This document shows, one piece after another, positions 1 through 64,000 of a stretch of 64,000 bases of DNA. A program made the translations under genes and the position numbers. Source of the DNA: Cytophagales bacterium (lineage in GTDB: Bacteria; Bacteroidota; Bacteroidia; Cytophagales; Cyclobacteriaceae); assembly GCA_020403045.1 (NCBI GenBank), contig JADBYK010000006.1, positions 1 to 64,000 of the forward strand, read 5' to 3'. A model generated the notes under the pieces. That model did not search any database, was not told the origin of the DNA, and saw nothing but the letters and a program-made list of their open reading frames with translations. The stretch's first letter is position 1. Each line of letters opens with the position of its first letter.

Positions 1-1
1 C

Positions 2-507
2 TCAAAAGAGCATGCCGAGTTTTTGACCGTTACATGTTTGGAATGGAAGAATGTGTTGGCTGAAGACAGATACAAAGACATCATCACCGATAGCCTTACC
101 TACCTTGCCAAGTCCAACCGTGTTTATGTTTACGCGTTCGTCATCATGTCCAACCATTTCCATTTGATATGGCAAATGGTGGGCGAACATCGAAGGGCAA
201 ATGTGCAACGGGACTTTTTGAAATATATCAGCCAACAGATTTTGAAGGTGATGAACAGGGAAAAATCAGAGCTGCTGGGCGAACTCTTGGTCAACGCAAA
301 GGACAGGAAGTACCAAGTATGGGAGCGCAATTCGTTGAGCGTGCCTCTATGGACTCCAAAAGTATTTGAGCAAAAGCTGGATTACATACATAACAATCCA
401 GTACAGGCTGGGCTTTGCAAGTTCCAGAAGATTACAATTATTCGAGCGCACAGTTTTATGAAAGAAACGAAAAGGATTGGGTATTTTTAACGCACCATGA
501 AGGGTGA
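2..507 (+). pseudogene. REP-associated tyrosine transposase (RAYT, IS200/Y1 family), 5' cut by window edge, 3' frameshift
   Basis: This is a Y1/HUH single-strand transposase of the TnpA_REP type, which acts on REP hairpins. The frame is open to the left edge, so the apparent TTG start at 23 is not the real start. The metal-binding HUH signature reads NHFHLIW and the tyrosine region reads DYIHNNPVQAG. Residues such as RKYQVWERNSLSVPL match the RAYT family. Near base 421, after the codons for GLCKF, the frame changes. The +1 frame continues with family-like PEDYNYSSAQFYERNEKDW and stops at 505-507, whereas the unshifted frame gives unrelated residues and stops at 490. One T is probably missing from a TTTCC run. 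A REP-like hairpin lies 25 bases downstream, as expected of a RAYT locus. Family assignment is firm; whether the frameshift is biological or a sequencing error is open. Confidence 0.8.
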
Positions 508-531
508 GCAAGAGCTGAGATATGAATCACG

Positions 532-577
532 CTTGTTGGTGAGCCCGCCCGCTTTGCCTGCGCGCAACACCAACAAG
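532..577. repeat. REP-like hairpin next to RAYT gene
   Basis: Perfect 10-base arms CTTGTTGGTG (532-541) and CACCAACAAG (568-577) enclose a GC-rich loop, followed by GGGCGGGGGTCTCG. The GC richness contrasts with the surrounding AT-rich sequence. A second copy of the arms, differing only at the outermost pair, lies at 45594-45629, and both copies continue into a GGCG-rich 3' flank. Position beside a RAYT gene fits a REP sequence mobilised by that enzyme. The remaining sequence up to 767 has no other feature I can support. Confidence 0.65.
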
Positions 578-767
578 GGCGGGGGTCTCGCCTCGGACTC
601 TGCGGAACAATTGAATTAAGAGATTAAAATTCAACCTCTGCCAATTTAAAATAGCAAATCGTTCAGGGTCAACTTTCTCCAAGCATATAACAGCAAGGAT
701 ATGGAGAGGATTCAGGGAGGAAAGAGGGAAGGAAAAAGCCAGTCAAAATGACCTCTTTTCAGTAGCT

Positions 768-2402
768 TTGTATGCATCAGAATTGAAAAAATCAACTACC
801 ATATTTTTACTGCTACTGCTGGCGCAGATTGCTTTTTCACAAGCGCATCAGCAGGCAGATTCCATCCGCAACAAAGCTCAAGCAAAACTTGATTCACTTG
901 TCAACACGCCTTGGCAAAAAAAACTCGATAGCCTTCACAACATTGGCGACTTAGAAAAATACAAAGACTCTCTAAAAGTCGTTGCCTGGGCCGACAGCCT
1001 CAAACAAAAAGTAAGCACTACGTTCGCCAACAAACAGAACGCACTTCAATCAAAAGTTGATAGCCTCCTTGTGCGGAACCAACCTCCCACGTTTGTCCAA
1101 CGCAAAATAGACAGCCTCCAAAACAAACAACAAGCGTTGTTGAACGAAATCAGCGCCAAGCAAAACCAACTGCAAGAGAAACTAAACACCCGATATAAAA
1201 AGTGGGGCCGTAAACTGGATTCGCTGGGACTCAAAACTCCTACCGAAGCTTTTGCGAAAGTAGATGGGATCAACACAAACATCTCGAGCATCGGCACAAA
1301 CGGTCAACTAAACACACTTAACCCCAAATTGCCGATAGCGCCAAACGTCAACTTTCCAAGTGCTTCCTTGCCCAACACCCCCACCTTCGCCAAGGCTTCG
1401 GTGGGCGCGCCAAATGCCTCAATGCCCAATGCACCAATCCCCTCCCTCAACAGCAACGACTTTGCAAACCTCAACCTCTCCAAAGATTTGAGCAATGTGG
1501 GGGGAAAGCTCTCTGTTCCCGGCACCGAGCAAATGAAGCAGTGGAACGATCAGTTGAAAAATGTTTCCGACCCCCTGAAAGATGCCACCGGCAAATTAAA
1601 TGACGCAAAAGATGCACTCAAAGATCCGGGCAAGGCAGCCGAAGAAGCCACCAAGCAATTAAAAGATGTGAATGCGCTCGGCAAAGAAATGAGCAATGCA
1701 GAAAAGCTGATGAAAGACAATGAAGCCTTAAAGACTGCCGAGATGATGAAAGACCCTGAGAAAATGAAAGAAGAAGCGGCCAAACAGGCCGTTGATCACT
1801 TTGCTGGTAAAGAACAAGCACTGAAGCAGGCAATGGATCAAATGGGGAAGATAAAAATGAAAGTGCCATCGCTGGAAAGTTTGGACAAGTTGCCGAAGAA
1901 TTACAAATGGCCAAAGAATGGGTTGAAAGGAAAACCATTTCGTGAGCGGATTAGATTTGGAACGAACTTCGGAGTGCAGGGCAAAAGGGATTCAATCATT
2001 GTAGACTTGTTTCCCAATGTATCATACCATTTAACAGGAAGGGTAGAGCTTGGTGGAGGCATGATTTACCGCTTGCGCGAGAGCACCAAAACATGGCAGT
2101 TTGACCAGGCCAATCCAGTATGGGGCTTCAATATGTTTGGCACGTTCAAGATGTTTAAGTCAGTCAGGTTTAGAGTGGAGACGGATGCAGCCAACTATCC
2201 TAAGTTTGGAGGAATAGGTGAACCCATCGAACGTAGGTGGCGCTGGACGTGGTTGGCGGGCGTGCAAACAGAGTTTAAAATTAACCAACATTTCACAGGC
2301 AACGTGCAGATGCTCCACAACTTTGACAAGAGCCTCACTGCGGGCTTCCCAGAGCAACTGGTTCTGAGGTTTGGAGTTCAGTATAAATTCAACAAAAAAT
2401 GA
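768..2402 (+). CDS. Secreted coiled-coil protein with C-terminal beta-rich (barrel-like) domain, paralogue of the gene at 43685-45490
   Basis: A 544-residue protein of unknown function. Residues about 6-25 form a signal peptide (KKSTTIFLLLLLAQIAFSQA), so it is exported. Residues 25-150 are Lys/Gln/Asp-rich helix with repeated K-L-D-S-L units, likely coiled coil. Residues 170-240 are Pro/Asn-rich linker, and 245-375 a second helical stretch. Residues 390-544 are aromatic and beta-rich, as in outer-membrane barrels. The motifs HFAGKE and KPFxER, the domain order and the length all match the protein at 43685-45490. The start is uncertain: 768 is TTG, and another TTG at 783 would place the signal peptide at the very N-terminus. 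A TAGCTTTG string at 763-770 resembles a Bacteroidota -7 box, but no -33 element is seen. It might anchor in the outer membrane and span the periplasm; that is inference. Confidence 0.7.
   Translation: MYASELKKSTTIFLLLLLAQIAFSQAHQQADSIRNKAQAKLDSLVNTPWQKKLDSLHNIGDLEKYKDSLKVVAWADSLKQKVSTTFANKQNALQSKVDSLLVRNQPPTFVQRKIDSLQNKQQALLNEISAKQNQLQEKLNTRYKKWGRKLDSLGLKTPTEAFAKVDGINTNISSIGTNGQLNTLNPKLPIAPNVNFPSASLPNTPTFAKASVGAPNASMPNAPIPSLNSNDFANLNLSKDLSNVGGKLSVPGTEQMKQWNDQLKNVSDPLKDATGKLNDAKDALKDPGKAAEEATKQLKDVNALGKEMSNAEKLMKDNEALKTAEMMKDPEKMKEEAAKQAVDHFAGKEQALKQAMDQMGKIKMKVPSLESLDKLPKNYKWPKNGLKGKPFRERIRFGTNFGVQGKRDSIIVDLFPNVSYHLTGRVELGGGMIYRLRESTKTWQFDQANPVWGFNMFGTFKMFKSVRFRVETDAANYPKFGGIGEPIERRWRWTWLAGVQTEFKINQHFTGNVQMLHNFDKSLTAGFPEQLVLRFGVQYKFNKK
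1242..1402. repeat. Inverted pair of 20-base repeats inside the coding region
   Basis: ACCTTCGCCAAGGCTTCGGT at 1383-1402 matches the reverse complement of 1242-1261 at 17 of 20 positions. Read on the plus strand, the second copy encodes TFAKASVG in the protein. The first encodes almost the same peptide on the minus strand. The copies flank 121 bases of the Pro/Asn-rich linker region. They may be dispersed short repeats inserted into a tolerant part of the gene. Confidence 0.45.
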
Positions 2403-2537
2403 AGAAAATTGATGCGCGGCTAAAATGCAAAACCTATTGCAAGGTGATGTTCCCTTTCCTTTAGGAGTGTATTTCAAATGAAGCTGGCTGTCTTTGCACA
2501 TTTGTGTGTGCGTTAAGTTCATTTTTATAGCATACTG

Positions 2538-2551
2538 CACATATAAATGTG
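2538..2551. promoter_or_regulatory. Palindrome just upstream of HTH gene (candidate operator)
   Basis: Arms CACAT and ATGTG flank an ATAA centre, ending 5 bases before the ATG of the HTH gene. The 13-base string TGCACATATAAAT here recurs exactly at 22379-22391, where a larger palindrome with the same ATAA centre precedes another small gene. Autoregulation by the HTH protein is a reasonable guess. Confidence 0.4.
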
Positions 2552-2556
2552 AATAA

Positions 2557-2871
2557 ATGACGAAAATTTACGATTTTTCAGACGGTGCATTAGAAAGACA
2601 GATCGGGCAGTTTCTTCATGATGCCAGAGTGAAGTGTAATTTTACCCAGCAAGAAGGTGCCCGTCTGTCTGGGCTTCATAGAAATACTGTTTCAAAGATT
2701 GAAGGAGGTGCTGGCGGAACTCTATCAACACTCGTTCAACTACTTCGAACGTACAAATACCTTCACCTGATTGAGCCGATGAAACCACTTCCCATAGAAT
2801 TAAGCCCAATTCAATTGTGGAAGCTTCAGCAGAAGAGAAAACGAAAAGTAAGACATCGAGTTAAGAGATGA
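2557..2871 (+). CDS. HipB-like XRE-family transcriptional regulator
   Basis: A 104-residue DNA-binding protein. Residues about 12-65 carry a Cro/C1-type helix-turn-helix: FTQQEGARLSGLHRNTVSKI places the turn and the recognition helix. The segment LVQLLRTYKYL resembles the HipB family of antitoxin-type repressors. The C-terminal 15 residues are strongly basic. HipB proteins usually pair with a HipA kinase encoded immediately downstream, but none is present; the next 380 bases hold no gene. It is therefore either a stand-alone regulator or an orphan antitoxin. The palindrome at 2538-2551 abuts the start codon and is the obvious candidate operator. DNA binding is well supported; the regulated genes are unknown. 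Confidence 0.75.
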   Translation: MTKIYDFSDGALERQIGQFLHDARVKCNFTQQEGARLSGLHRNTVSKIEGGAGGTLSTLVQLLRTYKYLHLIEPMKPLPIELSPIQLWKLQQKRKRKVRHRVKR

Positions 2872-3049
2872 CTTACTACTGCAAAAGAAATTGTTCCAGT
2901 TTTTATGTTCCAAACTGTTTTTCAGAGGATATTGGATTTTGATATCCGAACTACCGATTTTGAGAACCAGGTAAAAAATAGTGGCTCTCCACGTTGCGTA
3001 CAATCAACCTAGAAATTCAATGGAGCCGGATCAGTTTTTCCCGTCTTAA

Positions 3050-3120
3050 GGTGACCACTTTTGCTTGCTTACAATTAGGCGATTATGATTATCGCAAAGC
3101 TGCGAAAAAAAGTGGTCGCC
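3050..3120. repeat. Inverted repeat resembling IS21-type insertion-sequence ends
   Basis: GGTGACCACTTTT begins at 3050, and AAAAGTGGTCGCC ends at 3120 in inverted orientation, one mismatch apart, with about 37 bases between. The sequence resembles the terminal repeats of IS21-family elements, but no transposase is present. It may be a scar or a solo pair of ends. The rest of 2872-3257 shows no gene or other clear structure. Confidence 0.4.
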
Positions 3121-3257
3121 CTGGACGGAATCTCCAGCCCTAGACGGGGTCGATCAAAAGAAGCGGATGCTTAAATGAAAAAAGATTTGATTTGTGATGA
3201 GTTATTTAAACCCTCCATGGATTAACAATAAAGAATATGTTGCGGCTGAAATTAGTT

Positions 3258-3524
3258 TTAAAACAAAGGTTTTTGATTTGATTTTTTTACAAGCCTTTTG
3301 CCGCGTGCTCCCTTTATTTCGCAAAGTTTTCCATCTTCCATAATTAAAAAAGGCACATTGGTTTTCTTAGCTTCTTCATATGCCCTTTTAGTGGCGGAAG
3401 CAGCAGCACGGATAGACGCGATCACTTCCTCTTTTTCATCGTCTTTTGCTAAAAAAGCACCAAACGATTCACCGATTAGGCCGTCTGCGATTAACCGTTC
3501 AATGTCCTTATTTCTTTCATTCAT
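3258..3524 (-). CDS. Conserved small protein of unknown function
   Basis: An 88-residue protein. The N-terminal part (DIERLIADGLIGESFGAFLAK) continues into an acidic stretch and an Ala-rich segment, where some Bacteroidota relatives have a glycine/alanine-rich helical pair. The C-terminal half (VPFLIMEDGKLCEIKGARGK) looks like a small beta domain, and the tail is basic. I recall similar short proteins from Bacteroidota but no assigned function. It is the last of a minus-strand cluster, starting 10 bases after the stop of the interrupted gene at 3535-3888. Confidence 0.55.
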   Translation of the reverse strand: MNERNKDIERLIADGLIGESFGAFLAKDDEKEEVIASIRAAASATKRAYEEAKKTNVPFLIMEDGKLCEIKGARGKRLVKKSNQKPLF

Positions 3525-3534
3525 GGAATAATTG

Positions 3535-3888
3535 TCAATCCATCACGAACCATTGTGTGAAGTCATTCGCAATATCCTTTTTTGCCATTGTTAGCCTTTT
3601 GGTTTGTGAATCACCTTTCTTTTTGTTTCCTTCCATGAGTTTGTCCATTAATGATTTACCGTATTTTTTTTGGCATCAATCACCAAACGTCCATTCCGAT
3701 GAATCAAATTTGTTTTGGATGCCCATTAGTTCGTTTTGTTCTTCTTTAACTAAGTTCTCTTCATGCAAGATAATTTTGCTTTTGACGCGTGTTTTCTTAC
3801 TGGCCATCTGCTTGGTAACTCGGCTCTTTTTATTCTTCCTCAAATGCTTTGCCCATGAGGATTTCACCAATCGTTTAAAATTCTCCAT
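3535..3888 (-). pseudogene. Small basic protein gene interrupted by one in-frame TGA
   Basis: From an ATG at 3886-3888 the frame encodes a Lys-rich polypeptide beginning MENFKRLVKSSWAKHLRKNK and reaching SSEWTFGD, then a TGA at 3676-3678. In the same frame, without any indel, the sequence continues CQKKYGKSLMDKLMEGNKKK to a TGA at 3535-3537. Composition and codon use do not change across the stop, which suggests one gene of about 117 codons broken by a nonsense mutation. Alternatively, the 3' part is a separate 37-residue ORF starting at 3648. The upstream frame is open to 3996, but those residues look like untranslated leader. No function recognised. Confidence 0.45.
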
Positions 3889-4254
3889 TGTTATACCTTC
3901 AAGCCATAAAATAGTAGACAGCACTATAATGAAATTACCCTTCATTTTTAATCTCGCGGGAATTTCTCGGGAAATTAAAAATTTTTTTTTGTGCAATTGA
4001 GTAAACGAATAAAATGCAATACTGTTCGGTTCTACATTTAGAATTTGTAGATAACGCTCTTTTTATAAGACGAATCAATTAGCCCCAGCTGGAGACTATA
4101 TTCATACTTTCAAGGGCAGTTGACATTCCGGTCGATGATGGTAGGAATATCGGGTGAACTTTCCAGATAGGGTTTGAGTTTCCGAAGTGGAATAAAATAA
4201 GGCATCATAGCAATTAAGGCGACTAGTAAACTGATCCACCGACTAGTCAACGCA

Positions 4255-4836
4255 TTAAGATACCAAACAATCAAAATCTGTATTTTCAGCCATCAGCATA
4301 CCGTATTTTCTAAAATGGTAGATAACAAAGAATAGATCTTCAACGGAAGCTACACTAATACCTATAGAAAGATCTGATTGGTTCAAAGCAGTGAGAACTG
4401 TTGAATAACTAGCAGTCAACTTTACGTAGTGATCCAAAACGCTTATAACAGAATATATCTTAGCGATCTTCTTAGTTGTACGCAGTTTGAATTTATATGC
4501 TAAAAATCTACTGCGGTGCTTGGAGGACATCTCCCGACCGTATTTCAAGGCAGCCTTAATTTCGTCAATCAAAAAAATTGATGGATCGAGCACCGTTTTA
4601 AATTCATCTTCAACCTGCAACAGATAAAATTTCGTGCGTCCAGAGATCGCCAGCATTCTATTAAAATTTTCGGGTAAGTCTATTACTTTCAATAGTTCTG
4701 TGCTTATGTTACCGTGGTCCGAAGCCGCTCTTTCTTGAAAATTATTCCTTATTTCAACTCGGTAGAACTTTTTAAAAATAAACCGGCTATCGTACAATTG
4801 ATGAGTTGCAGTAATGAGCGTTTTAGTAATTCTCAT
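4255..4836 (-). CDS. Hypothetical protein of the integrase island
   Basis: A 193-residue protein I do not recognise. It is helical and basic in the middle (about residues 95-125, with SKHRSRFLAYKFKLRTTKK). It has no signal peptide, no obvious membrane segment and no cysteine motif. It sits 67 bases downstream of the tyrosine integrase on the same strand and probably shares its transcript. A weak coding-like frame continues past its end in another register down to a TGA at 4110, so the gene may have lost a longer C-terminus by frameshift. That is only a possibility. Confidence 0.5.
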   Translation of the reverse strand: MRITKTLITATHQLYDSRFIFKKFYRVEIRNNFQERAASDHGNISTELLKVIDLPENFNRMLAISGRTKFYLLQVEDEFKTVLDPSIFLIDEIKAALKYGREMSSKHRSRFLAYKFKLRTTKKIAKIYSVISVLDHYVKLTASYSTVLTALNQSDLSIGISVASVEDLFFVIYHFRKYGMLMAENTDFDCLVS

Positions 4837-4903
4837 TTTAAGACATTAGAACAAATTTGCAAAAAGCTAAGCCTTAGTAAAATTCCACATTCAGGATAGC
4901 TTG

Positions 4904-6106
4904 TCAAAATCTTTTCATCTTCTTGAAATAATTCCTGTCGATTGCTTTTTGAGCATAAACCATAGTGGTCTCCATGGAAGAGTGACGAAGTGTTTTTTGA
5001 ATAAATTCAAGCGGAACTTTTTTATCGTACATTATTTGTCCTGACGTGTGCCTAAGGCTATGAGGTGAATATTTCCCAGGCTTATTCAGCAAGCCTAATT
5101 CTCGAAATTTATCTTTGATTACCTGGTCAATTTCTGTTTTTGAAATTCCCGGAAATGTCTTTCCTTTTGAAATTGAATTCAGTTTGAGGTATGCCTTCGT
5201 TTCTGCGATTGGTACTGAGAAGAATCGGATAAGATCCTTAGACCTACTAGATTTACCTTTGCCCCAAACAGCAATCTTTCTATCCTTGAACAAACAGTCA
5301 GAGACATTAAGTCTGGTGATTTCAACGGTTCTCAGTCCATTCCATGCCATAAGGGAAATTATAGCTCTTTCACGTTGGTTTTTGCAAATACGAAGCAGTC
5401 GATCACGTTGCTTTTCTGTAAGGCTTTCCTTGTGATATTTTTTTAGTTGGCTCCTCGAAGACCGGACTTTCACTGCAGAAATCTGGCGAAGTGACTGTGT
5501 ACTGATCAATAATAGACCTTTCTTAACAACTTTTTGCTCTTTGGACAGTTCTTTATCAGAAAAGCCTTGATAAAGGATGGCCCAGTCACAAAAGGTTTTC
5601 AAGACGGATTTATAAAGTCTCTTTGTATAATCGGATAGGGAAGGGGAGAGCACAAACTTCTCAGCGGCTCTCTTATTGAACCTGCTAAGATCAGACTCAA
5701 TACTATTGAAAAATTGGTTTAGAATTGTTGCATAGGTTGCCAGCGACAGATCCCCGCGAAGACGGTCTTGCCTATCGGCCAGAAAGATTTTAACGTAGAT
5801 ATTCGAAATCGGAAGCTTTTTTTCGTTTAGGTCATTTATCAAGTATTCAACCCCTCTTTCTTCAAGGAATCTCCTAAATCGCCTAAGGAAAGATTGTATG
5901 GTTAGGCTACATCCATTTAGATACGTTTCCAATTGGGATATAACCGTTCCTCCTTCCTTATAGGTTTTCAGAAACGTTTTCGCATTGGTCAGATAAGTTC
6001 CAGCTTTTCCATACTGCTTATGCAGCCAGTATTCGTAGTCTAATAGAACTTGAGAGGCTAGGGGAGTAGCCCTCCTTATTTGATTCGACCGCCTGATGAG
6101 GTTCAA
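4904..6106 (-). CDS. Tyrosine recombinase/integrase (XerC/D family)
   Basis: A 400-residue site-specific DNA recombinase. Residues about 15-200 form the SAM-like core-binding region. The catalytic domain covers about 225-395. The active-site set is complete: Arg259 in GLRTVEI, a lysine in the GKGKSS beta-hairpin (283 or 285), His349 and Arg352 in HSLRHT, His375 in LRHSSMETT and the nucleophile Tyr384 in TMVYAQ. The frame opens with TTG at 6106 and has no nearby in-frame ATG, so the start is approximate. It lies in an AT-rich accessory region and is divergent from the small gene at 6224. It may have inserted the island or a smaller cassette, but I could not find att repeats. Confidence 0.9.
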   Translation of the reverse strand: MNLIRRSNQIRRATPLASQVLLDYEYWLHKQYGKAGTYLTNAKTFLKTYKEGGTVISQLETYLNGCSLTIQSFLRRFRRFLEERGVEYLINDLNEKKLPISNIYVKIFLADRQDRLRGDLSLATYATILNQFFNSIESDLSRFNKRAAEKFVLSPSLSDYTKRLYKSVLKTFCDWAILYQGFSDKELSKEQKVVKKGLLLISTQSLRQISAVKVRSSRSQLKKYHKESLTEKQRDRLLRICKNQRERAIISLMAWNGLRTVEITRLNVSDCLFKDRKIAVWGKGKSSRSKDLIRFFSVPIAETKAYLKLNSISKGKTFPGISKTEIDQVIKDKFRELGLLNKPGKYSPHSLRHTSGQIMYDKKVPLEFIQKTLRHSSMETTMVYAQKAIDRNYFKKMKRF

Positions 6107-6155
6107 AATAGTTCAACTACATGGTGAGGAAGAAAATTACAAAATTAATTTGATT

Positions 6156-6220
6156 ACTAAAATATATAAACATATATTTATTTAATGATAACAATTAATA
6201 TATTTATATACTAAAATATA
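6156..6220. promoter_or_regulatory. AT-rich divergent promoter region with direct repeats
   Basis: ACTAAAATATA occurs at 6156-6166 and again at 6210-6220, 54 bases apart, in an AT-only stretch containing inverted ATATAAACATATATTT. The segment separates the integrase (minus) from the gene at 6224 (plus). It may hold both promoters, protein-binding repeats or a recombination site; the sequence does not decide. Confidence 0.35.
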
Positions 6221-6223
6221 GAT

Positions 6224-6463
6224 ATGAAAACGTTGCGAAAAAACATTGACTTATCGAATGAAACTATTGCGATTCTTCAAATAGAAGCAACCTTAAGCAG
6301 CTTCGGATCTCTCAAACCCTTTTTGGAGAAAATAGTGAATGATTTTGCTGCCAAAAGCAGCAAAGGGAGGCCAGAGGTTTATAGTAAGGTTTTGTCAACA
6401 AAGAAATCGAATCTATCCCATAAGAAATTATTTGGTGGAAAGCGGAAGAAATTGAAAGGTTGA
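6224..6463 (+). CDS. Small basic protein, possibly ribbon-helix-helix type
   Basis: A 79-residue protein. The first part (MKTLRKNIDLSNETIAILQI) has the pattern of a beta strand followed by a helix, as in ribbon-helix-helix DNA-binding antitoxins. A helix follows (LKPFLEKIVNDFAAK), and then a very basic tail ending KRKKLKG. No toxin partner is adjacent. It may regulate its own AT-rich promoter region shared with the integrase. Assignment to that fold is inference from a short sequence. Confidence 0.5.
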   Translation: MKTLRKNIDLSNETIAILQIEATLSSFGSLKPFLEKIVNDFAAKSSKGRPEVYSKVLSTKKSNLSHKKLFGGKRKKLKG

Positions 6464-6613
6464 TTTTGTCAAAAACACAACGCATTAAAACAAATACTGT
6501 CGAAATTGACTAACGAATACAGATTTTTAGAGTGCGTTGAATACCATTACAAAGTGGCTTATGAAAATTCTAGAATATATAAATTAGATACTCTATTGAC
6601 ACGAAACGCTCAA

Positions 6614-6647
6614 GGTTGTATAATTACACAAGTGTAAACGCTTACAC
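6614..6647 (+). promoter_or_regulatory. Operator-like cluster upstream of the broken small gene
   Basis: GGTTGTATAATTAC at 6614-6627 carries the GGTTGTAT half-site also found at 7469 and, inverted or degenerate, at 7142-7161. It is followed by TTACAC-AA-GTGTAA and the overlapping GTGTAA-ACGC-TTACAC (6632-6647). The latter is a perfect dyad ending one base before the ATG at 6649. The nearby XRE gene at 6874-7107 is the likely binder. Confidence 0.5.
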
Positions 6648-6648
6648 C

Positions 6649-6887
6649 ATGAAAAGTGAGTTACACGAACACAGGTCGATCTCTGTATTGAACGAGGTCT
6701 CAAATCTGGAGAATGGCGGATTTTTTCATGGTTGGTATAGAGAACCATTTATAATGATCTAGGTGGCCATATCACCGAGGCATATGCTCTTATTGAGATT
6801 TCCAACGGAATCGTAAAATTCATCTACCCAACTGACCTAAGGTTCACCCAGCCTGATATGACAAAAGAAAAGGCTATTTCAGTTTAG
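6649..6887 (+). pseudogene. Frameshifted copy of the small protein at 7496-7723
   Basis: Starting at ATG 6649 the frame gives a protein containing GGFFHGWYREPF, matching DGFFHGWCKEPF of the intact gene at 7496. It then hits a stop at 6760-6762. Shifting the frame by one base near 6743 restores similarity (NDLGGHITEAYALIEISNG against NEDGPFITKTYALVELSNG) up to TAG 6885-6887. A single T lost from a TTTT run explains it. The 3' end overlaps the convergent XRE gene by 14 bases. A recently broken paralogue or a sequencing error are both possible. Confidence 0.7.
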
Positions 6888-7107
6888 TCACGAATTCCTC
6901 TAGCGGAACATCTAGGATAAGCGATATCCTAAATAGCGTATATACGTTTGGAACTTTCTTTCCATTTTCAATATCAGAGAGAGCATGCCTATCAATTGAG
7001 TCTTCTTTTGCCTCAAAGTGCTTTAGGCTTATACCCTTGTTAAGTCTTAGTGTCCGGATCCGCTGTCCCAGCGCTTTTGCAAAGGACTTCCTTGATTTGA
7101 TCGCCAT
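6874..7107 (-). CDS. XRE-family helix-turn-helix regulator
   Basis: A 77-residue protein made almost entirely of one Cro/C1-type helix-turn-helix. LGQRIRTLRLNKGISLKHFE forms the first helices, ALSDIENGKKVPNVYTLFRI is the recognition-helix region with the typical D-I-E-N-G-K motif, and LDVPLEEFV closes the domain. There is no extra ligand or peptidase domain. The GGTT-N12-AACC dyad at 7142-7161 lies 35 bases upstream of its start. Similar half-sites precede both copies of the small gene at 6649 and 7496. It therefore probably represses itself and its neighbours. Confidence 0.8.
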   Translation of the reverse strand: MAIKSRKSFAKALGQRIRTLRLNKGISLKHFEAKEDSIDRHALSDIENGKKVPNVYTLFRISLILDVPLEEFVTKLK

Positions 7108-7141
7108 TTAATGACAATCAAAGAATTTAAACAGAACAAAA

Positions 7142-7161
7142 GGTTAGATAATTGTATAACC
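7142..7161. promoter_or_regulatory. GGTT-N12-AACC dyad, candidate operator of the XRE gene
   Basis: The sequence GGTTAGATAATTGTATAACC pairs at 8 of 10 positions about its centre. It lies 35 bases upstream of the minus-strand XRE start at 7107. It shares the GGTTRTAT-type half-site with 6614 and 7469. Confidence 0.5.
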
Positions 7162-7468
7162 AATATATAAGTCTATTAGAAATTGTTGGGCTGGTATCCA
7201 AGGCGACAGAAATAGAAAGAAGATTTGGATTACATTGTTCCTTGGTGCAATTCAAATTGCAATAGGAGGGAGGAGCACAAAAATGAAAAGTCGTTTAGAG
7301 TAGGTTTAATAATCTGCTTTTGTCTAAATCGCAACTTCTATGAACGAACCATAAGAAAGAAACTGGAATAAAAACATATTTCTTCGTCCAAAAATGTCCC
7401 ATAGAATCAAAATATATCCGCATACTTTTCTGTGACTTGTGCTGAAACAGTTTCATTTTTATAAAAAG

Positions 7469-7488
7469 GGTTGTATCTTTATATAACC
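7469..7488. promoter_or_regulatory. GGTT-N12-AACC dyad, candidate operator of the small gene
   Basis: The sequence GGTTGTATCTTTATATAACC is a dyad with one mismatched pair and a CTTT centre, ending 8 bases before the ATG at 7496. It covers TATCTTTA, a plausible -7 box, so a bound repressor would block transcription. Confidence 0.5.
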
Positions 7489-7495
7489 TAATTTA

Positions 7496-7723
7496 ATGAG
7501 AATGAAAAATTCAGAAAACGAATTACGGCAGGTCTTGGTAAAGCAGGGTAAAATCAACGATGGCTTTTTTCATGGATGGTGCAAGGAACCATTTTACAAC
7601 GAGGATGGCCCATTTATAACTAAAACCTATGCGTTGGTTGAACTCTCAAATGGTGCTGTTGAGCTCTTTGAGCCGTCCATCATTAGGTTTAAAAATCCAT
7701 ACAGGGCAAAGTTTGCTGATTAA
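7496..7723 (+). CDS. Small conserved protein, intact member of a duplicated pair
   Basis: A 75-residue acidic protein without signal peptide. After a short charged helix it reads DGFFHGWCKEPF, then YALVELSNGAVELFEPSIIRF, which looks like a small beta-barrel fold (short strands, Gly/Asn turns). A second, frameshifted copy lies at 6649-6887 in the same orientation with an XRE gene between them. Two in-frame ATGs (7496 and 7502) are possible starts. I know of no function for this family. The shared GGTTRTAT operators suggest co-regulation by the XRE protein at 6874-7107. Confidence 0.6.
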   Translation: MRMKNSENELRQVLVKQGKINDGFFHGWCKEPFYNEDGPFITKTYALVELSNGAVELFEPSIIRFKNPYRAKFAD

Positions 7724-7828
7724 TCAAAGACCGTCAAAGTTCTCTTCTTACCGCAGAAAAAGTTAGAATTCATTTACTTCAATTAATCAGATGCGACTAT
7801 ACAATGAGCCACTAAAAAGTCTGCTTGA

Positions 7829-8173
7829 TCATCTCGTTGAGGCTTTAATTATTTGTATAGTTCTTAACACATCCATAAAAACAAGTTCTTTCTGATGCTC
7901 GGGTAAATCGTACATAGCAAAAGCAATTCGTTCTATTCTATTATCGGCTAAATGCTTTGGTGAATTATTTTTGTACCCTAGAAATTCGTTTGGTGTTACC
8001 CCTAGGGCATCCCAAATTTTGATACATTCATCCAGCCCCAAATTCTTTTTTTTGCCCTGTTGAATTTTATAAAAGACTTCTCTACTAACTCCAATATTCT
8101 TGGCAATATCATCTACACTAATTCCCCTACGGATTAGTTCTTCCTTTATTCTACTTCCATAGTTCACTGTCAT
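7829..8173 (-). CDS. XRE-family helix-turn-helix regulator
   Basis: A protein of about 114 residues beginning MTVNYGSRIKEELI. The helix-turn-helix covers roughly residues 8-62, with VDDIAKNIGVSREVFYKIQQ as the turn and recognition helix. The C-terminal part (residues 65-114) has a helical EHQKELVFMDVLRTI segment, perhaps for dimerisation. The frame is open upstream to 8236. I prefer the ATG at 8173 because the region above it is filled with palindromic TCCAA/TTGGA half-sites that look like operator rather than coding sequence. Probably autoregulated. Confidence 0.75.
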   Translation of the reverse strand: MTVNYGSRIKEELIRRGISVDDIAKNIGVSREVFYKIQQGKKKNLGLDECIKIWDALGVTPNEFLGYKNNSPKHLADNRIERIAFAMYDLPEHQKELVFMDVLRTIQIIKASTR

Positions 8174-8176
8174 AAT

Positions 8177-8256
8177 TATCCACAAATTGGATATTTTGTC
8201 CAATAATGCCGATATAAAATTAGCTATTTTATCCAAATATTGGCTGTTTAAGCCAA
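8177..8256. promoter_or_regulatory. Array of TCCAA/TTGGA half-sites, candidate autoregulatory operator
   Basis: Three dyads follow each other. TATCC-N7-GGATA spans 8177-8193. ATTGGA-N7-TCCAAT at 8186-8204 overlaps it and shares a half-site. TTGGCT-N5-AGCCAA spans 8240-8256. A further CCAA-ATA-TTGG overlaps the third. The array begins 4 bases upstream of the preferred start of the minus-strand XRE gene. Confidence 0.55.
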
Positions 8257-8498
8257 ATATGATTTAAAAATGGAAATAATTTTTTAAATCGAACTCGGTT
8301 GGTGCAAATCATCTTGCCTCTGGGAGTTCACAACGTCCCCCTTAAAACCACACCCCAAAAAACATTAGTAGTTAATAACATTGACATGATTTTCGAATCA
8401 TGACCGTGTTAATTTTTAGCGTTTTTAGAAGCAAGAATAATTGCAGAATTATTAAGCGGTTTGATATAAAATTATTTCAAAACAAATTTCGAATTCAT

Positions 8499-8975
8499 AT
8501 GCTCCAACAAACCAAATCATTCTCATTAGAAGTCAATCTTCCATGCTGCGTTGTTCCGGTTGAGCTATTCAATCATTTTGAAGGGGTAGTGAAGAAATCA
8601 CTTGAACGAAAATTTACAATTCCAAATTATGCCATCAACTTAAGAGAACATTACTCTTTGGGTATTGATTATCCTGCCCATCAGATCAAGCAGCTAATCG
8701 GCGCAGACAAAAATTGGAAAATTAACTTTCAGACCACACTCGAGCTAAAAATCTCTAAGCAAACACTTCTTGATCAATATTGCGAATCTCGAATAAAATC
8801 TTTCTTGCACTCTAAACAAAAAGTATTTATCGATGCCTACAATTATATCTCCGTCTATTATGCCATTGAAAAGATTCTTATTGAATTGGGCACTGCTCAT
8901 CTGATAAGATCGATAGATATGTTACGACTATCACCTTTAAAAGCTGCTAATTCTCAAGACGACGATCCTAATTAG
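8499..8975 (+). CDS. Hypothetical protein upstream of the transposition operon
   Basis: About 158 residues from the ATG at 8499 (MLQQTKSFSLEVNLPCCVVP). The frame is open to an earlier ATG at 8400, but the extra 33 residues are AT-rich leader-like. I see no known domain. There is a mixed beta N-terminus, a central stretch with NYAINLREHYSLGIDYPAHQ, and a helical C-terminus (FIDAYNYISVYYAIEKILIE). It lies 219 bases before the DDE transposase on the same strand and may belong to the same mobile element. Function unknown. Confidence 0.5.
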   Translation: MLQQTKSFSLEVNLPCCVVPVELFNHFEGVVKKSLERKFTIPNYAINLREHYSLGIDYPAHQIKQLIGADKNWKINFQTTLELKISKQTLLDQYCESRIKSFLHSKQKVFIDAYNYISVYYAIEKILIELGTAHLIRSIDMLRLSPLKAANSQDDDPN

Positions 8976-9194
8976 AAAGTTTCAAAAAAGATCCTGATAA
9001 CAACAGATTTTTTGGAATCAAAACTATACATACAGAGGTTTTAAAGATTTATGTTTTGTTTTATTCCGTGTAAAGCAGACTAGGTTAGCGTGCCTTTCAG
9101 TAGGGATGAATCGGTCAGACCCCCTTAGAATTTGCTTCTCTACTTTTGAAATCCAACACCTCACGGCGTCTAACACAAACAATCAAAAATCGAA

Positions 9195-10706
9195 ATGGAA
9201 CGAGTCGAAACACAAGCGAATCCATCAAGGTGTATCAGCAAACACTATCTAATAAAGCGTCCTATTTCGCTTCACCAAGCCCATGACTTTAGACACCCCA
9301 CCATCGTAAAACCGGCAATGGATTTTTCAGGCGTCAAATATGTGCTAAAAAAAGAAGTCCTTAAAAAGGTCCCTTACAGTTCGTACCGCAACGGAGTTTC
9401 TTTGCATGACAGGGGAGAATCAACTCGATGGGCACGCGACTACTTTGATGGATACGAGTACTTGTTATGGGATTCATTGACCCCATATATACAAGGGAAA
9501 ATCGGAAATATCCATGCACTGCTTGAAGAGAGCATCTCGACAAAAAAAAGTACAGACCCTGATGAACTCCAGACTCAACTAGAAACACGACTTGAATTCG
9601 CATTTAACCAGAAAAAAGTCTATGAACAATTTGGTGGACTGTATAGAGACCGGTATTTCTACCCTGGTGAGATCGAGGTTTACTGCAGGATGCACTCCTT
9701 TGTGGTAGAGATTCTTTCTTTGAAGGAGATTGGTCACGACCTTAAGACGGTCTACGCGGCATTTGATCGCGTAAAGAATCGCATCCCTTTGTATAATTTC
9801 AGAGTCAGCTCATACGAATATTTTTCCGAAAAATTGCTCTACCTCGAGGAGATCGGATTAGAAAAGGGAATAGTACATGGAAACCGTAACATGGAAAAGA
9901 TCAACAAACTGCTCAATGACTATGTTAAGAAGCAGGTAATCAAATTTTATTGTCAAAACAAACCATGCCTGAAGTATTCCGAAATAACTGAAAAAGTAAA
10001 TAATGAAATTTCAAAGAGAGGTTTCATCACTATCAGTCTTTCGCTTGTTAAATTATTTCTTAGAGACCCAGAAATTCAAAACTTGTATAAACCATTCCGT
10101 TTGGGAAAAGATTGGGTTACTAAATACTACGATCCCTTTCAAGCTCGTCTCCACCCTCAGAATGTACACGACAAATGGGAGATGGACGGAACAGTTCTCC
10201 CTTACTACTTTATCCTCGACAGTAAGATAACCCGTGTTTGGTACATCATTATTGTTGACGTGAATTCTCGAAAAATTATTTCATGGGCCGTTGGACTCAA
10301 TGAGTCGCGCTACCTGATTTTGGAATGCTATAGAATTGCAATCACCTCCTGCAAAGTTCTTCCTGTTGAGTTGGTTCGAGACAATGCAGGCGGTTATGAT
10401 ACTAAGGAGGTATTGGAACTTGAAACCAAGTTGGAAGATTTGAAATGCTTCATTAGACCAGCGAGACCGAAAAATTCAAAGGACAAAGGAACGGTAGAGA
10501 AAGTGCATGACATTCTGAATTGCGATCACTTCAGCAAGGACTTTGAACACTTTATCGGAGATCCGTGGAATGCCGAGCGAGAGTTGTACAGAAAGAGCTC
10601 CGTTGAAATACGTGAAATGAGAAAAGTAAAAAATGCCTACCCTGCAAGCGAAGCTCCACGAATTATGGAAAGCATAGTGAGTAGCTATAACAATAGAGTA
10701 TTTTAA
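9195..10706 (+). CDS. Mu/TnsB-type DDE transposase, N-terminal and catalytic part (ends at in-frame TAA)
   Basis: A 503-residue transposase that would cut and join transposon ends. Residues about 130-310 contain the DNA-binding helical domains. The RNase-H-like catalytic core follows, with the triad Asp331 (EMDGT), Asp396 (VRDNAGG) and Glu435 (KGTVEKVHD). The chain ends YNNRVF at a TAA (10704-10706). This falls inside the conserved segment that in related enzymes reads YNxR-x(n)-SPxExF. The missing second half of that segment (GFSPNERF) opens the next ORF in the same reading frame. The full-length protein would have about 744 residues. The gene is therefore either interrupted by a nonsense mutation or read through. 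It is followed by a MuB/TnsC-like ATPase, the usual partner. Confidence 0.85.
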   Translation: MERVETQANPSRCISKHYLIKRPISLHQAHDFRHPTIVKPAMDFSGVKYVLKKEVLKKVPYSSYRNGVSLHDRGESTRWARDYFDGYEYLLWDSLTPYIQGKIGNIHALLEESISTKKSTDPDELQTQLETRLEFAFNQKKVYEQFGGLYRDRYFYPGEIEVYCRMHSFVVEILSLKEIGHDLKTVYAAFDRVKNRIPLYNFRVSSYEYFSEKLLYLEEIGLEKGIVHGNRNMEKINKLLNDYVKKQVIKFYCQNKPCLKYSEITEKVNNEISKRGFITISLSLVKLFLRDPEIQNLYKPFRLGKDWVTKYYDPFQARLHPQNVHDKWEMDGTVLPYYFILDSKITRVWYIIIVDVNSRKIISWAVGLNESRYLILECYRIAITSCKVLPVELVRDNAGGYDTKEVLELETKLEDLKCFIRPARPKNSKDKGTVEKVHDILNCDHFSKDFEHFIGDPWNAERELYRKSSVEIREMRKVKNAYPASEAPRIMESIVSSYNNRVF

Positions 10707-10715
10707 ATTATTGAT

Positions 10716-11429
10716 ATGAGAAATTTAAGCGACAAAGGTTTTTCTCCAAACGAAAGGTTCTCAAGAGGCTCGACAAAGAATGCAATCCAACTTACCAATG
10801 GTGACGTCATCAGAGTTGTTGCTGACTATGATAAAATGATTAAAGTCTTAAATATCATGATCCGAATCCAAGACCAGAAAAACTGCGACCGTATAATGTT
10901 TTTTACACTCGACAAGGTTTTGGCTGCCAAATTCAATCGAGAGTGGGTGAGGGTCCGTATGATCACGAAGAAACCGGATCACATCTATCTTTTTGAGTCG
11001 AAGACCGACACCTATGTTGGATGCGTTGCGCGCGACCTTGAGCCTGCGGGCGACCTTGCGAGCAAAACAGCAGCTGACTGGAAGAGTCACCAAGATTTTC
11101 ACGAAATGAAAAAGGAACACGAACGGTATCGTCAAGAAAAGTACAATAAAGTTATGGACGGGATTGATCAAGTAAATGCCGTGATCGACAAAGCAGCCTT
11201 ACCGCCTGAGACATCAGAAACCGGAGGACTGATAATACCCGAGGAAGAGAAACGATTAGAAGCCGAAAGCCAAGAAGAATGCGGGGGAGGAGTTACCGTG
11301 CCAGAGGAAGAAACCAAGTCCGAATCAGCTTCAGCAACTGAACAATGCTTCGAAGGAGACTTGGAGGTCGTTTATGTTGAAACACTAACCGACTCCGAAG
11401 TTGATTACGAAGAGTTGGAAATTGCTTAA
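10716..11429 (+). CDS. C-terminal part of the Mu/TnsB-type transposase (same frame, after the stop)
   Basis: A 237-residue ORF in phase with the preceding transposase and separated from it by the TAA plus three codons. It begins with GFSPNERF, the downstream half of the transposase segment in which the stop falls. Residues about 35-110 (VRVRMITKKPDHIYLFESKT, then YVGCVARDLEP) match the beta-barrel C-terminal domain of Mu-type transposases. Residues 120-150 are a charged helix and the last 80 are Glu-rich and disordered, a plausible site for contacting the ATPase. An ATG at 10716 could allow independent translation as a separate subunit. Whether it is a relic, a subunit or the result of read-through cannot be settled here. 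Confidence 0.65.
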   Translation: MRNLSDKGFSPNERFSRGSTKNAIQLTNGDVIRVVADYDKMIKVLNIMIRIQDQKNCDRIMFFTLDKVLAAKFNREWVRVRMITKKPDHIYLFESKTDTYVGCVARDLEPAGDLASKTAADWKSHQDFHEMKKEHERYRQEKYNKVMDGIDQVNAVIDKAALPPETSETGGLIIPEEEKRLEAESQEECGGGVTVPEEETKSESASATEQCFEGDLEVVYVETLTDSEVDYEELEIA

Positions 11430-11451
11430 TACACACTAACAAAATACCATT

Positions 11452-12171
11452 ATGAAAAAAATAACAATTAAAGATTGGGTGATTCTAAAGACTGAGAATT
11501 ACAACATTATTACGGAGAAATTGAACAAAGCCCACACTTATGCATTACTCACTTTTATAATTGGCTTTCCTGGTGCCGGTAAAACAACCACATTTAGGAA
11601 CTATAGAACGAGCCAACAAGGAAAAGAAGTTGTATACATTTGCCTGGATGTAAGTTTCAACGCAAAAGACTTCTACGTGGCGCTCTTGAGAGAACTAGGA
11701 GTTCCAGACTATGGGTATGATGTTCCAATAAAATTTCTGGCCACAAAGATTACAGAAACAATCAAGGAGAGGGGAGAACCAGTGCTTATTATTATCGATG
11801 ATGCGGGACGTTTCACGGCTAAGATGATGGAATGGTTTCAACTTATTTATGATTCTGAAAACTGCGGGCTCGTACTTTCTGGCACGAAAAAATTCAAAGA
11901 CGATTTTGAGGGCTGGGTGAAACAAAATCGCCTAGGCGTTCCAGAACTGGGATCTCGTATCGATGAGTGGGTAATTTTAAAAGAGCCAACGAAAGAAGAG
12001 ATGCAAAAAGTTGCGCAAAAAAATGGCGTGTCTGATTCTACAGTGATGGGTAAGTTGCTCAATGAATGCAAAGACTATAGGCGTCTAACTAAAAAGATCA
12101 TCGAGCTGAGAATTAATCAAGTTAATAATGCCAAACGAGCGAAAGAAGAACAAGGAGTTTCTGCTGAATAG
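11452..12171 (+). CDS. MuB/TnsC-like AAA+ ATPase
   Basis: A 239-residue ATPase expected to bind target DNA and activate the adjacent transposase. The Walker A motif GFPGAGKTT is at residues 38-46, Walker B VLIIIDDAG at 111-119, and a sensor-1-like VLSGTKKF at about 141-148. The C-terminal portion (residues 180-225) is helical and basic. The gene lies 22 bases after the transposase C-terminal ORF, on the same strand, and 12 bases before the recombinase-like gene, so the four ORFs look like one operon. The size fits compact MuB-type regulators rather than longer Tn7 TnsC. Confidence 0.85.
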   Translation: MKKITIKDWVILKTENYNIITEKLNKAHTYALLTFIIGFPGAGKTTTFRNYRTSQQGKEVVYICLDVSFNAKDFYVALLRELGVPDYGYDVPIKFLATKITETIKERGEPVLIIIDDAGRFTAKMMEWFQLIYDSENCGLVLSGTKKFKDDFEGWVKQNRLGVPELGSRIDEWVILKEPTKEEMQKVAQKNGVSDSTVMGKLLNECKDYRRLTKKIIELRINQVNNAKRAKEEQGVSAE

Positions 12172-12183
12172 AACAAGTTTTTT

Positions 12184-13371
12184 ATGACAACAGATAATGT
12201 ATATGTGATGCTTCCGAGGCTTAAGACATTTCGGTTACTAGTAAAGTCAGCCTTAGAAATCAGCAGCAACAAGATAAAAGTTAAGACTGATCAGCAGATT
12301 CTTACAAGTAATTTTCAGCCGAAATATTATTTTTCTAAAACAGAACTAAAAAAATTCGATCATTTGCCCTCCAAACTAGCTAAAATGGTAACTGAGGCGG
12401 ATGTCGACACAACTAGTATTAATACTAAAAAACTGAGAGACCGATTCGGAAAAGGCGAGTGGCGAGGACAAACTCCATTCGGACACAAAAAACATTTAGA
12501 TGGCTCAATGCGGCCTTGTCACAAAATATTTATAGTCTCCTTTGTCTTCAATACTTTTATTCAAACAAGATCCCTTCTTGTGACTCGTAAAGCATTAGCA
12601 TCTTTTGGTGTTGATTTAATTGAAAACAGGATACTTCATTTATTGCAGAATGGTGTCTATTGTGGAGTGATGACTCACGGCTTCGAGAAATTGAATTTAG
12701 AAAAGATATTTAAACCAGTAGTATCAGAAGCATTGTTTGATTCTGTTCAGAGTATCCTAGCTTCTAATCGAAAGAGTCGAAAAGATAGGCTTTCACTAGT
12801 TACCATGCTTCCACTTCGAGGCTTTGTTATTGATGCCGATTCGGGTATCGGTTTAACAGGTAACGGTCATAGTGCTAATCTATTCTACAGAGTAAATTTC
12901 GGAAGAAGAATGAAAGGAAGGCCATTTCAAATCAAAGCAAGCACATTGGAACCTGTTTTCAAAGAGCATCTTAATACACATTTTTCTGGACGAAATGATG
13001 ATGCAAAGTTGTTCTTTCATCAGTGTCATGAATCGTTGAGACTAGTGACGTTGCGATTTACTGAAAAATTGAAGAAGGAGTCGAGCAGATCGTTGGAGGC
13101 TACGGAATCTGAATCAAATAGACATGGATTTTTTGACCCGCATACAACTAGGCTTCACATGATTCGAGAGCAACTCGAGCATTTAACATACTTTCAAGAT
13201 AGGGAGAAGTTTATTGAATACGGTGTCGAACTTATGAACGACATAGGGAATACTTGGGAGAATGCAGATTATGAAGCCAAAAGAATACTGCAGCTTCTTG
13301 TCTTCTCAAATGGCATTTTATTCAACAATGACCGAAAGGAATTTGTCAATGAATTGGGCATTATTTTTTGA
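12184..13371 (+). CDS. Serine-recombinase C-terminal-like protein lacking the catalytic domain
   Basis: A 395-residue protein. From about residue 88 (GKGEWRGQTPFGHKKHLDGS) onward it follows the 'recombinase' DNA-binding domain of large serine recombinases. ILHLLQNGVYCGVMTH is the usual ILxNPxYCG segment, and FKPVVSEALFDSVQSIL the EPLIS-LF segment. WENADYEAKRILQLLVFSNG is the conserved C-terminal helix. The N-terminal resolvase domain with its catalytic serine is absent; the first 85 residues are unrelated. In the zinc-ribbon region the expected cysteine pairs are replaced (GFVIDADSGIGLTGNG). It should not recombine DNA by itself. Position 12 bases after a MuB/TnsC-like ATPase suggests a DNA-recognition role in transposition, analogous to TnsD/TniQ. 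That role is inference. Confidence 0.6.
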   Translation: MTTDNVYVMLPRLKTFRLLVKSALEISSNKIKVKTDQQILTSNFQPKYYFSKTELKKFDHLPSKLAKMVTEADVDTTSINTKKLRDRFGKGEWRGQTPFGHKKHLDGSMRPCHKIFIVSFVFNTFIQTRSLLVTRKALASFGVDLIENRILHLLQNGVYCGVMTHGFEKLNLEKIFKPVVSEALFDSVQSILASNRKSRKDRLSLVTMLPLRGFVIDADSGIGLTGNGHSANLFYRVNFGRRMKGRPFQIKASTLEPVFKEHLNTHFSGRNDDAKLFFHQCHESLRLVTLRFTEKLKKESSRSLEATESESNRHGFFDPHTTRLHMIREQLEHLTYFQDREKFIEYGVELMNDIGNTWENADYEAKRILQLLVFSNGILFNNDRKEFVNELGIIF

Positions 13372-13874
13372 TATCAGCTATAGCTCTGACTTATTGCGTT
13401 GCCTTTGATCTCAAGCATCGTATCTTGATTTCGGTACAGTACGAAAAATCATCCAAATCAGGCTTTTTTCAGCTACCGGCTTTCTCTTCATAAACTTTAG
13501 GAAGTAATACCGATTTTTGTACCGATGTTTTTGACGGTAAGCAGCTTTGCTGTTGATTTAACGGCTGTTTTGATAAAATTCCGGAAAATTGAATAACCTT
13601 AGTCTGGAAACTAGATTGACTTAAACAAACATAATATGCTTATATAACTGTGCGTCAGCCCCGATAGCAATCGGGGTTAGCAAGGCAAAAGTTATATAAT
13701 TTATATTATGTTAAATAAAATGAACCTAACTCTGACTATTGGCCTACTCCGTCCAAAGAAACCTTTTTACACTTCAAATATCGGGTTTAATAACAACCTC
13801 GCTTCCACCTGCGCTTCTCGCAAACAAAAATCAAATCATTATCTTTGTGATCAAAAAGAGATCACACGTGGCGT
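13372..13874. other. Right flank of the transposition operon, gene-free
   Basis: The first 250 bases contain related AT-rich motifs, among them TACCGATTTTTG, TACCGATGTTTTTGACGG, GCTGTTGATTTAACGG and CGGCTGTTTTGATAAAAT (13500-13580). They could be transposase-binding repeats at an element end, but I found no matching inverted set on the left. A nested palindrome at 13629-13711 is listed separately. TATCTTTG at 13840-13847 resembles a -7 box for the hydroxylase gene. Confidence 0.4.
13629..13711. repeat. Nested palindromic element, about 83 bases
   Basis: The outer arms, near-perfect over about 20 bases, are 13629-13649 (containing ATAATATG and TTATATAACT) and 13690-13711 (AGTTATATAA then TATTATGT). 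Inside lies a GC-rich hairpin, CCCCGAT (13659-13665) and ATCGGGG (13670-13676) with loop AGCA. This resembles a small non-autonomous element or a folded recombination site; it does not match the integron attC consensus. Confidence 0.5.
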
Positions 13875-14498
13875 ATGAAGAACTTCGTTTCTAATTCAAC
13901 TGAATCAACCCGCATGTTCAAAAGCGGATTTTTAGAGATTTTTTCAAAGGTGCATTTCTCGGTGCCCTTGTTTATCTACATCCCAACAATCGCATTCTTC
14001 GGTTGGAAGGGCTTCTCTGTTAAAGATGTGTCTGCCGTAGAGATCATTCTTTCGATTACAGCCGGCTTACTCTTCTGGACGTTGACTGAATACGTACTGC
14101 ATCGGTTCGTTTTCCACTACATGCCCAAGTCAAAGTGGGGCCAGCGGTTGCACTTTATATTCCATGGTGTACACCATGATTACCCTAACGATGCACTGCG
14201 CCTAGTGTTGCCCCCCTCGGTGAGTGTTCCATTGGCGGTGCTTTTTTACTTCCTGCTTAGCCTGGTGATACCAGTCCCATACCTCCCCACTTTTTTTGCT
14301 TCATTCCTTACGGGCTATTTGTGTTACGACATGTTTCACTATGCCTTCCATCACGGCAATTTCTCCAATCCTATTTTAAAGAAGCTGAAGCAGCACCACA
14401 TGCTTCACCACTATACCGACTCCGACCACGGATATGGTGTTACGTCTGTCCTGTGGGACGTTGTCTTCAGGTCTGAGATCAAAAAGACAAATCAGTAG
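13875..14498 (+). CDS. Fatty acid hydroxylase / sterol desaturase superfamily membrane protein
   Basis: A 207-residue integral membrane di-iron oxygenase, probably a fatty-acid 2-hydroxylase type enzyme. Four hydrophobic segments (about residues 28-45, 56-75, 112-135 and 138-155) surround the histidine clusters that bind iron: HRFVFH (76-81), HGVHHDYP (97-104), HYAFHH (155-160) and HHMLHH (174-179). The cluster order and spacing match the Scs7/FA2H group, and its length matches bacterial members without the cytochrome b5 domain. It is the first core gene to the right of the mobile region and is convergent with the deacetylase gene 6 bases away. The substrate is not determined. Confidence 0.85.
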   Translation: MKNFVSNSTESTRMFKSGFLEIFSKVHFSVPLFIYIPTIAFFGWKGFSVKDVSAVEIILSITAGLLFWTLTEYVLHRFVFHYMPKSKWGQRLHFIFHGVHHDYPNDALRLVLPPSVSVPLAVLFYFLLSLVIPVPYLPTFFASFLTGYLCYDMFHYAFHHGNFSNPILKKLKQHHMLHHYTDSDHGYGVTSVLWDVVFRSEIKKTNQ

Positions 14499-14503
14499 TT
14501 CTG

Positions 14504-15406
14504 TCAGAAGAAAATTTCTTGTGCCAACCGGTAGGTATTGGCATGCGCTTCAATAATGTCCTTAAAATTGGGCGAATACCCACCACCCATGCTAACAACC
14601 AGGGGGATTCCACCTTCTTTTGCGGCCTCCAAAACGATACGATCTCTCTCTTTGCACCCTTCCCTACTCACACTCAACTTCCCTAATTTATCAGTCTCCA
14701 AAATATCCACACCCGACTGAAAGAAAATGAAATCAGGATTAACCTGTTTCAGGAGATTGGCAAGGTTGACTCGTAGCGTATTCAAATAAAACGCATCGCT
14801 TGTAAAATCGGCTAACCCAATATCTAAGTCAGATCGCTCCTTGTGTAGCGGGTAGTTGTTCTGGCCATGCATACTGAACGTAAAGACTCTTGGATCGTGT
14901 TGAAATACCTGAGCCGTTCCATTGCCCTGATGCACGTCCAGGTCAACCACCAATATTTGTTTGGCTAATCCCTCGTCTAATAGATGGCGAGCCGCGATGG
15001 CGATATCATTCAAAAGACAGAACCCCTCTCCTTTGTAAGTAAACGCATGGTGCGTGCCGCCAGCAATGTTCATCGCTACACCATGTTGCAACGCAAAAAG
15101 TGAACACTGAATGGTTCCATTTGCTATGGTAATCTCTCGCGTCACCAACTCCCTGGTGAGTGGAAATCCAATCCGTCTGATTTCTGCTGGCTCAAGTGCC
15201 AATTGCTCTAGCCGATTCCAATAGTCCACATCATGCACAGCCAGAATGCGGTTGCGCTCTAGTGGCTGCGGTACAAAAAAGTTTTCTTCACGAAGAGTTC
15301 CTTCATGAAGTAGTTGCAGCGGCAGCACTTCATACTTGCTCATCGGAAACCGGTGATTGGGCGGCAGTGGCAACACATACGATTCTGCCCAGGCAACTTT
15401 CAGCAT
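14504..15406 (-). CDS. Histone deacetylase family protein (acetoin-utilisation / HDAC-like)
   Basis: A 300-residue zinc-dependent deacetylase. The start is placed at the ATG at 15406 (MLKVAWAESYVLPLPPNHRF), which matches the family N-terminus. A longer TTG-started frame to 15427 would run into the upstream terminator. The conserved features are HH at 119-120 (GTHHAF), the DLDVHQGNGT motif with zinc ligands Asp155, Asp157/His159, and the later GVDILETDKLG and MGGGYSP. Substrates of bacterial members vary (acetylated lysine, polyamines, acetoin-related), and none is indicated by the neighbours. Preceded by a rho-independent terminator, so it needs its own promoter. Confidence 0.85.
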   Translation of the reverse strand: MLKVAWAESYVLPLPPNHRFPMSKYEVLPLQLLHEGTLREENFFVPQPLERNRILAVHDVDYWNRLEQLALEPAEIRRIGFPLTRELVTREITIANGTIQCSLFALQHGVAMNIAGGTHHAFTYKGEGFCLLNDIAIAARHLLDEGLAKQILVVDLDVHQGNGTAQVFQHDPRVFTFSMHGQNNYPLHKERSDLDIGLADFTSDAFYLNTLRVNLANLLKQVNPDFIFFQSGVDILETDKLGKLSVSREGCKERDRIVLEAAKEGGIPLVVSMGGGYSPNFKDIIEAHANTYRLAQEIFF

Positions 15407-15419
15407 ATCGTGTTTTCTA

Positions 15420-15450
15420 AAAAACAAAAACGGGTTGAAAAATCAACCCG
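15420..15450 (-). terminator. Rho-independent terminator downstream of the lipoprotein gene
   Basis: On the minus strand CGGGTTGA and TCAACCCG form a perfect 8-base stem (15431-15450) with a TTTT loop, followed by TTTTTGTTTTTT. It ends transcription of the gene at 15476-15931 and lies immediately before the deacetylase start. Confidence 0.8.
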
Positions 15451-15475
15451 CTCCTGGTTTTTATAGGTATTTATC

Positions 15476-15931
15476 TCAATGCTTTTCGTGTTCGTGCTTA
15501 TCCCCTCCTCCGTGCCATGCTTCCATGATAGAGTGAAAGCTGTCATGGAGTGCATTTAAGGATGAGCCAATAACGGCATCATCAGCACCACTCTTTATAA
15601 GGTCGGCCAATGCCCTTGTGTCTGTCTTTAATTTTTGTAAGTCCTCCTTTACAGCATCGGTGTTTACTTTTTCGGGCAATTCAGCGACCGCCCATTTCTC
15701 AGCTTCGGTAGCCATCTCTTCTGCCAATTTTTTGGCAGGCGCTAAATTGGTGGAGTCTTTATAGGGGTGGAAAGCTTCCGCCATAATCATATGAAAAGAG
15801 TCCATCTCTTTCCATTCCCCTGAATCGGAGGAAGCTGATTCAGTCGTTTCCGTGGTTTCTGTCTTAGAAGTGCAACCTAGAAGGCCGCAAAAAATCAAAA
15901 CTAAAAGGTAGGATAGCTTACTAATTTTCAT
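15476..15931 (-). CDS. Small lipoprotein, unknown function
   Basis: A protein of about 151 residues starting at the ATG at 15931. The signal peptide MKISKLSYLLVLIFCGLLGC ends in a lipobox (LLGC), so it is a lipoprotein. The mature part begins with a Thr/Ser/Glu-rich linker. It is then helical, with a His/Met-containing region (DSFHMIMAEAFHPYKD) and a partly repeated segment near the end (LHDSFHSIMEAWHGGG). The tail is KHEHEKH. The arrangement of His residues on helices recalls four-helix metal-binding or cytochrome-like proteins, but I do not assign one. Monocistronic, with its own terminator. Confidence 0.65.
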   Translation of the reverse strand: MKISKLSYLLVLIFCGLLGCTSKTETTETTESASSDSGEWKEMDSFHMIMAEAFHPYKDSTNLAPAKKLAEEMATEAEKWAVAELPEKVNTDAVKEDLQKLKTDTRALADLIKSGADDAVIGSSLNALHDSFHSIMEAWHGGGDKHEHEKH

Positions 15932-16000
15932 AGTTGGTTTTTTTTCAAAGATAACAGGCAACACGCAATTGGCAATGTGAATAAAACTAAAAAAATCATC

Positions 16001-19000
16001 TCATCCTTTGCCTTTGTACTTTCTGCGCATCTTGAGACTGTGAATGGCCTTCTTCAGTAAATCAAAATACAGCGTAATAAAAAGAAAAATGGTCATTGCC
16101 CAGATAACGGCTACGTTGAAATAGAGCGTGTCATATTTCTTACCCATAAAAAGCTTCGTAGGCACATAAAAGTTTTCTCTAAAATCAAATTGATTGGCGG
16201 GGCGATGATCGTCAAAGTAGATGGGATATATTTTTTGAACTAACTCTCCCTTCCACGATGCAATGCGCACAATGGCATTGGTGTTTTCTACTGAATTGGT
16301 GACTGCCTGATTTTGGAATCTCATTTTTAATTCGTCAAACGCTGCTTTTTTTTCAGGCGTATTAGTCAATTCCATCACTAGCCTCTCTTTTTCTGCAGTT
16401 GCATTTCGATTGCGAATGCGATAGTACTCCTTTAAGGTTCCGAGAAAAAGGCGTACTTTTTCATACATGACAGAGTCAAACTTGCCGATTGCAATTTGCT
16501 CGACATCGGGAAACCTTTCACGACCAATTGAATTTAACTCAGCCTTTATCTCATTTCGCAATAAGTCCATTGCCTGACCTGTAGTATTTGTTGAGCTGGA
16601 GCTTCGCCACTCACTGGGGTGGTTGACAATATGAGCCAACTGCGATTCGAGTTGAGGTAGATAGTAAATTCGTTTATAGTCGGCTATGGCGCGTTTTTGA
16701 TCCAGCTGATAAAACTGTTTCTCGTAGGGGTTGTCTTTAAACTGCGTCACCATGTACGCTTCAAAAGCCCAACGCGATGCCATCAGCTCACCTACTATGG
16801 GTATTCCGTTGGGGGAACCGACTTTTGGATTAAACTTGTCAAAGCTAATAACCACACCACTCAGCAACAGCTGCGGAATGATCAATATGGGAATGATGAT
16901 ATAGATTGTCACAGCCGAATCGAAGGCAGAAGAGATATTCAAACCGAGCATATTGGCAAAGCATGAGCACGAGAACAAGATCATCCAGTAGCGAATTTCA
17001 CTAAAGGGTATTTCGAGCAACCAATTGCCAACGAGTATAAAAGTAAATGTCTGAACACCCGATAACACAAACAAGATGATCACTTTAGACGTCAGATAGC
17101 TGCCGTTGCTCAGGTGAAGGTATTTTTCTCGTTTTAGAATTTTTCGGTCATGGAAAATCTCCTCTGCACTGACAATCAATCCTACAAACAGTGCCACCAC
17201 AATGCTCATGAAAAAATAAACGGGAATATTGTCGTTGTTAAAAAACGTGTAAAAGGGATTCTCGACACCTACTGCTTCGTAATACTTCACAAAAAAACCG
17301 ATGAAAAGAGCCAAAGTCGGTGTCAGTAACAAGTTGAGGGTCACATACTGGCGGTTAGCCACTTTTGACAACACATCGCGAACAATAAAAACCCATAATT
17401 GCTTAAACCGGTTAGGAATCTTTTGTGTGACGGGTAACGGATCGTTCACTTCTTCTACTTTTGGAATCCGCATCTTTTGTTTAAAGTACTGATACCACTG
17501 CCCTGGAGATACTCTTCGGGTATGGGTAAACCGGCCGTATTCATTGACTACCCTTGTTTCAATAATGTTGAAAATTTGCTCTGGATTGATGTTTCCACAT
17601 TCCGGGCAAGCGCCAGGTGTTTTGTTTGCCGCATTGATGATGTCCTGGAAATAATTAACAGACTCGACCGGATTTCCGTAGTAAATTTGAAATCCACCTA
17701 CATCCAGAATGATCAACGTATCAAACATTTTAAAAATGTCAGAAGAAGGCTGGTGAATCACCACAAAAATCATTTTGCCCCTCAGCGAAAGTTCTTTGAG
17801 CAAATCCATGATATTCTCTGAGTCGCGTGAAGACAGGCCGGAGGTAGGTTCGTCTACAAACAAAATGGTTGGTTCTCTCAACAACTCCAAGCCTATATTC
17901 AATCGCTTTCGTTGTCCACCACTAATGGTTTTATCTAATGGAGAACCCACTTTCAAATTTCGAATCTCGGACAAGCCCAAGCTAAGCAGAACGCGCTCAA
18001 CTAACTCGGCATGTTGCTGGCGCGTGTAATGTCCAAAACAAAGACGGGCGCTGTAGTATAAATTTTCAAACACAGTAAGGTCTTCGATCAGTAAATCATC
18101 TTGTGGAATAAACCCGACAATTCCCTCCAATTTTTTTGAATGAGCGTGGATATCGTTCCCATTTATTAAAACCCTCCCACTCGAAGGTTTCTCTGATCCG
18201 TTCAACACATTGAGCAATGTCGATTTCCCCGAACCGCTCGCTCCCATCAACCCAATCAACTTGCCACCCGTTTCGGCAATATTAATATTTTGTAAACCCG
18301 CTCGTCCACTTTTGAAATGGTAAAACAAATGATCTGCGATAAAACTTATTTCATTATCGCTCTCCTCAAACAGAAATTTTCCAACTACATCGCTGTAATA
18401 GATTGGCTCAATTTTAGAACCGCGAATGGTGCTACCTGTGGGGAATACGTCAATTTTTCGACTCTTAAGTGAAACTCCATTCAGTGTCAGTGAAGTAATA
18501 CCAAGATACTTGATAAAATAAGTCTCCGTATCCTGAAGCCGAAGGATCGCGATCAATCCTGTAAGATTACGAGCGATGATACGAGGGCCGGGATAATTCA
18601 CTTCATCGGAACCCTCATCAATGACAAGGATATTTTTTGATGCCAGCTCATCAATGTCGTGGCCCAACACAAACGACCGCATAGCCCGGAAATCCTTTGG
18701 CGAAATCTTAAGCGCTTCACTGGTATAAAAAATCAAATTACTCTGACGCTCAGAAAGGTTTTCATCGGCAAAAACAAGCTCAATAATCTTGATGACCAAT
18801 ACGGCTTTTTGTTGGGTCGTGAGCGCTTGATTTACCTTTTTGGAAATCTGCATGATCTGAGCCCAATCATCGACAAATTCCTGTGTGGCTTCATCCAGAT
18901 TCTCCAGAGAGCCATTGGCCAATCTTTTATTGTCTTTGCAGAAATCATCAAAGAGAGACAGATAATAGCGAGTGCCATCCTGGTTCAAATGAAGCGACAA

Positions 19001-19096
19001 AAATTCTTTTATGATCGCTCTCTCATCTTCCGTGATCCGCTCTTTTGCAACGATGGCAAAAAATTGGATTACAGCCTTTAAAAGCTCTTCGCTCAT
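16001..19096 (-). CDS. ABCG-type ABC transporter, ATPase fused to permease, with TerB-like N-terminus
   Basis: A 1031-residue fused ABC transporter. Residues 1-150 are helical and resemble a TerB-like domain. A beta-rich region follows at 165-255, possibly FHA-like. The nucleotide-binding domain covers about 265-500: Walker A GASGSGKS (285-292), signature ISGGQRKR (391-398), Walker B ILFVDEPTSGL (411-421) and the H-loop VIHQPSSD. A CPEC-containing linker precedes the membrane domain, which has several helices from about 580 to 800. A long soluble insertion comes before the last helix near 985-1005. The domain order ATPase-then-permease matches the ABCG/White family. The transported substrate is unknown; lipid or drug export is typical of the family. 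It appears monocistronic. Confidence 0.85.
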   Translation of the reverse strand: MSEELLKAVIQFFAIVAKERITEDERAIIKEFLSLHLNQDGTRYYLSLFDDFCKDNKRLANGSLENLDEATQEFVDDWAQIMQISKKVNQALTTQQKAVLVIKIIELVFADENLSERQSNLIFYTSEALKISPKDFRAMRSFVLGHDIDELASKNILVIDEGSDEVNYPGPRIIARNLTGLIAILRLQDTETYFIKYLGITSLTLNGVSLKSRKIDVFPTGSTIRGSKIEPIYYSDVVGKFLFEESDNEISFIADHLFYHFKSGRAGLQNINIAETGGKLIGLMGASGSGKSTLLNVLNGSEKPSSGRVLINGNDIHAHSKKLEGIVGFIPQDDLLIEDLTVFENLYYSARLCFGHYTRQQHAELVERVLLSLGLSEIRNLKVGSPLDKTISGGQRKRLNIGLELLREPTILFVDEPTSGLSSRDSENIMDLLKELSLRGKMIFVVIHQPSSDIFKMFDTLIILDVGGFQIYYGNPVESVNYFQDIINAANKTPGACPECGNINPEQIFNIIETRVVNEYGRFTHTRRVSPGQWYQYFKQKMRIPKVEEVNDPLPVTQKIPNRFKQLWVFIVRDVLSKVANRQYVTLNLLLTPTLALFIGFFVKYYEAVGVENPFYTFFNNDNIPVYFFMSIVVALFVGLIVSAEEIFHDRKILKREKYLHLSNGSYLTSKVIILFVLSGVQTFTFILVGNWLLEIPFSEIRYWMILFSCSCFANMLGLNISSAFDSAVTIYIIIPILIIPQLLLSGVVISFDKFNPKVGSPNGIPIVGELMASRWAFEAYMVTQFKDNPYEKQFYQLDQKRAIADYKRIYYLPQLESQLAHIVNHPSEWRSSSSTNTTGQAMDLLRNEIKAELNSIGRERFPDVEQIAIGKFDSVMYEKVRLFLGTLKEYYRIRNRNATAEKERLVMELTNTPEKKAAFDELKMRFQNQAVTNSVENTNAIVRIASWKGELVQKIYPIYFDDHRPANQFDFRENFYVPTKLFMGKKYDTLYFNVAVIWAMTIFLFITLYFDLLKKAIHSLKMRRKYKGKG

Positions 19097-19122
19097 TGGT
19101 TAAAAGATAAACAGGTTTCTTG

Positions 19123-19259
19123 TGCAAATTATAGTTAAAAACGATAAGTCCTATAAGGATTATCCGGTAAGTCAGTTGTTTTGGGTAAAAAATGATTATG
19201 TATGTTCCCTCTCTATCCTTGAAAATGGGCGACTTATATTGTTAACAGACAAGGGATAA
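19123..19259 (+). pseudogene. Possible fragment of a LytTR DNA-binding domain
   Basis: In plus frames this intergenic stretch reads VQIIVK, then (after one apparently missing A in the run at 19138-19141) NDKSYKDYPVSQLFWVKNDY and CSLSILENGRLILLTDKG up to TAA 19257-19259. The pattern of a lysine-rich strand, PVSQLFWV and a NG turn recalls the first half of a LytTR domain. There is no receiver domain before it and nothing after it. A decayed remnant is likely, but the homology is weak. Confidence 0.3.
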
Positions 19260-19283
19260 AGTCTCCATCCGGTACCAGTTGCT

Positions 19284-19309
19284 AAAAAGACAAACTCAGG
19301 GTGTCTTTT
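19284..19309 (-). terminator. Terminator of the Tsp/Prc protease gene
   Basis: AAAAGACA (19285-19292) and TGTCTTTT (19302-19309) form a perfect 8-base stem. Read on the minus strand the hairpin ends in TGTCTTTTT and begins 3 bases after the protease stop codon. Confidence 0.6.
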
Positions 19310-19311
19310 CC

Positions 19312-21342
19312 TTATCCAATTCTCTTGGATAACAGTTCAGATAGGATCAGTAGACCCTCACGTAGGAATTCGTCTTGGAGTTTTGTTAAATCTGTTACAG
19401 GTAATCCCTCTTTGCTTGCAGGAAGTTTGGTATCCAACTTATCGGTCAGCTTTTTCTTTTCAATCTCTTCTAACTCTTTTTTGCGCGTAGCTTCATTCAA
19501 GGAAACGCGCGACTGATTAAGATTAAATCTCAACTCTTCTGTTTCACGGATATACTTTTTGAGGGTCGTGTCAAATTTTACACGATTCAAATACGAACGA
19601 TTAAGCTTTGCTATTGTCTTTTCATTGACATCAACAGATCGTTGAAAAGAAGCAGCTTTAATCACGTCCCATGGCAAAGCGCTTGGGCTTGCACTCTCTC
19701 CAAAACGGGCGGCATCCAGCGCGCTAGGTAGCAAAACGTCAGGCACCACCCCTTTATGCTGCGTGCTGCTACCCGTAACTCGGTAAAATTTTTGAAACGT
19801 AATTTTCAATTCACCTACCGGTTCTTTCTCGTTCAAGAATCGATTCAAATCCAACACAGATTGAACAGTTCCTTTTCCGTAAGTTGATTCGCCCACAATC
19901 ACACCTCGCTGGTAATCCTGTATGGCTCCCGCAAAGATCTCGGATGCTGATGCGCTGAACCTATTTGTCAAGACCACAAGCGGCCCGCTATAAAAAACCT
20001 CTTTATTGTCATCGGGTAACACCTCAACCCGATTGGCGGAACTTTTCACTTGCACCACCGGCCCTTCTTTTATAAACAAACCAGTCAAGTCAACGGCTTC
20101 TTGTAGTGAACCTCCCCCATTATTCCTGAGATCCATAACAAGGCCATCCACACCTTCTGACTTCAATTCTCCAATCAGCTTTCGAACATCGCGGGTTGTG
20201 CTTCTGAAATCCTGATCACCCCGCTGGTAAGCATCATAGTCCATATAAAAACTTGGTAATGTAACCACCCCCATTTTCATATCCTTCCCATCTAGTTGGT
20301 AGTTAACAACTTGTTTCTTGGCAGCCTGATCCTCTAACTTTACTTTTTCACGAACAATGGAAATCTCTTTTGAAGCCCCGGTCACCCCGGTTTTCGCAGA
20401 AAGTATTTGAAGTCGCACAGTGGTTCCTTTTGGTCCTTTGATCAGCTTTACCACATCATCTATACGCCAACCAATGACGTCTACCATCTCACCATCTTTA
20501 CCTTGCGCTACTCCTGTGATCAGGTCATTGGCGAGCAAAAGACCGGATTTATCTGCCGGACCTCCCGGGATGATCTTAGCGACCTTGGTAAAATCATTTT
20601 CGGTTTGCAATTGTGCCCCAATACCTTCCAGGGATAAACTCATACCCTGCTTAAATAGGTCAGAAGCTTTGGGAGACAAATAGTTGGTATGTGGATCAAA
20701 CGCTTCTGTGATGGAATTCATGTAGAGGCTAAACACATCTTCAGAATTGAATTGAGACACTGATTTTGCTGAGCGCTCATACCGTTTCTTGAGCGTCTCC
20801 TTAATCTCATCGGGCTTCTTACCTGCTAGTTTCAAGCTAAGCGCCTGACTTTTGATTACTTTTCGCCAGATGTCGTTAAGCTCTTCAGTCGATTTTGCCC
20901 AGGGTTCTTTCTCTCTATTGGTCTCATAAAACTCATTGGCAGAATAGTCGAAGTTAGCACCAACCAGTTTGTCAAGAACGACAGTCATTCGTTCGGTGTA
21001 TCTTTTTTTGAAAACCCGATAGATATCAAATGCGGGAGACACATTTTCACCCTTTGTCAAGTCATCAATCACCAAACGGTATTTTTCAAATGACTTAATG
21101 TCACTATCCAGAAAGTAGGATTTGTTATTATCCAACTCAGAAACGAAACGGTCAAGGATGGCAGAAGACAATGAATCTCCCAACTTGATTTTTCGATAGT
21201 GATTGGCGTTGAGTATCTCTGCAATCAATTTGGCCTCTTTACCAAAAACCGGCTTGGCAGCGATAACGGTGTCTTTGGAAACAACTTGCGAATAGGAAAA
21301 AAAAGAGGTAAACGAAAAAAGAGCAACAAGTATACGTCTCAT
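19312..21342 (-). CDS. prc: Carboxy-terminal processing / tail-specific protease (Prc family, S41)
   Basis: A 676-residue periplasmic serine protease that degrades or trims proteins from their C-termini. An N-terminal signal peptide ends near residue 19 (FTSFFSYSQ). Residues 20-225 form the long N-terminal helical domain of the Prc group. A PDZ domain follows at about 235-330, with LEGIGAQLQ and the GGPADKSGL loop. The S41 core is at 355-520: the catalytic Ser465 in RFSASASEIFAGA and Lys490 in YGKGTVQ have the 25-residue spacing of E. coli Prc. The C-terminal domain (about 560-676) is also typical of Prc. Length agrees with the family. A terminator follows the stop codon. The symbol is by family resemblance. 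Confidence 0.9.
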   Translation of the reverse strand: MRRILVALFSFTSFFSYSQVVSKDTVIAAKPVFGKEAKLIAEILNANHYRKIKLGDSLSSAILDRFVSELDNNKSYFLDSDIKSFEKYRLVIDDLTKGENVSPAFDIYRVFKKRYTERMTVVLDKLVGANFDYSANEFYETNREKEPWAKSTEELNDIWRKVIKSQALSLKLAGKKPDEIKETLKKRYERSAKSVSQFNSEDVFSLYMNSITEAFDPHTNYLSPKASDLFKQGMSLSLEGIGAQLQTENDFTKVAKIIPGGPADKSGLLLANDLITGVAQGKDGEMVDVIGWRIDDVVKLIKGPKGTTVRLQILSAKTGVTGASKEISIVREKVKLEDQAAKKQVVNYQLDGKDMKMGVVTLPSFYMDYDAYQRGDQDFRSTTRDVRKLIGELKSEGVDGLVMDLRNNGGGSLQEAVDLTGLFIKEGPVVQVKSSANRVEVLPDDNKEVFYSGPLVVLTNRFSASASEIFAGAIQDYQRGVIVGESTYGKGTVQSVLDLNRFLNEKEPVGELKITFQKFYRVTGSSTQHKGVVPDVLLPSALDAARFGESASPSALPWDVIKAASFQRSVDVNEKTIAKLNRSYLNRVKFDTTLKKYIRETEELRFNLNQSRVSLNEATRKKELEEIEKKKLTDKLDTKLPASKEGLPVTDLTKLQDEFLREGLLILSELLSKRIG

Positions 21343-21378
21343 GAAAAAATGATAAAATTCAAAAAAAGAGTTCTAAGA

Positions 21379-22269
21379 TCATGCCAACTTATCAAAATCG
21401 AATTCAGTCAGAAACTTCTGCGCTTCTTCAACTGAAGAGAATTCAAACGATTTCTTTTTGCCAAAGTTGGAGTGTAGATCGATTTTAACCAATGCCACGT
21501 TCTTTGTGCCTGTCTTTGCATGCAATCCTAGTGCTTTGTAGTCTTCCGATTCCTTTTTAGAAACGTTAAAAACGGTGGATCTAACGTTCTCACAGTAAGC
21601 ACACTGATAGTGTTTTAAAAGCTCCTTTGGCGAGCCATCTTCATGCCGTTCGGTAATCTCTTCACGTTTGACCTTCATGGTGTAAAACCCACAATTATTG
21701 CATTGCAACGCAAGCAAATGCCCATTGTACTTTTCAATCTTAATATCGGAAGTCTTTTCGTCAATCCAAACGTCATAATCGATTGAAAATAAGCTTTCTT
21801 CGGCCTGCATGCCCTCATCGAGGTGAACATCTTCTTCCGATTCGCTAAGCAGTTTCATCTTGTTGCCTGTCTTAGGGTTAACTCTGGGTGAGTAGCGTAG
21901 CTTTCTAAGTTTTGCGTTCAAAACGGAGGGGTAGTAATAATCAAGCACAAGCGATGCAACATAGCCTACCAATGTAGCCGCGCAAATAGAGACAAACAAT
22001 CGCACAAAAAACCAAAGTCCAATATGGTTGTACTTCTCCTCACCATAAAGATTGATTGCAAACGCAGCTGCACTGCTAAATAGAAAATAAAACCATTTGT
22101 ACCATTTAACTTCGTTTAAGTTGATGAAGTCATGCTTTTGTTTGTGGTCCGAAAAAGACGACACGCGCATTTTATATACCAGATAGACAATGATTGATAA
22201 TGCCACCATCACAATCACGCCAATAGACATCACACTGTACCAAACCTTTAGGAAAGAACTCTCATTCAT
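21379..22269 (-). CDS. Membrane protein with C-terminal zinc-ribbon-like domain
   Basis: A 296-residue protein with three hydrophobic segments: about residues 9-31, 57-75 and 84-108. A soluble part follows, containing CNNCGFYTM and later CAYCENV. The two CxxC pairs, about 38 residues apart, suggest a zinc ribbon. The C-terminal section (FEFSSVEEAQKFLTEFDFDK) looks like a small alpha/beta element. It is encoded just upstream of the Prc protease on the same strand (36 bases), so the two may be co-transcribed. No family recognised and no enzymatic motif seen. Confidence 0.65.
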   Translation of the reverse strand: MNESSFLKVWYSVMSIGVIVMVALSIIVYLVYKMRVSSFSDHKQKHDFINLNEVKWYKWFYFLFSSAAAFAINLYGEEKYNHIGLWFFVRLFVSICAATLVGYVASLVLDYYYPSVLNAKLRKLRYSPRVNPKTGNKMKLLSESEEDVHLDEGMQAEESLFSIDYDVWIDEKTSDIKIEKYNGHLLALQCNNCGFYTMKVKREEITERHEDGSPKELLKHYQCAYCENVRSTVFNVSKKESEDYKALGLHAKTGTKNVALVKIDLHSNFGKKKSFEFSSVEEAQKFLTEFDFDKLA

Positions 22270-22368
22270 AACGTTTACCCATTTTTTTTAAATATAGAGA
22301 TATTTTGTTGTTGTAGTTGACTGCAATGATCTGGCAATTTGGCCAGATTTGGAGGGTTTTAAAATAAT

Positions 22369-22437
22369 TGTGCAATAATGCACATATAAATATTGTTTTT
22401 AATTATAAATTGATATATCATTGTGTATTAATACACA
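22369..22437. promoter_or_regulatory. Two perfect palindromes upstream of small gene pair
   Basis: TGTGCA-ATAA-TGCACA at 22369-22384 and TGTGTATTAATACACA at 22422-22437 are both perfect 16-base dyads of TGTG/CACA type, 53 bases apart. The second overlaps the first base of the ATG at 22437. The string TGCACATATAAAT also occurs before the HipB-like gene at 2557. Confidence 0.55.
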
Positions 22438-22691
22438 TGCATATGAATAATTTCGAGATGAAAAAAGTGGAAATGGAGCTGAAGAACTTTACAGCTAGGA
22501 ACTTTGAGAAGCCAAGTAATTGTCGAAATGCTGCTCAGATAAGATTCTATATCAGCGAGTTATGCTCTAAGATCGAAGAGTATGAAAAAAAATTCAATTA
22601 CGTACCTGAATGGGCTTATACCTTGTTGAACCAGTATACCATTGTGCAAAATAGCTTGGTTCACCTCGAATTTGTGAAATGCTACGCTTGA
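22437..22691 (+). CDS. Small helical protein of unknown function
   Basis: About 84 residues from the ATG at 22437 (MHMNNFEMKKVEMELKNFTA); the frame is open upstream to 22368, but that sequence contains the palindromes and looks non-coding. The protein is helical, with a conserved-looking SNCRNAAQIRFYISELCSKI and a YVPEWAYTLLNQYTIVQNSL segment. No known motif. It is followed by another small gene 7 bases later, and the two probably share a transcript controlled by the upstream palindromes. Confidence 0.5.
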   Translation: MHMNNFEMKKVEMELKNFTARNFEKPSNCRNAAQIRFYISELCSKIEEYEKKFNYVPEWAYTLLNQYTIVQNSLVHLEFVKCYA

Positions 22692-22698
22692 GGTAACA

Positions 22699-22926
22699 AT
22701 GAAATACATCCCCTCTCCCACCCCGATCAAATATGACTATATGTATAGTGCCACCGCTAATAAATCGGGGCGCATGCAGTATCACAAGGTGCGGGCAGGG
22801 GTGAGTAAACTCAGGATTAGCCGTTCTGAATTTATAAAAGCGTTTAATGATTTACCGCTAATTGCTGTGAATCCCATCCAACAGCGTGGGCAGGATATCG
22901 TATTTCAGCTAGAATTCTTTGTTTGA
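22699..22926 (+). CDS. Small hypothetical protein
   Basis: A 75-residue protein without signal peptide. KSGRMQYHKVRAGVSKLRIS suggests a basic beta hairpin, and SEFIKAFNDLPLIAVNP a helix. It has no recognised family. It follows the previous small gene by 7 bases and its stop directly abuts the convergent gene at 22927. Confidence 0.45.
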   Translation: MKYIPSPTPIKYDYMYSATANKSGRMQYHKVRAGVSKLRISRSEFIKAFNDLPLIAVNPIQQRGQDIVFQLEFFV

Positions 22927-23394
22927 CTACTGAAGGATCTGCTCCAAATTCGCTGGTGAATAGTTGATGGACTTTATGGTTTTGTTGTCGCTGGATCTGT
23001 ACACTAACCATTTGCCCCCCTCTTCTCTGTAGTAGCAGTGTGTCCCATCCTTTTCCCGATAGTGATCAACTGTTTTTATTGCCTCCGCTTCAGTCAAACA
23101 CGCCTTACTCATGTTTGACCGCTGCACCTCTTCAAACAAAGCCTTAAATTTTTCGGCAAGGCCAAACTCTAAGATTGCACCCGAGAGTACATACTGAAGG
23201 TCGCAAAAAGCATCAGCCACCTCGACAAGATCTTTATTAAGGATAGCGACTTCCAGTTCTTTCAATTCCTCTGCTAGTAGTGCTACGCGTAGCTTGCATC
23301 GGGTTTCTTCGGGTATTGCCGGTGAGGGTAAAATGGGGTGCTTGAAGGTTCGATGAAAATCGGCCACAAGGTTCAATGAATCGGGCTGCTGCAT
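22927..23394 (-). CDS. MazG-like / PRA-PH family nucleotide pyrophosphohydrolase
   Basis: A 155-residue protein. Residues about 30-90 carry the all-alpha NTP pyrophosphatase pattern: EELKELEVAI followed by EVADAFCDLQYVLSG supplies the E-x-x-E and E-x-x-D metal ligands. The N-terminal VADFHRTFKHPILPSP is also seen in phage-type and Bacteroidota members. A C-terminal extension (residues 105-155) contains HYREKDGTHCYYREEGGKW, perhaps a small beta domain. The likely reaction is hydrolysis of a nucleoside triphosphate or related nucleotide to monophosphate and pyrophosphate; the true substrate is not evident. It is divergent from tyrS. Confidence 0.75.
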   Translation of the reverse strand: MQQPDSLNLVADFHRTFKHPILPSPAIPEETRCKLRVALLAEELKELEVAILNKDLVEVADAFCDLQYVLSGAILEFGLAEKFKALFEEVQRSNMSKACLTEAEAIKTVDHYREKDGTHCYYREEGGKWLVYRSSDNKTIKSINYSPANLEQILQ

Positions 23395-23588
23395 AGGTTG
23401 GTTTAATTAAAGGTTCAAAACAATGAAAAATGAATTGAATTTTAAGCATAATGTACTACTTGTAGTAAAGGTTTATATATCCTTGCAATACAGATAATTA
23501 TATCTTTTTATCGAATTTAGATAATTCAAAATCCTTAATGCATTCAAGTTGCCATTAGAGGTTATATTTGCGGCTCAATTTTTTTTAG

Positions 23589-24878
23589 ATGAAGACAAAT
23601 TTCGTGGAAGAGTTGAAGTGGCGTGGAATGATTTACGACATTATGCCGGGGACAGAAGCTCAGTTAAGCCGCGAGACAACAACAGGCTATATTGGCTTTG
23701 ATCCCACTGCTGATTCCCTCCACATTGGCAACCTGGTGCAGATAATGACATTAGTACATTTTCAGGCAGCAGGACATAAACCAGTGGTTCTGGTAGGCGG
23801 TGCTACCGGGATGGTTGGAGATCCTTCCGGCAAGTCTGCGGAACGCAATCTTTTGTCAGAAGAACAATTGAACCATAATGTAGCCTGTGTAAAAGCCCAG
23901 TTGGCTAAGTTTCTAAACTTCCAGGATGGTGAAAATAAAGCTGAGCTGGTCAACAATTATGATTGGTTCAAGAATTTTCGTTTCCTTGATTTTATCCGTG
24001 ACGTGGGCAAGCACATCACCATCAACTACATGATGTCTAAAGATTCGGTTAAGAATCGACTTGAAACGGGTCTTTCGTTTACTGAATTCAGTTACCAGTT
24101 GGTTCAAGGATATGATTTCTACTGGCTATACAAGAATAAGAACTGCAAGTTGCAGATGGGTGGCTCTGACCAATGGGGCAATATTGTAACAGGAACTGAG
24201 CTGATTCGCAGGAAAGAAGATGGGGAGGCATTTGCACTCACAACCCCACTCATCAAAAAGGCAGATGGGAGTAAGTTTGGAAAATCCGAACAAGGAAATG
24301 TGTGGCTGGATCCTCAGCGAACTTCGGCTTACAAATTCTATCAATACTGGTTGAATGCATCTGATGAAGATGCTGCCAACTTCATCCGAATTTTCACTCA
24401 AAAAGGAAAATCGGAAATTGAACAGTTAGTCGCTGAACATCAACAGGCACTTCATTTGCGCAAGCTCCAACAGGAGTTGGCAAAGGACATAACTATCCGG
24501 GTGCATTCACAAAGTGCGTACGAAACAGCAGCAAATGCATCGAACATACTTTTTGGTAGTTCGGCAACCGAAGATTTGCAAAAACTAGATGAAGAGACAC
24601 TGTTAGCCGTCATGGAAGGGGTGCCGCATACAAAAATCAGTCGGGCTGATTGGCAAAATTGTGCCAATGTAACCGATCTTCTTTCCGTTCAAACGCAGTC
24701 AATTATTTTTCCATCAAAAGCAGAAGCACGAAAAATGATTCAGGCAGGAGGTGTAAGCATCAATAAAAACAAGGTGGCCGATCCTGCAGGTAGGCCTAAT
24801 TTTGAACTACTACACGGCAAGTTTCTACTGGCACAAAAGGGAAAAAGAAATCATTTTCTGATTGAAGTAACAGACTAG
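23589..24878 (+). CDS. tyrS: Tyrosyl-tRNA synthetase
   Basis: A 429-residue class I aminoacyl-tRNA synthetase that charges tRNA(Tyr). The Rossmann domain has the HIGH-like motif HIGN at residues 45-48 and the KMSKS-like KFGKS at 229-233. The tyrosine pocket is recognisable in [17 protein letters not shown] and [13 protein letters not shown]-terminal S4-type RNA-binding domain covers about 355-425 ([18 protein letters not shown]). Length and domain order match bacterial TyrS. TATATTTG at 23563-23570 resembles a -7 box. The PAP2-like gene starts 3 bases after its stop and is likely co-transcribed. Confidence 0.97.
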
Positions 24879-24881
24879 TTC

Positions 24882-25517
24882 ATGCCCCTCACCTGGAAAG
24901 AAGCTATCTCAAACAGAAAGTATGTGTTACATCTGGTTTTTTGGTTGGTTGGGCTTGCCATTTTTGTGATGGTGCTTCCCCATTTTTTCAACAATGTGCT
25001 ATTGAATAAACCGGGGCCCAGGTTGGACGATTATGCATTTCGGTTTTTGGCACCACGAGATTGGTCGCCCGTCATATTTGCGCTGGTCGTTGGTGCTCCG
25101 GCTTTGTTCCTTTTTGCCAACTTATCCAGTCCCGAAAAGATATTGGTGATTTTCCAATGTTATGTGGTTGTCAATTTCTTGCGCATTCTCTCTTTGTATG
25201 TTTTCACGTTGGAAACCCCAGAAGGTATTATTCCACTCGTTGATCCTTTTCTTGAAAAAGTGGCCTATGGCGGAAATGCAACATATACTAAGGACTTGTT
25301 TTTCTCCGGGCATACTTCAACGCTTTTCATTGTTTCTTTAGCTGAAAAGAGGCGTGGTTTAAGAATAGTACTCATAATGTCTACTATCTTAATAGGATTA
25401 TTGCTGGTATGGCAAAGGGTACATTACACAATAGATGTTGTAGGAGCCTTACTAGTAACTTTTGCGGTCTATAGGGGCATCACGTCTCTGAATCGACTGA
25501 CTTTTAGGCAGGACTAA
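24882..25517 (+). CDS. PAP2 / sphingomyelin-synthase-like membrane phosphatase
   Basis: A 211-residue integral membrane protein with about five to six hydrophobic helices. The late motifs FFSGHTSTLFIVSLA and HYTIDVVGALLVTFA correspond to the C-terminal active-site motifs of PAP2-type lipid phosphatases and sphingomyelin-synthase-like proteins: a SGHT histidine, then His-x(3)-Asp. It probably acts on lipid phosphates at the inner membrane. It begins 3 bases after tyrS; that coupling says little about its role. The exact lipid substrate is unknown. Confidence 0.75.
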   Translation: MPLTWKEAISNRKYVLHLVFWLVGLAIFVMVLPHFFNNVLLNKPGPRLDDYAFRFLAPRDWSPVIFALVVGAPALFLFANLSSPEKILVIFQCYVVVNFLRILSLYVFTLETPEGIIPLVDPFLEKVAYGGNATYTKDLFFSGHTSTLFIVSLAEKRRGLRIVLIMSTILIGLLLVWQRVHYTIDVVGALLVTFAVYRGITSLNRLTFRQD

Positions 25518-25576
25518 ATTTTATTGCGAAACAGGATAAAATTCAAGCTTTTTTGAACTGTTCTCCGATTTAACCG

Positions 25577-25608
25577 TTTATCAATTACGTAAAAATAATG
25601 TAACTTTG
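25577..25608 (+). promoter_or_regulatory. Bacteroidota-type promoter upstream of the PhyH gene
   Basis: TAACTTTG (25601-25608) matches the -7 consensus TAnnTTTG. TTTA at 25577-25580 sits 20 bases before it, where the -33 TTTG box is expected. The gene starts at 25635. Confidence 0.5.
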
Positions 25609-25634
25609 GAGTTGTTTTAAGCTAATACTGAAAT

Positions 25635-26495
25635 ATGGAGGTGAATGGCGCAGCCAAGAATGGCAAGCACGCATTGACGAGCAAGAACCCCTATCGGGAA
25701 TTTACTTTAGGCGAAAGCCTCACGAAGGATCAAGTCGAGTTTTTTGAGAAGAATGGCTTTATCCATTTCAAAAATTTCATTTCAAAAGAAATGGTAGAGA
25801 TTCTGCTAAGAGATGCAGAGAAGATTCAGGATGAGTGGGTTAGTCAAGGGTACAAAATGATAAATGGTGTTCCTATTAAATATGGTACGGATATCACCGG
25901 CAAGACAATAGTGCAGCGATTTGCGTTTCTTAACCAGCACAGCACTGTTTTTGCAGATTTACTTAAGGATACTCGATTAAAAGCTTTATTCAGTCTGATT
26001 GGAACCGAAGACTGCCGGATTGGTGAGACGGAGAAAGATGGTCTTGTTTTTAATCACTATATCAATACTGAAGAAAGCAATTATTCCCAGTTGGGTTGGC
26101 ATACGGACGCACTTCGTGATGTGTTTCAAGGTCAAAAAATATTACCCATGCTGAATGTAGGTATACACATGGATACCTCTACTACCGATAATGGTGGACT
26201 TCGCCTGATTCCAGGCACCCACAATCAGGGATTGAGAACATTACTTTTTAAAAAGTTCTACTTCATTAGCCACAAGCCAGATAAAAGCGAGATTGGATTA
26301 AATGTGGAACCAGGAGATCTTACTGTCCATGACGGACGTCTTTGGCATCGAGTCGCGAGGTCGCCATTTGTGGGTGAGAAAAGCAGGAGAAGAGTCATGT
26401 ATATCCCGATCATCACTGGAAAATTCAAGCCGAGAACAGAAAACAGCAAGCCGCTTTTTTATCAGCGATTTGCAGGCCTACTTACAAACAAGTAG
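25635..26495 (+). CDS. Phytanoyl-CoA dioxygenase (PhyH) family protein
   Basis: A 286-residue non-haem iron(II)/2-oxoglutarate-dependent oxygenase. The double-stranded beta-helix carries the iron ligands His156 and Asp158 (GWHTDALRD) and His238 (GRLWHRVARSP), with a downstream arginine in place to bind 2-oxoglutarate. GGLRLIPGTHNQG is the usual strand-turn of the family. The N-terminal segment (QVEFFEKNGFIHFKNFIS) is also characteristic. Family members hydroxylate a wide range of substrates, so the target is unknown. The SDR gene follows after 3 bases, suggesting that a hydroxylated product may be oxidised next. Confidence 0.85.
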   Translation: MEVNGAAKNGKHALTSKNPYREFTLGESLTKDQVEFFEKNGFIHFKNFISKEMVEILLRDAEKIQDEWVSQGYKMINGVPIKYGTDITGKTIVQRFAFLNQHSTVFADLLKDTRLKALFSLIGTEDCRIGETEKDGLVFNHYINTEESNYSQLGWHTDALRDVFQGQKILPMLNVGIHMDTSTTDNGGLRLIPGTHNQGLRTLLFKKFYFISHKPDKSEIGLNVEPGDLTVHDGRLWHRVARSPFVGEKSRRRVMYIPIITGKFKPRTENSKPLFYQRFAGLLTNK

Positions 26496-26498
26496 CAA

Positions 26499-27275
26499 AT
26501 GCCTTACGCTTTAATAACAGGAGCAAGTGGTGGCATTGGCCTTTGCATGGCGAGAGAATTAGCTCAACGTAAAATTGATTTACTACTCGTTGCCCGATCT
26601 CAGGATCGACTCTCAGCACTGAGCAAACAACTCGCCAATGAATTTGGAATAGCAGTTGAATACTTATGCTTGGATTTAAGTGAAAAGAATGCCGCTCTCA
26701 CCGTCACCAAATGGCTCGCTGAGAAATCATTTCCTGTAAATATATTGATTAACAACGCGGGCTATGGCCTGTGGGGTCCTGTGGAGACAACGCCATGGGA
26801 TCAACTAGATAATATGATGCAACTGAATATGAATGCAGTCGTTCAGTTGTGCCACGCAATGATTCCTGAATTGAAGCGACATACAAAATCATATATTCTA
26901 AATGTAGCTAGCACAGCTTCGTATCAAGCGGTTCCAACCCTGGCGACCTACGCGGCTACTAAGGGATTTGTTGTGCTATTCACACGTGGACTAAGAATGG
27001 AATTGAAAGGTACTCCTGTTTCTGTGACCTGCCTTAGCCCGGGTGCCACTTCAACCAACTTTATCGATAGAGCAGGAATGGAATCGATGAAAGAAAAGGC
27101 CGAGAAATTTAGTATGAAGCCAGAGCCCGTTGCAAAGATAGCGATCGATGGAATGTTCAAAGGCAAGGCTGAAATACTGCCCGGATTTGTAAACTGGATA
27201 TCCGTTCAGCTAACCTACTTTATGCCAAAAGCTATACCCGAAAAAATAGCAGAGGGGCTGTACAAGACAAAGTAA
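26499..27275 (+). CDS. Short-chain dehydrogenase/reductase (SDR family)
   Basis: A 258-residue NAD(P)(H)-dependent oxidoreductase. The cofactor motif TGASGGIG is at residues 7-14, NNAGYG at 85-90, the catalytic serine near 138 and the YxxxK pair at Tyr151/Lys155 (YAATKG). The proline-glycine segment LSPGAT follows. Length and motif spacing are those of classical SDRs of the DltE/YqjQ type. It overlaps no gene and lies 3 bases after the PhyH-type gene, probably in the same operon, which ends at the bidirectional terminator at 27277-27305. Substrate unknown. Confidence 0.88.
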   Translation: MPYALITGASGGIGLCMARELAQRKIDLLLVARSQDRLSALSKQLANEFGIAVEYLCLDLSEKNAALTVTKWLAEKSFPVNILINNAGYGLWGPVETTPWDQLDNMMQLNMNAVVQLCHAMIPELKRHTKSYILNVASTASYQAVPTLATYAATKGFVVLFTRGLRMELKGTPVSVTCLSPGATSTNFIDRAGMESMKEKAEKFSMKPEPVAKIAIDGMFKGKAEILPGFVNWISVQLTYFMPKAIPEKIAEGLYKTK

Positions 27276-27276
27276 T

Positions 27277-27305
27277 CAAGTAAAAAGGGGATCGTTTTTT
27301 ACTTG
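27277..27305. terminator. Bidirectional terminator between SDR and TonB genes
   Basis: CAAGTAAAAA (27277-27286) and TTTTTACTTG (27296-27305) form a 10-base stem with A and T tracts on both sides. The hairpin covers the stop codon of the convergent TonB-type gene. Confidence 0.7.
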
Positions 27306-28141
27306 GTTTTTAGCACAAACACAATCGTTCCCTTCGAGCGTTCAGGAACTCTTCCTGACGAGGTTCGCACCAGCGAATTCTTTCGGATCACTTCTTTCAA
27401 TAATTGCTCGGCCTTTGGGCTTAGGCCACGCTGCGTGGTTGTAATCTGGACTATCTCTCCTTCTTCATCGCATTCTATATCAAAAACAATTCTTCCATCT
27501 TCATTGTCTGGCAGTTCTGGAATTTTTGGTTGTTCAGCCCACTCCCACCCCGACATCGACAGCGAAATGCCATCACCACCTCCGCCCCCTCCTGGTTTTC
27601 CATAAAGAGCTTTCGCATCTGGTTTGCCTTGCGGACTTCCTTTATCTCCTGTTTTTCCCGGATCATCACCATGACTGGGTGCGTCCTTGCCTTTTGCAGT
27701 CTCTACAACCACTGGTTTTGTATCCTCTTTTTTCTCAGTAGGCTGCTTTACTTTTTCTGTCTTTTCAACCACTTCTTTGGGCTTCTCTACGATGGACTCT
27801 TTCTTCTCTTCTTTCACCACTACCGGGCTCTCCAATTTTGAGATAATCTGTGTTTCATCTGCCTTTTCTTCAACAACTTCTTCCTTTGGGAGTGTCTCTG
27901 CTGGCTGAAGGCTCTCAGCGTTTGTTTCCTCTGAGCCGGGTCGATCGTCAGGTTGTTGCTCACCATCTCCTTGCGTGTCCAGTCCGAAGTTAAGTTCAAT
28001 GCCAAACTCCGGTAGTGGTGGATCAGGTGCTCTCCAGGCAATCAAAAAAATAAAAACGATCAGCAGAAGAGCATGAATACCGAATGACGAAGCGAGGGCA
28101 ATCCGCTTGTTCTTCTTCTCTCGATCCACAGGGCTTAGCAT
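27299..28141 (-). CDS. TonB-family energy transducer
   Basis: A protein of about 280 residues that would carry proton-motive energy from ExbB/ExbD across the periplasm to outer-membrane receptors. A single N-terminal membrane anchor is at about residues 14-37 (GIHALLLIVFIFLIAW). A long Glu/Lys/Pro-rich spacer (about 50-190) includes a Gly-rich patch. The C-terminal domain (from about 205) contains EDGRIVFDIECDEEGEIVQI and ends KGTIVFVLKTK; its YP box is not obvious. It overlaps or abuts the ExbD gene: a GTG at 28144 and an ATG at 28141 are both possible starts. Last gene of the operon. Confidence 0.8.
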   Translation of the reverse strand: MLSPVDREKKNKRIALASSFGIHALLLIVFIFLIAWRAPDPPLPEFGIELNFGLDTQGDGEQQPDDRPGSEETNAESLQPAETLPKEEVVEEKADETQIISKLESPVVVKEEKKESIVEKPKEVVEKTEKVKQPTEKKEDTKPVVVETAKGKDAPSHGDDPGKTGDKGSPQGKPDAKALYGKPGGGGGGDGISLSMSGWEWAEQPKIPELPDNEDGRIVFDIECDEEGEIVQITTTQRGLSPKAEQLLKEVIRKNSLVRTSSGRVPERSKGTIVFVLKTK

Positions 28142-28143
28142 CA

Positions 28144-28533
28144 CTATTTTGGCTTGGTGGCTATTGAAACCTTTGCCTCTAACGAAGTAGCAATACTGGC
28201 CACAAAAACTAATTCTTTGGTTGGCACACTTTCATCGATGTGTAAGATGACGACTCCTTTGGTTCCGGATAGTTCTTTCTTCAACTCTGTCTCAATCGAA
28301 TTCCGGGTAACTTTTTTTTCATTAATGAAGTACTGCAAATCTTTTGTAACGGTGACTGACACCTTCTGTACTTCAATAGTACTTGCTTTGCTGGTGGGTA
28401 AATTCACCGGCAGGCCAGAAGGTGTAACAAAAGAAGAAGTCAGCATAAAAAATATCAGCAACAAAAAAATAAGATCTGTCATCGAAGCCATGTTAAAGGC
28501 CGAATCAACTTTATTGCGTTTTTGCAAATTCAT
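28144..28533 (-). CDS. ExbD/TolR-family biopolymer transport protein
   Basis: A 129-residue inner-membrane protein. One N-terminal membrane helix, about residues 19-40 (MTDLIFLLLIFFMLTSSFV), contains the conserved Asp20 (first residue pair MTD) that carries protons in this family. The rest is a small periplasmic alpha/beta domain. The gene sits between ExbB- and TonB-type genes, 2 bases and 1 base apart, in the order ExbB-ExbD-TonB, which identifies its partner proteins. Confidence 0.9.
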   Translation of the reverse strand: MNLQKRNKVDSAFNMASMTDLIFLLLIFFMLTSSFVTPSGLPVNLPTSKASTIEVQKVSVTVTKDLQYFINEKKVTRNSIETELKKELSGTKGVVILHIDESVPTKELVFVASIATSLEAKVSIATKPK

Positions 28534-28535
28534 GA

Positions 28536-29198
28536 CTACCTCGGTTCTTGTAACAGGTCAATAAATTCAATCGCTGAATACTCCATCTTATTCACCACTT
28601 TCGAAACACGGGTGACTAAAAAATTATAACCGAGATAGGCAACTATTCCTACAATCAAACCGGCTACGGTAGTAATCATAGCCGTATAGATACCGTCTGC
28701 CAGTAACTTAGGGCTTACAGATCCTTCCTCTTGTGCAATAGAAATGAAAGCTTGCACCATACCAATAACGGTACCCAGGAAACCCATCATTGGCGCAGCA
28801 CCTGATACAGTTGCCAAGACCGATAGATTTTTCTCCAGTTTAAAGAGTTCAATTTTCCCTACATTCTCAATTGATGCTTCTATATTTTTCAACGGGCTTC
28901 CGATTCGAGAAACACCCTTCTCTATCATTCTCGCCACGGGTGTATCATGCTGATTGCACAACATCTTCGCTGCTGTAATATCCCCTTTTAAGACGAGCTC
29001 TTTGATCTTGCCGATGAATGCATCCGGACTCTCGTTTGCTTTGTTAATCGTAATCACCCTCTCAACAAAAATGTAGATTGCTACAAAGGAAGAAAGTACG
29101 ATGGGGATCATCAGCCATCCACCTGCCAGAGCAAGTTCCATGATGGAAATGGTCTGATCTTGAGTAGCCGGTTGTGTTACTATTTGTGCAAGTGTCAT
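28536..29198 (-). CDS. ExbB/TolQ/MotA-family proton channel protein
   Basis: About 220 residues from the ATG at 29198 (MTLAQIVTQPATQDQ); a TTG two codons upstream is less likely. Three membrane helices lie at about residues 20-42, 107-133 and 155-180. The conserved cytoplasmic-to-membrane segments GAAPMMGFLGTVIGMV and AMITTVAGLIVGIVAY are the proton-channel signature of the MotA/TolQ/ExbB family. With ExbD it forms the motor complex that energises TonB. Its stop and the ExbD start are 2 bases apart. Confidence 0.9.
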   Translation of the reverse strand: MTLAQIVTQPATQDQTISIMELALAGGWLMIPIVLSSFVAIYIFVERVITINKANESPDAFIGKIKELVLKGDITAAKMLCNQHDTPVARMIEKGVSRIGSPLKNIEASIENVGKIELFKLEKNLSVLATVSGAAPMMGFLGTVIGMVQAFISIAQEEGSVSPKLLADGIYTAMITTVAGLIVGIVAYLGYNFLVTRVSKVVNKMEYSAIEFIDLLQEPR

Positions 29199-29253
29199 TA
29201 ACAATGTCTAAAGAATAAGCTTAAAAAATAACGTTCAAAACAGGCTGGTATTG

Positions 29254-29973
29254 TTAATACCTTATCACCCAAACCGCATCACCATATTCAGCCTTTGCTG
29301 CATCGGCCTGCGTTTGTGCTGCCTGAAAATTGTCAAAGTCAGCAATTGTCAATCGATTGAAATTCCACTTTCCAAAGGGTGGAATAATCTTTGAACTGAC
29401 CCCCTTAACACTCAATTTTTTGGCATAGTCCATCGTCAAGTCAGCATCTACTGCGCTTGCTATCACCACGTAGTATCTCTTGGTTGGATTTTCCAACACC
29501 TCGATAGTACCGTCTACAGGTTTCGCGTTTGCAGCTGCTTCTGCAGCCAGTCGTTGCCTTTCCTCCTCCTCACGTTGTTTAGCGAGTCGAGCTTCTTCTT
29601 CCTTCGCCTTCAGGGCTTTCTCTTTTGCCAATTGCTCTTGTTTTGCTTTTTCGTTGCTTGGCACTATCACATATTTCCAAACTAAGAACCCTGCCGCTAA
29701 AACAACAACCACAATGATCAACGCGATAAAAATGGGAGCCTTTGACTTTGGTTCCTCTACGGGTTCAAATTTGATTTCCTCTCGAATGGGCTCTTCCTCA
29801 GAAGGTGCGTAATCTGAAAACTCCTCCATCAAAGGTGACACCTCAGGTTGGGGCTGCTCTTCTGTATTTTCTTCTGGTGTGTCCAAGGGTTTATAGTCCA
29901 AGTCCGGTAATCCGAAATCATCTTCGTTTTGGGTTGGATCTTTTTTCTCCTCGTCTTCCTTATTAAATGACAT
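29254..29973 (-). CDS. Membrane-anchored SPOR-domain-like protein
   Basis: A 239-residue protein. The N-terminal 75 residues are acidic and disordered. A single membrane helix lies at about 78-102 (IFIALIIVVVVLAAGFLVW), followed by a charged Lys/Glu/Ala-rich helix (residues 108-145). The C-terminal domain (about 165-239) has the SPOR-type beta-alpha pattern: YYVVIASAVDADLTMDYAKK, IADFDNFQAAQTQA and AVWVIRY. SPOR domains bind denuded peptidoglycan, so the protein probably links the cell-envelope machinery to the wall. It lies between the ExbB gene and the outer-membrane barrel gene in the same operon. Confidence 0.7.
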   Translation of the reverse strand: MSFNKEDEEKKDPTQNEDDFGLPDLDYKPLDTPEENTEEQPQPEVSPLMEEFSDYAPSEEEPIREEIKFEPVEEPKSKAPIFIALIIVVVVLAAGFLVWKYVIVPSNEKAKQEQLAKEKALKAKEEEARLAKQREEEERQRLAAEAAANAKPVDGTIEVLENPTKRYYVVIASAVDADLTMDYAKKLSVKGVSSKIIPPFGKWNFNRLTIADFDNFQAAQTQADAAKAEYGDAVWVIRY

Positions 29974-30034
29974 AGGCTTGAAGTTTAACTTTATATAGGT
30001 TCACAAATAACGCAATTTCTCTCAAATAAGCCAC

Positions 30035-31729
30035 CTAGAAGCTCCAAGTTAAACCTGCCAGCGCCTGAAACCCTCTAACCGGATAGTACAAGTACACTTG
30101 GTATTGGTTATCCAGGATGTTATTCGCCTTTATAAAAAAGGAAAATTGATCCGATACTAAGTAGCTTACTTTCAAATTTAAATCGGTGGCTTCGGATATT
30201 GTAATCGCCTTATAAGTCTCTATGATCGGATCATCAATGGACAAAGCTTTCATGCCGCCCTGCAAAATGAAATCCGCATCCAGCAAGATTTTATTGTAAA
30301 GATTATACGATGCCTGAAATCCAATTCGGTAGGTTGGCCGATGCCATGCCTCTTTTATCTTGTCCGTTGAGTAGCCAAAGTAGTCTCCCCGAACGGAAGC
30401 TCTGACTTTTTCTGCTGCTGAATAGCCTAATTCTGCAAATAAGTTAACGCGCTGGGTATTCCCCTGATCAACTACTACCGCAAACTGTTGGGCTTTTGTG
30501 ATATCGTTTTGATAGAAATAGAGATTTTTCAAATTAGCTGCGCCAAATCCGGTATGAAAGGCAACTTTACCCCCCAACTCACCTTTGAGCCCTCCCAAAA
30601 ATTCCACTGTACGGTTGGTGTGATTGAGAAGTACATTCTGCCGAATCCAGCTATTCTCACGAGACAGTGAGTGGAGTGAAACTTTGTCCATGTCTCCTGT
30701 AAGGCCTGCATAAATTTGAATTGACCGACTCAGCTCATAATTAGCCAATAGATTGGGATAGAGGTTGACCGACTTCACATTTCCCAACGTATCATTTTGA
30801 AAAGCAGTATTCACTCCAACCGTTAATGTCAGATTCTCTATTGGCGAAAACTGATAAGAGGGTCTGATCTTTAGCAAATGTCTTGATCTTGTACCCTGTG
30901 GTTCGAATGTTCTGGCCATTAAGAAGTAATCCGCATTTAAATTTATTCGATTTGACTTCTTGAGTTTATAGGCACTGGTAAGGTTCAAATTAATTTCGTT
31001 TTCGCTGGAGGATAAACGGTCTGTGAGGTAAGACAATCCTCCCACCAACTTATACTCGAAATCGGATGAGGTCAAGTTGCTAACACTGGCACCAACACTA
31101 TAAACAGTATACGATTGAGCAGACGCATCTCCTTTGAAAACACCAGGCAGTGTACCATAGAATTTATTGTTCCAGTTCTCAAATGAAACAAATGCCCCGG
31201 AGCTAAACGACTTGCCAAAAGTATTACCAAACACCTTCACTGCGGTTGAACCGCTCGAAGAACTCTCACCATCTACAGGGCCGCTTCCAAAACTATGATG
31301 CGATACTTTAAGTCCATAATATTTATTCCTATCGCGTTTTGAGGAGAGAGATCCCTCAATAAGTGGTGAAGCATAGTTACCATAGCCAACTCGCACATAA
31401 TTACCATACAATTTTCTGATGGGCTCCGTCTTTAACTTGAGTGGGCGTATGGATGGACTATAGTCGGGTGTTGTAAAATCAACTTTCTTAAACGAATAAG
31501 TGATTTCTGGTTTTATTGGTTCGGAAGGCCTTGGTGGCACTTTTTCAAAGTTACGATCAACTCTGGGTAGCACGATCTGCTTGTCTTTTACAATTTGAAT
31601 TTCCACTTTTTCGATTTCGCCTTGATCTTGTGCTTGAGCATTCCCGATCAACACGAAGAAAGACAACACAGCTAACGTAACCCTGACAGGGTAAACGCCT
31701 CGACAAAAAACGTGCGCTATTTTTTCCAT
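30035..31729 (-). CDS. Outer-membrane beta-barrel protein (TonB-dependent-receptor-like, no plug)
   Basis: A 564-residue protein with an N-terminal signal region ending near residue 34 (LIGNAQAQDQG). A short Pro-rich periplasmic linker follows to about 100. The remainder consists of alternating beta-strand patterns typical of a 20-22-strand outer-membrane barrel, ending in an aromatic residue (LAGLTWSF). No TonB-box or plug domain is apparent, so it is not a classical importer. Its gene begins 4 bases before the TPR gene ends and lies in the Ton/SPOR operon, suggesting a partnership with the TPR protein in envelope assembly or uptake. Confidence 0.75.
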   Translation of the reverse strand: MEKIAHVFCRGVYPVRVTLAVLSFFVLIGNAQAQDQGEIEKVEIQIVKDKQIVLPRVDRNFEKVPPRPSEPIKPEITYSFKKVDFTTPDYSPSIRPLKLKTEPIRKLYGNYVRVGYGNYASPLIEGSLSSKRDRNKYYGLKVSHHSFGSGPVDGESSSSGSTAVKVFGNTFGKSFSSGAFVSFENWNNKFYGTLPGVFKGDASAQSYTVYSVGASVSNLTSSDFEYKLVGGLSYLTDRLSSSENEINLNLTSAYKLKKSNRINLNADYFLMARTFEPQGTRSRHLLKIRPSYQFSPIENLTLTVGVNTAFQNDTLGNVKSVNLYPNLLANYELSRSIQIYAGLTGDMDKVSLHSLSRENSWIRQNVLLNHTNRTVEFLGGLKGELGGKVAFHTGFGAANLKNLYFYQNDITKAQQFAVVVDQGNTQRVNLFAELGYSAAEKVRASVRGDYFGYSTDKIKEAWHRPTYRIGFQASYNLYNKILLDADFILQGGMKALSIDDPIIETYKAITISEATDLNLKVSYLVSDQFSFFIKANNILDNQYQVYLYYPVRGFQALAGLTWSF

Positions 31730-31733
31730 CTAC

Positions 31734-34700
31734 CTACCGTTCATTTTCTAACGTATCATACTTTATTTTCTGCAATCGTTGAATTTCAATTTGACCTAAC
31801 GCATTCAACTTTTCAGCAGCAGTGCGCCTTATCGTTTCAATGGGAAAATTGTCTACAAGTGATTTTAATACAGCTTTCGCATTAAAAGGGTCGCCAACGG
31901 CTAAAAAGTTATCGGAGAGCAGGAGGTATGATTTACCGACCCATTCCGGGTAGTTTGCAAAATCAATGTTAAGACTTACCAGCGTTTCGTAGCATTGCTT
32001 GTGCTCTTTGGTGAGGTAGAATAGCTCGCCAAGTAGATATTTGGCTTCTGCGCCATACTCGTCTTGAGCTGCATTTATCGTGGCGATAAATTCATCCTTT
32101 GCAGTCTCAAAATCGCCTTGTGCTTTGGCGATTTTACCCAAGTATAAAGATGCCTTGTTGATTGCTCCTGCATTAACACCCCCACTCTGCAAGATTGTTT
32201 CTGCATATGATTTTGCTGAGTCATATTTCTGCAAGAAGAAGTATGATTCCATCAGTCCATTCCAGGCAGTACTTTGTTCCTTCTTATTTGACGCGATTTT
32301 AGAAAGTCGTTGATAGGCCGGAACGGCTTTGTCAAATGTGCCCTGCTTGAACTCTAGCTCTGCAATGCGCCCCACTACCCTATTGGCGAAAGCAAAGGTT
32401 TGATCCTGATTGATCAAGTAATAGATGCGAAGTGCGTCTGTAAAATTTTTTGATCGGTAGGTAGCCTCTGCAAGGTAATAATTGGCTTCGGTCACTCGCG
32501 GGCTCGTAGGGTATTGGTTGGTGTAGGCCGTGAGGCGTTGAATGGCTCTGTTATAGTCCTGATTGAAGTAGAGATTTTTAGCTGTTTCATATTCAACCGA
32601 TTCAATGCCCTTCAACTCTGGATTGGATTTTTTATAGTCTGCCAGATACTTGTCAAACTCTTGCGATCGACCAGCCAGGTTCAATGATTCCTGAAGTGGT
32701 AGCAATATGTCTGAACTGGCAGGATGAGTAGGATAATTTGCCAACACTGTAATATAGTCATCCGATGTTTTACCAAAGTCCTTCAAGTTATAGTAACAGG
32801 CTGCTCTACGCGCAAAAGCATAGGGTGCGAATCTGGACGAGGAAAATGATGCAATAACTTTCGAATAGTTAACTACTGCGACAGCATAATTGCCCTGCTC
32901 AAAATCCAGTTGAGCGCGTTGAAACAATCCTTCGTCCATGAATCTTGACTTAGGATAGTTCTTCACAAAAAAATCAAACTCTGAAAAGGCTTCACTATAC
33001 TTTCTTAAAACGCCCGAGATAACAGCTGCTTGAAGATGAGCGTAATCTGCGTCAACAGAGTTGGCCGAAATAGCCTTTTTGTACGTTGCCAACGCATCGA
33101 TATACTCTTTTGAGACATAATAACAATCCGCCAACCGCAACAGACCATCGGCATAGTTTGACTGACTCTTGGGTGCTTTGTTTACAAATTCAAAAAAATT
33201 AAAAAGAGCGCGATCGTACTGCTGCAGATTGAAGTAGGAATAGCCAAGACCGTACCTTGCTTTCGACAGAATATTCAGGTTAGAAAATCCTGTTAACCCT
33301 ACCACGCTTAAGTAATAAGTTGCAGCTTGTTCGTACTGCTTTTGTAATGACAACGATTCGCCATTCCAGAAATTGGCTTCGGCCACATAGTCCAGATTAA
33401 TAGGATACTGAACTGATTTCTCCAAATATTGACTCGCTTGGAGGTAGTCTTCTCGATTAAACAGGTCGAGGCCCTTTAGCAAGGTTGCTTTCTGATACGC
33501 TCGATCTACGGCTGCACTTCGTGAAGGCAACGATTCAATATAGGCAATTGCCTTATTATAGTTGCTGGCGTTTACATAGGCTTGCGAAAGCAATTCTATG
33601 ATTTCGTTTGAGTAGGCGCTTTGCGGAAATACATTCAGCAAATTTTCGAACTCACTAATCGCTTGATCTGCCCGACCTGATTCGTAGGCAATTTTTGCAA
33701 ATTGAAAAGTAGATTCTTCAACTAGCTTTTTGTCGGATTTAAACTTTCGGGCGATGTCAAATGATGTAAGAGCCATCGGCTTCTGTTGTTTCTTTAAGTA
33801 GAGAGACCCCAGGTAGTAGGCAGAATAACATCCTATTGAATCGGTATCGCTAAATGAAGATTTTAAATACCGCAGGGCGATGTCATCTTCATTGATGATA
33901 AAAGCTGCGTAGCCAGCTCGTAGCAAAATGCCTTTTTCGGCAGTATGTTCTTTGCCATTCAAATAGGTTGTGTACGCGGCTAAAGCCTCTTTGTTATTTC
34001 CTTTCTTAAAATGGGCTTCAGCAACCAATAGCGAAATATCATCTGCATTGCTCATCCCTTCTCTATTGCTCAATTGCGCACTATAGCCCAGTAACTCATC
34101 GTACTTTTTCTGCTTGTAATAAATGTTGGCCAATACGTGGGGAACTATCTTGCCGTATGCCTCATTTTGCTCAGCACGTTGCAAATCTAAACGCGCGTTC
34201 TCGAAGTCACCGTTGCCATATTCGATAAAACCGGAATAGTAGCTGGCAGCCGGGCCATACTGCCCTCCTTGCGATTTAATAAAGTTGAATTGATCAAGGG
34301 ACTCAACCAGGGACCGTTGGGTGAACAAACTGTAGCCGAATCGGAATCTACCGCGGTTTTGTTGTTCAACGCTGAGTGTGGAAAAGTTAACCTTGCTGAA
34401 ATAGTTGGAAGATTTCTTGTAGTTTTTTTCGATGTAAAAAAAGTTAGCCAGCTCAAAATTTGCCACGATTGCTTTCGGATGGTTTGGATAGGCATTTACG
34501 AAATCCGAAAATCTCTTTTCTGCATCTGAATGATATAAATTAAGAGCACAGTAGGCGACATAATATTCTACATCTATAAAACGTAAATCACCTGGCTTAA
34601 GCAGCATGTGTAATTCAGAGAAACTATCGCGAGCCGGACCAAACTGCCCCCTATCCATTTGGTCAATTCCAATTTGATAGGTTCTTTCTATCTTCTGCTG

Positions 34701-34772
34701 TGAAAAAAGGTCTTGTGCACCCGCAGAATGAAATAGGATTAGACTGAGTGCAAGGGCGAAAACAACTTTCAT
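31734..34772 (-). CDS. Large secreted tetratricopeptide-repeat protein
   Basis: A protein of about 1012 residues starting at the ATG at 34772; a longer frame to 34859 has a non-coding-looking extension. The signal peptide (MKVVFALALSLILFHSAGAQ) is followed by more than twenty TPR-like helical repeats. Repeated patterns such as YxxALxxYxxxI and PxSxxxxxAxYxLGxxYF recur throughout. A periplasmic scaffold binding several partners is likely. It is the first gene of the operon that continues with the barrel, SPOR, ExbB, ExbD and TonB genes, resembling YbgF/BamD-type helpers at larger scale. No catalytic motif was seen. Confidence 0.8.
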   Translation of the reverse strand: MKVVFALALSLILFHSAGAQDLFSQQKIERTYQIGIDQMDRGQFGPARDSFSELHMLLKPGDLRFIDVEYYVAYCALNLYHSDAEKRFSDFVNAYPNHPKAIVANFELANFFYIEKNYKKSSNYFSKVNFSTLSVEQQNRGRFRFGYSLFTQRSLVESLDQFNFIKSQGGQYGPAASYYSGFIEYGNGDFENARLDLQRAEQNEAYGKIVPHVLANIYYKQKKYDELLGYSAQLSNREGMSNADDISLLVAEAHFKKGNNKEALAAYTTYLNGKEHTAEKGILLRAGYAAFIINEDDIALRYLKSSFSDTDSIGCYSAYYLGSLYLKKQQKPMALTSFDIARKFKSDKKLVEESTFQFAKIAYESGRADQAISEFENLLNVFPQSAYSNEIIELLSQAYVNASNYNKAIAYIESLPSRSAAVDRAYQKATLLKGLDLFNREDYLQASQYLEKSVQYPINLDYVAEANFWNGESLSLQKQYEQAATYYLSVVGLTGFSNLNILSKARYGLGYSYFNLQQYDRALFNFFEFVNKAPKSQSNYADGLLRLADCYYVSKEYIDALATYKKAISANSVDADYAHLQAAVISGVLRKYSEAFSEFDFFVKNYPKSRFMDEGLFQRAQLDFEQGNYAVAVVNYSKVIASFSSSRFAPYAFARRAACYYNLKDFGKTSDDYITVLANYPTHPASSDILLPLQESLNLAGRSQEFDKYLADYKKSNPELKGIESVEYETAKNLYFNQDYNRAIQRLTAYTNQYPTSPRVTEANYYLAEATYRSKNFTDALRIYYLINQDQTFAFANRVVGRIAELEFKQGTFDKAVPAYQRLSKIASNKKEQSTAWNGLMESYFFLQKYDSAKSYAETILQSGGVNAGAINKASLYLGKIAKAQGDFETAKDEFIATINAAQDEYGAEAKYLLGELFYLTKEHKQCYETLVSLNIDFANYPEWVGKSYLLLSDNFLAVGDPFNAKAVLKSLVDNFPIETIRRTAAEKLNALGQIEIQRLQKIKYDTLENER

Positions 34773-34888
34773 AAAAAGCTTTTCCACAAAACAGTAAAAT
34801 GCAGTGCTTAGTATGGTACTCCGTTTAAAAAATATCATTGCGTGCAAAAAATAAGTCAACTACACGAATTCAAAGCTACCAAATAACT

Positions 34889-34900
34889 CACTAATTAGTG
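34889..34900. promoter_or_regulatory. Palindrome upstream of the TPR operon
   Basis: CACTAATTAGTG is a perfect 12-base dyad in the 205-base gap between holA and the TPR gene. It could be an operator for the Ton/TPR operon; there is no other evidence. Confidence 0.25.
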
Positions 34901-34977
34901 GAACAATCGAGAGTAGATATTCAATAAAAGAAAAAATAGGTGATCGAACTACTAGTTGATTTGAGTGAAGATAACTA

Positions 34978-36000
34978 TCAGAATATCAGCTTGAAAACAA
35001 GTTCTTTTAGAATCTGGCTTTCATCTTCACTCCCCACATTTACACCTTTCAATTTTAGATCGGCTTGTTTTAACAGCGAGATATTTCTAATAATTTGATC
35101 TGGACGAAAATTTCTCAACGCACTCAGATAATCTTTGACTGCATAAGGACTAATCTTCAACGCTGTCATAAGGCCTTTCTCACTACGATCAGTCGTTGAA
35201 ACAGCAATTAGCAATTTGCTAAAAAAGGAAAACAAAAAAGCAACGAGCGGGATACCCGGGTTCTTCTTAACATTCCCCTCAAAGTAGTTTAGTATTTTGG
35301 TCAGTTGCAACGTTTCTTTGGCAATCAACGCTTTCTGCAATTCAAAGATATTGTACTCTCGACTAATACCCACTTGTGCCATCACTTTTGACGAAGTGAT
35401 GATCTCATTTCTGGTGACACCAATAAGAACCTTGTCTATTTCGTTGGCTAATCTGTTTAAATCGTTTCCCACGTACTCCGTCAGTACCCGAATTGCTCCG
35501 TCTTCCATCTGAAAGCCCTTGTCGCTAATATAAGTTGCAACAAACTCAGTCAGATGACTTTCATATGGTTTTTTAAACGTGGCGGAAGTAGTCAATTGCT
35601 CTGCCTTTTTACCTAATTCTTTTCTCTTGTCAAGTGTTTTGTACTTGTGACATAAAACTAAAATAGTGGAGGGAACGGGTCTTGAAAAGTAGTCCAGCAA
35701 AAGTTTTGCTCCTGAATCCTTCTGAAGATCTGGAATATCCTGCGCTTCCCGCACAATCACCACCTGCCTTTCTGCCATCATTGGAAAACGCCTGGCGTTT
35801 GTCAGAATCACATTTACGGGTGCGTCCTTTCCATAGAGTACTACTTGATTGAAACTCTTTTCACTTTCAGTTAATGCGTGCGCTTCGATGTAGTTAGAAA
35901 TGAAATCAATATAATATGTCTCTTCACCCTGTAAGAGGTAGACAGGGTCAAATTTCTTTGCCTTAAGTCGGTCAACTATTTTTTTCGCGGAGGCATCCAT
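34978..36000 (-). CDS. holA: DNA polymerase III delta subunit
   Basis: A 340-residue clamp-loader subunit. The N-terminal region has the delta-specific YLLQGEETYYIDFI and a degenerate nucleotide-binding fold (MMAERQVVIVREAQ). The central and C-terminal helical domains match HolA, including the conserved GNDLNRLANEIDKV segment and the later AFLFSFFSKLLI. Length is typical. Delta opens the beta clamp and loads it on DNA. The rhomboid gene ends 1 base upstream, so the two are probably co-transcribed. Confidence 0.9.
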   Translation of the reverse strand: MDASAKKIVDRLKAKKFDPVYLLQGEETYYIDFISNYIEAHALTESEKSFNQVVLYGKDAPVNVILTNARRFPMMAERQVVIVREAQDIPDLQKDSGAKLLLDYFSRPVPSTILVLCHKYKTLDKRKELGKKAEQLTTSATFKKPYESHLTEFVATYISDKGFQMEDGAIRVLTEYVGNDLNRLANEIDKVLIGVTRNEIITSSKVMAQVGISREYNIFELQKALIAKETLQLTKILNYFEGNVKKNPGIPLVAFLFSFFSKLLIAVSTTDRSEKGLMTALKISPYAVKDYLSALRNFRPDQIIRNISLLKQADLKLKGVNVGSEDESQILKELVFKLIF

Positions 36001-36001
36001 A

Positions 36002-36568
36002 TCATCGAACTCTTTTTTTATTTGCCAAATTAAAGGCCGTTACACTTCCAACCAATGCACCGGCCAGGTGCGACTCCCATGATATACGAGGGTCCATCGG
36101 CATGACTCCGTAAAAAATGCCACCATAGGCAATTACCACTGCAATGGAAATAAGGATCGACAAGAAATCTTGCCGCAGGAAACCAAAAACAATGAGAAAG
36201 GCGGCCAGGCCATAAATCAAACCGCTGGCCCCGATATGGTACGAAACGCGTGGGCTAAAAATCCAGACAAGAAGATTTGTGAATAGGTAACATCGAAAAA
36301 AAACGATGGTGCCAATTCTGTCGTAGAAGAAAAAAAGTAGTGTTCCGAGGAAAAGCAAAGGAAATGTATTCGAAAGTAGATGCATGTAGCTTCCATGAAT
36401 CATGGGAGCTGTGAAGATGCCAATTAAACCAGAAAAACTTCGCGGTTTGATGCCCAAAAAACCTAAGTCAATTTGGTAGAAAAATTGAATACTGAACGAT
36501 AGCCACATGACAAAAACCAGCCTGAATGGGATCGCTGAACTATCAAAAACACTTCTATTTTGGGGCAT
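36002..36568 (-). CDS. Rhomboid-family intramembrane serine protease
   Basis: A 188-residue protein with about six membrane helices. The catalytic serine is Ser115 in HIGASGLIYG and the partner is His167 in ESHLAGA. The HxxxN motif of the oxyanion region (His63, Asn67: HLLSN) is in place. A tyrosine/glycine-rich C-terminal helix follows. Rhomboids cleave membrane proteins within the bilayer; the substrate here is unknown. The gene ends 1 base before holA and is the smallest type of bacterial rhomboid, without cytoplasmic domains. Confidence 0.85.
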   Translation of the reverse strand: MPQNRSVFDSSAIPFRLVFVMWLSFSIQFFYQIDLGFLGIKPRSFSGLIGIFTAPMIHGSYMHLLSNTFPLLFLGTLLFFFYDRIGTIVFFRCYLFTNLLVWIFSPRVSYHIGASGLIYGLAAFLIVFGFLRQDFLSILISIAVVIAYGGIFYGVMPMDPRISWESHLAGALVGSVTAFNLANKKRVR

Positions 36569-36656
36569 TAAAGAGTTTCAAAATTGACCCCGAAAAATAC
36601 AAATTAGATTGTTGCCATCCTCCTTATTACAACTTGAGAAGCTGATCGGACGTGTT

Positions 36657-37124
36657 TTATTTCTGCATTGGGTTTTTGATCATAGGAAGGTTCACGAATC
36701 TGGCCTCTTCCTCCCCGACCGACTTTAAGCCCAGGAGTCCACCGGAAGACTCCGCTGTTTTTCTTGCAATTTCAAGCAGGCTTTGGTAAAAATCAAAGGC
36801 TAATTCCTTATCGATCTTCGAAAAAACATCATTCAAACTAGTAAGTTCATCGACAATTATTGGTTCTCGCTGGGCTGCTTTGGGCGGAAATGACTGGATG
36901 AGAACCTTCAATTTATCCTCAAAGTCTTCAGCCATTAGCCGATAGAATTCCACCATCTTTGATTTCCCGTTGCCTTGATTTTTTTGCGCCAACTGAATAG
37001 CCTTTTTAATCTCTTTTCGATCAATGTCGTCATCAGCGCCCGCAATAAGAATGCAAACAAGTAAGGGAGCTTTTAGCATCAGATCAACCTCGGAAGGGGA
37101 AAGCTTGTCGAGTTCTCGCGTCAT
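36657..37124 (-). CDS. TerB-like helical protein, unknown function
   Basis: A 155-residue protein. The segment LLVCILIAGADDDIDRKEIK recalls the metal-binding TerB fold, with an acidic loop between two helices. Residues 45-120 are helical and charged. The C-terminus has a Gly-rich turn (ESSGGLLGL) and ends PMIKNPMQK. No signal peptide. It is the upstream neighbour of the rhomboid/holA pair and divergent from the sigma-54 regulator. Function is not established; TerB-like domains occur in stress and envelope proteins. Confidence 0.55.
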   Translation of the reverse strand: MTRELDKLSPSEVDLMLKAPLLVCILIAGADDDIDRKEIKKAIQLAQKNQGNGKSKMVEFYRLMAEDFEDKLKVLIQSFPPKAAQREPIIVDELTSLNDVFSKIDKELAFDFYQSLLEIARKTAESSGGLLGLKSVGEEEARFVNLPMIKNPMQK

Positions 37125-37218
37125 AGTATTTTGGTGTGGGTCGAATTTAATATAAAATTTACAAACTTTGTCTCAATAACTAAGTGTTTTCGATTACTTT
37201 TAAACAAAGAGCATAAGG

Positions 37219-38580
37219 ATGTACGAAAAAGACCCAATAAAAATTTTTGTCGTTGAAGATGACCCGACTTACACCCAATTCTTGAGGTATGTGCTATCGC
37301 TAAATCCTGATTTTGAAACCGAGTTTTATGCCAGCGGCAAAGATTGCATCGATAATCTTTACAAACAGCCCTCAGTAATTACGCTAGACTACACCTTGCC
37401 TGATCTGCCGGGGGAGAAAGTGTTGAAGGCCGTTCGCGAATTCAACCCTGATATAAGCGTAATCATTATCTCGGCTCAGGACAAGATTGGCACTGCGGTA
37501 GAACTATTGAAGACAGGCGCTTTTGACTATATCTCTAAAGACGAGGAGGCCAAGAACCGAATACTCAACTCGATCAAGAATGCAAGGAATAAAACAACCC
37601 TTATTCGTGAAATTGGCCGTCTCCAACAAGAGATTTCTGTGAAGTATGACTTTGAGAAGAGCATTATCGGAAATAGCACATCAATACAGAAGGTTTTTCA
37701 AAATATTGAACGAGCCGTAAAAACGCTTATTACCGTTTCTATAACTGGTGAAACAGGCACTGGGAAAGAACTGGTGGCCAAAGCCATTCACTTCAATTCA
37801 AAAAGAAAGAACAAGCCGTTCATAGCCGTCAATGTTGCTGCGATACCAAAAAATTTGATTGAAACCGAGTTGTTTGGTCATGAAAAGGGAGCCTTTACTG
37901 GCGCATTGCAACGAAGAATCGGAAAATTCGAAGAGGCAGAAGGCGGTACTTTGTTTCTGGATGAAATCGGAGAAATGGATATCAGCCTCCAGGCCAAACT
38001 ACTACGGGTTTTGCAAGAAAAAGAACTTACTCGCATAGGCAGCAACCAGGTTCAAAAACTAGACGTACGCATTGTGGTAGCCACCCACCGAAATCTTGGG
38101 GACGATGTGCGCTCAAAATCATTCCGGGAAGATTTATATTACCGCCTTCTGGGACTTCCGATTCATTTGCCTCCCTTACGAGAACGCGGCCAAGATATCA
38201 TTTTGATTGGCAAGCATTTTCTAGATCAATTTACCAGAGAAAATCAAATGCCAAAAATGAAAATAGGCGATGATGCCCGAAAAAAATTGTTGGGATATAG
38301 TTTTCCTGGTAATGTACGGGAACTAAAAGCAATTATTGAATTGGCGGCAGTACTGAGCGATGGCCAGGAGCTTAAAGCAGAAGATATCTCATTTAACAGT
38401 CAGATACACACTGACAATTTTATGCAGAAGGAAATGACTTTGCAGGCGTATACCTACCACATTATTAGGAGCTTTTTGAAAAAATACGATGATAATGTGC
38501 TTGAAGTGGCCAGTCGACTAGACATTGGCAAGTCATCCATTTATAGGTACTTAAAGGAGATGGAACAAGCGGGGATATAG
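37219..38580 (+). CDS. Sigma-54-dependent response regulator (NtrC family)
   Basis: A 453-residue activator. The receiver domain (residues 5-120) has the acidic pocket VEDD (12-15), the phospho-acceptor Asp57 (TLDYTLPD) and the Lys107 region. The AAA+ domain (about 148-375) carries Walker A GETGTGKE (177-184), the sigma-54-contact loop GAFTGA (224-229) and Walker [13 protein letters not shown] Fis-type helix-turn-helix ends the protein ([20 protein letters not shown]). It drives transcription from sigma-54 promoters upon phosphorylation. The hybrid kinase gene starts 3 bases later, so the two form a two-component pair. Target promoters not identified. Confidence 0.95.
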
Positions 38581-38583
38581 CTT

Positions 38584-40494
38584 ATGAGTGAACTAAAAAA
38601 ATACGTTAAAAGAGGAGGTTTCTTTAAGGCGGTTGTTGAAGATGGTTCAGACATAATTTTTGTGATCGACTACAATGGTAACATTGAGTATGTAAATTCA
38701 TCTGTTAAAGAAACACTAGGTTATCGCCCAAGCAGTCTCATTGGAAAGAATTTTTTCAATTTTTTATCGGTCTCCTATCTTCCAAAGCTAATCTCCATCT
38801 TTAAGGAAATCAAGCGAAAAGTCTACGCAGAGTCGATCGAATTTCAATTTTTATGCAAAGATGGAACCTATAAATACCTGGAATTTAATTCGATAAATCT
38901 CAAGCATAAAGAAAAAATAGAGGGCCACATCCTTGACTGCCGAGATATCACACAGCGGAAAAAGGATGCGGAGGAACTACAACGGGCGCAAAAAGCCAAA
39001 GAGCAATTTCTCGCAAACATTAGCCACGAAATACGCACACCTATCAACGGGATTTCCGGAATGGCAACGTTGATGAGTCAGCTGCCGAGCGAAACGGACC
39101 AAGCGATTTATTTAAGTGCAATCAAAAGTGCAGCGGATAACCTAAAAGTTATTATTAATGACATTCTTGATATTGCCTCGATCGAATCAGGAAAACTGAA
39201 GTTTGAACAAATTGGCTTCAACCTAAATGATTTACTTCAGTCGTTGGTCAGCACGTTCAACCATCAAGTAAAAGAAAAAGGTATAGAGTTTCACTTTGAT
39301 CTTGAATCAGAGGCAAACCAAATTTTCGTAGGCGATCCGGTACGATTGAATCAAATCCTCGTAAATCTGATTAGTAACGCCATCAAATTTACCCATACCG
39401 GTTCGATTCATGTGGGTTGCAAAGTCTATAGTCACAAAGGAAAAAAATTCCAAATCCAATTTGAAGTGACAGATACAGGGATTGGGATACCAAAAGATAA
39501 ATTGCATACAATTTTTGAGAGCTTTAGTCAAGCAGATTCCAGCGTCACGAGGAAGTATGGAGGCACTGGACTCGGGCTTACTATTGTGAAACAGTTGGTG
39601 GAACTTCAAGGGGGTCGAATAAGTGTCCATAGTAAAGTAGACCGAGGGTCCACTTTTTCATTTGTACTCCCCTACCAAAAAGGTGACGCAAAATCCATCC
39701 ATCTATCCGGCTTTACCACAAGCAACGGCACGCAGCAGAAGTTAAGCGGATTGAATGTGCTACTCGTTGAAGATAACGAGATTAATGGGCTTTATGCCGG
39801 GAGTATTCTAAAAATGTGGGGCTGTAAGGTACGATTTGCAGAGAACGGGGCCGCAGCGGTGGAAATTGTTAAAGCTAACTCGCTAGACTTAGTGCTGATG
39901 GATATTCAAATGCCTGTTATGGATGGGTTTGAAGCAACGAAGATAATTCGTGAGTTGAACGACTCCAAAAGTAAACTGCCCATTATTGCGCTAACCGCCA
40001 ACACGACTAGGAAAGATGTAGAAAAATGCTTGGCAGCAGGTATGGACGACTGTATATCAAAGCCATTTACGCCTGACGATCTTTTTAAGGCAATCAAGCG
40101 CCAGATGGTAGTTAGAAAACCGAAGGTTTCGGTGGTAAAAAATGTAGTTCGGCCCTCATTTGACTTGAGCTATTTAGAAAGTGTTTCGAACAATAACGAA
40201 GACTTTATGAACGAAATGATTGACACCTATTTGAAAACCATGCCACGGATTATTGACGAAATAAGAATCTTTTCTAAACAAAATGACTTTGAAAATCTAT
40301 CGCGTGCCGCCCACAAATTAAAACCCTCTATCACTTTGTTGGGCATACATCAAGCAAAAGAATTGGCGGCTGAGATTGAAAGTATCGCTAAGACGAGGCA
40401 GGTTTTGCCAGAGTTTCATCGGTCGATCGAATCGTTCTGTCGCATACTTGAAAAAGCCACTGCCGAAATTGCCGCGTCCAAAATCCCGCGCTGA
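38584..40494 (+). CDS. Hybrid sensor histidine kinase (PAS-HisKA-HATPase-REC-Hpt)
   Basis: A 636-residue cytoplasmic kinase. A PAS domain is at about 14-125. The HisKA H-box ANISHEIRTPINGIS has His148. The ATPase domain contains the N box (LNQILVNLISNAIKFT), DTGIGIP and GGTGLGL. A receiver domain (about 390-510) has Asp440 (LMDIQMP), and the C-terminal Hpt domain has His577 (RAAHKLKPS). This is a complete phosphorelay in one chain. No membrane helix is seen. It is encoded 3 bases after the sigma-54 response regulator, which is probably the final receiver. The signal is unknown. Confidence 0.95.
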   Translation: MSELKKYVKRGGFFKAVVEDGSDIIFVIDYNGNIEYVNSSVKETLGYRPSSLIGKNFFNFLSVSYLPKLISIFKEIKRKVYAESIEFQFLCKDGTYKYLEFNSINLKHKEKIEGHILDCRDITQRKKDAEELQRAQKAKEQFLANISHEIRTPINGISGMATLMSQLPSETDQAIYLSAIKSAADNLKVIINDILDIASIESGKLKFEQIGFNLNDLLQSLVSTFNHQVKEKGIEFHFDLESEANQIFVGDPVRLNQILVNLISNAIKFTHTGSIHVGCKVYSHKGKKFQIQFEVTDTGIGIPKDKLHTIFESFSQADSSVTRKYGGTGLGLTIVKQLVELQGGRISVHSKVDRGSTFSFVLPYQKGDAKSIHLSGFTTSNGTQQKLSGLNVLLVEDNEINGLYAGSILKMWGCKVRFAENGAAAVEIVKANSLDLVLMDIQMPVMDGFEATKIIRELNDSKSKLPIIALTANTTRKDVEKCLAAGMDDCISKPFTPDDLFKAIKRQMVVRKPKVSVVKNVVRPSFDLSYLESVSNNNEDFMNEMIDTYLKTMPRIIDEIRIFSKQNDFENLSRAAHKLKPSITLLGIHQAKELAAEIESIAKTRQVLPEFHRSIESFCRILEKATAEIAASKIPR

Positions 40495-40785
40495 CTCATC
40501 ACCACCAATTTCCAATAGATTGGTATCTTCCCCTCGGCTACGATTGACGGATAAGACAGACCATTAGTCAGTGTGGAGACATCAACCGGCATTGCAAAAT
40601 TTGGTTTTTACTTCCTCCATTTTTTGGACGATCACCCAGAGCAATCAACGGTTATAGAACCTCGCTGGTGGTATTTTGTTATCAGGTTATTAGGGTATGC
40701 GCAAGATTATGATATTTGAATCTCCAGCAATACCGCGATCTAGCGGTTAAGAGACCAAAAAGGTGGACACTCCAACAGGTATCTT

Positions 40786-41373
40786 TTACCTCTGATGTAA
40801 CAATCGCGCAACATATTTTCCAACAATATCAAATTCCAGATTGACCAAACTGCCCACTACCAGCCTACTAAAATTCGTATGCTCAAAAGTATATGGAATT
40901 ATAGCTGTACGGAACTGCCCAGCTGCAGAGTTAAAACAAGTTAGACTAACACCGTTAATTGTAATAGAGCCTTTCTCGACCGTGACATTTCCGAGTTTGG
41001 AATCATATTCAAAATCAAATAGCCAACTCCCTCCTACCTCTTGCACCGATTTACAAACACCCACTTGATCAACATGCCCTTGCACAATGTGCCCATCAAA
41101 CCTTCCGTTGGCTAACATGCATCGTTCTAAATTCACGACATCTCCTACCTGGAGCATTCCAAGATTTGATTTTTGCAGCGTCTCATCAATGGCAGTAGCA
41201 CAATGCTGCTTTCCGTCTGTTTTTGTAACTGTGAGACACACACCATTGTGGGAAACGCTTTGATCAACTTTTAGCTCGGCACTAATTTTACTATCAAATA
41301 GAAAATGTTTGTTCGTTCCTTCTTCCACTATTCGTGAAAGAGTTCCTACTGATTCGATGATGCCTGTGAACAT
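40786..41373 (-). CDS. ribE: Riboflavin synthase, alpha subunit
   Basis: A 195-residue enzyme that dismutates two molecules of 6,7-dimethyl-8-ribityllumazine to riboflavin. It consists of two homologous beta-barrel repeats. The first starts MFTGIIESVG with the SHNGVCLTV signature; the second starts GHIVQGHVDQVG with the ITINGVSLTC signature. Length and the internal duplication match the family. The upstream gap (40495-40785) shows no gene; I saw no FMN riboswitch fold beside the gene. Confidence 0.95.
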   Translation of the reverse strand: MFTGIIESVGTLSRIVEEGTNKHFLFDSKISAELKVDQSVSHNGVCLTVTKTDGKQHCATAIDETLQKSNLGMLQVGDVVNLERCMLANGRFDGHIVQGHVDQVGVCKSVQEVGGSWLFDFEYDSKLGNVTVEKGSITINGVSLTCFNSAAGQFRTAIIPYTFEHTNFSRLVVGSLVNLEFDIVGKYVARLLHQR

Positions 41374-41399
41374 TGTTATCGGACTGATCTTTTGCTAAC

Positions 41400-41462
41400 A
41401 GTTTCCAGTTTCTGGTTTCAAGTTCCTAGTTCCTAGTAACAAGTAACTGGCAACTAGAAACT
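41400..41462. repeat. Degenerate GTTCCTAGTT-type repeat between ribE and the peptidase gene
   Basis: About six degenerate copies of a 10-11-base unit (GTTTCCAGTT, GTTTCAAGTTCC, TAGTTCCTAG and others) followed by the inverse form (AACAAGTAACTGG, AACTAGAAACT) give an overall dyad. It overlaps the peptidase stop codon and may act as a transcription terminator or be a dispersed repeat. Confidence 0.4.
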
Positions 41463-43098
41463 ATTTTTTCAACTTACCCACAGCCTCTACCTGGTCAGGT
41501 CTTAGTGTTGGGTACTTGATATTCAACTGCTCTAGATATGTTTTGTACTTGGCCGGATCGTAGTAAAATGGTTTTAGCTTGGGTGCAAATTCTTGCATGA
41601 TTTTAGTGTTGAGTGTAATCGCTGGATTATCTTTCTCTCCAATCAATGGAATATACTGTATCTCTTTTGTTTGCTCTGTTCTATAGTACTCCCATGCTTT
41701 TTTCAGTAGCTCCGGCTTCGTGAATAAATCTACCAGTGTCATCGCTTCTGCTTTTGCTCCAGTGACAATTCCCTTGTGCGCAATGGGTGTAGCCATTGTG
41801 ATTGCGTTAGACCAATGATGGCCGGGCAAATTGGGGATGTTGGATGGATAATTTAAATTGATCGTTGGCAGCGACCAGGAAATATCAGCGATGTCGTCAG
41901 AGCCGCCTCCCATCATCATCATCGGCCTGCCCATTACATTTACCATACCCACCGAGCTGGGAAGCCCGATGGTATCCAATTTCAACGCCAACCCATCCGT
42001 CTTTGTGGACTTCATCTCAAGCTGAGTTGCTTTTGCCAATAACTGATCTTCAGCTGACCACGTAGGTAAACCAACTTTCTTTATGTTCTGGTACATGACC
42101 TCAGCCATCGGCCTATTAAAATGTGCCGGCCATGCCGAGCCCAATATCTCATACGTAAATTTAGTATCGGTCATGAGCGCAGCTCCCTCGGCTGTTTTAA
42201 TGCCCTTGTCGAAAAGCGCTTTGATGGCTGGATAAGTACGCTCCCTAAAATAATACCACACAGATGCTTTAGACGGCACCACGTTCGGTTGATCTCCCCC
42301 ATCGGAAATCACATAATGTGATCGATGAGTTAGTTCCAAATGTTCTCTGCGAAAGTTCCAGCCGATGTTCATTAACTCTACGGCATCTAAGGCGCTTCGC
42401 CCACGCCAAGGCGCGCCAGCAGCATGAGCTGCTTGCCCCTCGAAATTAAATTTAACAGATACCACACCATTGTAACCGTTGTCTCCATATCCGATTTTGA
42501 GGTTGTCTCCAACATGGGTGAATATGCATGCGTCAACATCTTTAAAATATCCGGCACGGATGTAGTACGCCTTGGTGCCTACCAATTCTTCGGCAATGCC
42601 AGGCCACAACATTAGTGTTCCCGAAATCTTGTCCCGCTCCATTACCTTCTTTAGAGCAAGTGCTGAAATAATATTCAATGCCTGCCCTGAGTTATGACCT
42701 TCGCCATGCCCGGGTGCACCTTCCACAATCGGATCATGATAGGCCACGCCAGGTTTCTGTGAGGCCTTAGGGATACAATCAACATCCGACCCTAGAGCGA
42801 TGACGGGCTTACCGCTACCCCATTTGGCAATCCATGCGGTAGGTATGCCGGCAACACCTTTTTCTATCGTGAAGCCATTCTTCTCCAACAGATTTGTCAG
42901 GTAAGAAAACGTCTCTACCTCTTGAAACCCTAGTTCAGAAAAACTGAAAAGCATATCGTTGATTTGCTGCCCCAATACTGCATTCTTTTCAACCTCAGCA
43001 GCCACTTCTTGCTTGAGTTTGTCGATCTTACTCTGTGAAAGCTGGGCGGTAGTGGACAGAAAAGAGAAAATGAAAGAAGCGATAAATAATGACTTCAT
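41461..43098 (-). CDS. M20-family metallopeptidase/amidohydrolase (AbgB-like), exported
   Basis: About 545 residues from the ATG at 43098, where the signal peptide begins (MKSLFIASFIFSFLSTTAQ); the longer frame to 43209 has no such pattern. The di-zinc centre is supported by GSDVDCIPKASQ, GHGEGHNSGQAL and PGIAEELVGTKAYY, in the order of the aminobenzoyl-glutamate hydrolase (AbgB) group. A lid/dimerisation domain lies between about 200 and 330. The family hydrolyses amide bonds of small aromatic or peptide substrates. It is expected in the periplasm. Its own substrate is unknown. Confidence 0.85.
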   Translation of the reverse strand: MKSLFIASFIFSFLSTTAQLSQSKIDKLKQEVAAEVEKNAVLGQQINDMLFSFSELGFQEVETFSYLTNLLEKNGFTIEKGVAGIPTAWIAKWGSGKPVIALGSDVDCIPKASQKPGVAYHDPIVEGAPGHGEGHNSGQALNIISALALKKVMERDKISGTLMLWPGIAEELVGTKAYYIRAGYFKDVDACIFTHVGDNLKIGYGDNGYNGVVSVKFNFEGQAAHAAGAPWRGRSALDAVELMNIGWNFRREHLELTHRSHYVISDGGDQPNVVPSKASVWYYFRERTYPAIKALFDKGIKTAEGAALMTDTKFTYEILGSAWPAHFNRPMAEVMYQNIKKVGLPTWSAEDQLLAKATQLEMKSTKTDGLALKLDTIGLPSSVGMVNVMGRPMMMMGGGSDDIADISWSLPTINLNYPSNIPNLPGHHWSNAITMATPIAHKGIVTGAKAEAMTLVDLFTKPELLKKAWEYYRTEQTKEIQYIPLIGEKDNPAITLNTKIMQEFAPKLKPFYYDPAKYKTYLEQLNIKYPTLRPDQVEAVGKLKK

Positions 43099-43205
43099 AA
43101 CAATCGATTTAGGTACGGATGCAAAGTAATACTTTGATTTGATGGGATCAAAATGCCATTTTGTCGGCAAAAAACTTAATTCATACACACTCCAAAAACC
43201 GGTAA

Positions 43206-43505
43206 TCATTTTAAACCTAAATCTCTTTTTAGAAAATCAGCAAGTGCTATATGATAGAGAGATTTTTCTTTTTTCACTTGCTTGGCGTACTGCTTCTGCA
43301 ACGAAACGTCAACTAACACAGATCGCGCATAGCTTACCGCTTACTTAAGCCGTTTGTTAGCTTTTTTTTGGTTGGCGGTTAGCTTTACCTTGCTTCGGTC
43401 CGGCATTTTGGATACTACCGTTCCGTACTTATACTGTTTAAAAAGCAGCCTGTCAATACGACCGCTAAAGCCCTCCACCACTACATTACTTTTCAGTCGT
43501 GCCAT
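43206..43505 (-). pseudogene. Conserved small gene interrupted by one in-frame TAA
   Basis: From the ATG at 43503-43505 the frame reads MARLKSNVVVEGFSGRIDRL, continues through KYGTVVSKMPDRSK and NQKKANKRLK, and meets TAA at 43341-43343. The same frame continues AVSYARSVLVDVSLQKQYAK and HIALADFLKRDLGLK to TGA at 43206-43208. The halves join into one 99-codon basic protein. I recall Bacteroidota proteins with the same N-terminus and an uninterrupted KxxKEAVxYARxVL-like segment. Nonsense mutation of a GAA or CAA codon is the simplest reading. Function unknown. Confidence 0.55.
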
Positions 43506-43553
43506 ATAGCACTTGCTTTAGTTAATGTATGTACAATTAGGATGAAAATCCAA

Positions 43554-43587
43554 TCATAAGCCGTTCATTAACAGTTCATAAGCCGTT
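43554..43587. repeat. Direct repeats upstream of the interrupted small gene
   Basis: TCATAAGCCGTT occurs at 43554-43565 and 43576-43587, exactly 22 bases apart, that is two helical turns. A protein bound to both copies would sit on one DNA face. Position suggests promoter control of the minus-strand gene at 43505. Confidence 0.4.
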
Positions 43588-43684
43588 ATTCCTGGCTACT
43601 GCTCCCTTTCAAGCATTAAAGAAATTACATCTACGTGACTAGGCCCTATCGGCAGCAGCGATGCGGGGTCAGAGACGAGAAAAT

Positions 43685-45490
43685 TTAACTCCGCTTTTTT
43701 CTTCTCTGCGGAAACTCAAAACCAATGCGGATATTTAATTTGTCAATATACGGGCTTTGGTAATAGCCAGTAAAAATGGTGTACATAATTTGTACGTTGC
43801 CCAGCAGCTTGTTGGAGATACGAAACTCTTGCTTGTAGCCTGCCATGTAAATCCATACCCATTGACGTGTCCCTTCTCCAGCTAGTGGAACAAACTCGGC
43901 ATTCATGTATTCAGCGTTTAGTAAAACATGTGAGCCACCTTTGATCTTAGCTTGAAAACAGCTGCGAGGCCCATACATGCGGTCGTCAAAATTTATGCTC
44001 GATTTTCTTGAACTATAACTGATACGCTCGTTCCAGCCAATGCCTGCTATAAAACGTCCGCTAATGCGGTAGCCTACCTGCGGGTTAAAATCAACCATTA
44101 CGTTTTGCTTCGACTGTATTTGTAAATTTAAGGCAGGCCTCAGCCGCTCCACAAACGGTTTGTCCTTCATAGGGTTAGGGGGCTTTTTGAACATATCTAC
44201 CACTTGCTCGGCATCTTTGATTTTTGCTTTCGCTTGTGATAGTTGATCGATGGCAGTCAACAATTCTTTTTCCTTACCAGCAAAGTGGTTAGTGGCTTGC
44301 TCTTTTGCTTGGTTCACGGCCATCTCCTTGCGGTACTCTGGGTCGCTGTTCCATTTTTCCACCATGGCTTTTTGTTTCTCTATGTCGGTGAGCTGTGTCT
44401 CAAATGCTTTGCCGCCTGCGAGGTTGGCCGCGTTGGTTTCCATTTCTTTTTTTAGTTTCTCATCGTTCAGCCCATCTTTGGTGATGTTCTTCACCCCTTC
44501 GGTGTACTTGCCAATCTCTTTGGTGGAGTTGGAAACATCGGTCAGTCCTTTGCCCACGTCACCGAGGCCGATGTTTTTTAAATCAGTTGCGGGAAGCCCA
44601 ATGTTTCCTGTTCCGGTACCAGTGTTCACAGTTGGCGTGTTGGGCAATGCCGCATTTGTTTTTCCGTTCAGCGATGGTAGGCTAACGTTGCCCACCTTGC
44701 CGTTCACATTGGGTAGTCCATTGACTGATGGCAACTGTGTGTTCAACTTTGGAACGTTGATGCCGCTAACAGTGCCAGGCATGTTGGGGAGTTTGCTATT
44801 GACATCAGGCAGGTTGACGTTGCCTACTTTGCCGCCCTCTTTGTTAAACATATCCAGTTTTCCGTTCACGCCATTTTGCAGCGAAGTTATTTTTTGTTGG
44901 CCTGCTGCCATTGAGGTCTTGGCTTTCGTCTGAAGGTCGGTCAATTTCTTTTCTGCTTTTTTTGCCTCTTTGAACAAGCCCTGAGATTTGAGATTGTCTA
45001 TCTTTTGCTGTAGACTGTCTATGGATTTGGTAAAGCGAATCTCGGGTAGTTTAAAATTCGTCAAACTATCCACCTTTGCTGATAGTTTGGTTTGGACGGA
45101 ATCCATTTTGCGTTGGTAGCTACTTAGCAGCTTCGTGTGTGCTACACTGTCAGTAAGGTGTTGAACTTTCGAGTTAACTTGATTGCCTATGTTTTGCGGG
45201 CGAAGGCTGTCCAGTTTTTGGTTGGCTTGGTTTTGCAGCCTTGCCAAGCGGTTTTCGTTTTTAAACTTCTCTGCCTTTTGTTGTGCTCGTTGCTTTTTAG
45301 CCTGGAACCGGGCAAGTTTCTTTTTGGCTTTTTGAGTAAGAGTGTCGGTGGAAAGTTGTTTGCTAAGGCTATCTGTTTTTTGTACTAAACTTTCGGCTTT
45401 GTTTTGCAAACGGAGGCTGTCTTGTTGTTGAGCAAATGCTGCGCATGAAAGCAACAAGAAAAAAAAGAAGTGTGTGACTTTGCTTAGCAT
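43685..45490 (-). CDS. Secreted coiled-coil protein with C-terminal beta-rich domain, paralogue of the gene at 768-2402
   Basis: A 601-residue exported protein. A signal peptide (FFFFLLLSCAAFAQQQD) starts near the ATG at 45490. Residues 20-200 are a Lys/Gln/Ser coiled coil with K-x-D-S-L repeats. Residues 205-300 are Asn/Gly/Pro/Leu-rich low complexity (LPNVNGKVGNVSLPSLNG). A helical region contains NHFAGKEKELL. The C-terminal 150 residues are beta-rich (KPFVERLRPALNLQIQ). This architecture, with HFAGKE and KPFxER, matches the gene at 768-2402. A REP-like hairpin lies 104 bases upstream. No function assigned; an envelope-spanning filament is possible. Confidence 0.75.
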   Translation of the reverse strand: MLSKVTHFFFFLLLSCAAFAQQQDSLRLQNKAESLVQKTDSLSKQLSTDTLTQKAKKKLARFQAKKQRAQQKAEKFKNENRLARLQNQANQKLDSLRPQNIGNQVNSKVQHLTDSVAHTKLLSSYQRKMDSVQTKLSAKVDSLTNFKLPEIRFTKSIDSLQQKIDNLKSQGLFKEAKKAEKKLTDLQTKAKTSMAAGQQKITSLQNGVNGKLDMFNKEGGKVGNVNLPDVNSKLPNMPGTVSGINVPKLNTQLPSVNGLPNVNGKVGNVSLPSLNGKTNAALPNTPTVNTGTGTGNIGLPATDLKNIGLGDVGKGLTDVSNSTKEIGKYTEGVKNITKDGLNDEKLKKEMETNAANLAGGKAFETQLTDIEKQKAMVEKWNSDPEYRKEMAVNQAKEQATNHFAGKEKELLTAIDQLSQAKAKIKDAEQVVDMFKKPPNPMKDKPFVERLRPALNLQIQSKQNVMVDFNPQVGYRISGRFIAGIGWNERISYSSRKSSINFDDRMYGPRSCFQAKIKGGSHVLLNAEYMNAEFVPLAGEGTRQWVWIYMAGYKQEFRISNKLLGNVQIMYTIFTGYYQSPYIDKLNIRIGFEFPQRRKKRS

Positions 45491-45593
45491 CTACTTATCC
45501 TTACCATTTCTTGCTCAAATCTCTGGATGCTCTTTGGAATATATTAGGTCTTCGTTCATTCAATTTGTTCATCTGTTATCCTCTTTCATCTCG

Positions 45594-45629
45594 TTTGTTG
45601 GTGAAGAACACGTGAAGAACACCAACAAA
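45594..45629. repeat. Second REP-like hairpin
   Basis: Arms TTTGTTGGTG (45594-45603) and CACCAACAAA (45620-45629), with an internal ACGTG dyad in the loop, followed by a GGCGAGGACGGGAG flank. It is the counterpart of 532-577 near the RAYT gene. It lies 3' of the immunity candidate of the RHS operon and may also stop its transcription. Confidence 0.6.
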
Positions 45630-45672
45630 GGCGAGGACGGGAGACTCCGCTGCGAAGGGAAGGCGGGGGTCT

Positions 45673-45975
45673 TTATTCTTCATCTTTCTGAAAATGGAAG
45701 TTATACCTACTCTTTAAAAACATTTCCATTTCCGACAGATATTTATTTACATCTTCAATTGTCGTACTGTCTCCTTTAGTCGCAGATAAAATTTCTAACG
45801 GTGTCCAATAGTCATACCATTGACCAATAAGCCCTTTATCTTGATATTCTCCTGCATCTAATGAGCCTTCCAACCCATAGATTAAATCAGAATAATTCAA
45901 TTCTCCCTTTCGGTATCTCTCAATTGATTTAAGCATTTCAGCCCACAGCCTTATTTGAAGTTTGTTGAATTCCAT
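45673..45975 (-). CDS. Candidate immunity protein for the RHS toxin
   Basis: A 100-residue acidic, helical protein (RLWAEMLKSIERYRKGELNY, DAGEYQDKGLIGQWYDYWTP). It starts 2 bases after the stop of the RHS gene and is of the size and charge expected for an immunity protein that blocks the toxic C-terminal tip of an RHS protein. There is no sequence family I can name. The assignment rests on position, size and acidity. If correct it would act in the cytoplasm and protect the producer. Confidence 0.5.
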   Translation of the reverse strand: MEFNKLQIRLWAEMLKSIERYRKGELNYSDLIYGLEGSLDAGEYQDKGLIGQWYDYWTPLEILSATKGDSTTIEDVNKYLSEMEMFLKSRYNFHFQKDEE

Positions 45976-45977
45976 AC

Positions 45978-48900
45978 TTAACTTCCTATTTTAAATACAG
46001 AAATCACTCTCGTACCCGCAGGGTTTGTAATCACTCTAACATTATCAAAAGTTCGTACTACTTCTGCTGCTGTATTCCCTGGTGTAACTTTTCCAAACTT
46101 AATTGCATTTTTAACTACAGAAGGAGGAATTCCACGACTATAAGAAGTTGCTCCTTTCATAATCGTTCCAACTGGTTGCATTCTTTCTAAAGCGTGGGTC
46201 GTATATTCAATTCCATTGATTACTGTTCTACCACCACTTGCAGCTGGCCATAAACTACCTCCCCCCTTAGCGGCATTGCCACCCCTAATGAAAGCTGAAG
46301 AATAACCACCCACGCCACCAAAGCTCATCAATGACAAGGGTGCAGTAGCTATTGTCATTGCAAAAGGGGCCCACGCTGCTTGCCCAGCTCTTACTGCATT
46401 TGCAATAGGGTTCAAGTAACTGTCATGCCCCCACCAGTACGGAACCACAAGTCTTCCTGATCCAGGAATAACTTCACCATCACTAGCTTTGGCAGTGATG
46501 GTCACTTCATCAAGCATAATCGCATCGCCTGTCTGTGGCACGCTCCAAGCATATATCTGAGCTGCAGAAGAAAGACTAGCTGATATTGCAGAGCTAATTG
46601 CCGAAGACCTTACAGCTTCTCCTACGTCACCACCCATCAATGAAGTAACGGCTGCAGTTGTTCCAACATTTACAGCGCTTTGTATTAGGTTTCGTCCGAT
46701 AATATCGCTTGTACTTTTGGATACAAGACCAGCAGTTGATGAAATATTACCTCCTATGCCACCGCTAATCTTGCCCAACGTGAAATCAAAAGTTGCCCCG
46801 GCTAGAGCTTGCATTCCTCCAGCCGTGCCACCTCTTGCAAACCCATCCACTACATTGTAAACTGTGCTAGCATATGTGTAAATCTGATAAGCTTGAATTA
46901 AAAATGGAATAAAGGCAAACTCTCCATTTGGATCAACGCTCATGTTGGGAATATTCCCCATTGCAGTATACGGACTGCTAAACTGTTTTTGTGGGTCCGT
47001 TGCAAACCACCTCCCCAAATCGCCATAGTACATCCGGCTCCCGAAGTCGTGCCAGCCCGTTTGGGCTATTAGCTCTTTGCCTTGAAATAGATAAGCATTG
47101 TCTGTTTCGCCCTCGCGTATCCACGTATAGCTCTGCATGCCAAATGGATAGTAGTTGTTTACCTGTATCACTGGGCTCTCTTTCACGGTTATCTTCAGGT
47201 CGTCAAAGAATACATCGCCACCGGTATCATTGTCGTAGCTCAGGTAGATAAATACATAGCCTAGTTCTAGTGCCGTAATTTCCGGCAAGGCCAATGGCTG
47301 TGGTGCGTTGGCAATGGTAGAGATGGCCACCGATTTTCCGTCTAATGGTTTGTAGTCTTTGTCAAATAAAATGTAATTGAGAAAGGCAGAGGGGAAGTTC
47401 GCACCGTTGTTAGGGCTGAGGCCAAACCCACTACCTGTGCCATAGGCTTGCCCCACATTGCTAAAGATAGCACCGGGGTCGCCCGGCACGCCTGCTACCC
47501 CGCCAAACACGGGAGCCAGCAACCCAGCCATTGTGCCTACTGCTGTTTTGTTAAACCCGCCTTGGTTTACATAGTACGACCAAGCAGAGGCGTTGATCTT
47601 ATCGCCCGGGTACACTTTCAAACTTTTGCCTGGGCCAATTTTGTTGAGGTTGTTTAGTTTAATCACTTCGTTGCCCCCTGGGGTAGTATTGCCTGGGGAG
47701 ACCACCAAATAGGAGGCTGTTACTTTTTGAAATTTTTGTGTTTCATCTGTCTGATTTTCCGTCTCCATGGTGGCGGTGTAGGTGATGGTAGCAGGAGCCG
47801 TCTGCAATACCACACGTGTGCTGCCCACCTGATCATCTAAGAAATAGTTGTACTCGAAGTTGGTTTTATACAATGCTACTCGATTGATATAGGCTGTACT
47901 ACCTACAGATGCACCATTGTACCATCTTACACCGACCGTAATAGAAGTCATACCTGTTGGTATGGTAAATGAAAAAGTAGAAAAAGCTTCGTTGGTATAT
48001 TGGTTGGGTAGCTTTTCGTTTACAACATTGGCCAATTCATTTGGTGTGCCAACATTAGAATTCAAATACAGGCTGGCCTCTAAACCTGTGGCCGGCTTTG
48101 CAAAGGAAATTTTTGGGATGAGTAAGTAGGCACTTTTGTTGAGAGTAATATCTACTAACAATGCAGTGGTAGAGGGTGTAGAAGAAGTATAAACTACAGT
48201 GCCATTCTTCTTATAATAAATGACAGCGCCTATTCTTTCTACACGTAGGACATCGGTGGTAGTGAGCGTGGCACCAGCAGTCAACGTATTTCCGCTTTCT
48301 ATGATTGAATATTTAAAGCTTGCACCAGAACCTGTTACAAAAAAGCCGTATTGAACCGACTGCCAGTTGGCATTAACATCGTTCTCCGATAACCCAATCG
48401 CCTGTTCTTGCAAGAAAGCCTTGAATTCAACCCAACCACTTGCGCCCGCTGGCAGCTTTTCTACAGATGATGCCCCACTACCCCATGTGGTAGTGGTGGG
48501 TGATGGGTAGATGGCGACCCCGTCATCGAGGATTGCGTTGGTAACATTCGCCCACGTCATATTACCTACAGCCGTTTGATAGCCCAGCACCGACAAGGTA
48601 TATGTATCACCCGCACGTACTGGATAGGTATCGCCTTGAGTAGTTTTAATGGGATACACACCCAATGCACCAGAAGTGGAAGTGGTTGTAGCCACTACAT
48701 AATTTTGCCCGCTCGAGCTTACCGTGTTTAAGGAAACAGATGCGCTAGCCGCAGTAAATCCATCCAGGCTAGAGGCCTCTTTATTTACAATCAGGTTGCT
48801 ATACGTTGGGGCAGTAATGCGACCCTCTTCATGATTTAATAAAAGTACTTGTCCGTTTAGAAAAACCATTCCTCCTACATAATCAGTAGTGGTAGTAGTG

Positions 48901-51461
48901 CCAGCCTTAAAATAGATTTGTATCAATTTTATGCCAGCTGCATCATAGGTATTTTCCAGATACGAGCCATCTGAAAACGTCACTCGTTTTGGCAGATTGT
49001 TAAAATAATAGGTGATGCTGGTAATGGATTTGTTTTGGTCTTTGGTCACATTGCCATTGGCATCGTAGGTATAGTCTGGGTCGTTGGCAGTATTTGATCC
49101 ACCATCTTTAAAACCTAAATCTTTGTTGGCACTGGCAATATTTTCCTTTACAAATTGCAGTTGATTGCCGCCTGCTCCATAGTTGTAAGTGAGTTGATCA
49201 ATCGGCTCGGCTGTATTGCTGGTTCCGTTAAAGAAGCCGGTATTTCGAGAAAGCGATTTGATATTTCCATTCAAATCATAACTCAGGCCGGTTTCATTGT
49301 AGAAATCATTTTCGCTTCCCCAGGAGGCGCCTCCTGTTGCGCTCATTTTATGGGTCGCACTTGATAACTGCTTTAGGTTATCATAACCAAAATTATACAA
49401 GCGTTGCTTACTGCTCAGATCGTTTTTCCACTTGATCGCAGAGACTAGTCCATCTGTTCGCGTTGTACTCCCTGCATTGGCGATGGCATTATTATAGCTT
49501 AAGTCCATCCCAAAATAGTCTTGTTGAGGATCGCCTAATTCGGGAGTTGTTGTATTCAAATTGGTCATCCATCCACGGATGTTGTATCGGTAGTCGAGGG
49601 CTTGCAAATAAGTAATGCCCGTGTCTTCGCTATGGAGTTTCTTTTTAACTACCTGCCCCAGTTCGTTGTATTCCAAGGAAGATAAAACAATTTCACCTTG
49701 GGTATTCAACTGGTGATAGACTTTTAGTAATCGTCCTGCGTGATCGTAGTCAAATCGTTTTCGTTGGGTACCAATGCCTCCGCTATTATAGTTGATCAGC
49801 ATATGCAATTCCTCCAATTTTTTCCCACTAAAATCATAGAGTGTTGACACCCTGTCCCGGCCATTTAGATGATTTGAACCGATTGTTTGTATGACCGCTC
49901 CTTGGCGGTTGTAGTAGGATATTGTGTTCAACCAATTATTGGTGCCTAAAATTTTAACACTTGAGCCAATCGTTCTGCCCACTACTCGATCAAATTTTTG
50001 GAACGGTTCGTTGGAAGCAGACACCCAAGTTTCAGTAGGCACAAAACTGAAATTGGAATCCGTTGAAAAAGGGCAATTGCTGTAGTTGTCGTAGTAGGTT
50101 GCAACCAAATAGGCATTCGGATCGCTTACGTTAGGATAAGCATTGTTTGTATAGCCCAAAACGGCAGTACCGATTTGTTCATTGAGTACGGTTTGGGTAT
50201 CGACATTTGCTCGAACCTGATCGATTGTTCCTGCAATAGTTGTAAGACCCGATAAAACAGGACGACCCAAATCGTCATATTTTGTAAATGAATATTGGTT
50301 TGTCAGCCTTTGATTTCCATCCTGGGAAAGTACAAGCTGATCACGGTTATCGTAGACAAAGTATTTCCAATCGGTGCCGGGCACCTTCTCAGCAATTTTG
50401 CGATGAAGATTATCATATAAATACTGGTAGGCATATTGACTAACCAAGTCGCTGGTAACAGATTGTGGGAAAGGAGCAACCCGCAAATCAGGCCAAAAAC
50501 TGCTTTGCAAAGTGACCGTAACCCCTTCGAGGTACAAGTAGGTTCTGTACGGGCCAATCAGGCTTGTTAAATTCAAATTAGTTGTAGCAAGCCACGAAGA
50601 ATTCAGCGACCCGCCAAATGCAATAACTTTCTGTTCCACTTTGCTGATCGCTTCTGGAGGCACAACAAACCTAAGATCTCCCCTATCATCGTAGAGATAG
50701 GCTGTTTCAACCCAACCTGCATTATATGTCCTTGTGCAGATCGTTTTACCTTCATAGTCTTTGTATTGTTTTGTTAACAAGCCATGTTCATCGGTATTTG
50801 TAATCACTGACAATTCGTTAGCATCATAAAAGTTAGAATAGTAGAGACTAAATTTAGAGTTACCCAGATCGAGTATATTCCATTTTTTGACTTCATCTGC
50901 CTCGTTAGTTCCGTAAGTCACAGATTTGAATGCACCCGTAGTGGGCTGCCAAGCTGTACCCACTGACCCTTGGTGAAACACTCTGCTTAGTGGGTCCAGA
51001 TTGAAAATCGTTTTAGAAAAAGGAGATGCATCGACAGGTACTTTTGATGTGGCGTTGTTATAAAAATTATAATATTCGGTCGATGGCAACGCTGGCTTAA
51101 AGGCTCCATTCGATTCAGTTGAAATATAAGGTAAGTACTTGGTTGCTTCTCTACCAAAGGCATCATAGCTCTGAAAACTTACTATATCTTTTTGCAACGG
51201 AGAGCCCTTTGTGATTACGGACTGCTCAACCCTTCCACTACCGGTTAAATAAGTTACCGATTGAGTAGTCTCCTGAATCGTGAGGGTGCTAAGTTGAGCT
51301 TCGGATGTTTTGCCCGGCACCAGTATACTATTGTTCACTGTAAAGTTCCTATTTTGATTTGGGATGGATGGAGATTGCGCAAAGCATGCTATTGATGCTC
51401 TCAATGCTAAAAAACCCGCCAAAAAGAAACACTTATTTAATATGCAGAATTTAGTTTTCAT
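45978..51461 (-). CDS. RHS-repeat protein with C-terminal toxin-like tip
   Basis: About 1827 residues from the ATG at 51461, where a signal peptide (AGFLALRASIACFAQS) follows; the longer frame to 51512 is less likely. The bulk is YD/RHS repeats (YDDRGDLRFVVPPEA, YDNLHRKIAEKVPG and others). The RHS core motif SRMYYGDLGRWFATDP lies near residue 1475. The last ~95 residues (from SLWPAASGG) carry EYTTHALERMQPVG, IPPSVVKNAIKFG and VRVITNPAGTRVISVF. This layout recalls BECR-fold or DUF4258-like RNase toxins. An immunity candidate follows 2 bases later. Export and toxicity are inference from architecture. Confidence 0.8.
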   Translation of the reverse strand: MKTKFCILNKCFFLAGFLALRASIACFAQSPSIPNQNRNFTVNNSILVPGKTSEAQLSTLTIQETTQSVTYLTGSGRVEQSVITKGSPLQKDIVSFQSYDAFGREATKYLPYISTESNGAFKPALPSTEYYNFYNNATSKVPVDASPFSKTIFNLDPLSRVFHQGSVGTAWQPTTGAFKSVTYGTNEADEVKKWNILDLGNSKFSLYYSNFYDANELSVITNTDEHGLLTKQYKDYEGKTICTRTYNAGWVETAYLYDDRGDLRFVVPPEAISKVEQKVIAFGGSLNSSWLATTNLNLTSLIGPYRTYLYLEGVTVTLQSSFWPDLRVAPFPQSVTSDLVSQYAYQYLYDNLHRKIAEKVPGTDWKYFVYDNRDQLVLSQDGNQRLTNQYSFTKYDDLGRPVLSGLTTIAGTIDQVRANVDTQTVLNEQIGTAVLGYTNNAYPNVSDPNAYLVATYYDNYSNCPFSTDSNFSFVPTETWVSASNEPFQKFDRVVGRTIGSSVKILGTNNWLNTISYYNRQGAVIQTIGSNHLNGRDRVSTLYDFSGKKLEELHMLINYNSGGIGTQRKRFDYDHAGRLLKVYHQLNTQGEIVLSSLEYNELGQVVKKKLHSEDTGITYLQALDYRYNIRGWMTNLNTTTPELGDPQQDYFGMDLSYNNAIANAGSTTRTDGLVSAIKWKNDLSSKQRLYNFGYDNLKQLSSATHKMSATGGASWGSENDFYNETGLSYDLNGNIKSLSRNTGFFNGTSNTAEPIDQLTYNYGAGGNQLQFVKENIASANKDLGFKDGGSNTANDPDYTYDANGNVTKDQNKSITSITYYFNNLPKRVTFSDGSYLENTYDAAGIKLIQIYFKAGTTTTTDYVGGMVFLNGQVLLLNHEEGRITAPTYSNLIVNKEASSLDGFTAASASVSLNTVSSSGQNYVVATTTSTSGALGVYPIKTTQGDTYPVRAGDTYTLSVLGYQTAVGNMTWANVTNAILDDGVAIYPSPTTTTWGSGASSVEKLPAGASGWVEFKAFLQEQAIGLSENDVNANWQSVQYGFFVTGSGASFKYSIIESGNTLTAGATLTTTDVLRVERIGAVIYYKKNGTVVYTSSTPSTTALLVDITLNKSAYLLIPKISFAKPATGLEASLYLNSNVGTPNELANVVNEKLPNQYTNEAFSTFSFTIPTGMTSITVGVRWYNGASVGSTAYINRVALYKTNFEYNYFLDDQVGSTRVVLQTAPATITYTATMETENQTDETQKFQKVTASYLVVSPGNTTPGGNEVIKLNNLNKIGPGKSLKVYPGDKINASAWSYYVNQGGFNKTAVGTMAGLLAPVFGGVAGVPGDPGAIFSNVGQAYGTGSGFGLSPNNGANFPSAFLNYILFDKDYKPLDGKSVAISTIANAPQPLALPEITALELGYVFIYLSYDNDTGGDVFFDDLKITVKESPVIQVNNYYPFGMQSYTWIREGETDNAYLFQGKELIAQTGWHDFGSRMYYGDLGRWFATDPQKQFSSPYTAMGNIPNMSVDPNGEFAFIPFLIQAYQIYTYASTVYNVVDGFARGGTAGGMQALAGATFDFTLGKISGGIGGNISSTAGLVSKSTSDIIGRNLIQSAVNVGTTAAVTSLMGGDVGEAVRSSAISSAISASLSSAAQIYAWSVPQTGDAIMLDEVTITAKASDGEVIPGSGRLVVPYWWGHDSYLNPIANAVRAGQAAWAPFAMTIATAPLSLMSFGGVGGYSSAFIRGGNAAKGGGSLWPAASGGRTVINGIEYTTHALERMQPVGTIMKGATSYSRGIPPSVVKNAIKFGKVTPGNTAAEVVRTFDNVRVITNPAGTRVISVFKIGS

Positions 51462-51477
51462 AAGCCGAGTAATAAGC

Positions 51478-54400
51478 CTAATTTTTGATATTGTATTTAC
51501 TATAGGAAACAATGTTCCTGCTTTCGTCCCTTACCAATTTCGGGCGATTGTATTCATCGTATTCAAAATAGGAAACTTGGTTATTGGTATCGCAAGTGGT
51601 AATGAGATTGCCCCATTGATCATAGCAATAAGTAGTCATTAATGCGGATGAAGGGCATAGCCTCACCTCGTCAATCAAAATGCCAGTACCTCCTATTGTA
51701 GTATTACCGTTTATTGTTTGAGTGATCAATTCCCAGTTACCGGCTCCTACTTTTCTCCAGTAAGTAAGTTTATATGTACCCCCTGAAGGTAGGTTAACAG
51801 TATAACCCACAGTGGAGCTTTTTAGTCCTGTAAGCGCATCAATGGAAAAATTAGACGTGGAATACTCAAAACCTTCATACAGAATTTGATTCGAAGAAGC
51901 CTTGGTTACTTCTGCTAAAACGAGCGGCTTACCGCTATGATAGACAATTGACTTCCAAACATTATTGCCATCAATGGATTGTGTCAATAGTCCTCTAGAA
52001 TTAAAGCTGACATTAGTGTTAGTCAGCCGCCAGTTCGCAGAAGGTACAGTTGTGTTCGGATCCCAATAGGCAGAAAAATCTGTCGAACCATTTTTCCAAG
52101 CATAGGTTTGATACGGTGCAATAAACCCACTTCCAAAATCCTTCCAGCGCGTACAACTGACCGCCAGCGTTTGGCCATTTCTAAGAACTTCCTCTCGAAC
52201 AGGTACTAAGCGAGGACGACTAGCGAAGGGATTGAACGTATAGACGTCATAGTAATATTGGAATGTAGTTAGCTTACCTTTTATTTCAGTTGTTCTTGCC
52301 GTGGCAAAAGTCGAATAAGTAGTATTGGTACCGAGAGTTTGGCCATCAACATTTTGACTTGAATAAGTTGGCAAAATGGAATAACTCCTATTTGACAAAC
52401 CAAAGTCCAAATATGAAAATCTTGAATTCGAACTAGCCAAAACTCCACCGTTGCTCCCATTATAAGTGATCGTTTTATAAGGTGTTCCGGTTGCTTTTTT
52501 ATGTTTATTGACAAAAGACCCATCTGGCAGAATGTTTGGGTCTATGCCAACAAAATTCGCTGGATTCAGCCCATTAAAGAAATACGTATCTGTGTATCCA
52601 TTGCTCAGATTCAAGCCTCGATAAGTTTTCACCCTGCTAAATTGAGGCACCGTGCCAGATGCGTCTGCCGCTGCAGTCGGAAGATAGTATTCATAAGAAA
52701 CCTGAGTGGCGGGAGAAGCGCCATCATTCATTTCTATCTGGGTAGCAACATAAACACTTATGCTTCCTTCAAAACTATTGCCCCATTTTCGATATATCTT
52801 TAAGCTTGATGCATCTTCCATATCAGCAACTCCTCCGAGTGCCGTAACGATCGCATTATAACCAACTTGTGCGGGAGCAAAAAGTACATTAGGTCTGTCT
52901 TTTATCAGCCCCGGTATTGCCATCTGCGGATTGGTACCGCTAGGCCAAAGCTCCCCATTTTTAAACCTGACTACCAAGGAATTAGACAAACCGAAAACGC
53001 CTGTCGCAATAAAATCCAAACCGCCTTGTAGATAAAAATCCGAACCCAGACCGTTAAGAGCTGGGACTGTTTGCGGAGCTAACAACCAGGAGTCGACTGC
53101 GTCCACGTTTTTAAAGTAGAGTCTTCCATTTGTTGTCACAAAGTTGTTACCAGCTAGCAGCACATAAGGATTTGTAGTTGCCACTTCAAGCGCGTTACCC
53201 CAAGTTCTTGTGGCCGGATCATACGATCTCATGGCGGTATTTCCTCCTGGGCGTGGTCGCAAGACGAAGTCATCACCCAGTGAAAACAGATTGCGCAAAT
53301 AAGTATTGGGCCCGTAAAAATCAATATCGCCAGAGGGCACCCAATTGATGCCATCATACCGCCAGGCTAGTCCTTTGACTGAGGCCTCAACCGAGGTGAG
53401 AAACACCATACTATTGTTCACATTATTAACAAATGAATTGTCATCAATGGCTATACTCATGTTAAAAGGTGAGATATTATAATATTCATCCCAATTATAA
53501 ATTCGCTCGGTTCCACCCGCTGCCATCATAACCGCGTAAGAATTTGAGCCATGCCAGCGTGAGTCTCCATATGTTCCGGGTATCGACTGCCAAGCAGTAC
53601 TGCTCCAAGTTGAGATGGTCGGTTGCTTATAGTCAATCTTTATTCTATCGTTGGATGTGCCGTTTATATCCTCATGAGTCAACACATAATTGCTCCCTGC
53701 TGTGTAAAAGTATTGGCTTGAGCCAAATCCCTTGGTAATAACTTGCTTTAGCCACTGACCACTTGTCCAGGTAAATGAATGGTTGTCTCCGATCGATCCT
53801 TCTTTAGTGCCGACAAAAACAAAGTCAGTGCCACTCAACAAAGTCGAATTGCTACTAGCAACAACCGTTTGAGAATTGTCAAACGTCCATTGACCTGTTT
53901 CATTAACATTTTTCTTAAACAAATAGATTGTCGCTGAAAGGTTAGGAAGTATTACAAAGAAATCTGTACCAAGAGTAATTTTATACTCTTGACTAAAGGG
54001 CGGTACGTCAATGCAATCTCCTCCGGGGGGGCATGATTTGCTGGACTCTTTAAGTGTGATTGACGGAATGGATGTTCCAACCCAATGCACCCACGTTCCT
54101 CCATCCCAAGTCAAAACATCTACCTGCATCTGCCTACCTTGTTTCACGTGCCCACCGGTAGCATCTCTTCGAGTAATTACAACATAGTCGTTTCCAAAAT
54201 ATATTTGTGGTTCTGTAAAGTTGGTAATTGCGGGCAGTGTGTAAGATAAGTTAGTTCTATCTAGGCTAACTTTAGTGTAAGAAAACGTGGCCGTTCCTTT
54301 GATTGGCGAAGTAACCTGTTTTAGCACTCCAAAATTTGCTCCCGTTAATAACTCATACGAAAACAAAAAACCGGGCAATGCGTTTCCTAATCGACTAAAT

Positions 54401-55413
54401 TGGGTAATAGAAGTTAATATTCGTTTCGTTAACTCGCCAGTACCGATAGAGCTATAGCCCATTCTTACTTCTCCAGCCAAAGCATTGTCGATGTAACTTT
54501 CAACCTTGTCTAGCGCAAGGGTTTCATATTTTTCTTGATAGGGATCTGGCTCGGGGCGTTCATTGTGGGGGTCTTTAAACTCAGCCCCCTGTTTGGCGAT
54601 ATATTGAAATACAATTTTCTCATTGTAAGTATTCCGAATTTCTTTGATATAGGATGCCTTCGTATGCATCTTTTCAGTCGTTATTGCTGCCCCATTTCCA
54701 GCAGACAAATATTCTTCGGTTTGCTGATACTCAAAAACAATCTGGTTTCCCCATGTATCCTTAATCTCTGAAAGATCCCAGATATATGCCGTCTGTGATT
54801 GGTTGATTGGTTGTGAACTATTACCAATCCAATTACCCCATTTAACCATATATCTAACTGTCTTTCTGCCTGAGTTTTGATCACCATAAATAAAGGTTGT
54901 GCCATCCTCTTTGGTTATTATCCATGTTTCTGGTTGTTCGTTGTAATCAATTTTCCAATTTGTGTAGTTTTCAGTGTAATAACTGCTACCGTAAATATCG
55001 GCTGCCAGTAGTGGAAAGGTAGCTCCCCCCTCAACCAGAAAAAACTCATCGTCCTTTCTTGTCCCCGTGCCTTTATGATCTGCAATTATTCGAGGGGTCG
55101 ACATAGACCAGCCTAGACCCAATACACTTGTGGGCGATTCTCTATTCCAGGTGGACACCATATTTTCCATACCGGCAGAACTGTAGCTAGCAGAAACAGG
55201 ATAACTCAGACTTCCCTGACTACCAATTGACATAATGGGGATCGAAAATTGTACCTGACCCGTAAATGCGTTGATGCTATTTTCCAGAAAGCCTAGGTTA
55301 TCCGGAACTGTAGAAAACGATTTGGGCTGCGAGCCGCTTAACGGGCCTAGTTGGGAAAATGTGTTTTTAACTATTAAAACAGTTCCAATGATAGTCAAAA
55401 TGATAAGTCTCAT
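51478..55413 (-). CDS. SpvB/YD-repeat-like secreted protein of the RHS operon
   Basis: A 1311-residue protein with an N-terminal signal peptide (LIILTIIGTVLIVKNTFS). The first 150 residues resemble the SpvB/TcB-type N-terminus: SINAFTGQVQFSIPI, GLGWSMSTPRIIADHKG and DDEFFLVEGG. The long centre is beta-rich with many W/Y/N repeats. The end, with YCYDQWGNLITTCDTNNQ and SYFEYDEYNRPKLV, is a pair of YD repeats like those in the next gene. This is an RHS-related shell or partner protein. It is the second gene of the operon, between the fibre-like and RHS genes. Precise function is unknown. Confidence 0.65.
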   Translation of the reverse strand: MRLIILTIIGTVLIVKNTFSQLGPLSGSQPKSFSTVPDNLGFLENSINAFTGQVQFSIPIMSIGSQGSLSYPVSASYSSAGMENMVSTWNRESPTSVLGLGWSMSTPRIIADHKGTGTRKDDEFFLVEGGATFPLLAADIYGSSYYTENYTNWKIDYNEQPETWIITKEDGTTFIYGDQNSGRKTVRYMVKWGNWIGNSSQPINQSQTAYIWDLSEIKDTWGNQIVFEYQQTEEYLSAGNGAAITTEKMHTKASYIKEIRNTYNEKIVFQYIAKQGAEFKDPHNERPEPDPYQEKYETLALDKVESYIDNALAGEVRMGYSSIGTGELTKRILTSITQFSRLGNALPGFLFSYELLTGANFGVLKQVTSPIKGTATFSYTKVSLDRTNLSYTLPAITNFTEPQIYFGNDYVVITRRDATGGHVKQGRQMQVDVLTWDGGTWVHWVGTSIPSITLKESSKSCPPGGDCIDVPPFSQEYKITLGTDFFVILPNLSATIYLFKKNVNETGQWTFDNSQTVVASSNSTLLSGTDFVFVGTKEGSIGDNHSFTWTSGQWLKQVITKGFGSSQYFYTAGSNYVLTHEDINGTSNDRIKIDYKQPTISTWSSTAWQSIPGTYGDSRWHGSNSYAVMMAAGGTERIYNWDEYYNISPFNMSIAIDDNSFVNNVNNSMVFLTSVEASVKGLAWRYDGINWVPSGDIDFYGPNTYLRNLFSLGDDFVLRPRPGGNTAMRSYDPATRTWGNALEVATTNPYVLLAGNNFVTTNGRLYFKNVDAVDSWLLAPQTVPALNGLGSDFYLQGGLDFIATGVFGLSNSLVVRFKNGELWPSGTNPQMAIPGLIKDRPNVLFAPAQVGYNAIVTALGGVADMEDASSLKIYRKWGNSFEGSISVYVATQIEMNDGASPATQVSYEYYLPTAAADASGTVPQFSRVKTYRGLNLSNGYTDTYFFNGLNPANFVGIDPNILPDGSFVNKHKKATGTPYKTITYNGSNGGVLASSNSRFSYLDFGLSNRSYSILPTYSSQNVDGQTLGTNTTYSTFATARTTEIKGKLTTFQYYYDVYTFNPFASRPRLVPVREEVLRNGQTLAVSCTRWKDFGSGFIAPYQTYAWKNGSTDFSAYWDPNTTVPSANWRLTNTNVSFNSRGLLTQSIDGNNVWKSIVYHSGKPLVLAEVTKASSNQILYEGFEYSTSNFSIDALTGLKSSTVGYTVNLPSGGTYKLTYWRKVGAGNWELITQTINGNTTIGGTGILIDEVRLCPSSALMTTYCYDQWGNLITTCDTNNQVSYFEYDEYNRPKLVRDESRNIVSYSKYNIKN

Positions 55414-55416
55414 ACG

Positions 55417-57135
55417 CTATTTTTTAACTTCCATTTTCTCAACTCTGACTTTCAACAAGTCATTTTCTTTCTTCAATTCAATTAGATGCAATGTCAACTC
55501 CTCCACCTTCTTCAGCAACAGCATGTTCATCTCGCCCAGTTGCACACCGTTTTTTTCCATCTCTTTGGCAGAGGGCACCTCGGGCAGGTGCTTGTTTTCT
55601 TTGATGTAGGTTTCTATTTCGGCTAGTGGCTTTAAGTCATAAGTAGGCTCGAAGACGTAGTCGGGGGCAACGGCACCAAGCAAATCCACCCGTACTTCGT
55701 TGGTGTGTATTTTGCCTCTTACAGTAAGTGCCTCATCGGGCGAAGCGGTTCCGATCCCGACAAATCCGTTTGAGTTGACTACCAACCTTACTGCACCAGG
55801 ATTAAATATTCTGAGTTGCCCTCCGGCATTGTCAATTTCAAATGGAGTACTACCAGCTTTATCCAAAAGAATTCTAGGTGTTCCTCCCATCACCCCTATT
55901 CGTACGTTATTTGTGTTACTTGAATTTTCATTTCCTATTGGTGAGTTTACTTGAAAGCCGTCTGGGGTCGTTGTGCCTATACCAACACTGCCGCCCCAGC
56001 GACTAAGAATCACATCACCATAGGAGGCGCCTGAACTTTTAACAGCTTCTATATAACCAAATCCATTGGTATCAGCACTTGTGCCCATAAGAAGTGAAGT
56101 AAATCCTCCAGTTGCAGTTGAAGGATTTCCAATGATAACTTGTGTTGGTGCACCCGCGTTATGGACGTTGAGTTTTGCTGATGGCGAAAGAGTACCAATC
56201 CCCACATTGCCATCAGGCATAACAGTCATTTTAGCAGAGAAATTAGGAGCAAAGTTGATGGGCGAAGAGCTACCGGTAGTTATAAGTGCAATAGTCCCAC
56301 TACTAGAAATCCCAGCCTTATTTGGACCCAATTCACCAACTCCTCCAGGCGCACTGCTCCTTGCAAAAAACTCAGCGGAGGCACCATTTGAGCTGACCAC
56401 TACGCTTGAGTGAGCACTACTACCCCCGTTTGTATTCGAAATTTTTAATCTGGTAGCAGTGTTATTGGTGTCAAAAATTTCGAATTTTTCAGTAGGGGCG
56501 GTGGTACCTATACCTACATTTCCATTACCATTAATTCTCATTCTCTCCAATGAATTGGTGGCCAACTTAATACTTGCATTTGCTTCACTTGAAACCAAGG
56601 CAACACCTCCAGTACCTTGAGCTGTTATGCCCGTTGTGTTAGCAATAATTGCCTGACTAACGTAGGAGTTATTAAATGTGCTACTGGTTAGAAAAAATTG
56701 CGACCTGCTATTAATATCGTTATATAACGACATATCGGTTAGAGCATAGTTTCCGCTATTGGCATTCTTTATACTACCACCGTAGGTTGAACCATGAATT
56801 GAATAATTCACTTGAAAAAGGTTAGGTGCAGTCCCCACTGTTCCCACAGTCACTATGCCGTTTTCACCAATCCTCATTCTTTCTAATGTATTGGTTTGAA
56901 AGGTTAATGCGCTGGGGGCACCTCCGTAATTATTGGCTCTGATGGTTCCCATAGCTCCGGAAGAAGCTGGGGATAGTGCAAGTGTTGCACCACCATTAGT
57001 TGTTGCCCTCAGGTCAAGGGTCAAGGCTCCGGTTGACCCAACTTGACCCGTAATGGTTGTCCCACTTGTGGTCCATTGGGCGAGAGCATAGAACGGTGCG
57101 ATTGCCAGTAAAATGATTTGAATAATTCTTTTCAT
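55417..57135 (-). CDS. Tail-fibre/adhesin-like protein with chaperone-like C-terminus
   Basis: About 572 residues from the ATG at 57135, where the signal peptide (MKRIIQIILLAIAPFYALAQ) starts. The middle consists of repeated short beta motifs such as GNVGIGT, LERMRINGNG and ATRLKIS, as in fibre proteins of Bacteroidota. The C-terminal 100 residues have the common HLPEVPSAKEMEKNGVQLGE and MLLLKKVEELTLHLIEL coiled segment. This segment is related to the intramolecular chaperone domains of S74-type fibres. It is the first gene of the operon leading to the RHS proteins, so it may display or attach them at the surface. Confidence 0.7.
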   Translation of the reverse strand: MKRIIQIILLAIAPFYALAQWTTSGTTITGQVGSTGALTLDLRATTNGGATLALSPASSGAMGTIRANNYGGAPSALTFQTNTLERMRIGENGIVTVGTVGTAPNLFQVNYSIHGSTYGGSIKNANSGNYALTDMSLYNDINSRSQFFLTSSTFNNSYVSQAIIANTTGITAQGTGGVALVSSEANASIKLATNSLERMRINGNGNVGIGTTAPTEKFEIFDTNNTATRLKISNTNGGSSAHSSVVVSSNGASAEFFARSSAPGGVGELGPNKAGISSSGTIALITTGSSSPINFAPNFSAKMTVMPDGNVGIGTLSPSAKLNVHNAGAPTQVIIGNPSTATGGFTSLLMGTSADTNGFGYIEAVKSSGASYGDVILSRWGGSVGIGTTTPDGFQVNSPIGNENSSNTNNVRIGVMGGTPRILLDKAGSTPFEIDNAGGQLRIFNPGAVRLVVNSNGFVGIGTASPDEALTVRGKIHTNEVRVDLLGAVAPDYVFEPTYDLKPLAEIETYIKENKHLPEVPSAKEMEKNGVQLGEMNMLLLKKVEELTLHLIELKKENDLLKVRVEKMEVKK

Positions 57136-57273
57136 ATAAAGTATTTCTTTAGGTTTCAGAATTGTTGATTCTCTCACATAAATTTACTTGTACCCACAAA
57201 TCTTTTTTTATGAATTTAGTATCACAGGCTAGCATGTAGGTTTTTTCACAAAAAAGTAAATTTAAAATCGCAC

Positions 57274-57297
57274 CAATACCCCACAATTGGGGTATTG
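57274..57297. promoter_or_regulatory. Perfect palindrome between RHS operon and response regulator
   Basis: Ten-base arms (CAATACCCCA and TGGGGTATTG) flank a 4-base CAAT centre. The dyad lies between the divergent starts at 57135 and 57342. It could be the operator of either gene; no T-tract terminator pattern is needed here because no gene ends at this point. Confidence 0.55.
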
Positions 57298-57341
57298 CAT
57301 TTTTACTTTTCATTACAGTTAGGTATACTGTTTATCATTTT

Positions 57342-57987
57342 ATGGAAAACGTCAATCTTTTGGTTGTTGATGACCATCAACTTTTTCGCAAGTTGCTTGT
57401 AAGATTGCTGGAGGTTTTTCCAGTAAATCATACTTTTCATGAAGCGGCCAATGGTTTTGAGGCACTCGAAACGTTGAAAAGTAAAAAGATCAACATCGGT
57501 TTTATTGGATATTCAAATGCCTGAGATGAATGGGATTGATCTTTTAAAGAAAATTAAAGAGTTGCATTCTCAAGTAAAAGTGATTATTCTTACTCAGTTC
57601 GATGAGCCTGCCTTAATAGTTCATCTGGTCGCGTTGGGCGCAGATGGTTTTCTTCTGAAGGAGTCTAGCCCTGACGAACTTGAGAAAGCGATTGTAACGG
57701 TCATCCAAGATGGGCAATATTTTACCGAACTAGTCCACGAAACGCTGGCATTGAATGTTGGAAAAAATGGTGAGCGCCTAGCGCAACTTGATATTTCACC
57801 GCGAGAATTCCAAGTGGCGAATCTGTTGAAAGATGAACTCGGTACTAATGAAATTGCCGAGAAGCTTGGTCTGGCTCCATCTACCATCAGTAGCTATAGA
57901 AAGTCGCTCTTGGATAAGACAAAATCTAAGAATGTTACAGAACTCGTAAAGCTGCTTTTTACAACGGGGTTGGTCACTACTAACTAA
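57342..57987 (+). pseudogene. LuxR/NarL-type response regulator with a one-base insertion
   Basis: The first 52 codons encode a receiver domain start (VNLLVVDDHQLFRKLL, then EAANGFEALETL). The frame then changes after AACATC at about 57498 and meets TGA at 57522-57524. In the next frame the sequence continues VLLDIQMPEMNGIDLL, which holds the phospho-acceptor Asp, through the LTQFDEP and KESSPDEL elements. It ends with a LuxR-type HTH (LAPSTISSYRKSLLDKTK) to TAA at 57987. One extra G in the codon after ATC explains this: total length is 646 bases, 3n+1. An internal TTG at 57505 could make an N-truncated HTH protein. Family known; integrity uncertain. Confidence 0.7.
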
Positions 57988-58049
57988 AAGAGCTAGTTCC
58001 CTAAAAAAAACTGACGGAAATCAAAAATCTCAATAAAAAGCTGATTTTG

Positions 58050-58093
58050 CTACATTTATGTAGTAATGATGTAGTGGTTTTTCCTACCTGTAG
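58050..58093. promoter_or_regulatory. Cluster of CTACAT/ATGTAG half-sites
   Basis: CTACAT-TT-ATGTAG at 58050-58063 is a perfect dyad. A single ATGTAGTG half-site (58069-58076) and CTAC-CT-GTAG (58084-58093) follow. The cluster lies between the LuxR-type regulator and the large secreted protein, about 130 bases before the latter's ATG. LuxR-type regulators bind dyads of this size, so the neighbour is a plausible binder. Confidence 0.5.
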
Positions 58094-58220
58094 TAGTATT
58101 GATGAGGTCTTTTTCTAGGTGACATGCCCCAGAACAGGGACTTTTGTATGCTTCGCAAACGATTTCGAAGTTGAATGTCAACAATCGATTGATATAGGAA
58201 ACAATTTAAACCAACTACAC

Positions 58221-61200
58221 ATGAGAATTTTTACACTCTTTAGTTTTCTGCTGCTCTCAGTTGTGGCTGCCTTGGCGCAGCCAACGGTCAACTTTGAAAC
58301 AGGTGGCGCAGGCGCTGGCTACACGTGGAATGTTTTTGAAAACGGCAACAATCCACCACCGTTGGAGATCGTGGCGAATCCGTCAGCAACGGGGATCAAT
58401 ACTTCTACTAAAGTGGCCAAGTTTACGGCACGAGCAGACGGCCAAGTTTACGCAGGTACAGAAAACGCACGTGGTGCATTTACCACTTTTGACTTTAGTG
58501 CTGCAAATACCACCGTGAAAATTATGGTGTATAAGTCGGTCATTAGCCCTGTAGGCTTAAAATTTGTAAGCAATGGTGGAGCACAACCGTTAAAACTAGT
58601 CTCCAATACCAAGATCAACGAATGGGAAGAATTAACTTTCGACTTTTCGGACCTAATACCCAATGCAATACCAAGGGACGGGACTATCAACATCGATCAA
58701 CTCAATGTTTTCCCCGACCACAGATCGGGCAGAGTAGAAAACGTCTGTTATTTCGATAATATTACTTTTTCTGCGCAGTCTGCTACCCAAAATGTTTCAC
58801 TCGATTTTGAAGGTGCATCTTATTCATTTACAAATTTTGATGGTGGCGCAGCCACGAAAATTGCCAACCCAAACAAAAGCGGAATAAATACCAGTGATAA
58901 TGTAGCACAGATGGTTAAGGGAGCTGGCGCAACATGGGCAGGAAGTTATTTGACGCGTTCGGCACCGGTAGATTTTTCGACCAATAAAATTTTCAAGGTG
59001 AAAGTTCTCTCTCCAGTGGCCGGGAAAAAGTTGACGTTAAAATTTGAAGATGGTGGTGCTGCCTTCGAAAAAGAGTCCATTGGCATTACAACAGCAAATG
59101 TCTGGCAAGAGCTTATTTTCGACTATACAGGCGTTGCTGGGCTCAACAATTCAAACAAGAAAATAGTATTTATTTTTGACAATGGTACTGCTGGTGATGG
59201 CACTGTAAACTCCACCTATTTGTTTGATGATGTAATACAGACCTCAGGCACCACGCCACCTCCAAATCTTCCGACACTTCCGCTAGATTTTGAGTCCTCT
59301 ACCATCCCCTACGCCTTCACCAATTTTGATGGGGGATCTATGACCGTTGTTTCCAACCCAAATTCAGGGGGCATTAATACCAGTGCAAAAGTGGCCAAGA
59401 TGGTAAAGAGCGCAGACAAGGTCTGGGGAGGATCCTGGATCGGCTTGGCGGCACCTATTGATTTTTCTACCAATAAGTTATTTAAGGCAAAGATCTATTC
59501 GCCAAGGGTGGGTGCAAAAGTGCTGTTGAAAGTCGAGAACCAAACAACAGGTTCAATAAATTACGAAAAGGAAGTACTGACAACAGTGGCAAATGCATGG
59601 GAAGAATTAACATTTGACTATTCGGCTATTTCAACCACTGAAGCCTATCAAAAAATTATTTTCATCTTTGATAATGGAACAATGGGTGACGGCTCTGCAA
59701 ACTTTACATTTTTAGTAGATGATGTGAAGTTGGTAACAAGTGGCACGCCACCTCCAAATCTTCCTTCACTTCCATTAGACTTTGAGTCTGCCACAATTCC
59801 TTACAACTTCACGGATTTTGATGGAGGAGCGATGACTGTTGTTTCCAATCCAAATTCAGGAGGTATCAATACTAGTGCAAAGGTGGCCAGGATGGTGAAG
59901 AGCGCAGACAAAGTCTGGGGAGGGTCTTGGATTGGCTTAGCTGCACCGATTGATTTTTCTGCCAACAAACTCTTTAAGGCAAAAATTTATTCACCTCGAG
60001 TGGGTGCAAAGGTCTTGTTAAAAGTAGAGAATCAGACAACTGCTTCGATAAACTTCGAAAAAGAAGTGCTAACAACCGTTGCTAATACATGGGAAGAATT
60101 AACCTTTGACTATTCCACAATTCCAACTGCTAATTCATATCAGAAAATCACCTTTATTTTTGACAATGGGACAATGGGTGATGGCTCAGCAAATTTTACC
60201 TTTTTAGTAGATGACGTGAGATTGGTAGCAGGTGGCACACCACCTCCAAATCTTCCTACACTGCCACTTGACTTTGAGTCTTCTACAATCCCTTATACGT
60301 TTACTGATTTTGGTGGTGGTGCTGCAATGGTAGTAGCCAACCCGCAAATTAATGGGAGCAACAACAGTGCAAAGGTGGGTAAAATGGTGAAGAGTGCTCC
60401 TGAGGTGTATGGCGGAAGTTCAATTTCGCTTGCCTCTCCTATTGACTTCTCTGTCAATAAGTCTTTTAAAGTGAAAGTGTACATGCCTAAAGTGGGTGCC
60501 AAACTTCTTTTGAAGGTTGAAAATCTGACAAACGCTGGTATTAATTTTGAAAGAGAAGCTACGGGAACTGTCGCCAACGCGTGGGAGGAATTAACCTTCG
60601 ACTACAGCACGATCAATACTGCTAATCAATATCAAAAAGTTGTTTTGATATTTGACAATGGAACGGTTGGTGATGGAGGCGCAAACTTCACTTACTTATT
60701 TGACGACATTCGGTTAGTAGCTTCCGGTGGTGGCGGAGGTCTCACTCAAATGAACCTTCCTGTAACATTCGATGATGCCACTGTAAATTATGGCCTTGCC
60801 GGATTTGGCGGTGCAGAGGCATCAAGTATTGTAACTGACCCAACACTGGCTTCAAATAAAGTTGCAAAAGTAATCAAGTCTGCCACCGCGCAATTTTGGG
60901 CTGGAACAACAATCACTGCACTAAACGGAACTGTGCAAACAGGTCTTAGCGCTAAGGTTCCCTTCACGGCAACAGAAAAGAAAATGAATGTCAGGGTTTG
61001 GTCTCCACACGCTGGTATTCCGGTTCGGTTGAAAGTGGAAGATTACTTAGACCCCGCAAAGTCGGTTGAAACTGAAGCGACCAGCACGGTGGCAAACAAT
61101 TGGGAGACGCTTACATTTGATTTCGCTACACAGGCTGCTGGAACCGCGGCACTTGATCTTGCATTAAACTATAACAAAGCATCTATCTTCTTCAACTTCG

Positions 61201-62450
61201 GTACAACGGGAGCTACTGCCGGGGAAAGAACTTACTATTTTGACGATGTAAAGTTTGGCGTGCCACCAGCCGGACCTCAAACCATCACGTTCCCAGCCAT
61301 CTCAGATAAAACCGTTGGTGATGCTGCCTTCGTATTGACAGCAACTGCCAGCTCAAATCTGCCAGTTGCCTATTCCACTGACTCTGATAAAGTAACGATT
61401 AGTGGTAGCACCGCAACCATTGTGAAAGCAGGTCGTGCAGTAATCAAAGCTAACCAAGCCGGTAACAGTTCATTCACTGCTGCTCCGGAAGTAACACGGT
61501 CGTTTTGTATTAAACCTACAAAGCCAACTGTAACATTAACTGAACCCACCGCAGGCACATTTTTACTTACTTCGAGTTCATCTGCCGGAAACAAATGGTT
61601 TTTAGATGGAACTGCAATTGCTTCCGCTACAAACTCCACTTTAACGGTGACTACACCCGGTATCTACAAAGTGCAGGTAACGGTGGACGACTGTTTGAGT
61701 GAGTTCTCAGCAGACGTACCGATCAGTGTGAAGGGTAATCAAACCATTACGTTCCCAGCCATCACAGATAAAACTGTAGGCAATGCTCCATTCTCTTTAA
61801 CAGCAACAGCAAGTTCTACTCTGCCCGTGGCCTACTCAACTGACTCTGACAAAGTAACCATCAGTGGTAGCACGGTGACAATCGTAAAAGCGGGTCGTGT
61901 AATCGTTAAAGCCAATCAGGCAGGTAATAATTCGTTCAATGCTGCTCCCGAGGTGACTCGTTCTTTTTGCATCAAACCTGCAAAGCCAACCGTTACGGCA
62001 ACAGGAGCAGACGTAGAGACGATTACGCTCACATCAAGCGCATCGATAGGAAATAAATGGTTCTTGAATGGAACCGTTATTCCATCTGCCACCAATGCAA
62101 CTTTCTCTGCCAATCAACCTGGTATCTACAAAGTGCAAGTGACGGTTGATGATTGTGTCAGTGAGTTTTCATCTGATGTGCCGCTTATTGTAACAGGTGA
62201 CCTGGCAGGAAATGTGAACGCTGTAAATGTATACCCGAACCCGGCACAAGATTATCTGGAACTGGTCGGAATAAATGGGGAGCTGTCTAACGTGCAGTTG
62301 GTTGACTTGGCAGGACGAAGAAATCCAATCCATTTTGAAAAACGTGGTGAAGTGTACCAAGCCAATGTGCAGCATTTAACACTGGGCATCTACTTACTTC
62401 AAGTTCAGGATGGCGCGGTCATTCACCGTATCAAAGTAATCAAAAAGTAA
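58221..62450 (+). CDS. Large repetitive secreted protein with type IX secretion sorting domain
   Basis: About 1409 residues from the ATG at 58221, where a signal peptide starts (MRIFTLFSFLLLSVVAALAQ); the longer frame to 58119 lacks one. Six repeats of about 150 residues follow, each with PLDFES-, FTxFDGG-, VNNPxxxG-, FDNGT- and VDDV-type signatures, resembling carbohydrate-binding beta-sandwiches. Two immunoglobulin-like repeats (QTITFPAI, ATASSNLPVAYSTDSDKVTI) follow. The C-terminal 75 residues (NVYPNPAQDYLELV, QNIYLLQVQDG type) are a type IX secretion sorting domain, so the protein is exported across the outer membrane. Binding of polysaccharide or surface adhesion is inference. It ends at a strong hairpin. 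Confidence 0.8.
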   Translation: MRIFTLFSFLLLSVVAALAQPTVNFETGGAGAGYTWNVFENGNNPPPLEIVANPSATGINTSTKVAKFTARADGQVYAGTENARGAFTTFDFSAANTTVKIMVYKSVISPVGLKFVSNGGAQPLKLVSNTKINEWEELTFDFSDLIPNAIPRDGTINIDQLNVFPDHRSGRVENVCYFDNITFSAQSATQNVSLDFEGASYSFTNFDGGAATKIANPNKSGINTSDNVAQMVKGAGATWAGSYLTRSAPVDFSTNKIFKVKVLSPVAGKKLTLKFEDGGAAFEKESIGITTANVWQELIFDYTGVAGLNNSNKKIVFIFDNGTAGDGTVNSTYLFDDVIQTSGTTPPPNLPTLPLDFESSTIPYAFTNFDGGSMTVVSNPNSGGINTSAKVAKMVKSADKVWGGSWIGLAAPIDFSTNKLFKAKIYSPRVGAKVLLKVENQTTGSINYEKEVLTTVANAWEELTFDYSAISTTEAYQKIIFIFDNGTMGDGSANFTFLVDDVKLVTSGTPPPNLPSLPLDFESATIPYNFTDFDGGAMTVVSNPNSGGINTSAKVARMVKSADKVWGGSWIGLAAPIDFSANKLFKAKIYSPRVGAKVLLKVENQTTASINFEKEVLTTVANTWEELTFDYSTIPTANSYQKITFIFDNGTMGDGSANFTFLVDDVRLVAGGTPPPNLPTLPLDFESSTIPYTFTDFGGGAAMVVANPQINGSNNSAKVGKMVKSAPEVYGGSSISLASPIDFSVNKSFKVKVYMPKVGAKLLLKVENLTNAGINFEREATGTVANAWEELTFDYSTINTANQYQKVVLIFDNGTVGDGGANFTYLFDDIRLVASGGGGGLTQMNLPVTFDDATVNYGLAGFGGAEASSIVTDPTLASNKVAKVIKSATAQFWAGTTITALNGTVQTGLSAKVPFTATEKKMNVRVWSPHAGIPVRLKVEDYLDPAKSVETEATSTVANNWETLTFDFATQAAGTAALDLALNYNKASIFFNFGTTGATAGERTYYFDDVKFGVPPAGPQTITFPAISDKTVGDAAFVLTATASSNLPVAYSTDSDKVTISGSTATIVKAGRAVIKANQAGNSSFTAAPEVTRSFCIKPTKPTVTLTEPTAGTFLLTSSSSAGNKWFLDGTAIASATNSTLTVTTPGIYKVQVTVDDCLSEFSADVPISVKGNQTITFPAITDKTVGNAPFSLTATASSTLPVAYSTDSDKVTISGSTVTIVKAGRVIVKANQAGNNSFNAAPEVTRSFCIKPAKPTVTATGADVETITLTSSASIGNKWFLNGTVIPSATNATFSANQPGIYKVQVTVDDCVSEFSSDVPLIVTGDLAGNVNAVNVYPNPAQDYLELVGINGELSNVQLVDLAGRRNPIHFEKRGEVYQANVQHLTLGIYLLQVQDGAVIHRIKVIKK
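59277..60721 (+). repeat. Near-identical tandem coding repeats in the secreted protein gene
   Basis: Three units of about 460-490 bases (starting near 59277, 59767 and 60260) are similar enough for the DNA itself to align; the first two are closest. Units before and after (58797 and 60755) are more diverged. Internal homology at this level suggests recent duplication or gene conversion. Confidence 0.7.
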
Positions 62451-62459
62451 ATTTCTAAT

Positions 62460-62485
62460 GCATCGTGGATGATCGTCCACGATGC
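62460..62485 (+). terminator. Hairpin terminator after the secreted protein gene
   Basis: GCATCGTGGA (62460-62469) and TCCACGATGC (62476-62485) form a perfect 10-base stem with loop TGATCG, starting 9 bases after the stop codon, followed by TTTGT. The T tract is short. Confidence 0.7.
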
Positions 62486-62515
62486 TTTGTAAACTTCTTT
62501 AATATAAAAAACACT

Positions 62516-62971
62516 ATGAAAGCACTTAAATCAACTGAATCAAGATTATTTTTTTCGATTATAGCAGTAGTGGCCATTGCCTTACTCGCTAACTGCGGCA
62601 ACAGCAGTGACGCCCCGCTTCCTTCTAAGCAAGAGGAAGTAAAAGCGGTGCTCACCGCTTCCCCCTGGAAAGTCAATACTGTGAGCGTAGATGGTGTAGA
62701 CAAAACCGTTACCTATAAAGATCTGGGCATCACATTTACGGGCACATCATTTACCTCTGTGAATGGTGCAGCAATTTGGCCAGCTTCAGGGACGTGGACG
62801 TTCACCTCTTCGACAGCTACTGCATTCACACGAGATGATGGTTTAGTTGTCACAATACAAGAAGCCACTTCCACCTCGTTAAAACTTGGTTTGACTTGGA
62901 ACAAAAACACTCTAAAGACTGGCCGAACTGAATCTATAAGTGGCGCACACGTTTTTAGTTTTAGCAAGTAA
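62516..62971 (+). CDS. Small lipoprotein with lipocalin-like beta domain
   Basis: About 151 residues from the ATG at 62516; the frame is open to 62465 but crosses the upstream terminator. The signal sequence ends in a lipobox (IALLANC), so the mature protein is lipidated at Cys. The beta-rich mature part (VLTASPWKVNTVSVDG, SGTWTFTSSTATAF, KLGLTWNKNT) resembles lipocalin-like small lipoproteins common in Bacteroidota. No catalytic motif. It lies between two hairpins and so is probably transcribed alone. Confidence 0.7.
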   Translation: MKALKSTESRLFFSIIAVVAIALLANCGNSSDAPLPSKQEEVKAVLTASPWKVNTVSVDGVDKTVTYKDLGITFTGTSFTSVNGAAIWPASGTWTFTSSTATAFTRDDGLVVTIQEATSTSLKLGLTWNKNTLKTGRTESISGAHVFSFSK

Positions 62972-62993
62972 CCAAAAAAGTGAAGTTCAAAAC

Positions 62994-63030
62994 AAAAGGA
63001 TGCAGTTATCATCAACTGCATCCTTTTTTT
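62994..63030. terminator. Bidirectional terminator between the lipoprotein and the LuxR-type regulator
   Basis: AAAAGGATGCAGTT (62994-63007) and AACTGCATCCTTTT (63014-63027) form a perfect 14-base stem with loop ATCATC, with an A tract on one side and T7 on the other. It serves both convergent genes. Confidence 0.9.
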
Positions 63031-63043
63031 ATTGTTGTTAAGA

Positions 63044-64000
63044 TCAATACTCTAAAATGAACTTCGAAAGATTTTGATGCGTATCCAGCTTGAACTTCTT
63101 ACGTAACCGATACCTGGTTACTTCCACACCCCTTGAGGAAATCGCCATTAGATTCGCAATCTCTTTTGTATCCATGTTAAGGCGCAGAAACGCACACAAT
63201 TTCTGTTCACCCGGTGTAAGATCTGTGAACTCACGGGTTAATCTCTTTAGAAAATCGCCATGTATTTGATCAAAGTGATGTTCAAATTGTTTCCAGTCTT
63301 CTTGCACTTTTAAAGTGGTGTCTATTTCTTTAATAATCTTCTCAAGTGCACGTTGTTTGTCTTCCACCTTATCGGTTGCCTTCGCTTGCCTTATCTCTTC
63401 CTTGATGGTTTCCATAAACTCATTTTTTACCACCAAGTTCATGGTGGAAGCAGCCAAAAGAGTGTTTACGTGAATCAATTCATTTTTGACTTGCTCGTCT
63501 TTTAACTGTTGTAACTCCTTTTGCTTTTGACCCAATTCCTTTTGCTTTGCTTGTTCCATTCTGGCTTGTTTCCTCCGGTAGTACTGACGCTGGAAACGGT
63601 AGATCTGGTAGAGGACAAGTAGTGCGATTACCAGGTAAATTAGTCTTGCCAGAGTGCTTTTGTAAAATGCTGGAGAAACCTCAACTAAGAAAGGCTGACT
63701 TGTAACGATTTCACCACGCGAATTTAAAGTCTGCACATGAAAAGCATAACGTCCGACTCTTAGATTGGTGTATTCTTTTATACTTGCAGTAGACCACTCC
63801 CCATAGCTGTCCTCAAAACCACTCAGGTAATATCTAAATTGCTGATTGCTGACGTCTTTGAATTTAAAAGATTCCACGATGAACTGTAAAATTCGTGTGC
63901 TCTCGGTAATACGTATCGGCTCCGTTTTTTCCGGACGAACCTGAAAAGGCATTCTTGAGTATAGTACACTATCCTCAGCAACATTAACTACCCGACTCAA
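63044..64000 (-). CDS. Y_Y_Y-domain LuxR-type regulator, N-terminus beyond the window
   Basis: The C-terminal 318 residues of a membrane-anchored regulator; the frame is open to the right edge, so the TTG at the edge is not a real start. Residues about 20-105 form a Y_Y_Y beta-sandwich (RYYLSGFEDSYGEWSTAS). A single membrane helix (YKSTLARLIYLVIALLVLY) follows, then a long coiled coil, and last a LuxR-type HTH (MDTKEIANLMAISSRGVEVT). Such proteins usually carry an N-terminal beta-propeller sensor. They act as one-component sensors of periplasmic ligands. Neighbouring targets are not evident. Confidence 0.8.
   Translation of the reverse strand: MSRVVNVAEDSVLYSRMPFQVRPEKTEPIRITESTRILQFIVESFKFKDVSNQQFRYYLSGFEDSYGEWSTASIKEYTNLRVGRYAFHVQTLNSRGEIVTSQPFLVEVSPAFYKSTLARLIYLVIALLVLYQIYRFQRQYYRRKQARMEQAKQKELGQKQKELQQLKDEQVKNELIHVNTLLAASTMNLVVKNEFMETIKEEIRQAKATDKVEDKQRALEKIIKEIDTTLKVQEDWKQFEHHFDQIHGDFLKRLTREFTDLTPGEQKLCAFLRLNMDTKEIANLMAISSRGVEVTRYRLRKKFKLDTHQNLSKFILEY

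Follow-up and report, generated by a model that had tools for sequence, protein, structure and literature searches.

Our analysis of a 64,000-nucleotide stretch of DNA from a Cytophagales bacterium (contig JADBYK010000006.1; hereafter, the window) indicated that a transposon of the Mu/Tn7 superfamily probably inserts beside the chromosomal dif site, which, judged from sequence, would make it an ATPase-bearing "dif hunter". The dif site, at which chromosome dimers are resolved once replication is over, is present in a single copy in most bacterial chromosomes. That the element aims for it is suggested because relatives of the element occupy the same spot in other genomes, the element being known from four genomes only. 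In the window, the island spanned 2403..13627 (no strand assigned); the left limit, which is approximate, was set by comparison with genome G064, and the right limit was set by a conserved right end.

Four plus-strand open reading frames (ORFs), 9195-10706 (503 aa), 10716-11429 (237 aa), 11452-12171 (239 aa) and 12184-13371 (395 aa), were separated by gaps of 9, 22 and 12 bases and formed an operon found once in its own 4.0-Mb assembly (124 contigs). The initial annotation of this DNA had read them as a Mu/Tn7-type transposition operon, and the two features by which the superfamily is recognized, a DDE transposase with D, D and E and an AAA+ target ATPase, were both found. Its four ORFs and their gaps were reproduced, whereas its start at 8499 proved to be an internal ATG of the ORF 8400..8975 (+), which lies upstream of the transposase and encodes a 191-aa protein without a Pfam family. 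A search of related genomes for the four-gene order, which had been proposed, showed that a second genome (L019) has it too, at a different locus, where it was under purifying selection. In L019 and in two further genomes with dif-adjacent elements, G173 and G235, the slot of 8400-8975 held other proteins that were not clearly related and also lacked Pfam families. A helix-turn-helix (HTH) regulator (7829..8236, minus strand; HTH_26, E 1e-9) was divergent from the transposition genes, and an HTH-like gene was seen by reading at the equivalent place in the same three loci. A 193-aa protein of unassigned function (4255..4836, minus strand) matched its G173 island counterpart at 51%. Neither a TnsA nuclease nor a TniQ-type selector was found among 14 island proteins scanned with Pfam (short overlapping ORFs left out), and the island proteins run against Pfam and PHROGs included none with a well-scoring hit to a structural phage gene.

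The product of 9195..10706 (+) represents the N-terminal and catalytic part of the transposase. It contained all three catalytic residues named earlier (D331, D396 and E435), matched the phrog_310 transposase (E 1e-26), aligned with unsplit relatives by hhalign (E 5e-30), and demonstrated a dN/dS of 0.07 against L019 (NG86). The closest solved structure to these unsplit relatives was TnsB. The description of the transposase as split also held: on a profile built from five unsplit relatives, the first ORF covered columns 10-470, and residues 6-102 of the product of 10716..11429 (+), the beta-barrel/C-terminal part encoded as a separate gene, aligned by hhalign with columns 475-567 (E 3.6e-5, probability 71%). 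The split was retained in L019. Stop-codon read-through fusing both ORFs was frame-compatible in the window and was ruled out in L019, because the two transposase ORFs there differ in frame. No match between the 10716-11429 product and the G173 or G235 transposases was obtained, and phage records yielded no transposase match. The third gene (11452..12171, +) encodes the MuB/TnsC-like AAA+ ATPase (AAA_22, E 5.5e-20), which matched the phrog_296 DNA transposition protein (E 2.4e-33) and carried the Walker A motif GFPGAGKTT and the Walker B-like motif LIIIDD as annotated. It was 93% identical in L019 and 28% identical to the ATPase of Bacteroides Mu-like phages (p00 group); the G173 and G235 ATPases appeared defective in Walker A.

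The dif site (13689..13716, +) had gone unmentioned in the initial annotation; it occurred once per genome in all seven genomes, three of which were element-free. Its XerD arm was identical to that of the published A. baumannii dif, and GC skew was higher upstream of dif than downstream in six of the seven. The right end of the window's element (13620..13627, +; CTTAAACA; other strand 5'-TGTTTAAG) was located 61 bp from dif. An ACA right end was present in all four genomes with the element, and ends of the form CYTRRACA were located 61, 52, 56, 57 and 54 bp from dif, representing four operon ends and one lone end; the ends were found on both sides of the site. The motif was absent from all six flanks of the three element-free dif sites; its chance expectation was 0.008 per 130-bp flank, a figure to be read with the motif having been derived from the sequences in which it was counted. 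Consistent insertion near one sequence motif had been put forward as a mark of target choice, and the insertions were found next to one such motif, dif. The dif neighbourhood might instead simply tolerate many insertions, the association not being targeting. The dif region does seem fluid, because no shared dif neighbour was recognized among the genomes examined (ORF lists, by reading); the 52-61 bp spacing of the four operon ends, drawn from three transposase lineages, and of the lone end speaks against mere tolerance, which we consider very unlikely.

Other short sequences were observed near dif. Further ACA triplets were located 15 and 44 bp from dif in G235. A dif-like copy in inverted orientation, altered at 4 positions (mismatches) and with a shortened spacer (13626..13649, minus strand), overlapped the element end by 2 bases, and near-perfect versions of this copy were present in G064 and G229.

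The island also encodes a Xer-like tyrosine recombinase (4904..6106, minus strand) with R259, H349, R352, H375 and Y384 present, the closest solved structures of which included XerC-like, XerA, IntI4, XerD and XerH. Its clade was detected in three of 291 genomes of the order at E 1e-60, plus G291; a class-level search gave one of 159, the window's own genome only. In all four carrier genomes found, its close relatives were located on the dif-bearing contig, together with a Mu-type transposase-ATPase operon pointing at dif, the last gene of which ended 125-331 bp from the site. The dif-adjacent elements of four genomes spanned three divergent transposase lineages, and the class A transposase was found in two of 321 genomes, namely the two other carriers of the tyrosine recombinase. 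Scans of viral contigs yielded one relative of this recombinase (23%) and none of the ATPase, the transposase or the product of the fourth gene.

An unlikely alternative to transposition beside dif is that the island entered dif by Xer/integrase-type recombination, as an IMEX or integrase island, with the Mu-type genes as passengers. The recombinase is Xer-like and, at 54-56% to the window's protein across the four islands, better conserved than the transposases, and Bacteroidetes proviruses proposed to use dif have already been described. On the other side, the conserved end is displaced from dif by 52-61 bp and does not fall in the dif core, and neither the window nor G173 contained another dif-like site towards the left border or att-type direct repeats at the island borders above shuffled controls (12 shuffles each). 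The dif-like sites at both borders that characterize an IMEX were not found in window positions 1-20000, in which a single site had at most 8 of 28 mismatches to dif.

Superfamily members typically have TGT...ACA ends and a 5-bp target duplication; here, searches located neither a left end nor a duplication. Two left-end candidates matching TGTYYARG, one within a chromosomal gene (2152) and one next to an HTH gene (8245), had no matching duplication. The genes that border the island on its two sides are adjacent in G064, and dif is elsewhere in that genome, so that G064 does not provide a clean empty dif. The gene adjoining the phosphoesterase in G064 did not serve to place the left border in G291, which had no clear orthologue (best 37%). 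An inverted 14-mer with one mismatch, at 2512 and 13717, was slightly above shuffled controls and was missing from G291.

The last gene of the operon (12184..13371, +) encodes a relict of a large serine recombinase. The recombinase domain was found (PF07508, 24.8 bits, cut-off 21.1; phrog_95 integrase, E 7e-14), and the catalytic serine domain was not. The relict was "catalytically empty" as first described: in an alignment with 10 large serine recombinases of full length, both relict copies lacked the N-terminal catalytic domain, the zinc-ribbon cysteines were also lost, and the catalytic serine motif was present in all 10 relatives. The relict is under purifying selection. Both copies were stop-free, an outcome reached in only 3 of 500 neutral simulations, and the 67 amino-acid changes observed were fewer than in any neutral run (mean 101, minimum 88). 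A decaying former resolvase, surviving by chance where the more distant G585 locus has a small serine recombinase, is therefore improbable on the stop-free copies and the changes below the neutral minimum. The relict also aligned with large serine recombinases over both the recombinase domain and the C-terminal part, and the latter is not known in small ones. Decay would fit the gene order of G585 (transposase, ATPase, small serine recombinase) and the dN/dS of the relict against L019, which at 0.24 was the highest among the four genes.

The initial annotation had proposed that the relict could be the target-choice factor, and the elements of G173 and G235 adjoin dif without it. The relict gene is missing from two of four dif-adjacent elements and is therefore not a general dif-targeting factor. 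It was considered improbable that the relict itself is the selector bringing the element to dif, as a serine counterpart of TnsF or TnsD. Such a role would agree with its position as the last operon gene in both distinct copies, with the purifying selection, with its having been swapped as a single block together with the ATPase, and with the dead tyrosine recombinase that is a proven selector in Tn6022. The relict-free elements are equally distant from dif, however, and adjacency alone may explain the joint exchange; the zinc ligands, which in large serine recombinases are part of the domain reading the attachment site, are gone. Absence from related transposase-ATPase loci had been named as a sign that the gene's association with the operon is accidental. 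No relict relatives were found in the stretches around six more distant transposase-ATPase loci, and the G173 and G235 elements lack the gene too, so that this sign was seen in part. Plasmid records gave no match to the relict. In this branch alone, the relict may act as an adaptor, a role for which TnsF provides a precedent.

For a transposon that inserts beside dif, the two transposase proteins would jointly cut the TGT...ACA ends, and the ATPase would assemble on target DNA. A dif-bound protein, either host XerC/XerD or the element's Xer-like recombinase, probably marks the target, and a marked dif would direct insertion to about 50-60 bp off the site. In the window's branch, the relict, keeping its ancestor's predicted DNA-binding part without catalysis, would most likely bridge the ATPase and DNA as an accessory adaptor. 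Products of replicative transposition may also be resolved by the Xer-like recombinase or by dif-bound XerCD; Xer-type resolution is suggested because no active small serine resolvase, as carried by Tn5053/Tn552-type transposons, was found by tblastn at E 1 in the four islands with three resolvase queries, controls being recovered. More tentatively, these elements could constitute a new dif-hunting group with an ATPase and a Xer-like marker, one branch of which would have a two-subunit transposase and an emptied-recombinase adaptor as the serine-type counterpart of TnsF. Neither an ATPase-bearing dif-targeting transposon nor a dead serine recombinase as selector was among the matches listed in the open-licence literature.

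How Mu/Tn7-type elements come to choose a single site is still being worked out, and the answer would be of practical use for inserting DNA. Two parts of the present element are testable, namely the transposase split between the catalytic domain and the beta-barrel and the selected relict without an active site. If dif recognition proceeds via Xer proteins, chromosome dimer resolution would be directly tied to transposon targeting.

Among known systems, the Bacteroides Mu-like phages (p00 group) differ in that their records are mostly 34-46 kb. The loci of Emticicia pEMTOL01, Pedobacter pA27BH1 and G585 share a homologous transposase and ATPase, whereas theirs is an unsplit transposase with a small serine recombinase and no relict; in these 14-20 kb stretches, the best dif-like match had 8-9 of 28 mismatches, the chance level elsewhere. 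The Tn5053/Tn402 "res hunters" have an active small resolvase and TniQ. They are alike in a transposase, an ATPase, a serine-recombinase gene and the targeting of recombination sites, and they differ from the present element with its empty large-recombinase relict, dif instead of res, and split transposase. The IS1202-family "dif site hunters" of Acinetobacter (ISAjo2 group) have a TnsB-like DDE transposase and TGT/ACA ends, and their insertions keep a short, constant distance to pdif or the chromosomal dif, the XerC arm being 5 bp away; they are 1.5 kb long with a single unsplit transposase of 441-457 aa and no further transposition proteins (PMC10132070). Insertion close to dif, a TnsB-like transposase and an ACA end are shared, whereas the present element has two transposase genes plus an ATPase and ends 61 bp from dif. 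Tn6022 has Tn7-like proteins with TnsF, which comes from a dead tyrosine recombinase, works through TniQ and targets comM (PMC10293859). It likewise pairs its transposition machinery with a descendant of a dead site-specific recombinase, whereas here the relict is of the serine type, the site is dif, and the island proteins scanned had no TniQ domain. An ATPase-bearing element at a constant distance from dif offers a natural comparison for Tn7, Tn6022 and the res hunters.

The operon consists of four ORFs on the plus strand (9195-10706, 10716-11429, 11452-12171 and 12184-13371), separated by gaps of 9, 22 and 12 bases, and was present as a single copy in the window's own assembly. The first encodes a DDE transposase (phrog_310, E 1e-26) in which the catalytic residues D331, D396 and E435 were all found. 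The third encodes a MuB-like ATPase (phrog_296, E 2e-33) that has Walker motifs and weakly matches type V-K TnsC (E 4e-5). The fourth is a relative of large serine recombinases, as its product scored 24.8 bits against the Pfam Recombinase profile (cut-off 21.1). These profile matches and motifs agree with the composition read in the initial annotation: DDE transposase, ATPase and recombinase relative. Farther upstream, a small gene (7496-7723) seems duplicated, with an apparently broken second copy at 6660-6880 (33-bp repeat, 82% identical; read from the sequence).

A scan of genome contigs for the operon returned two loci. L019, from the MAG Flammeovirgaceae UBA5008 (genome G291), carried the same four genes at a different genomic place, so the four-gene order that the initial annotation had proposed to look for does recur. 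L020, a 7443-bp locus from the MAG Flavobacteriaceae RE-15aug16-5, was 99.7% identical to window positions 5309-12751, stops inside the fourth gene, and may be a mis-binned contig or a recent transfer. Matches to the window transposase came from four of 390 genomes of the order (E 1e-8) and three of 395 of the phylum (E 1e-6); both counts include its own genome. In three distant loci, on an Emticicia plasmid, on a Pedobacter plasmid and in G585, the transposase-ATPase pair is accompanied by a small serine recombinase; the G585 ATPase ORF (L072 4196-4654), just 152 aa, seems shortened and is followed by the 210-aa small serine recombinase ORF. The neighbouring genes suggest Mu-type prophages at the loci in G033, G065 and G845.

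The transposase was read as split, and this held. Against a profile of five unsplit relatives, the two ORFs fit successive columns, the first 10-470 (E 5e-30) and the second 475-567 (E 3.6e-5, probability 71%). The second gene is therefore the C-terminal part of the transposase, which we take to be the beta-barrel by analogy with MuA/TnsB anatomy; the transposases of G173 and G235, more distant relatives, gave no match to it. L019 is also split, with its two transposase ORFs in different frames, as is the near-identical L020. The other eight transposases recovered (Emticicia, Pedobacter, G585, G845, G065, G033, G173 and G235) were each encoded by one ORF of 621-721 aa.

The conserved right-end sequence includes a 28-mer at 13689-13716 (AAGTTATATAATTTATATTATGTTAAAT), whose XerD arm (TTATGTTAAAT) is identical to the published one of A. 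baumannii dif, the chromosome-dimer resolution site. Its 23-bp core (at most two mismatches) occurred once per genome in all seven genomes searched, three of them without the element, and the reversed pattern occurred in none of the seven. GC skew was higher upstream than downstream in six of seven; the exception, G173, has 1.9 kb upstream. By these tests (single occurrence, XerD arm and skew) the site is the chromosomal dif. In G064 and G229 a near-perfect, inverted dif-like copy whose spacer is shorter lies at a distance of 52 bp from dif, and an altered one in the window (13626-13649) meets the element end; none was found in G144, G291, G235 or G173. In the fetched stretches of the six distant loci, the best dif-like match had 7-10 of 28 mismatches, and tblastn found no relative of the fourth gene. 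One such site (L069 19181, minus strand; 7 of 28 mismatches) lies about 7 kb from the G065 transposase.

Elements in the window, G291, G173 and G235 lie beside dif. The right-end alignment had CYTRRACA in common, at 61, 52, 56 and 57 bp, respectively, from the dif 28-mer. Insertion near one motif had been suggested as a check, and the four elements indeed end 52-61 bp from dif. The stop of the last operon gene lies 317, 331, 125 and 182 bp from dif in the same order. The window and G291 ends are on the XerC side, and the G173 and G235 operons are on the XerD side. G235 also carries a lone window-type end (L089) on the XerC side, 54 bp from dif and opposite its operon, with no operon behind it; by reading, this end adjoins a ribonucleotide reductase-like gene. 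Counting both strands, the 64-kb window has eight occurrences of CYTRRACA, a motif defined on the same sequences where it was counted; the expectation for a 130-bp flank is 0.008, and the six dif flanks of G064, G144 and G229 have none. Further ACA triplets are present in G235 at 15 and 44 bp. Genes flanking the island (768-2402 and 13875-14498) are neighbours in G064, where dif is on another contig; island and dif are thus both extra here, and G064 is not a clean empty site. Searches for a left end, target duplication, second dif-like border or att repeat found none.

The tyrosine recombinase at 4904-6106, whose nearest solved relatives include XerC-like, XerA, IntI4, XerD and XerH proteins, has close relatives in G173 and G235 (three of 291 order genomes at E 1e-60, its own included) and another, of 56% identity, in G291. 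G173, turned round, reads recombinase, cargo, HTH, 203-aa protein, transposase (692 aa), ATPase, dif; G235 reads recombinase, HTH, 206-aa protein, transposase (693 aa), ATPase, dif. Their transposases share 35% identity, and neither type occurred in any other of 321 genomes (E 1e-15). From these identities and gene orders, one recombinase clade and one site are common to three divergent transposase lineages. The four dif islands yielded no small serine recombinase. By reading, Walker A is defective in the G173 (L079 2006-2698) and G235 (L089 5251-5964) ATPases.

Other genes were noted beside these operons. Possible defence cargo in the G291 island or its surroundings (L019 173-5053; L024 6946-10526) comprises a TIR-TPR gene, a gene that is caspase-like by reading, a GAP1-N1 protein and a nucleosidase that matches EAD1 weakly. 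Two genes in the G173 island (L079 7684-14467) encode a DNA polymerase III alpha-type protein and a member of the impB/mucB/samB family; by reading, the genes next to them resemble SRAP and ImuA, the latter without a Pfam match. Element-free G064 (L092 5521-8736) has a same-type polymerase gene about 1.4 kb from dif.

The fourth gene matched in 14 of 291 order genomes, its own counted. The 16 other matching places showed 20-32% identity to the window protein; 15 were read, and ten proteins longer than 480 aa were aligned. Both the catalytic Y-x-RVS motif and the first pair of zinc cysteines are present in all ten, and both are missing from the proteins of the window and L019 (83% identical), whose first 84 residues did not align to a catalytic domain, confirming a catalytically empty recombinase. 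The window's transposase and ATPase had no match at any of the 16 loci (tblastn E 1e-3; fetched loci 2.2-4.0 kb). The relict gene is evolving under selection: its dN/dS was 0.24, it has 67 amino-acid changes where 500 neutral simulations averaged 101 and never fell below 88, and it is stop-free, as were only 3 of 500 neutral copies. By ratio it is the least constrained of the four genes (0.07, 0.17, 0.09 and 0.24 in order).

Across the conserved stretch of the first transposase gene, the window and L019 were about 66-89% identical; the figure was 58-73% for the second gene and 84-97% from about 11420 to 13220. For the two transposase genes dS was 1.8 and 1.7, as against 0.35 (ATPase) and 0.36 (relict), and third positions contrasted between the two pairs (Fisher P 1e-24). 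The ATPase and relict were swapped together as a single block; adjacency by itself could account for the joint exchange.

The initial annotation proposed the fourth gene as a possible target-choice factor, which is borne out only in part. It is not a general dif selector, because two of the four dif-adjacent elements (G173 and G235) have no relict relative in their islands; an adaptor role in the window branch is our best guess, held with modest confidence. A dif-bound protein, either XerC/XerD or the element's Xer-like recombinase, would position the ATPase and transposase. In related systems, a dead tyrosine recombinase is able to act as a selector (PMC10293859), and TnsB-type transposases with TGT/ACA ends occur at dif in Acinetobacter (PMC10132070). 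The description that fits the present element best is a dif hunter, inserting beside dif, that belongs to the Mu/Tn7 superfamily, bears an ATPase and has its transposase split.
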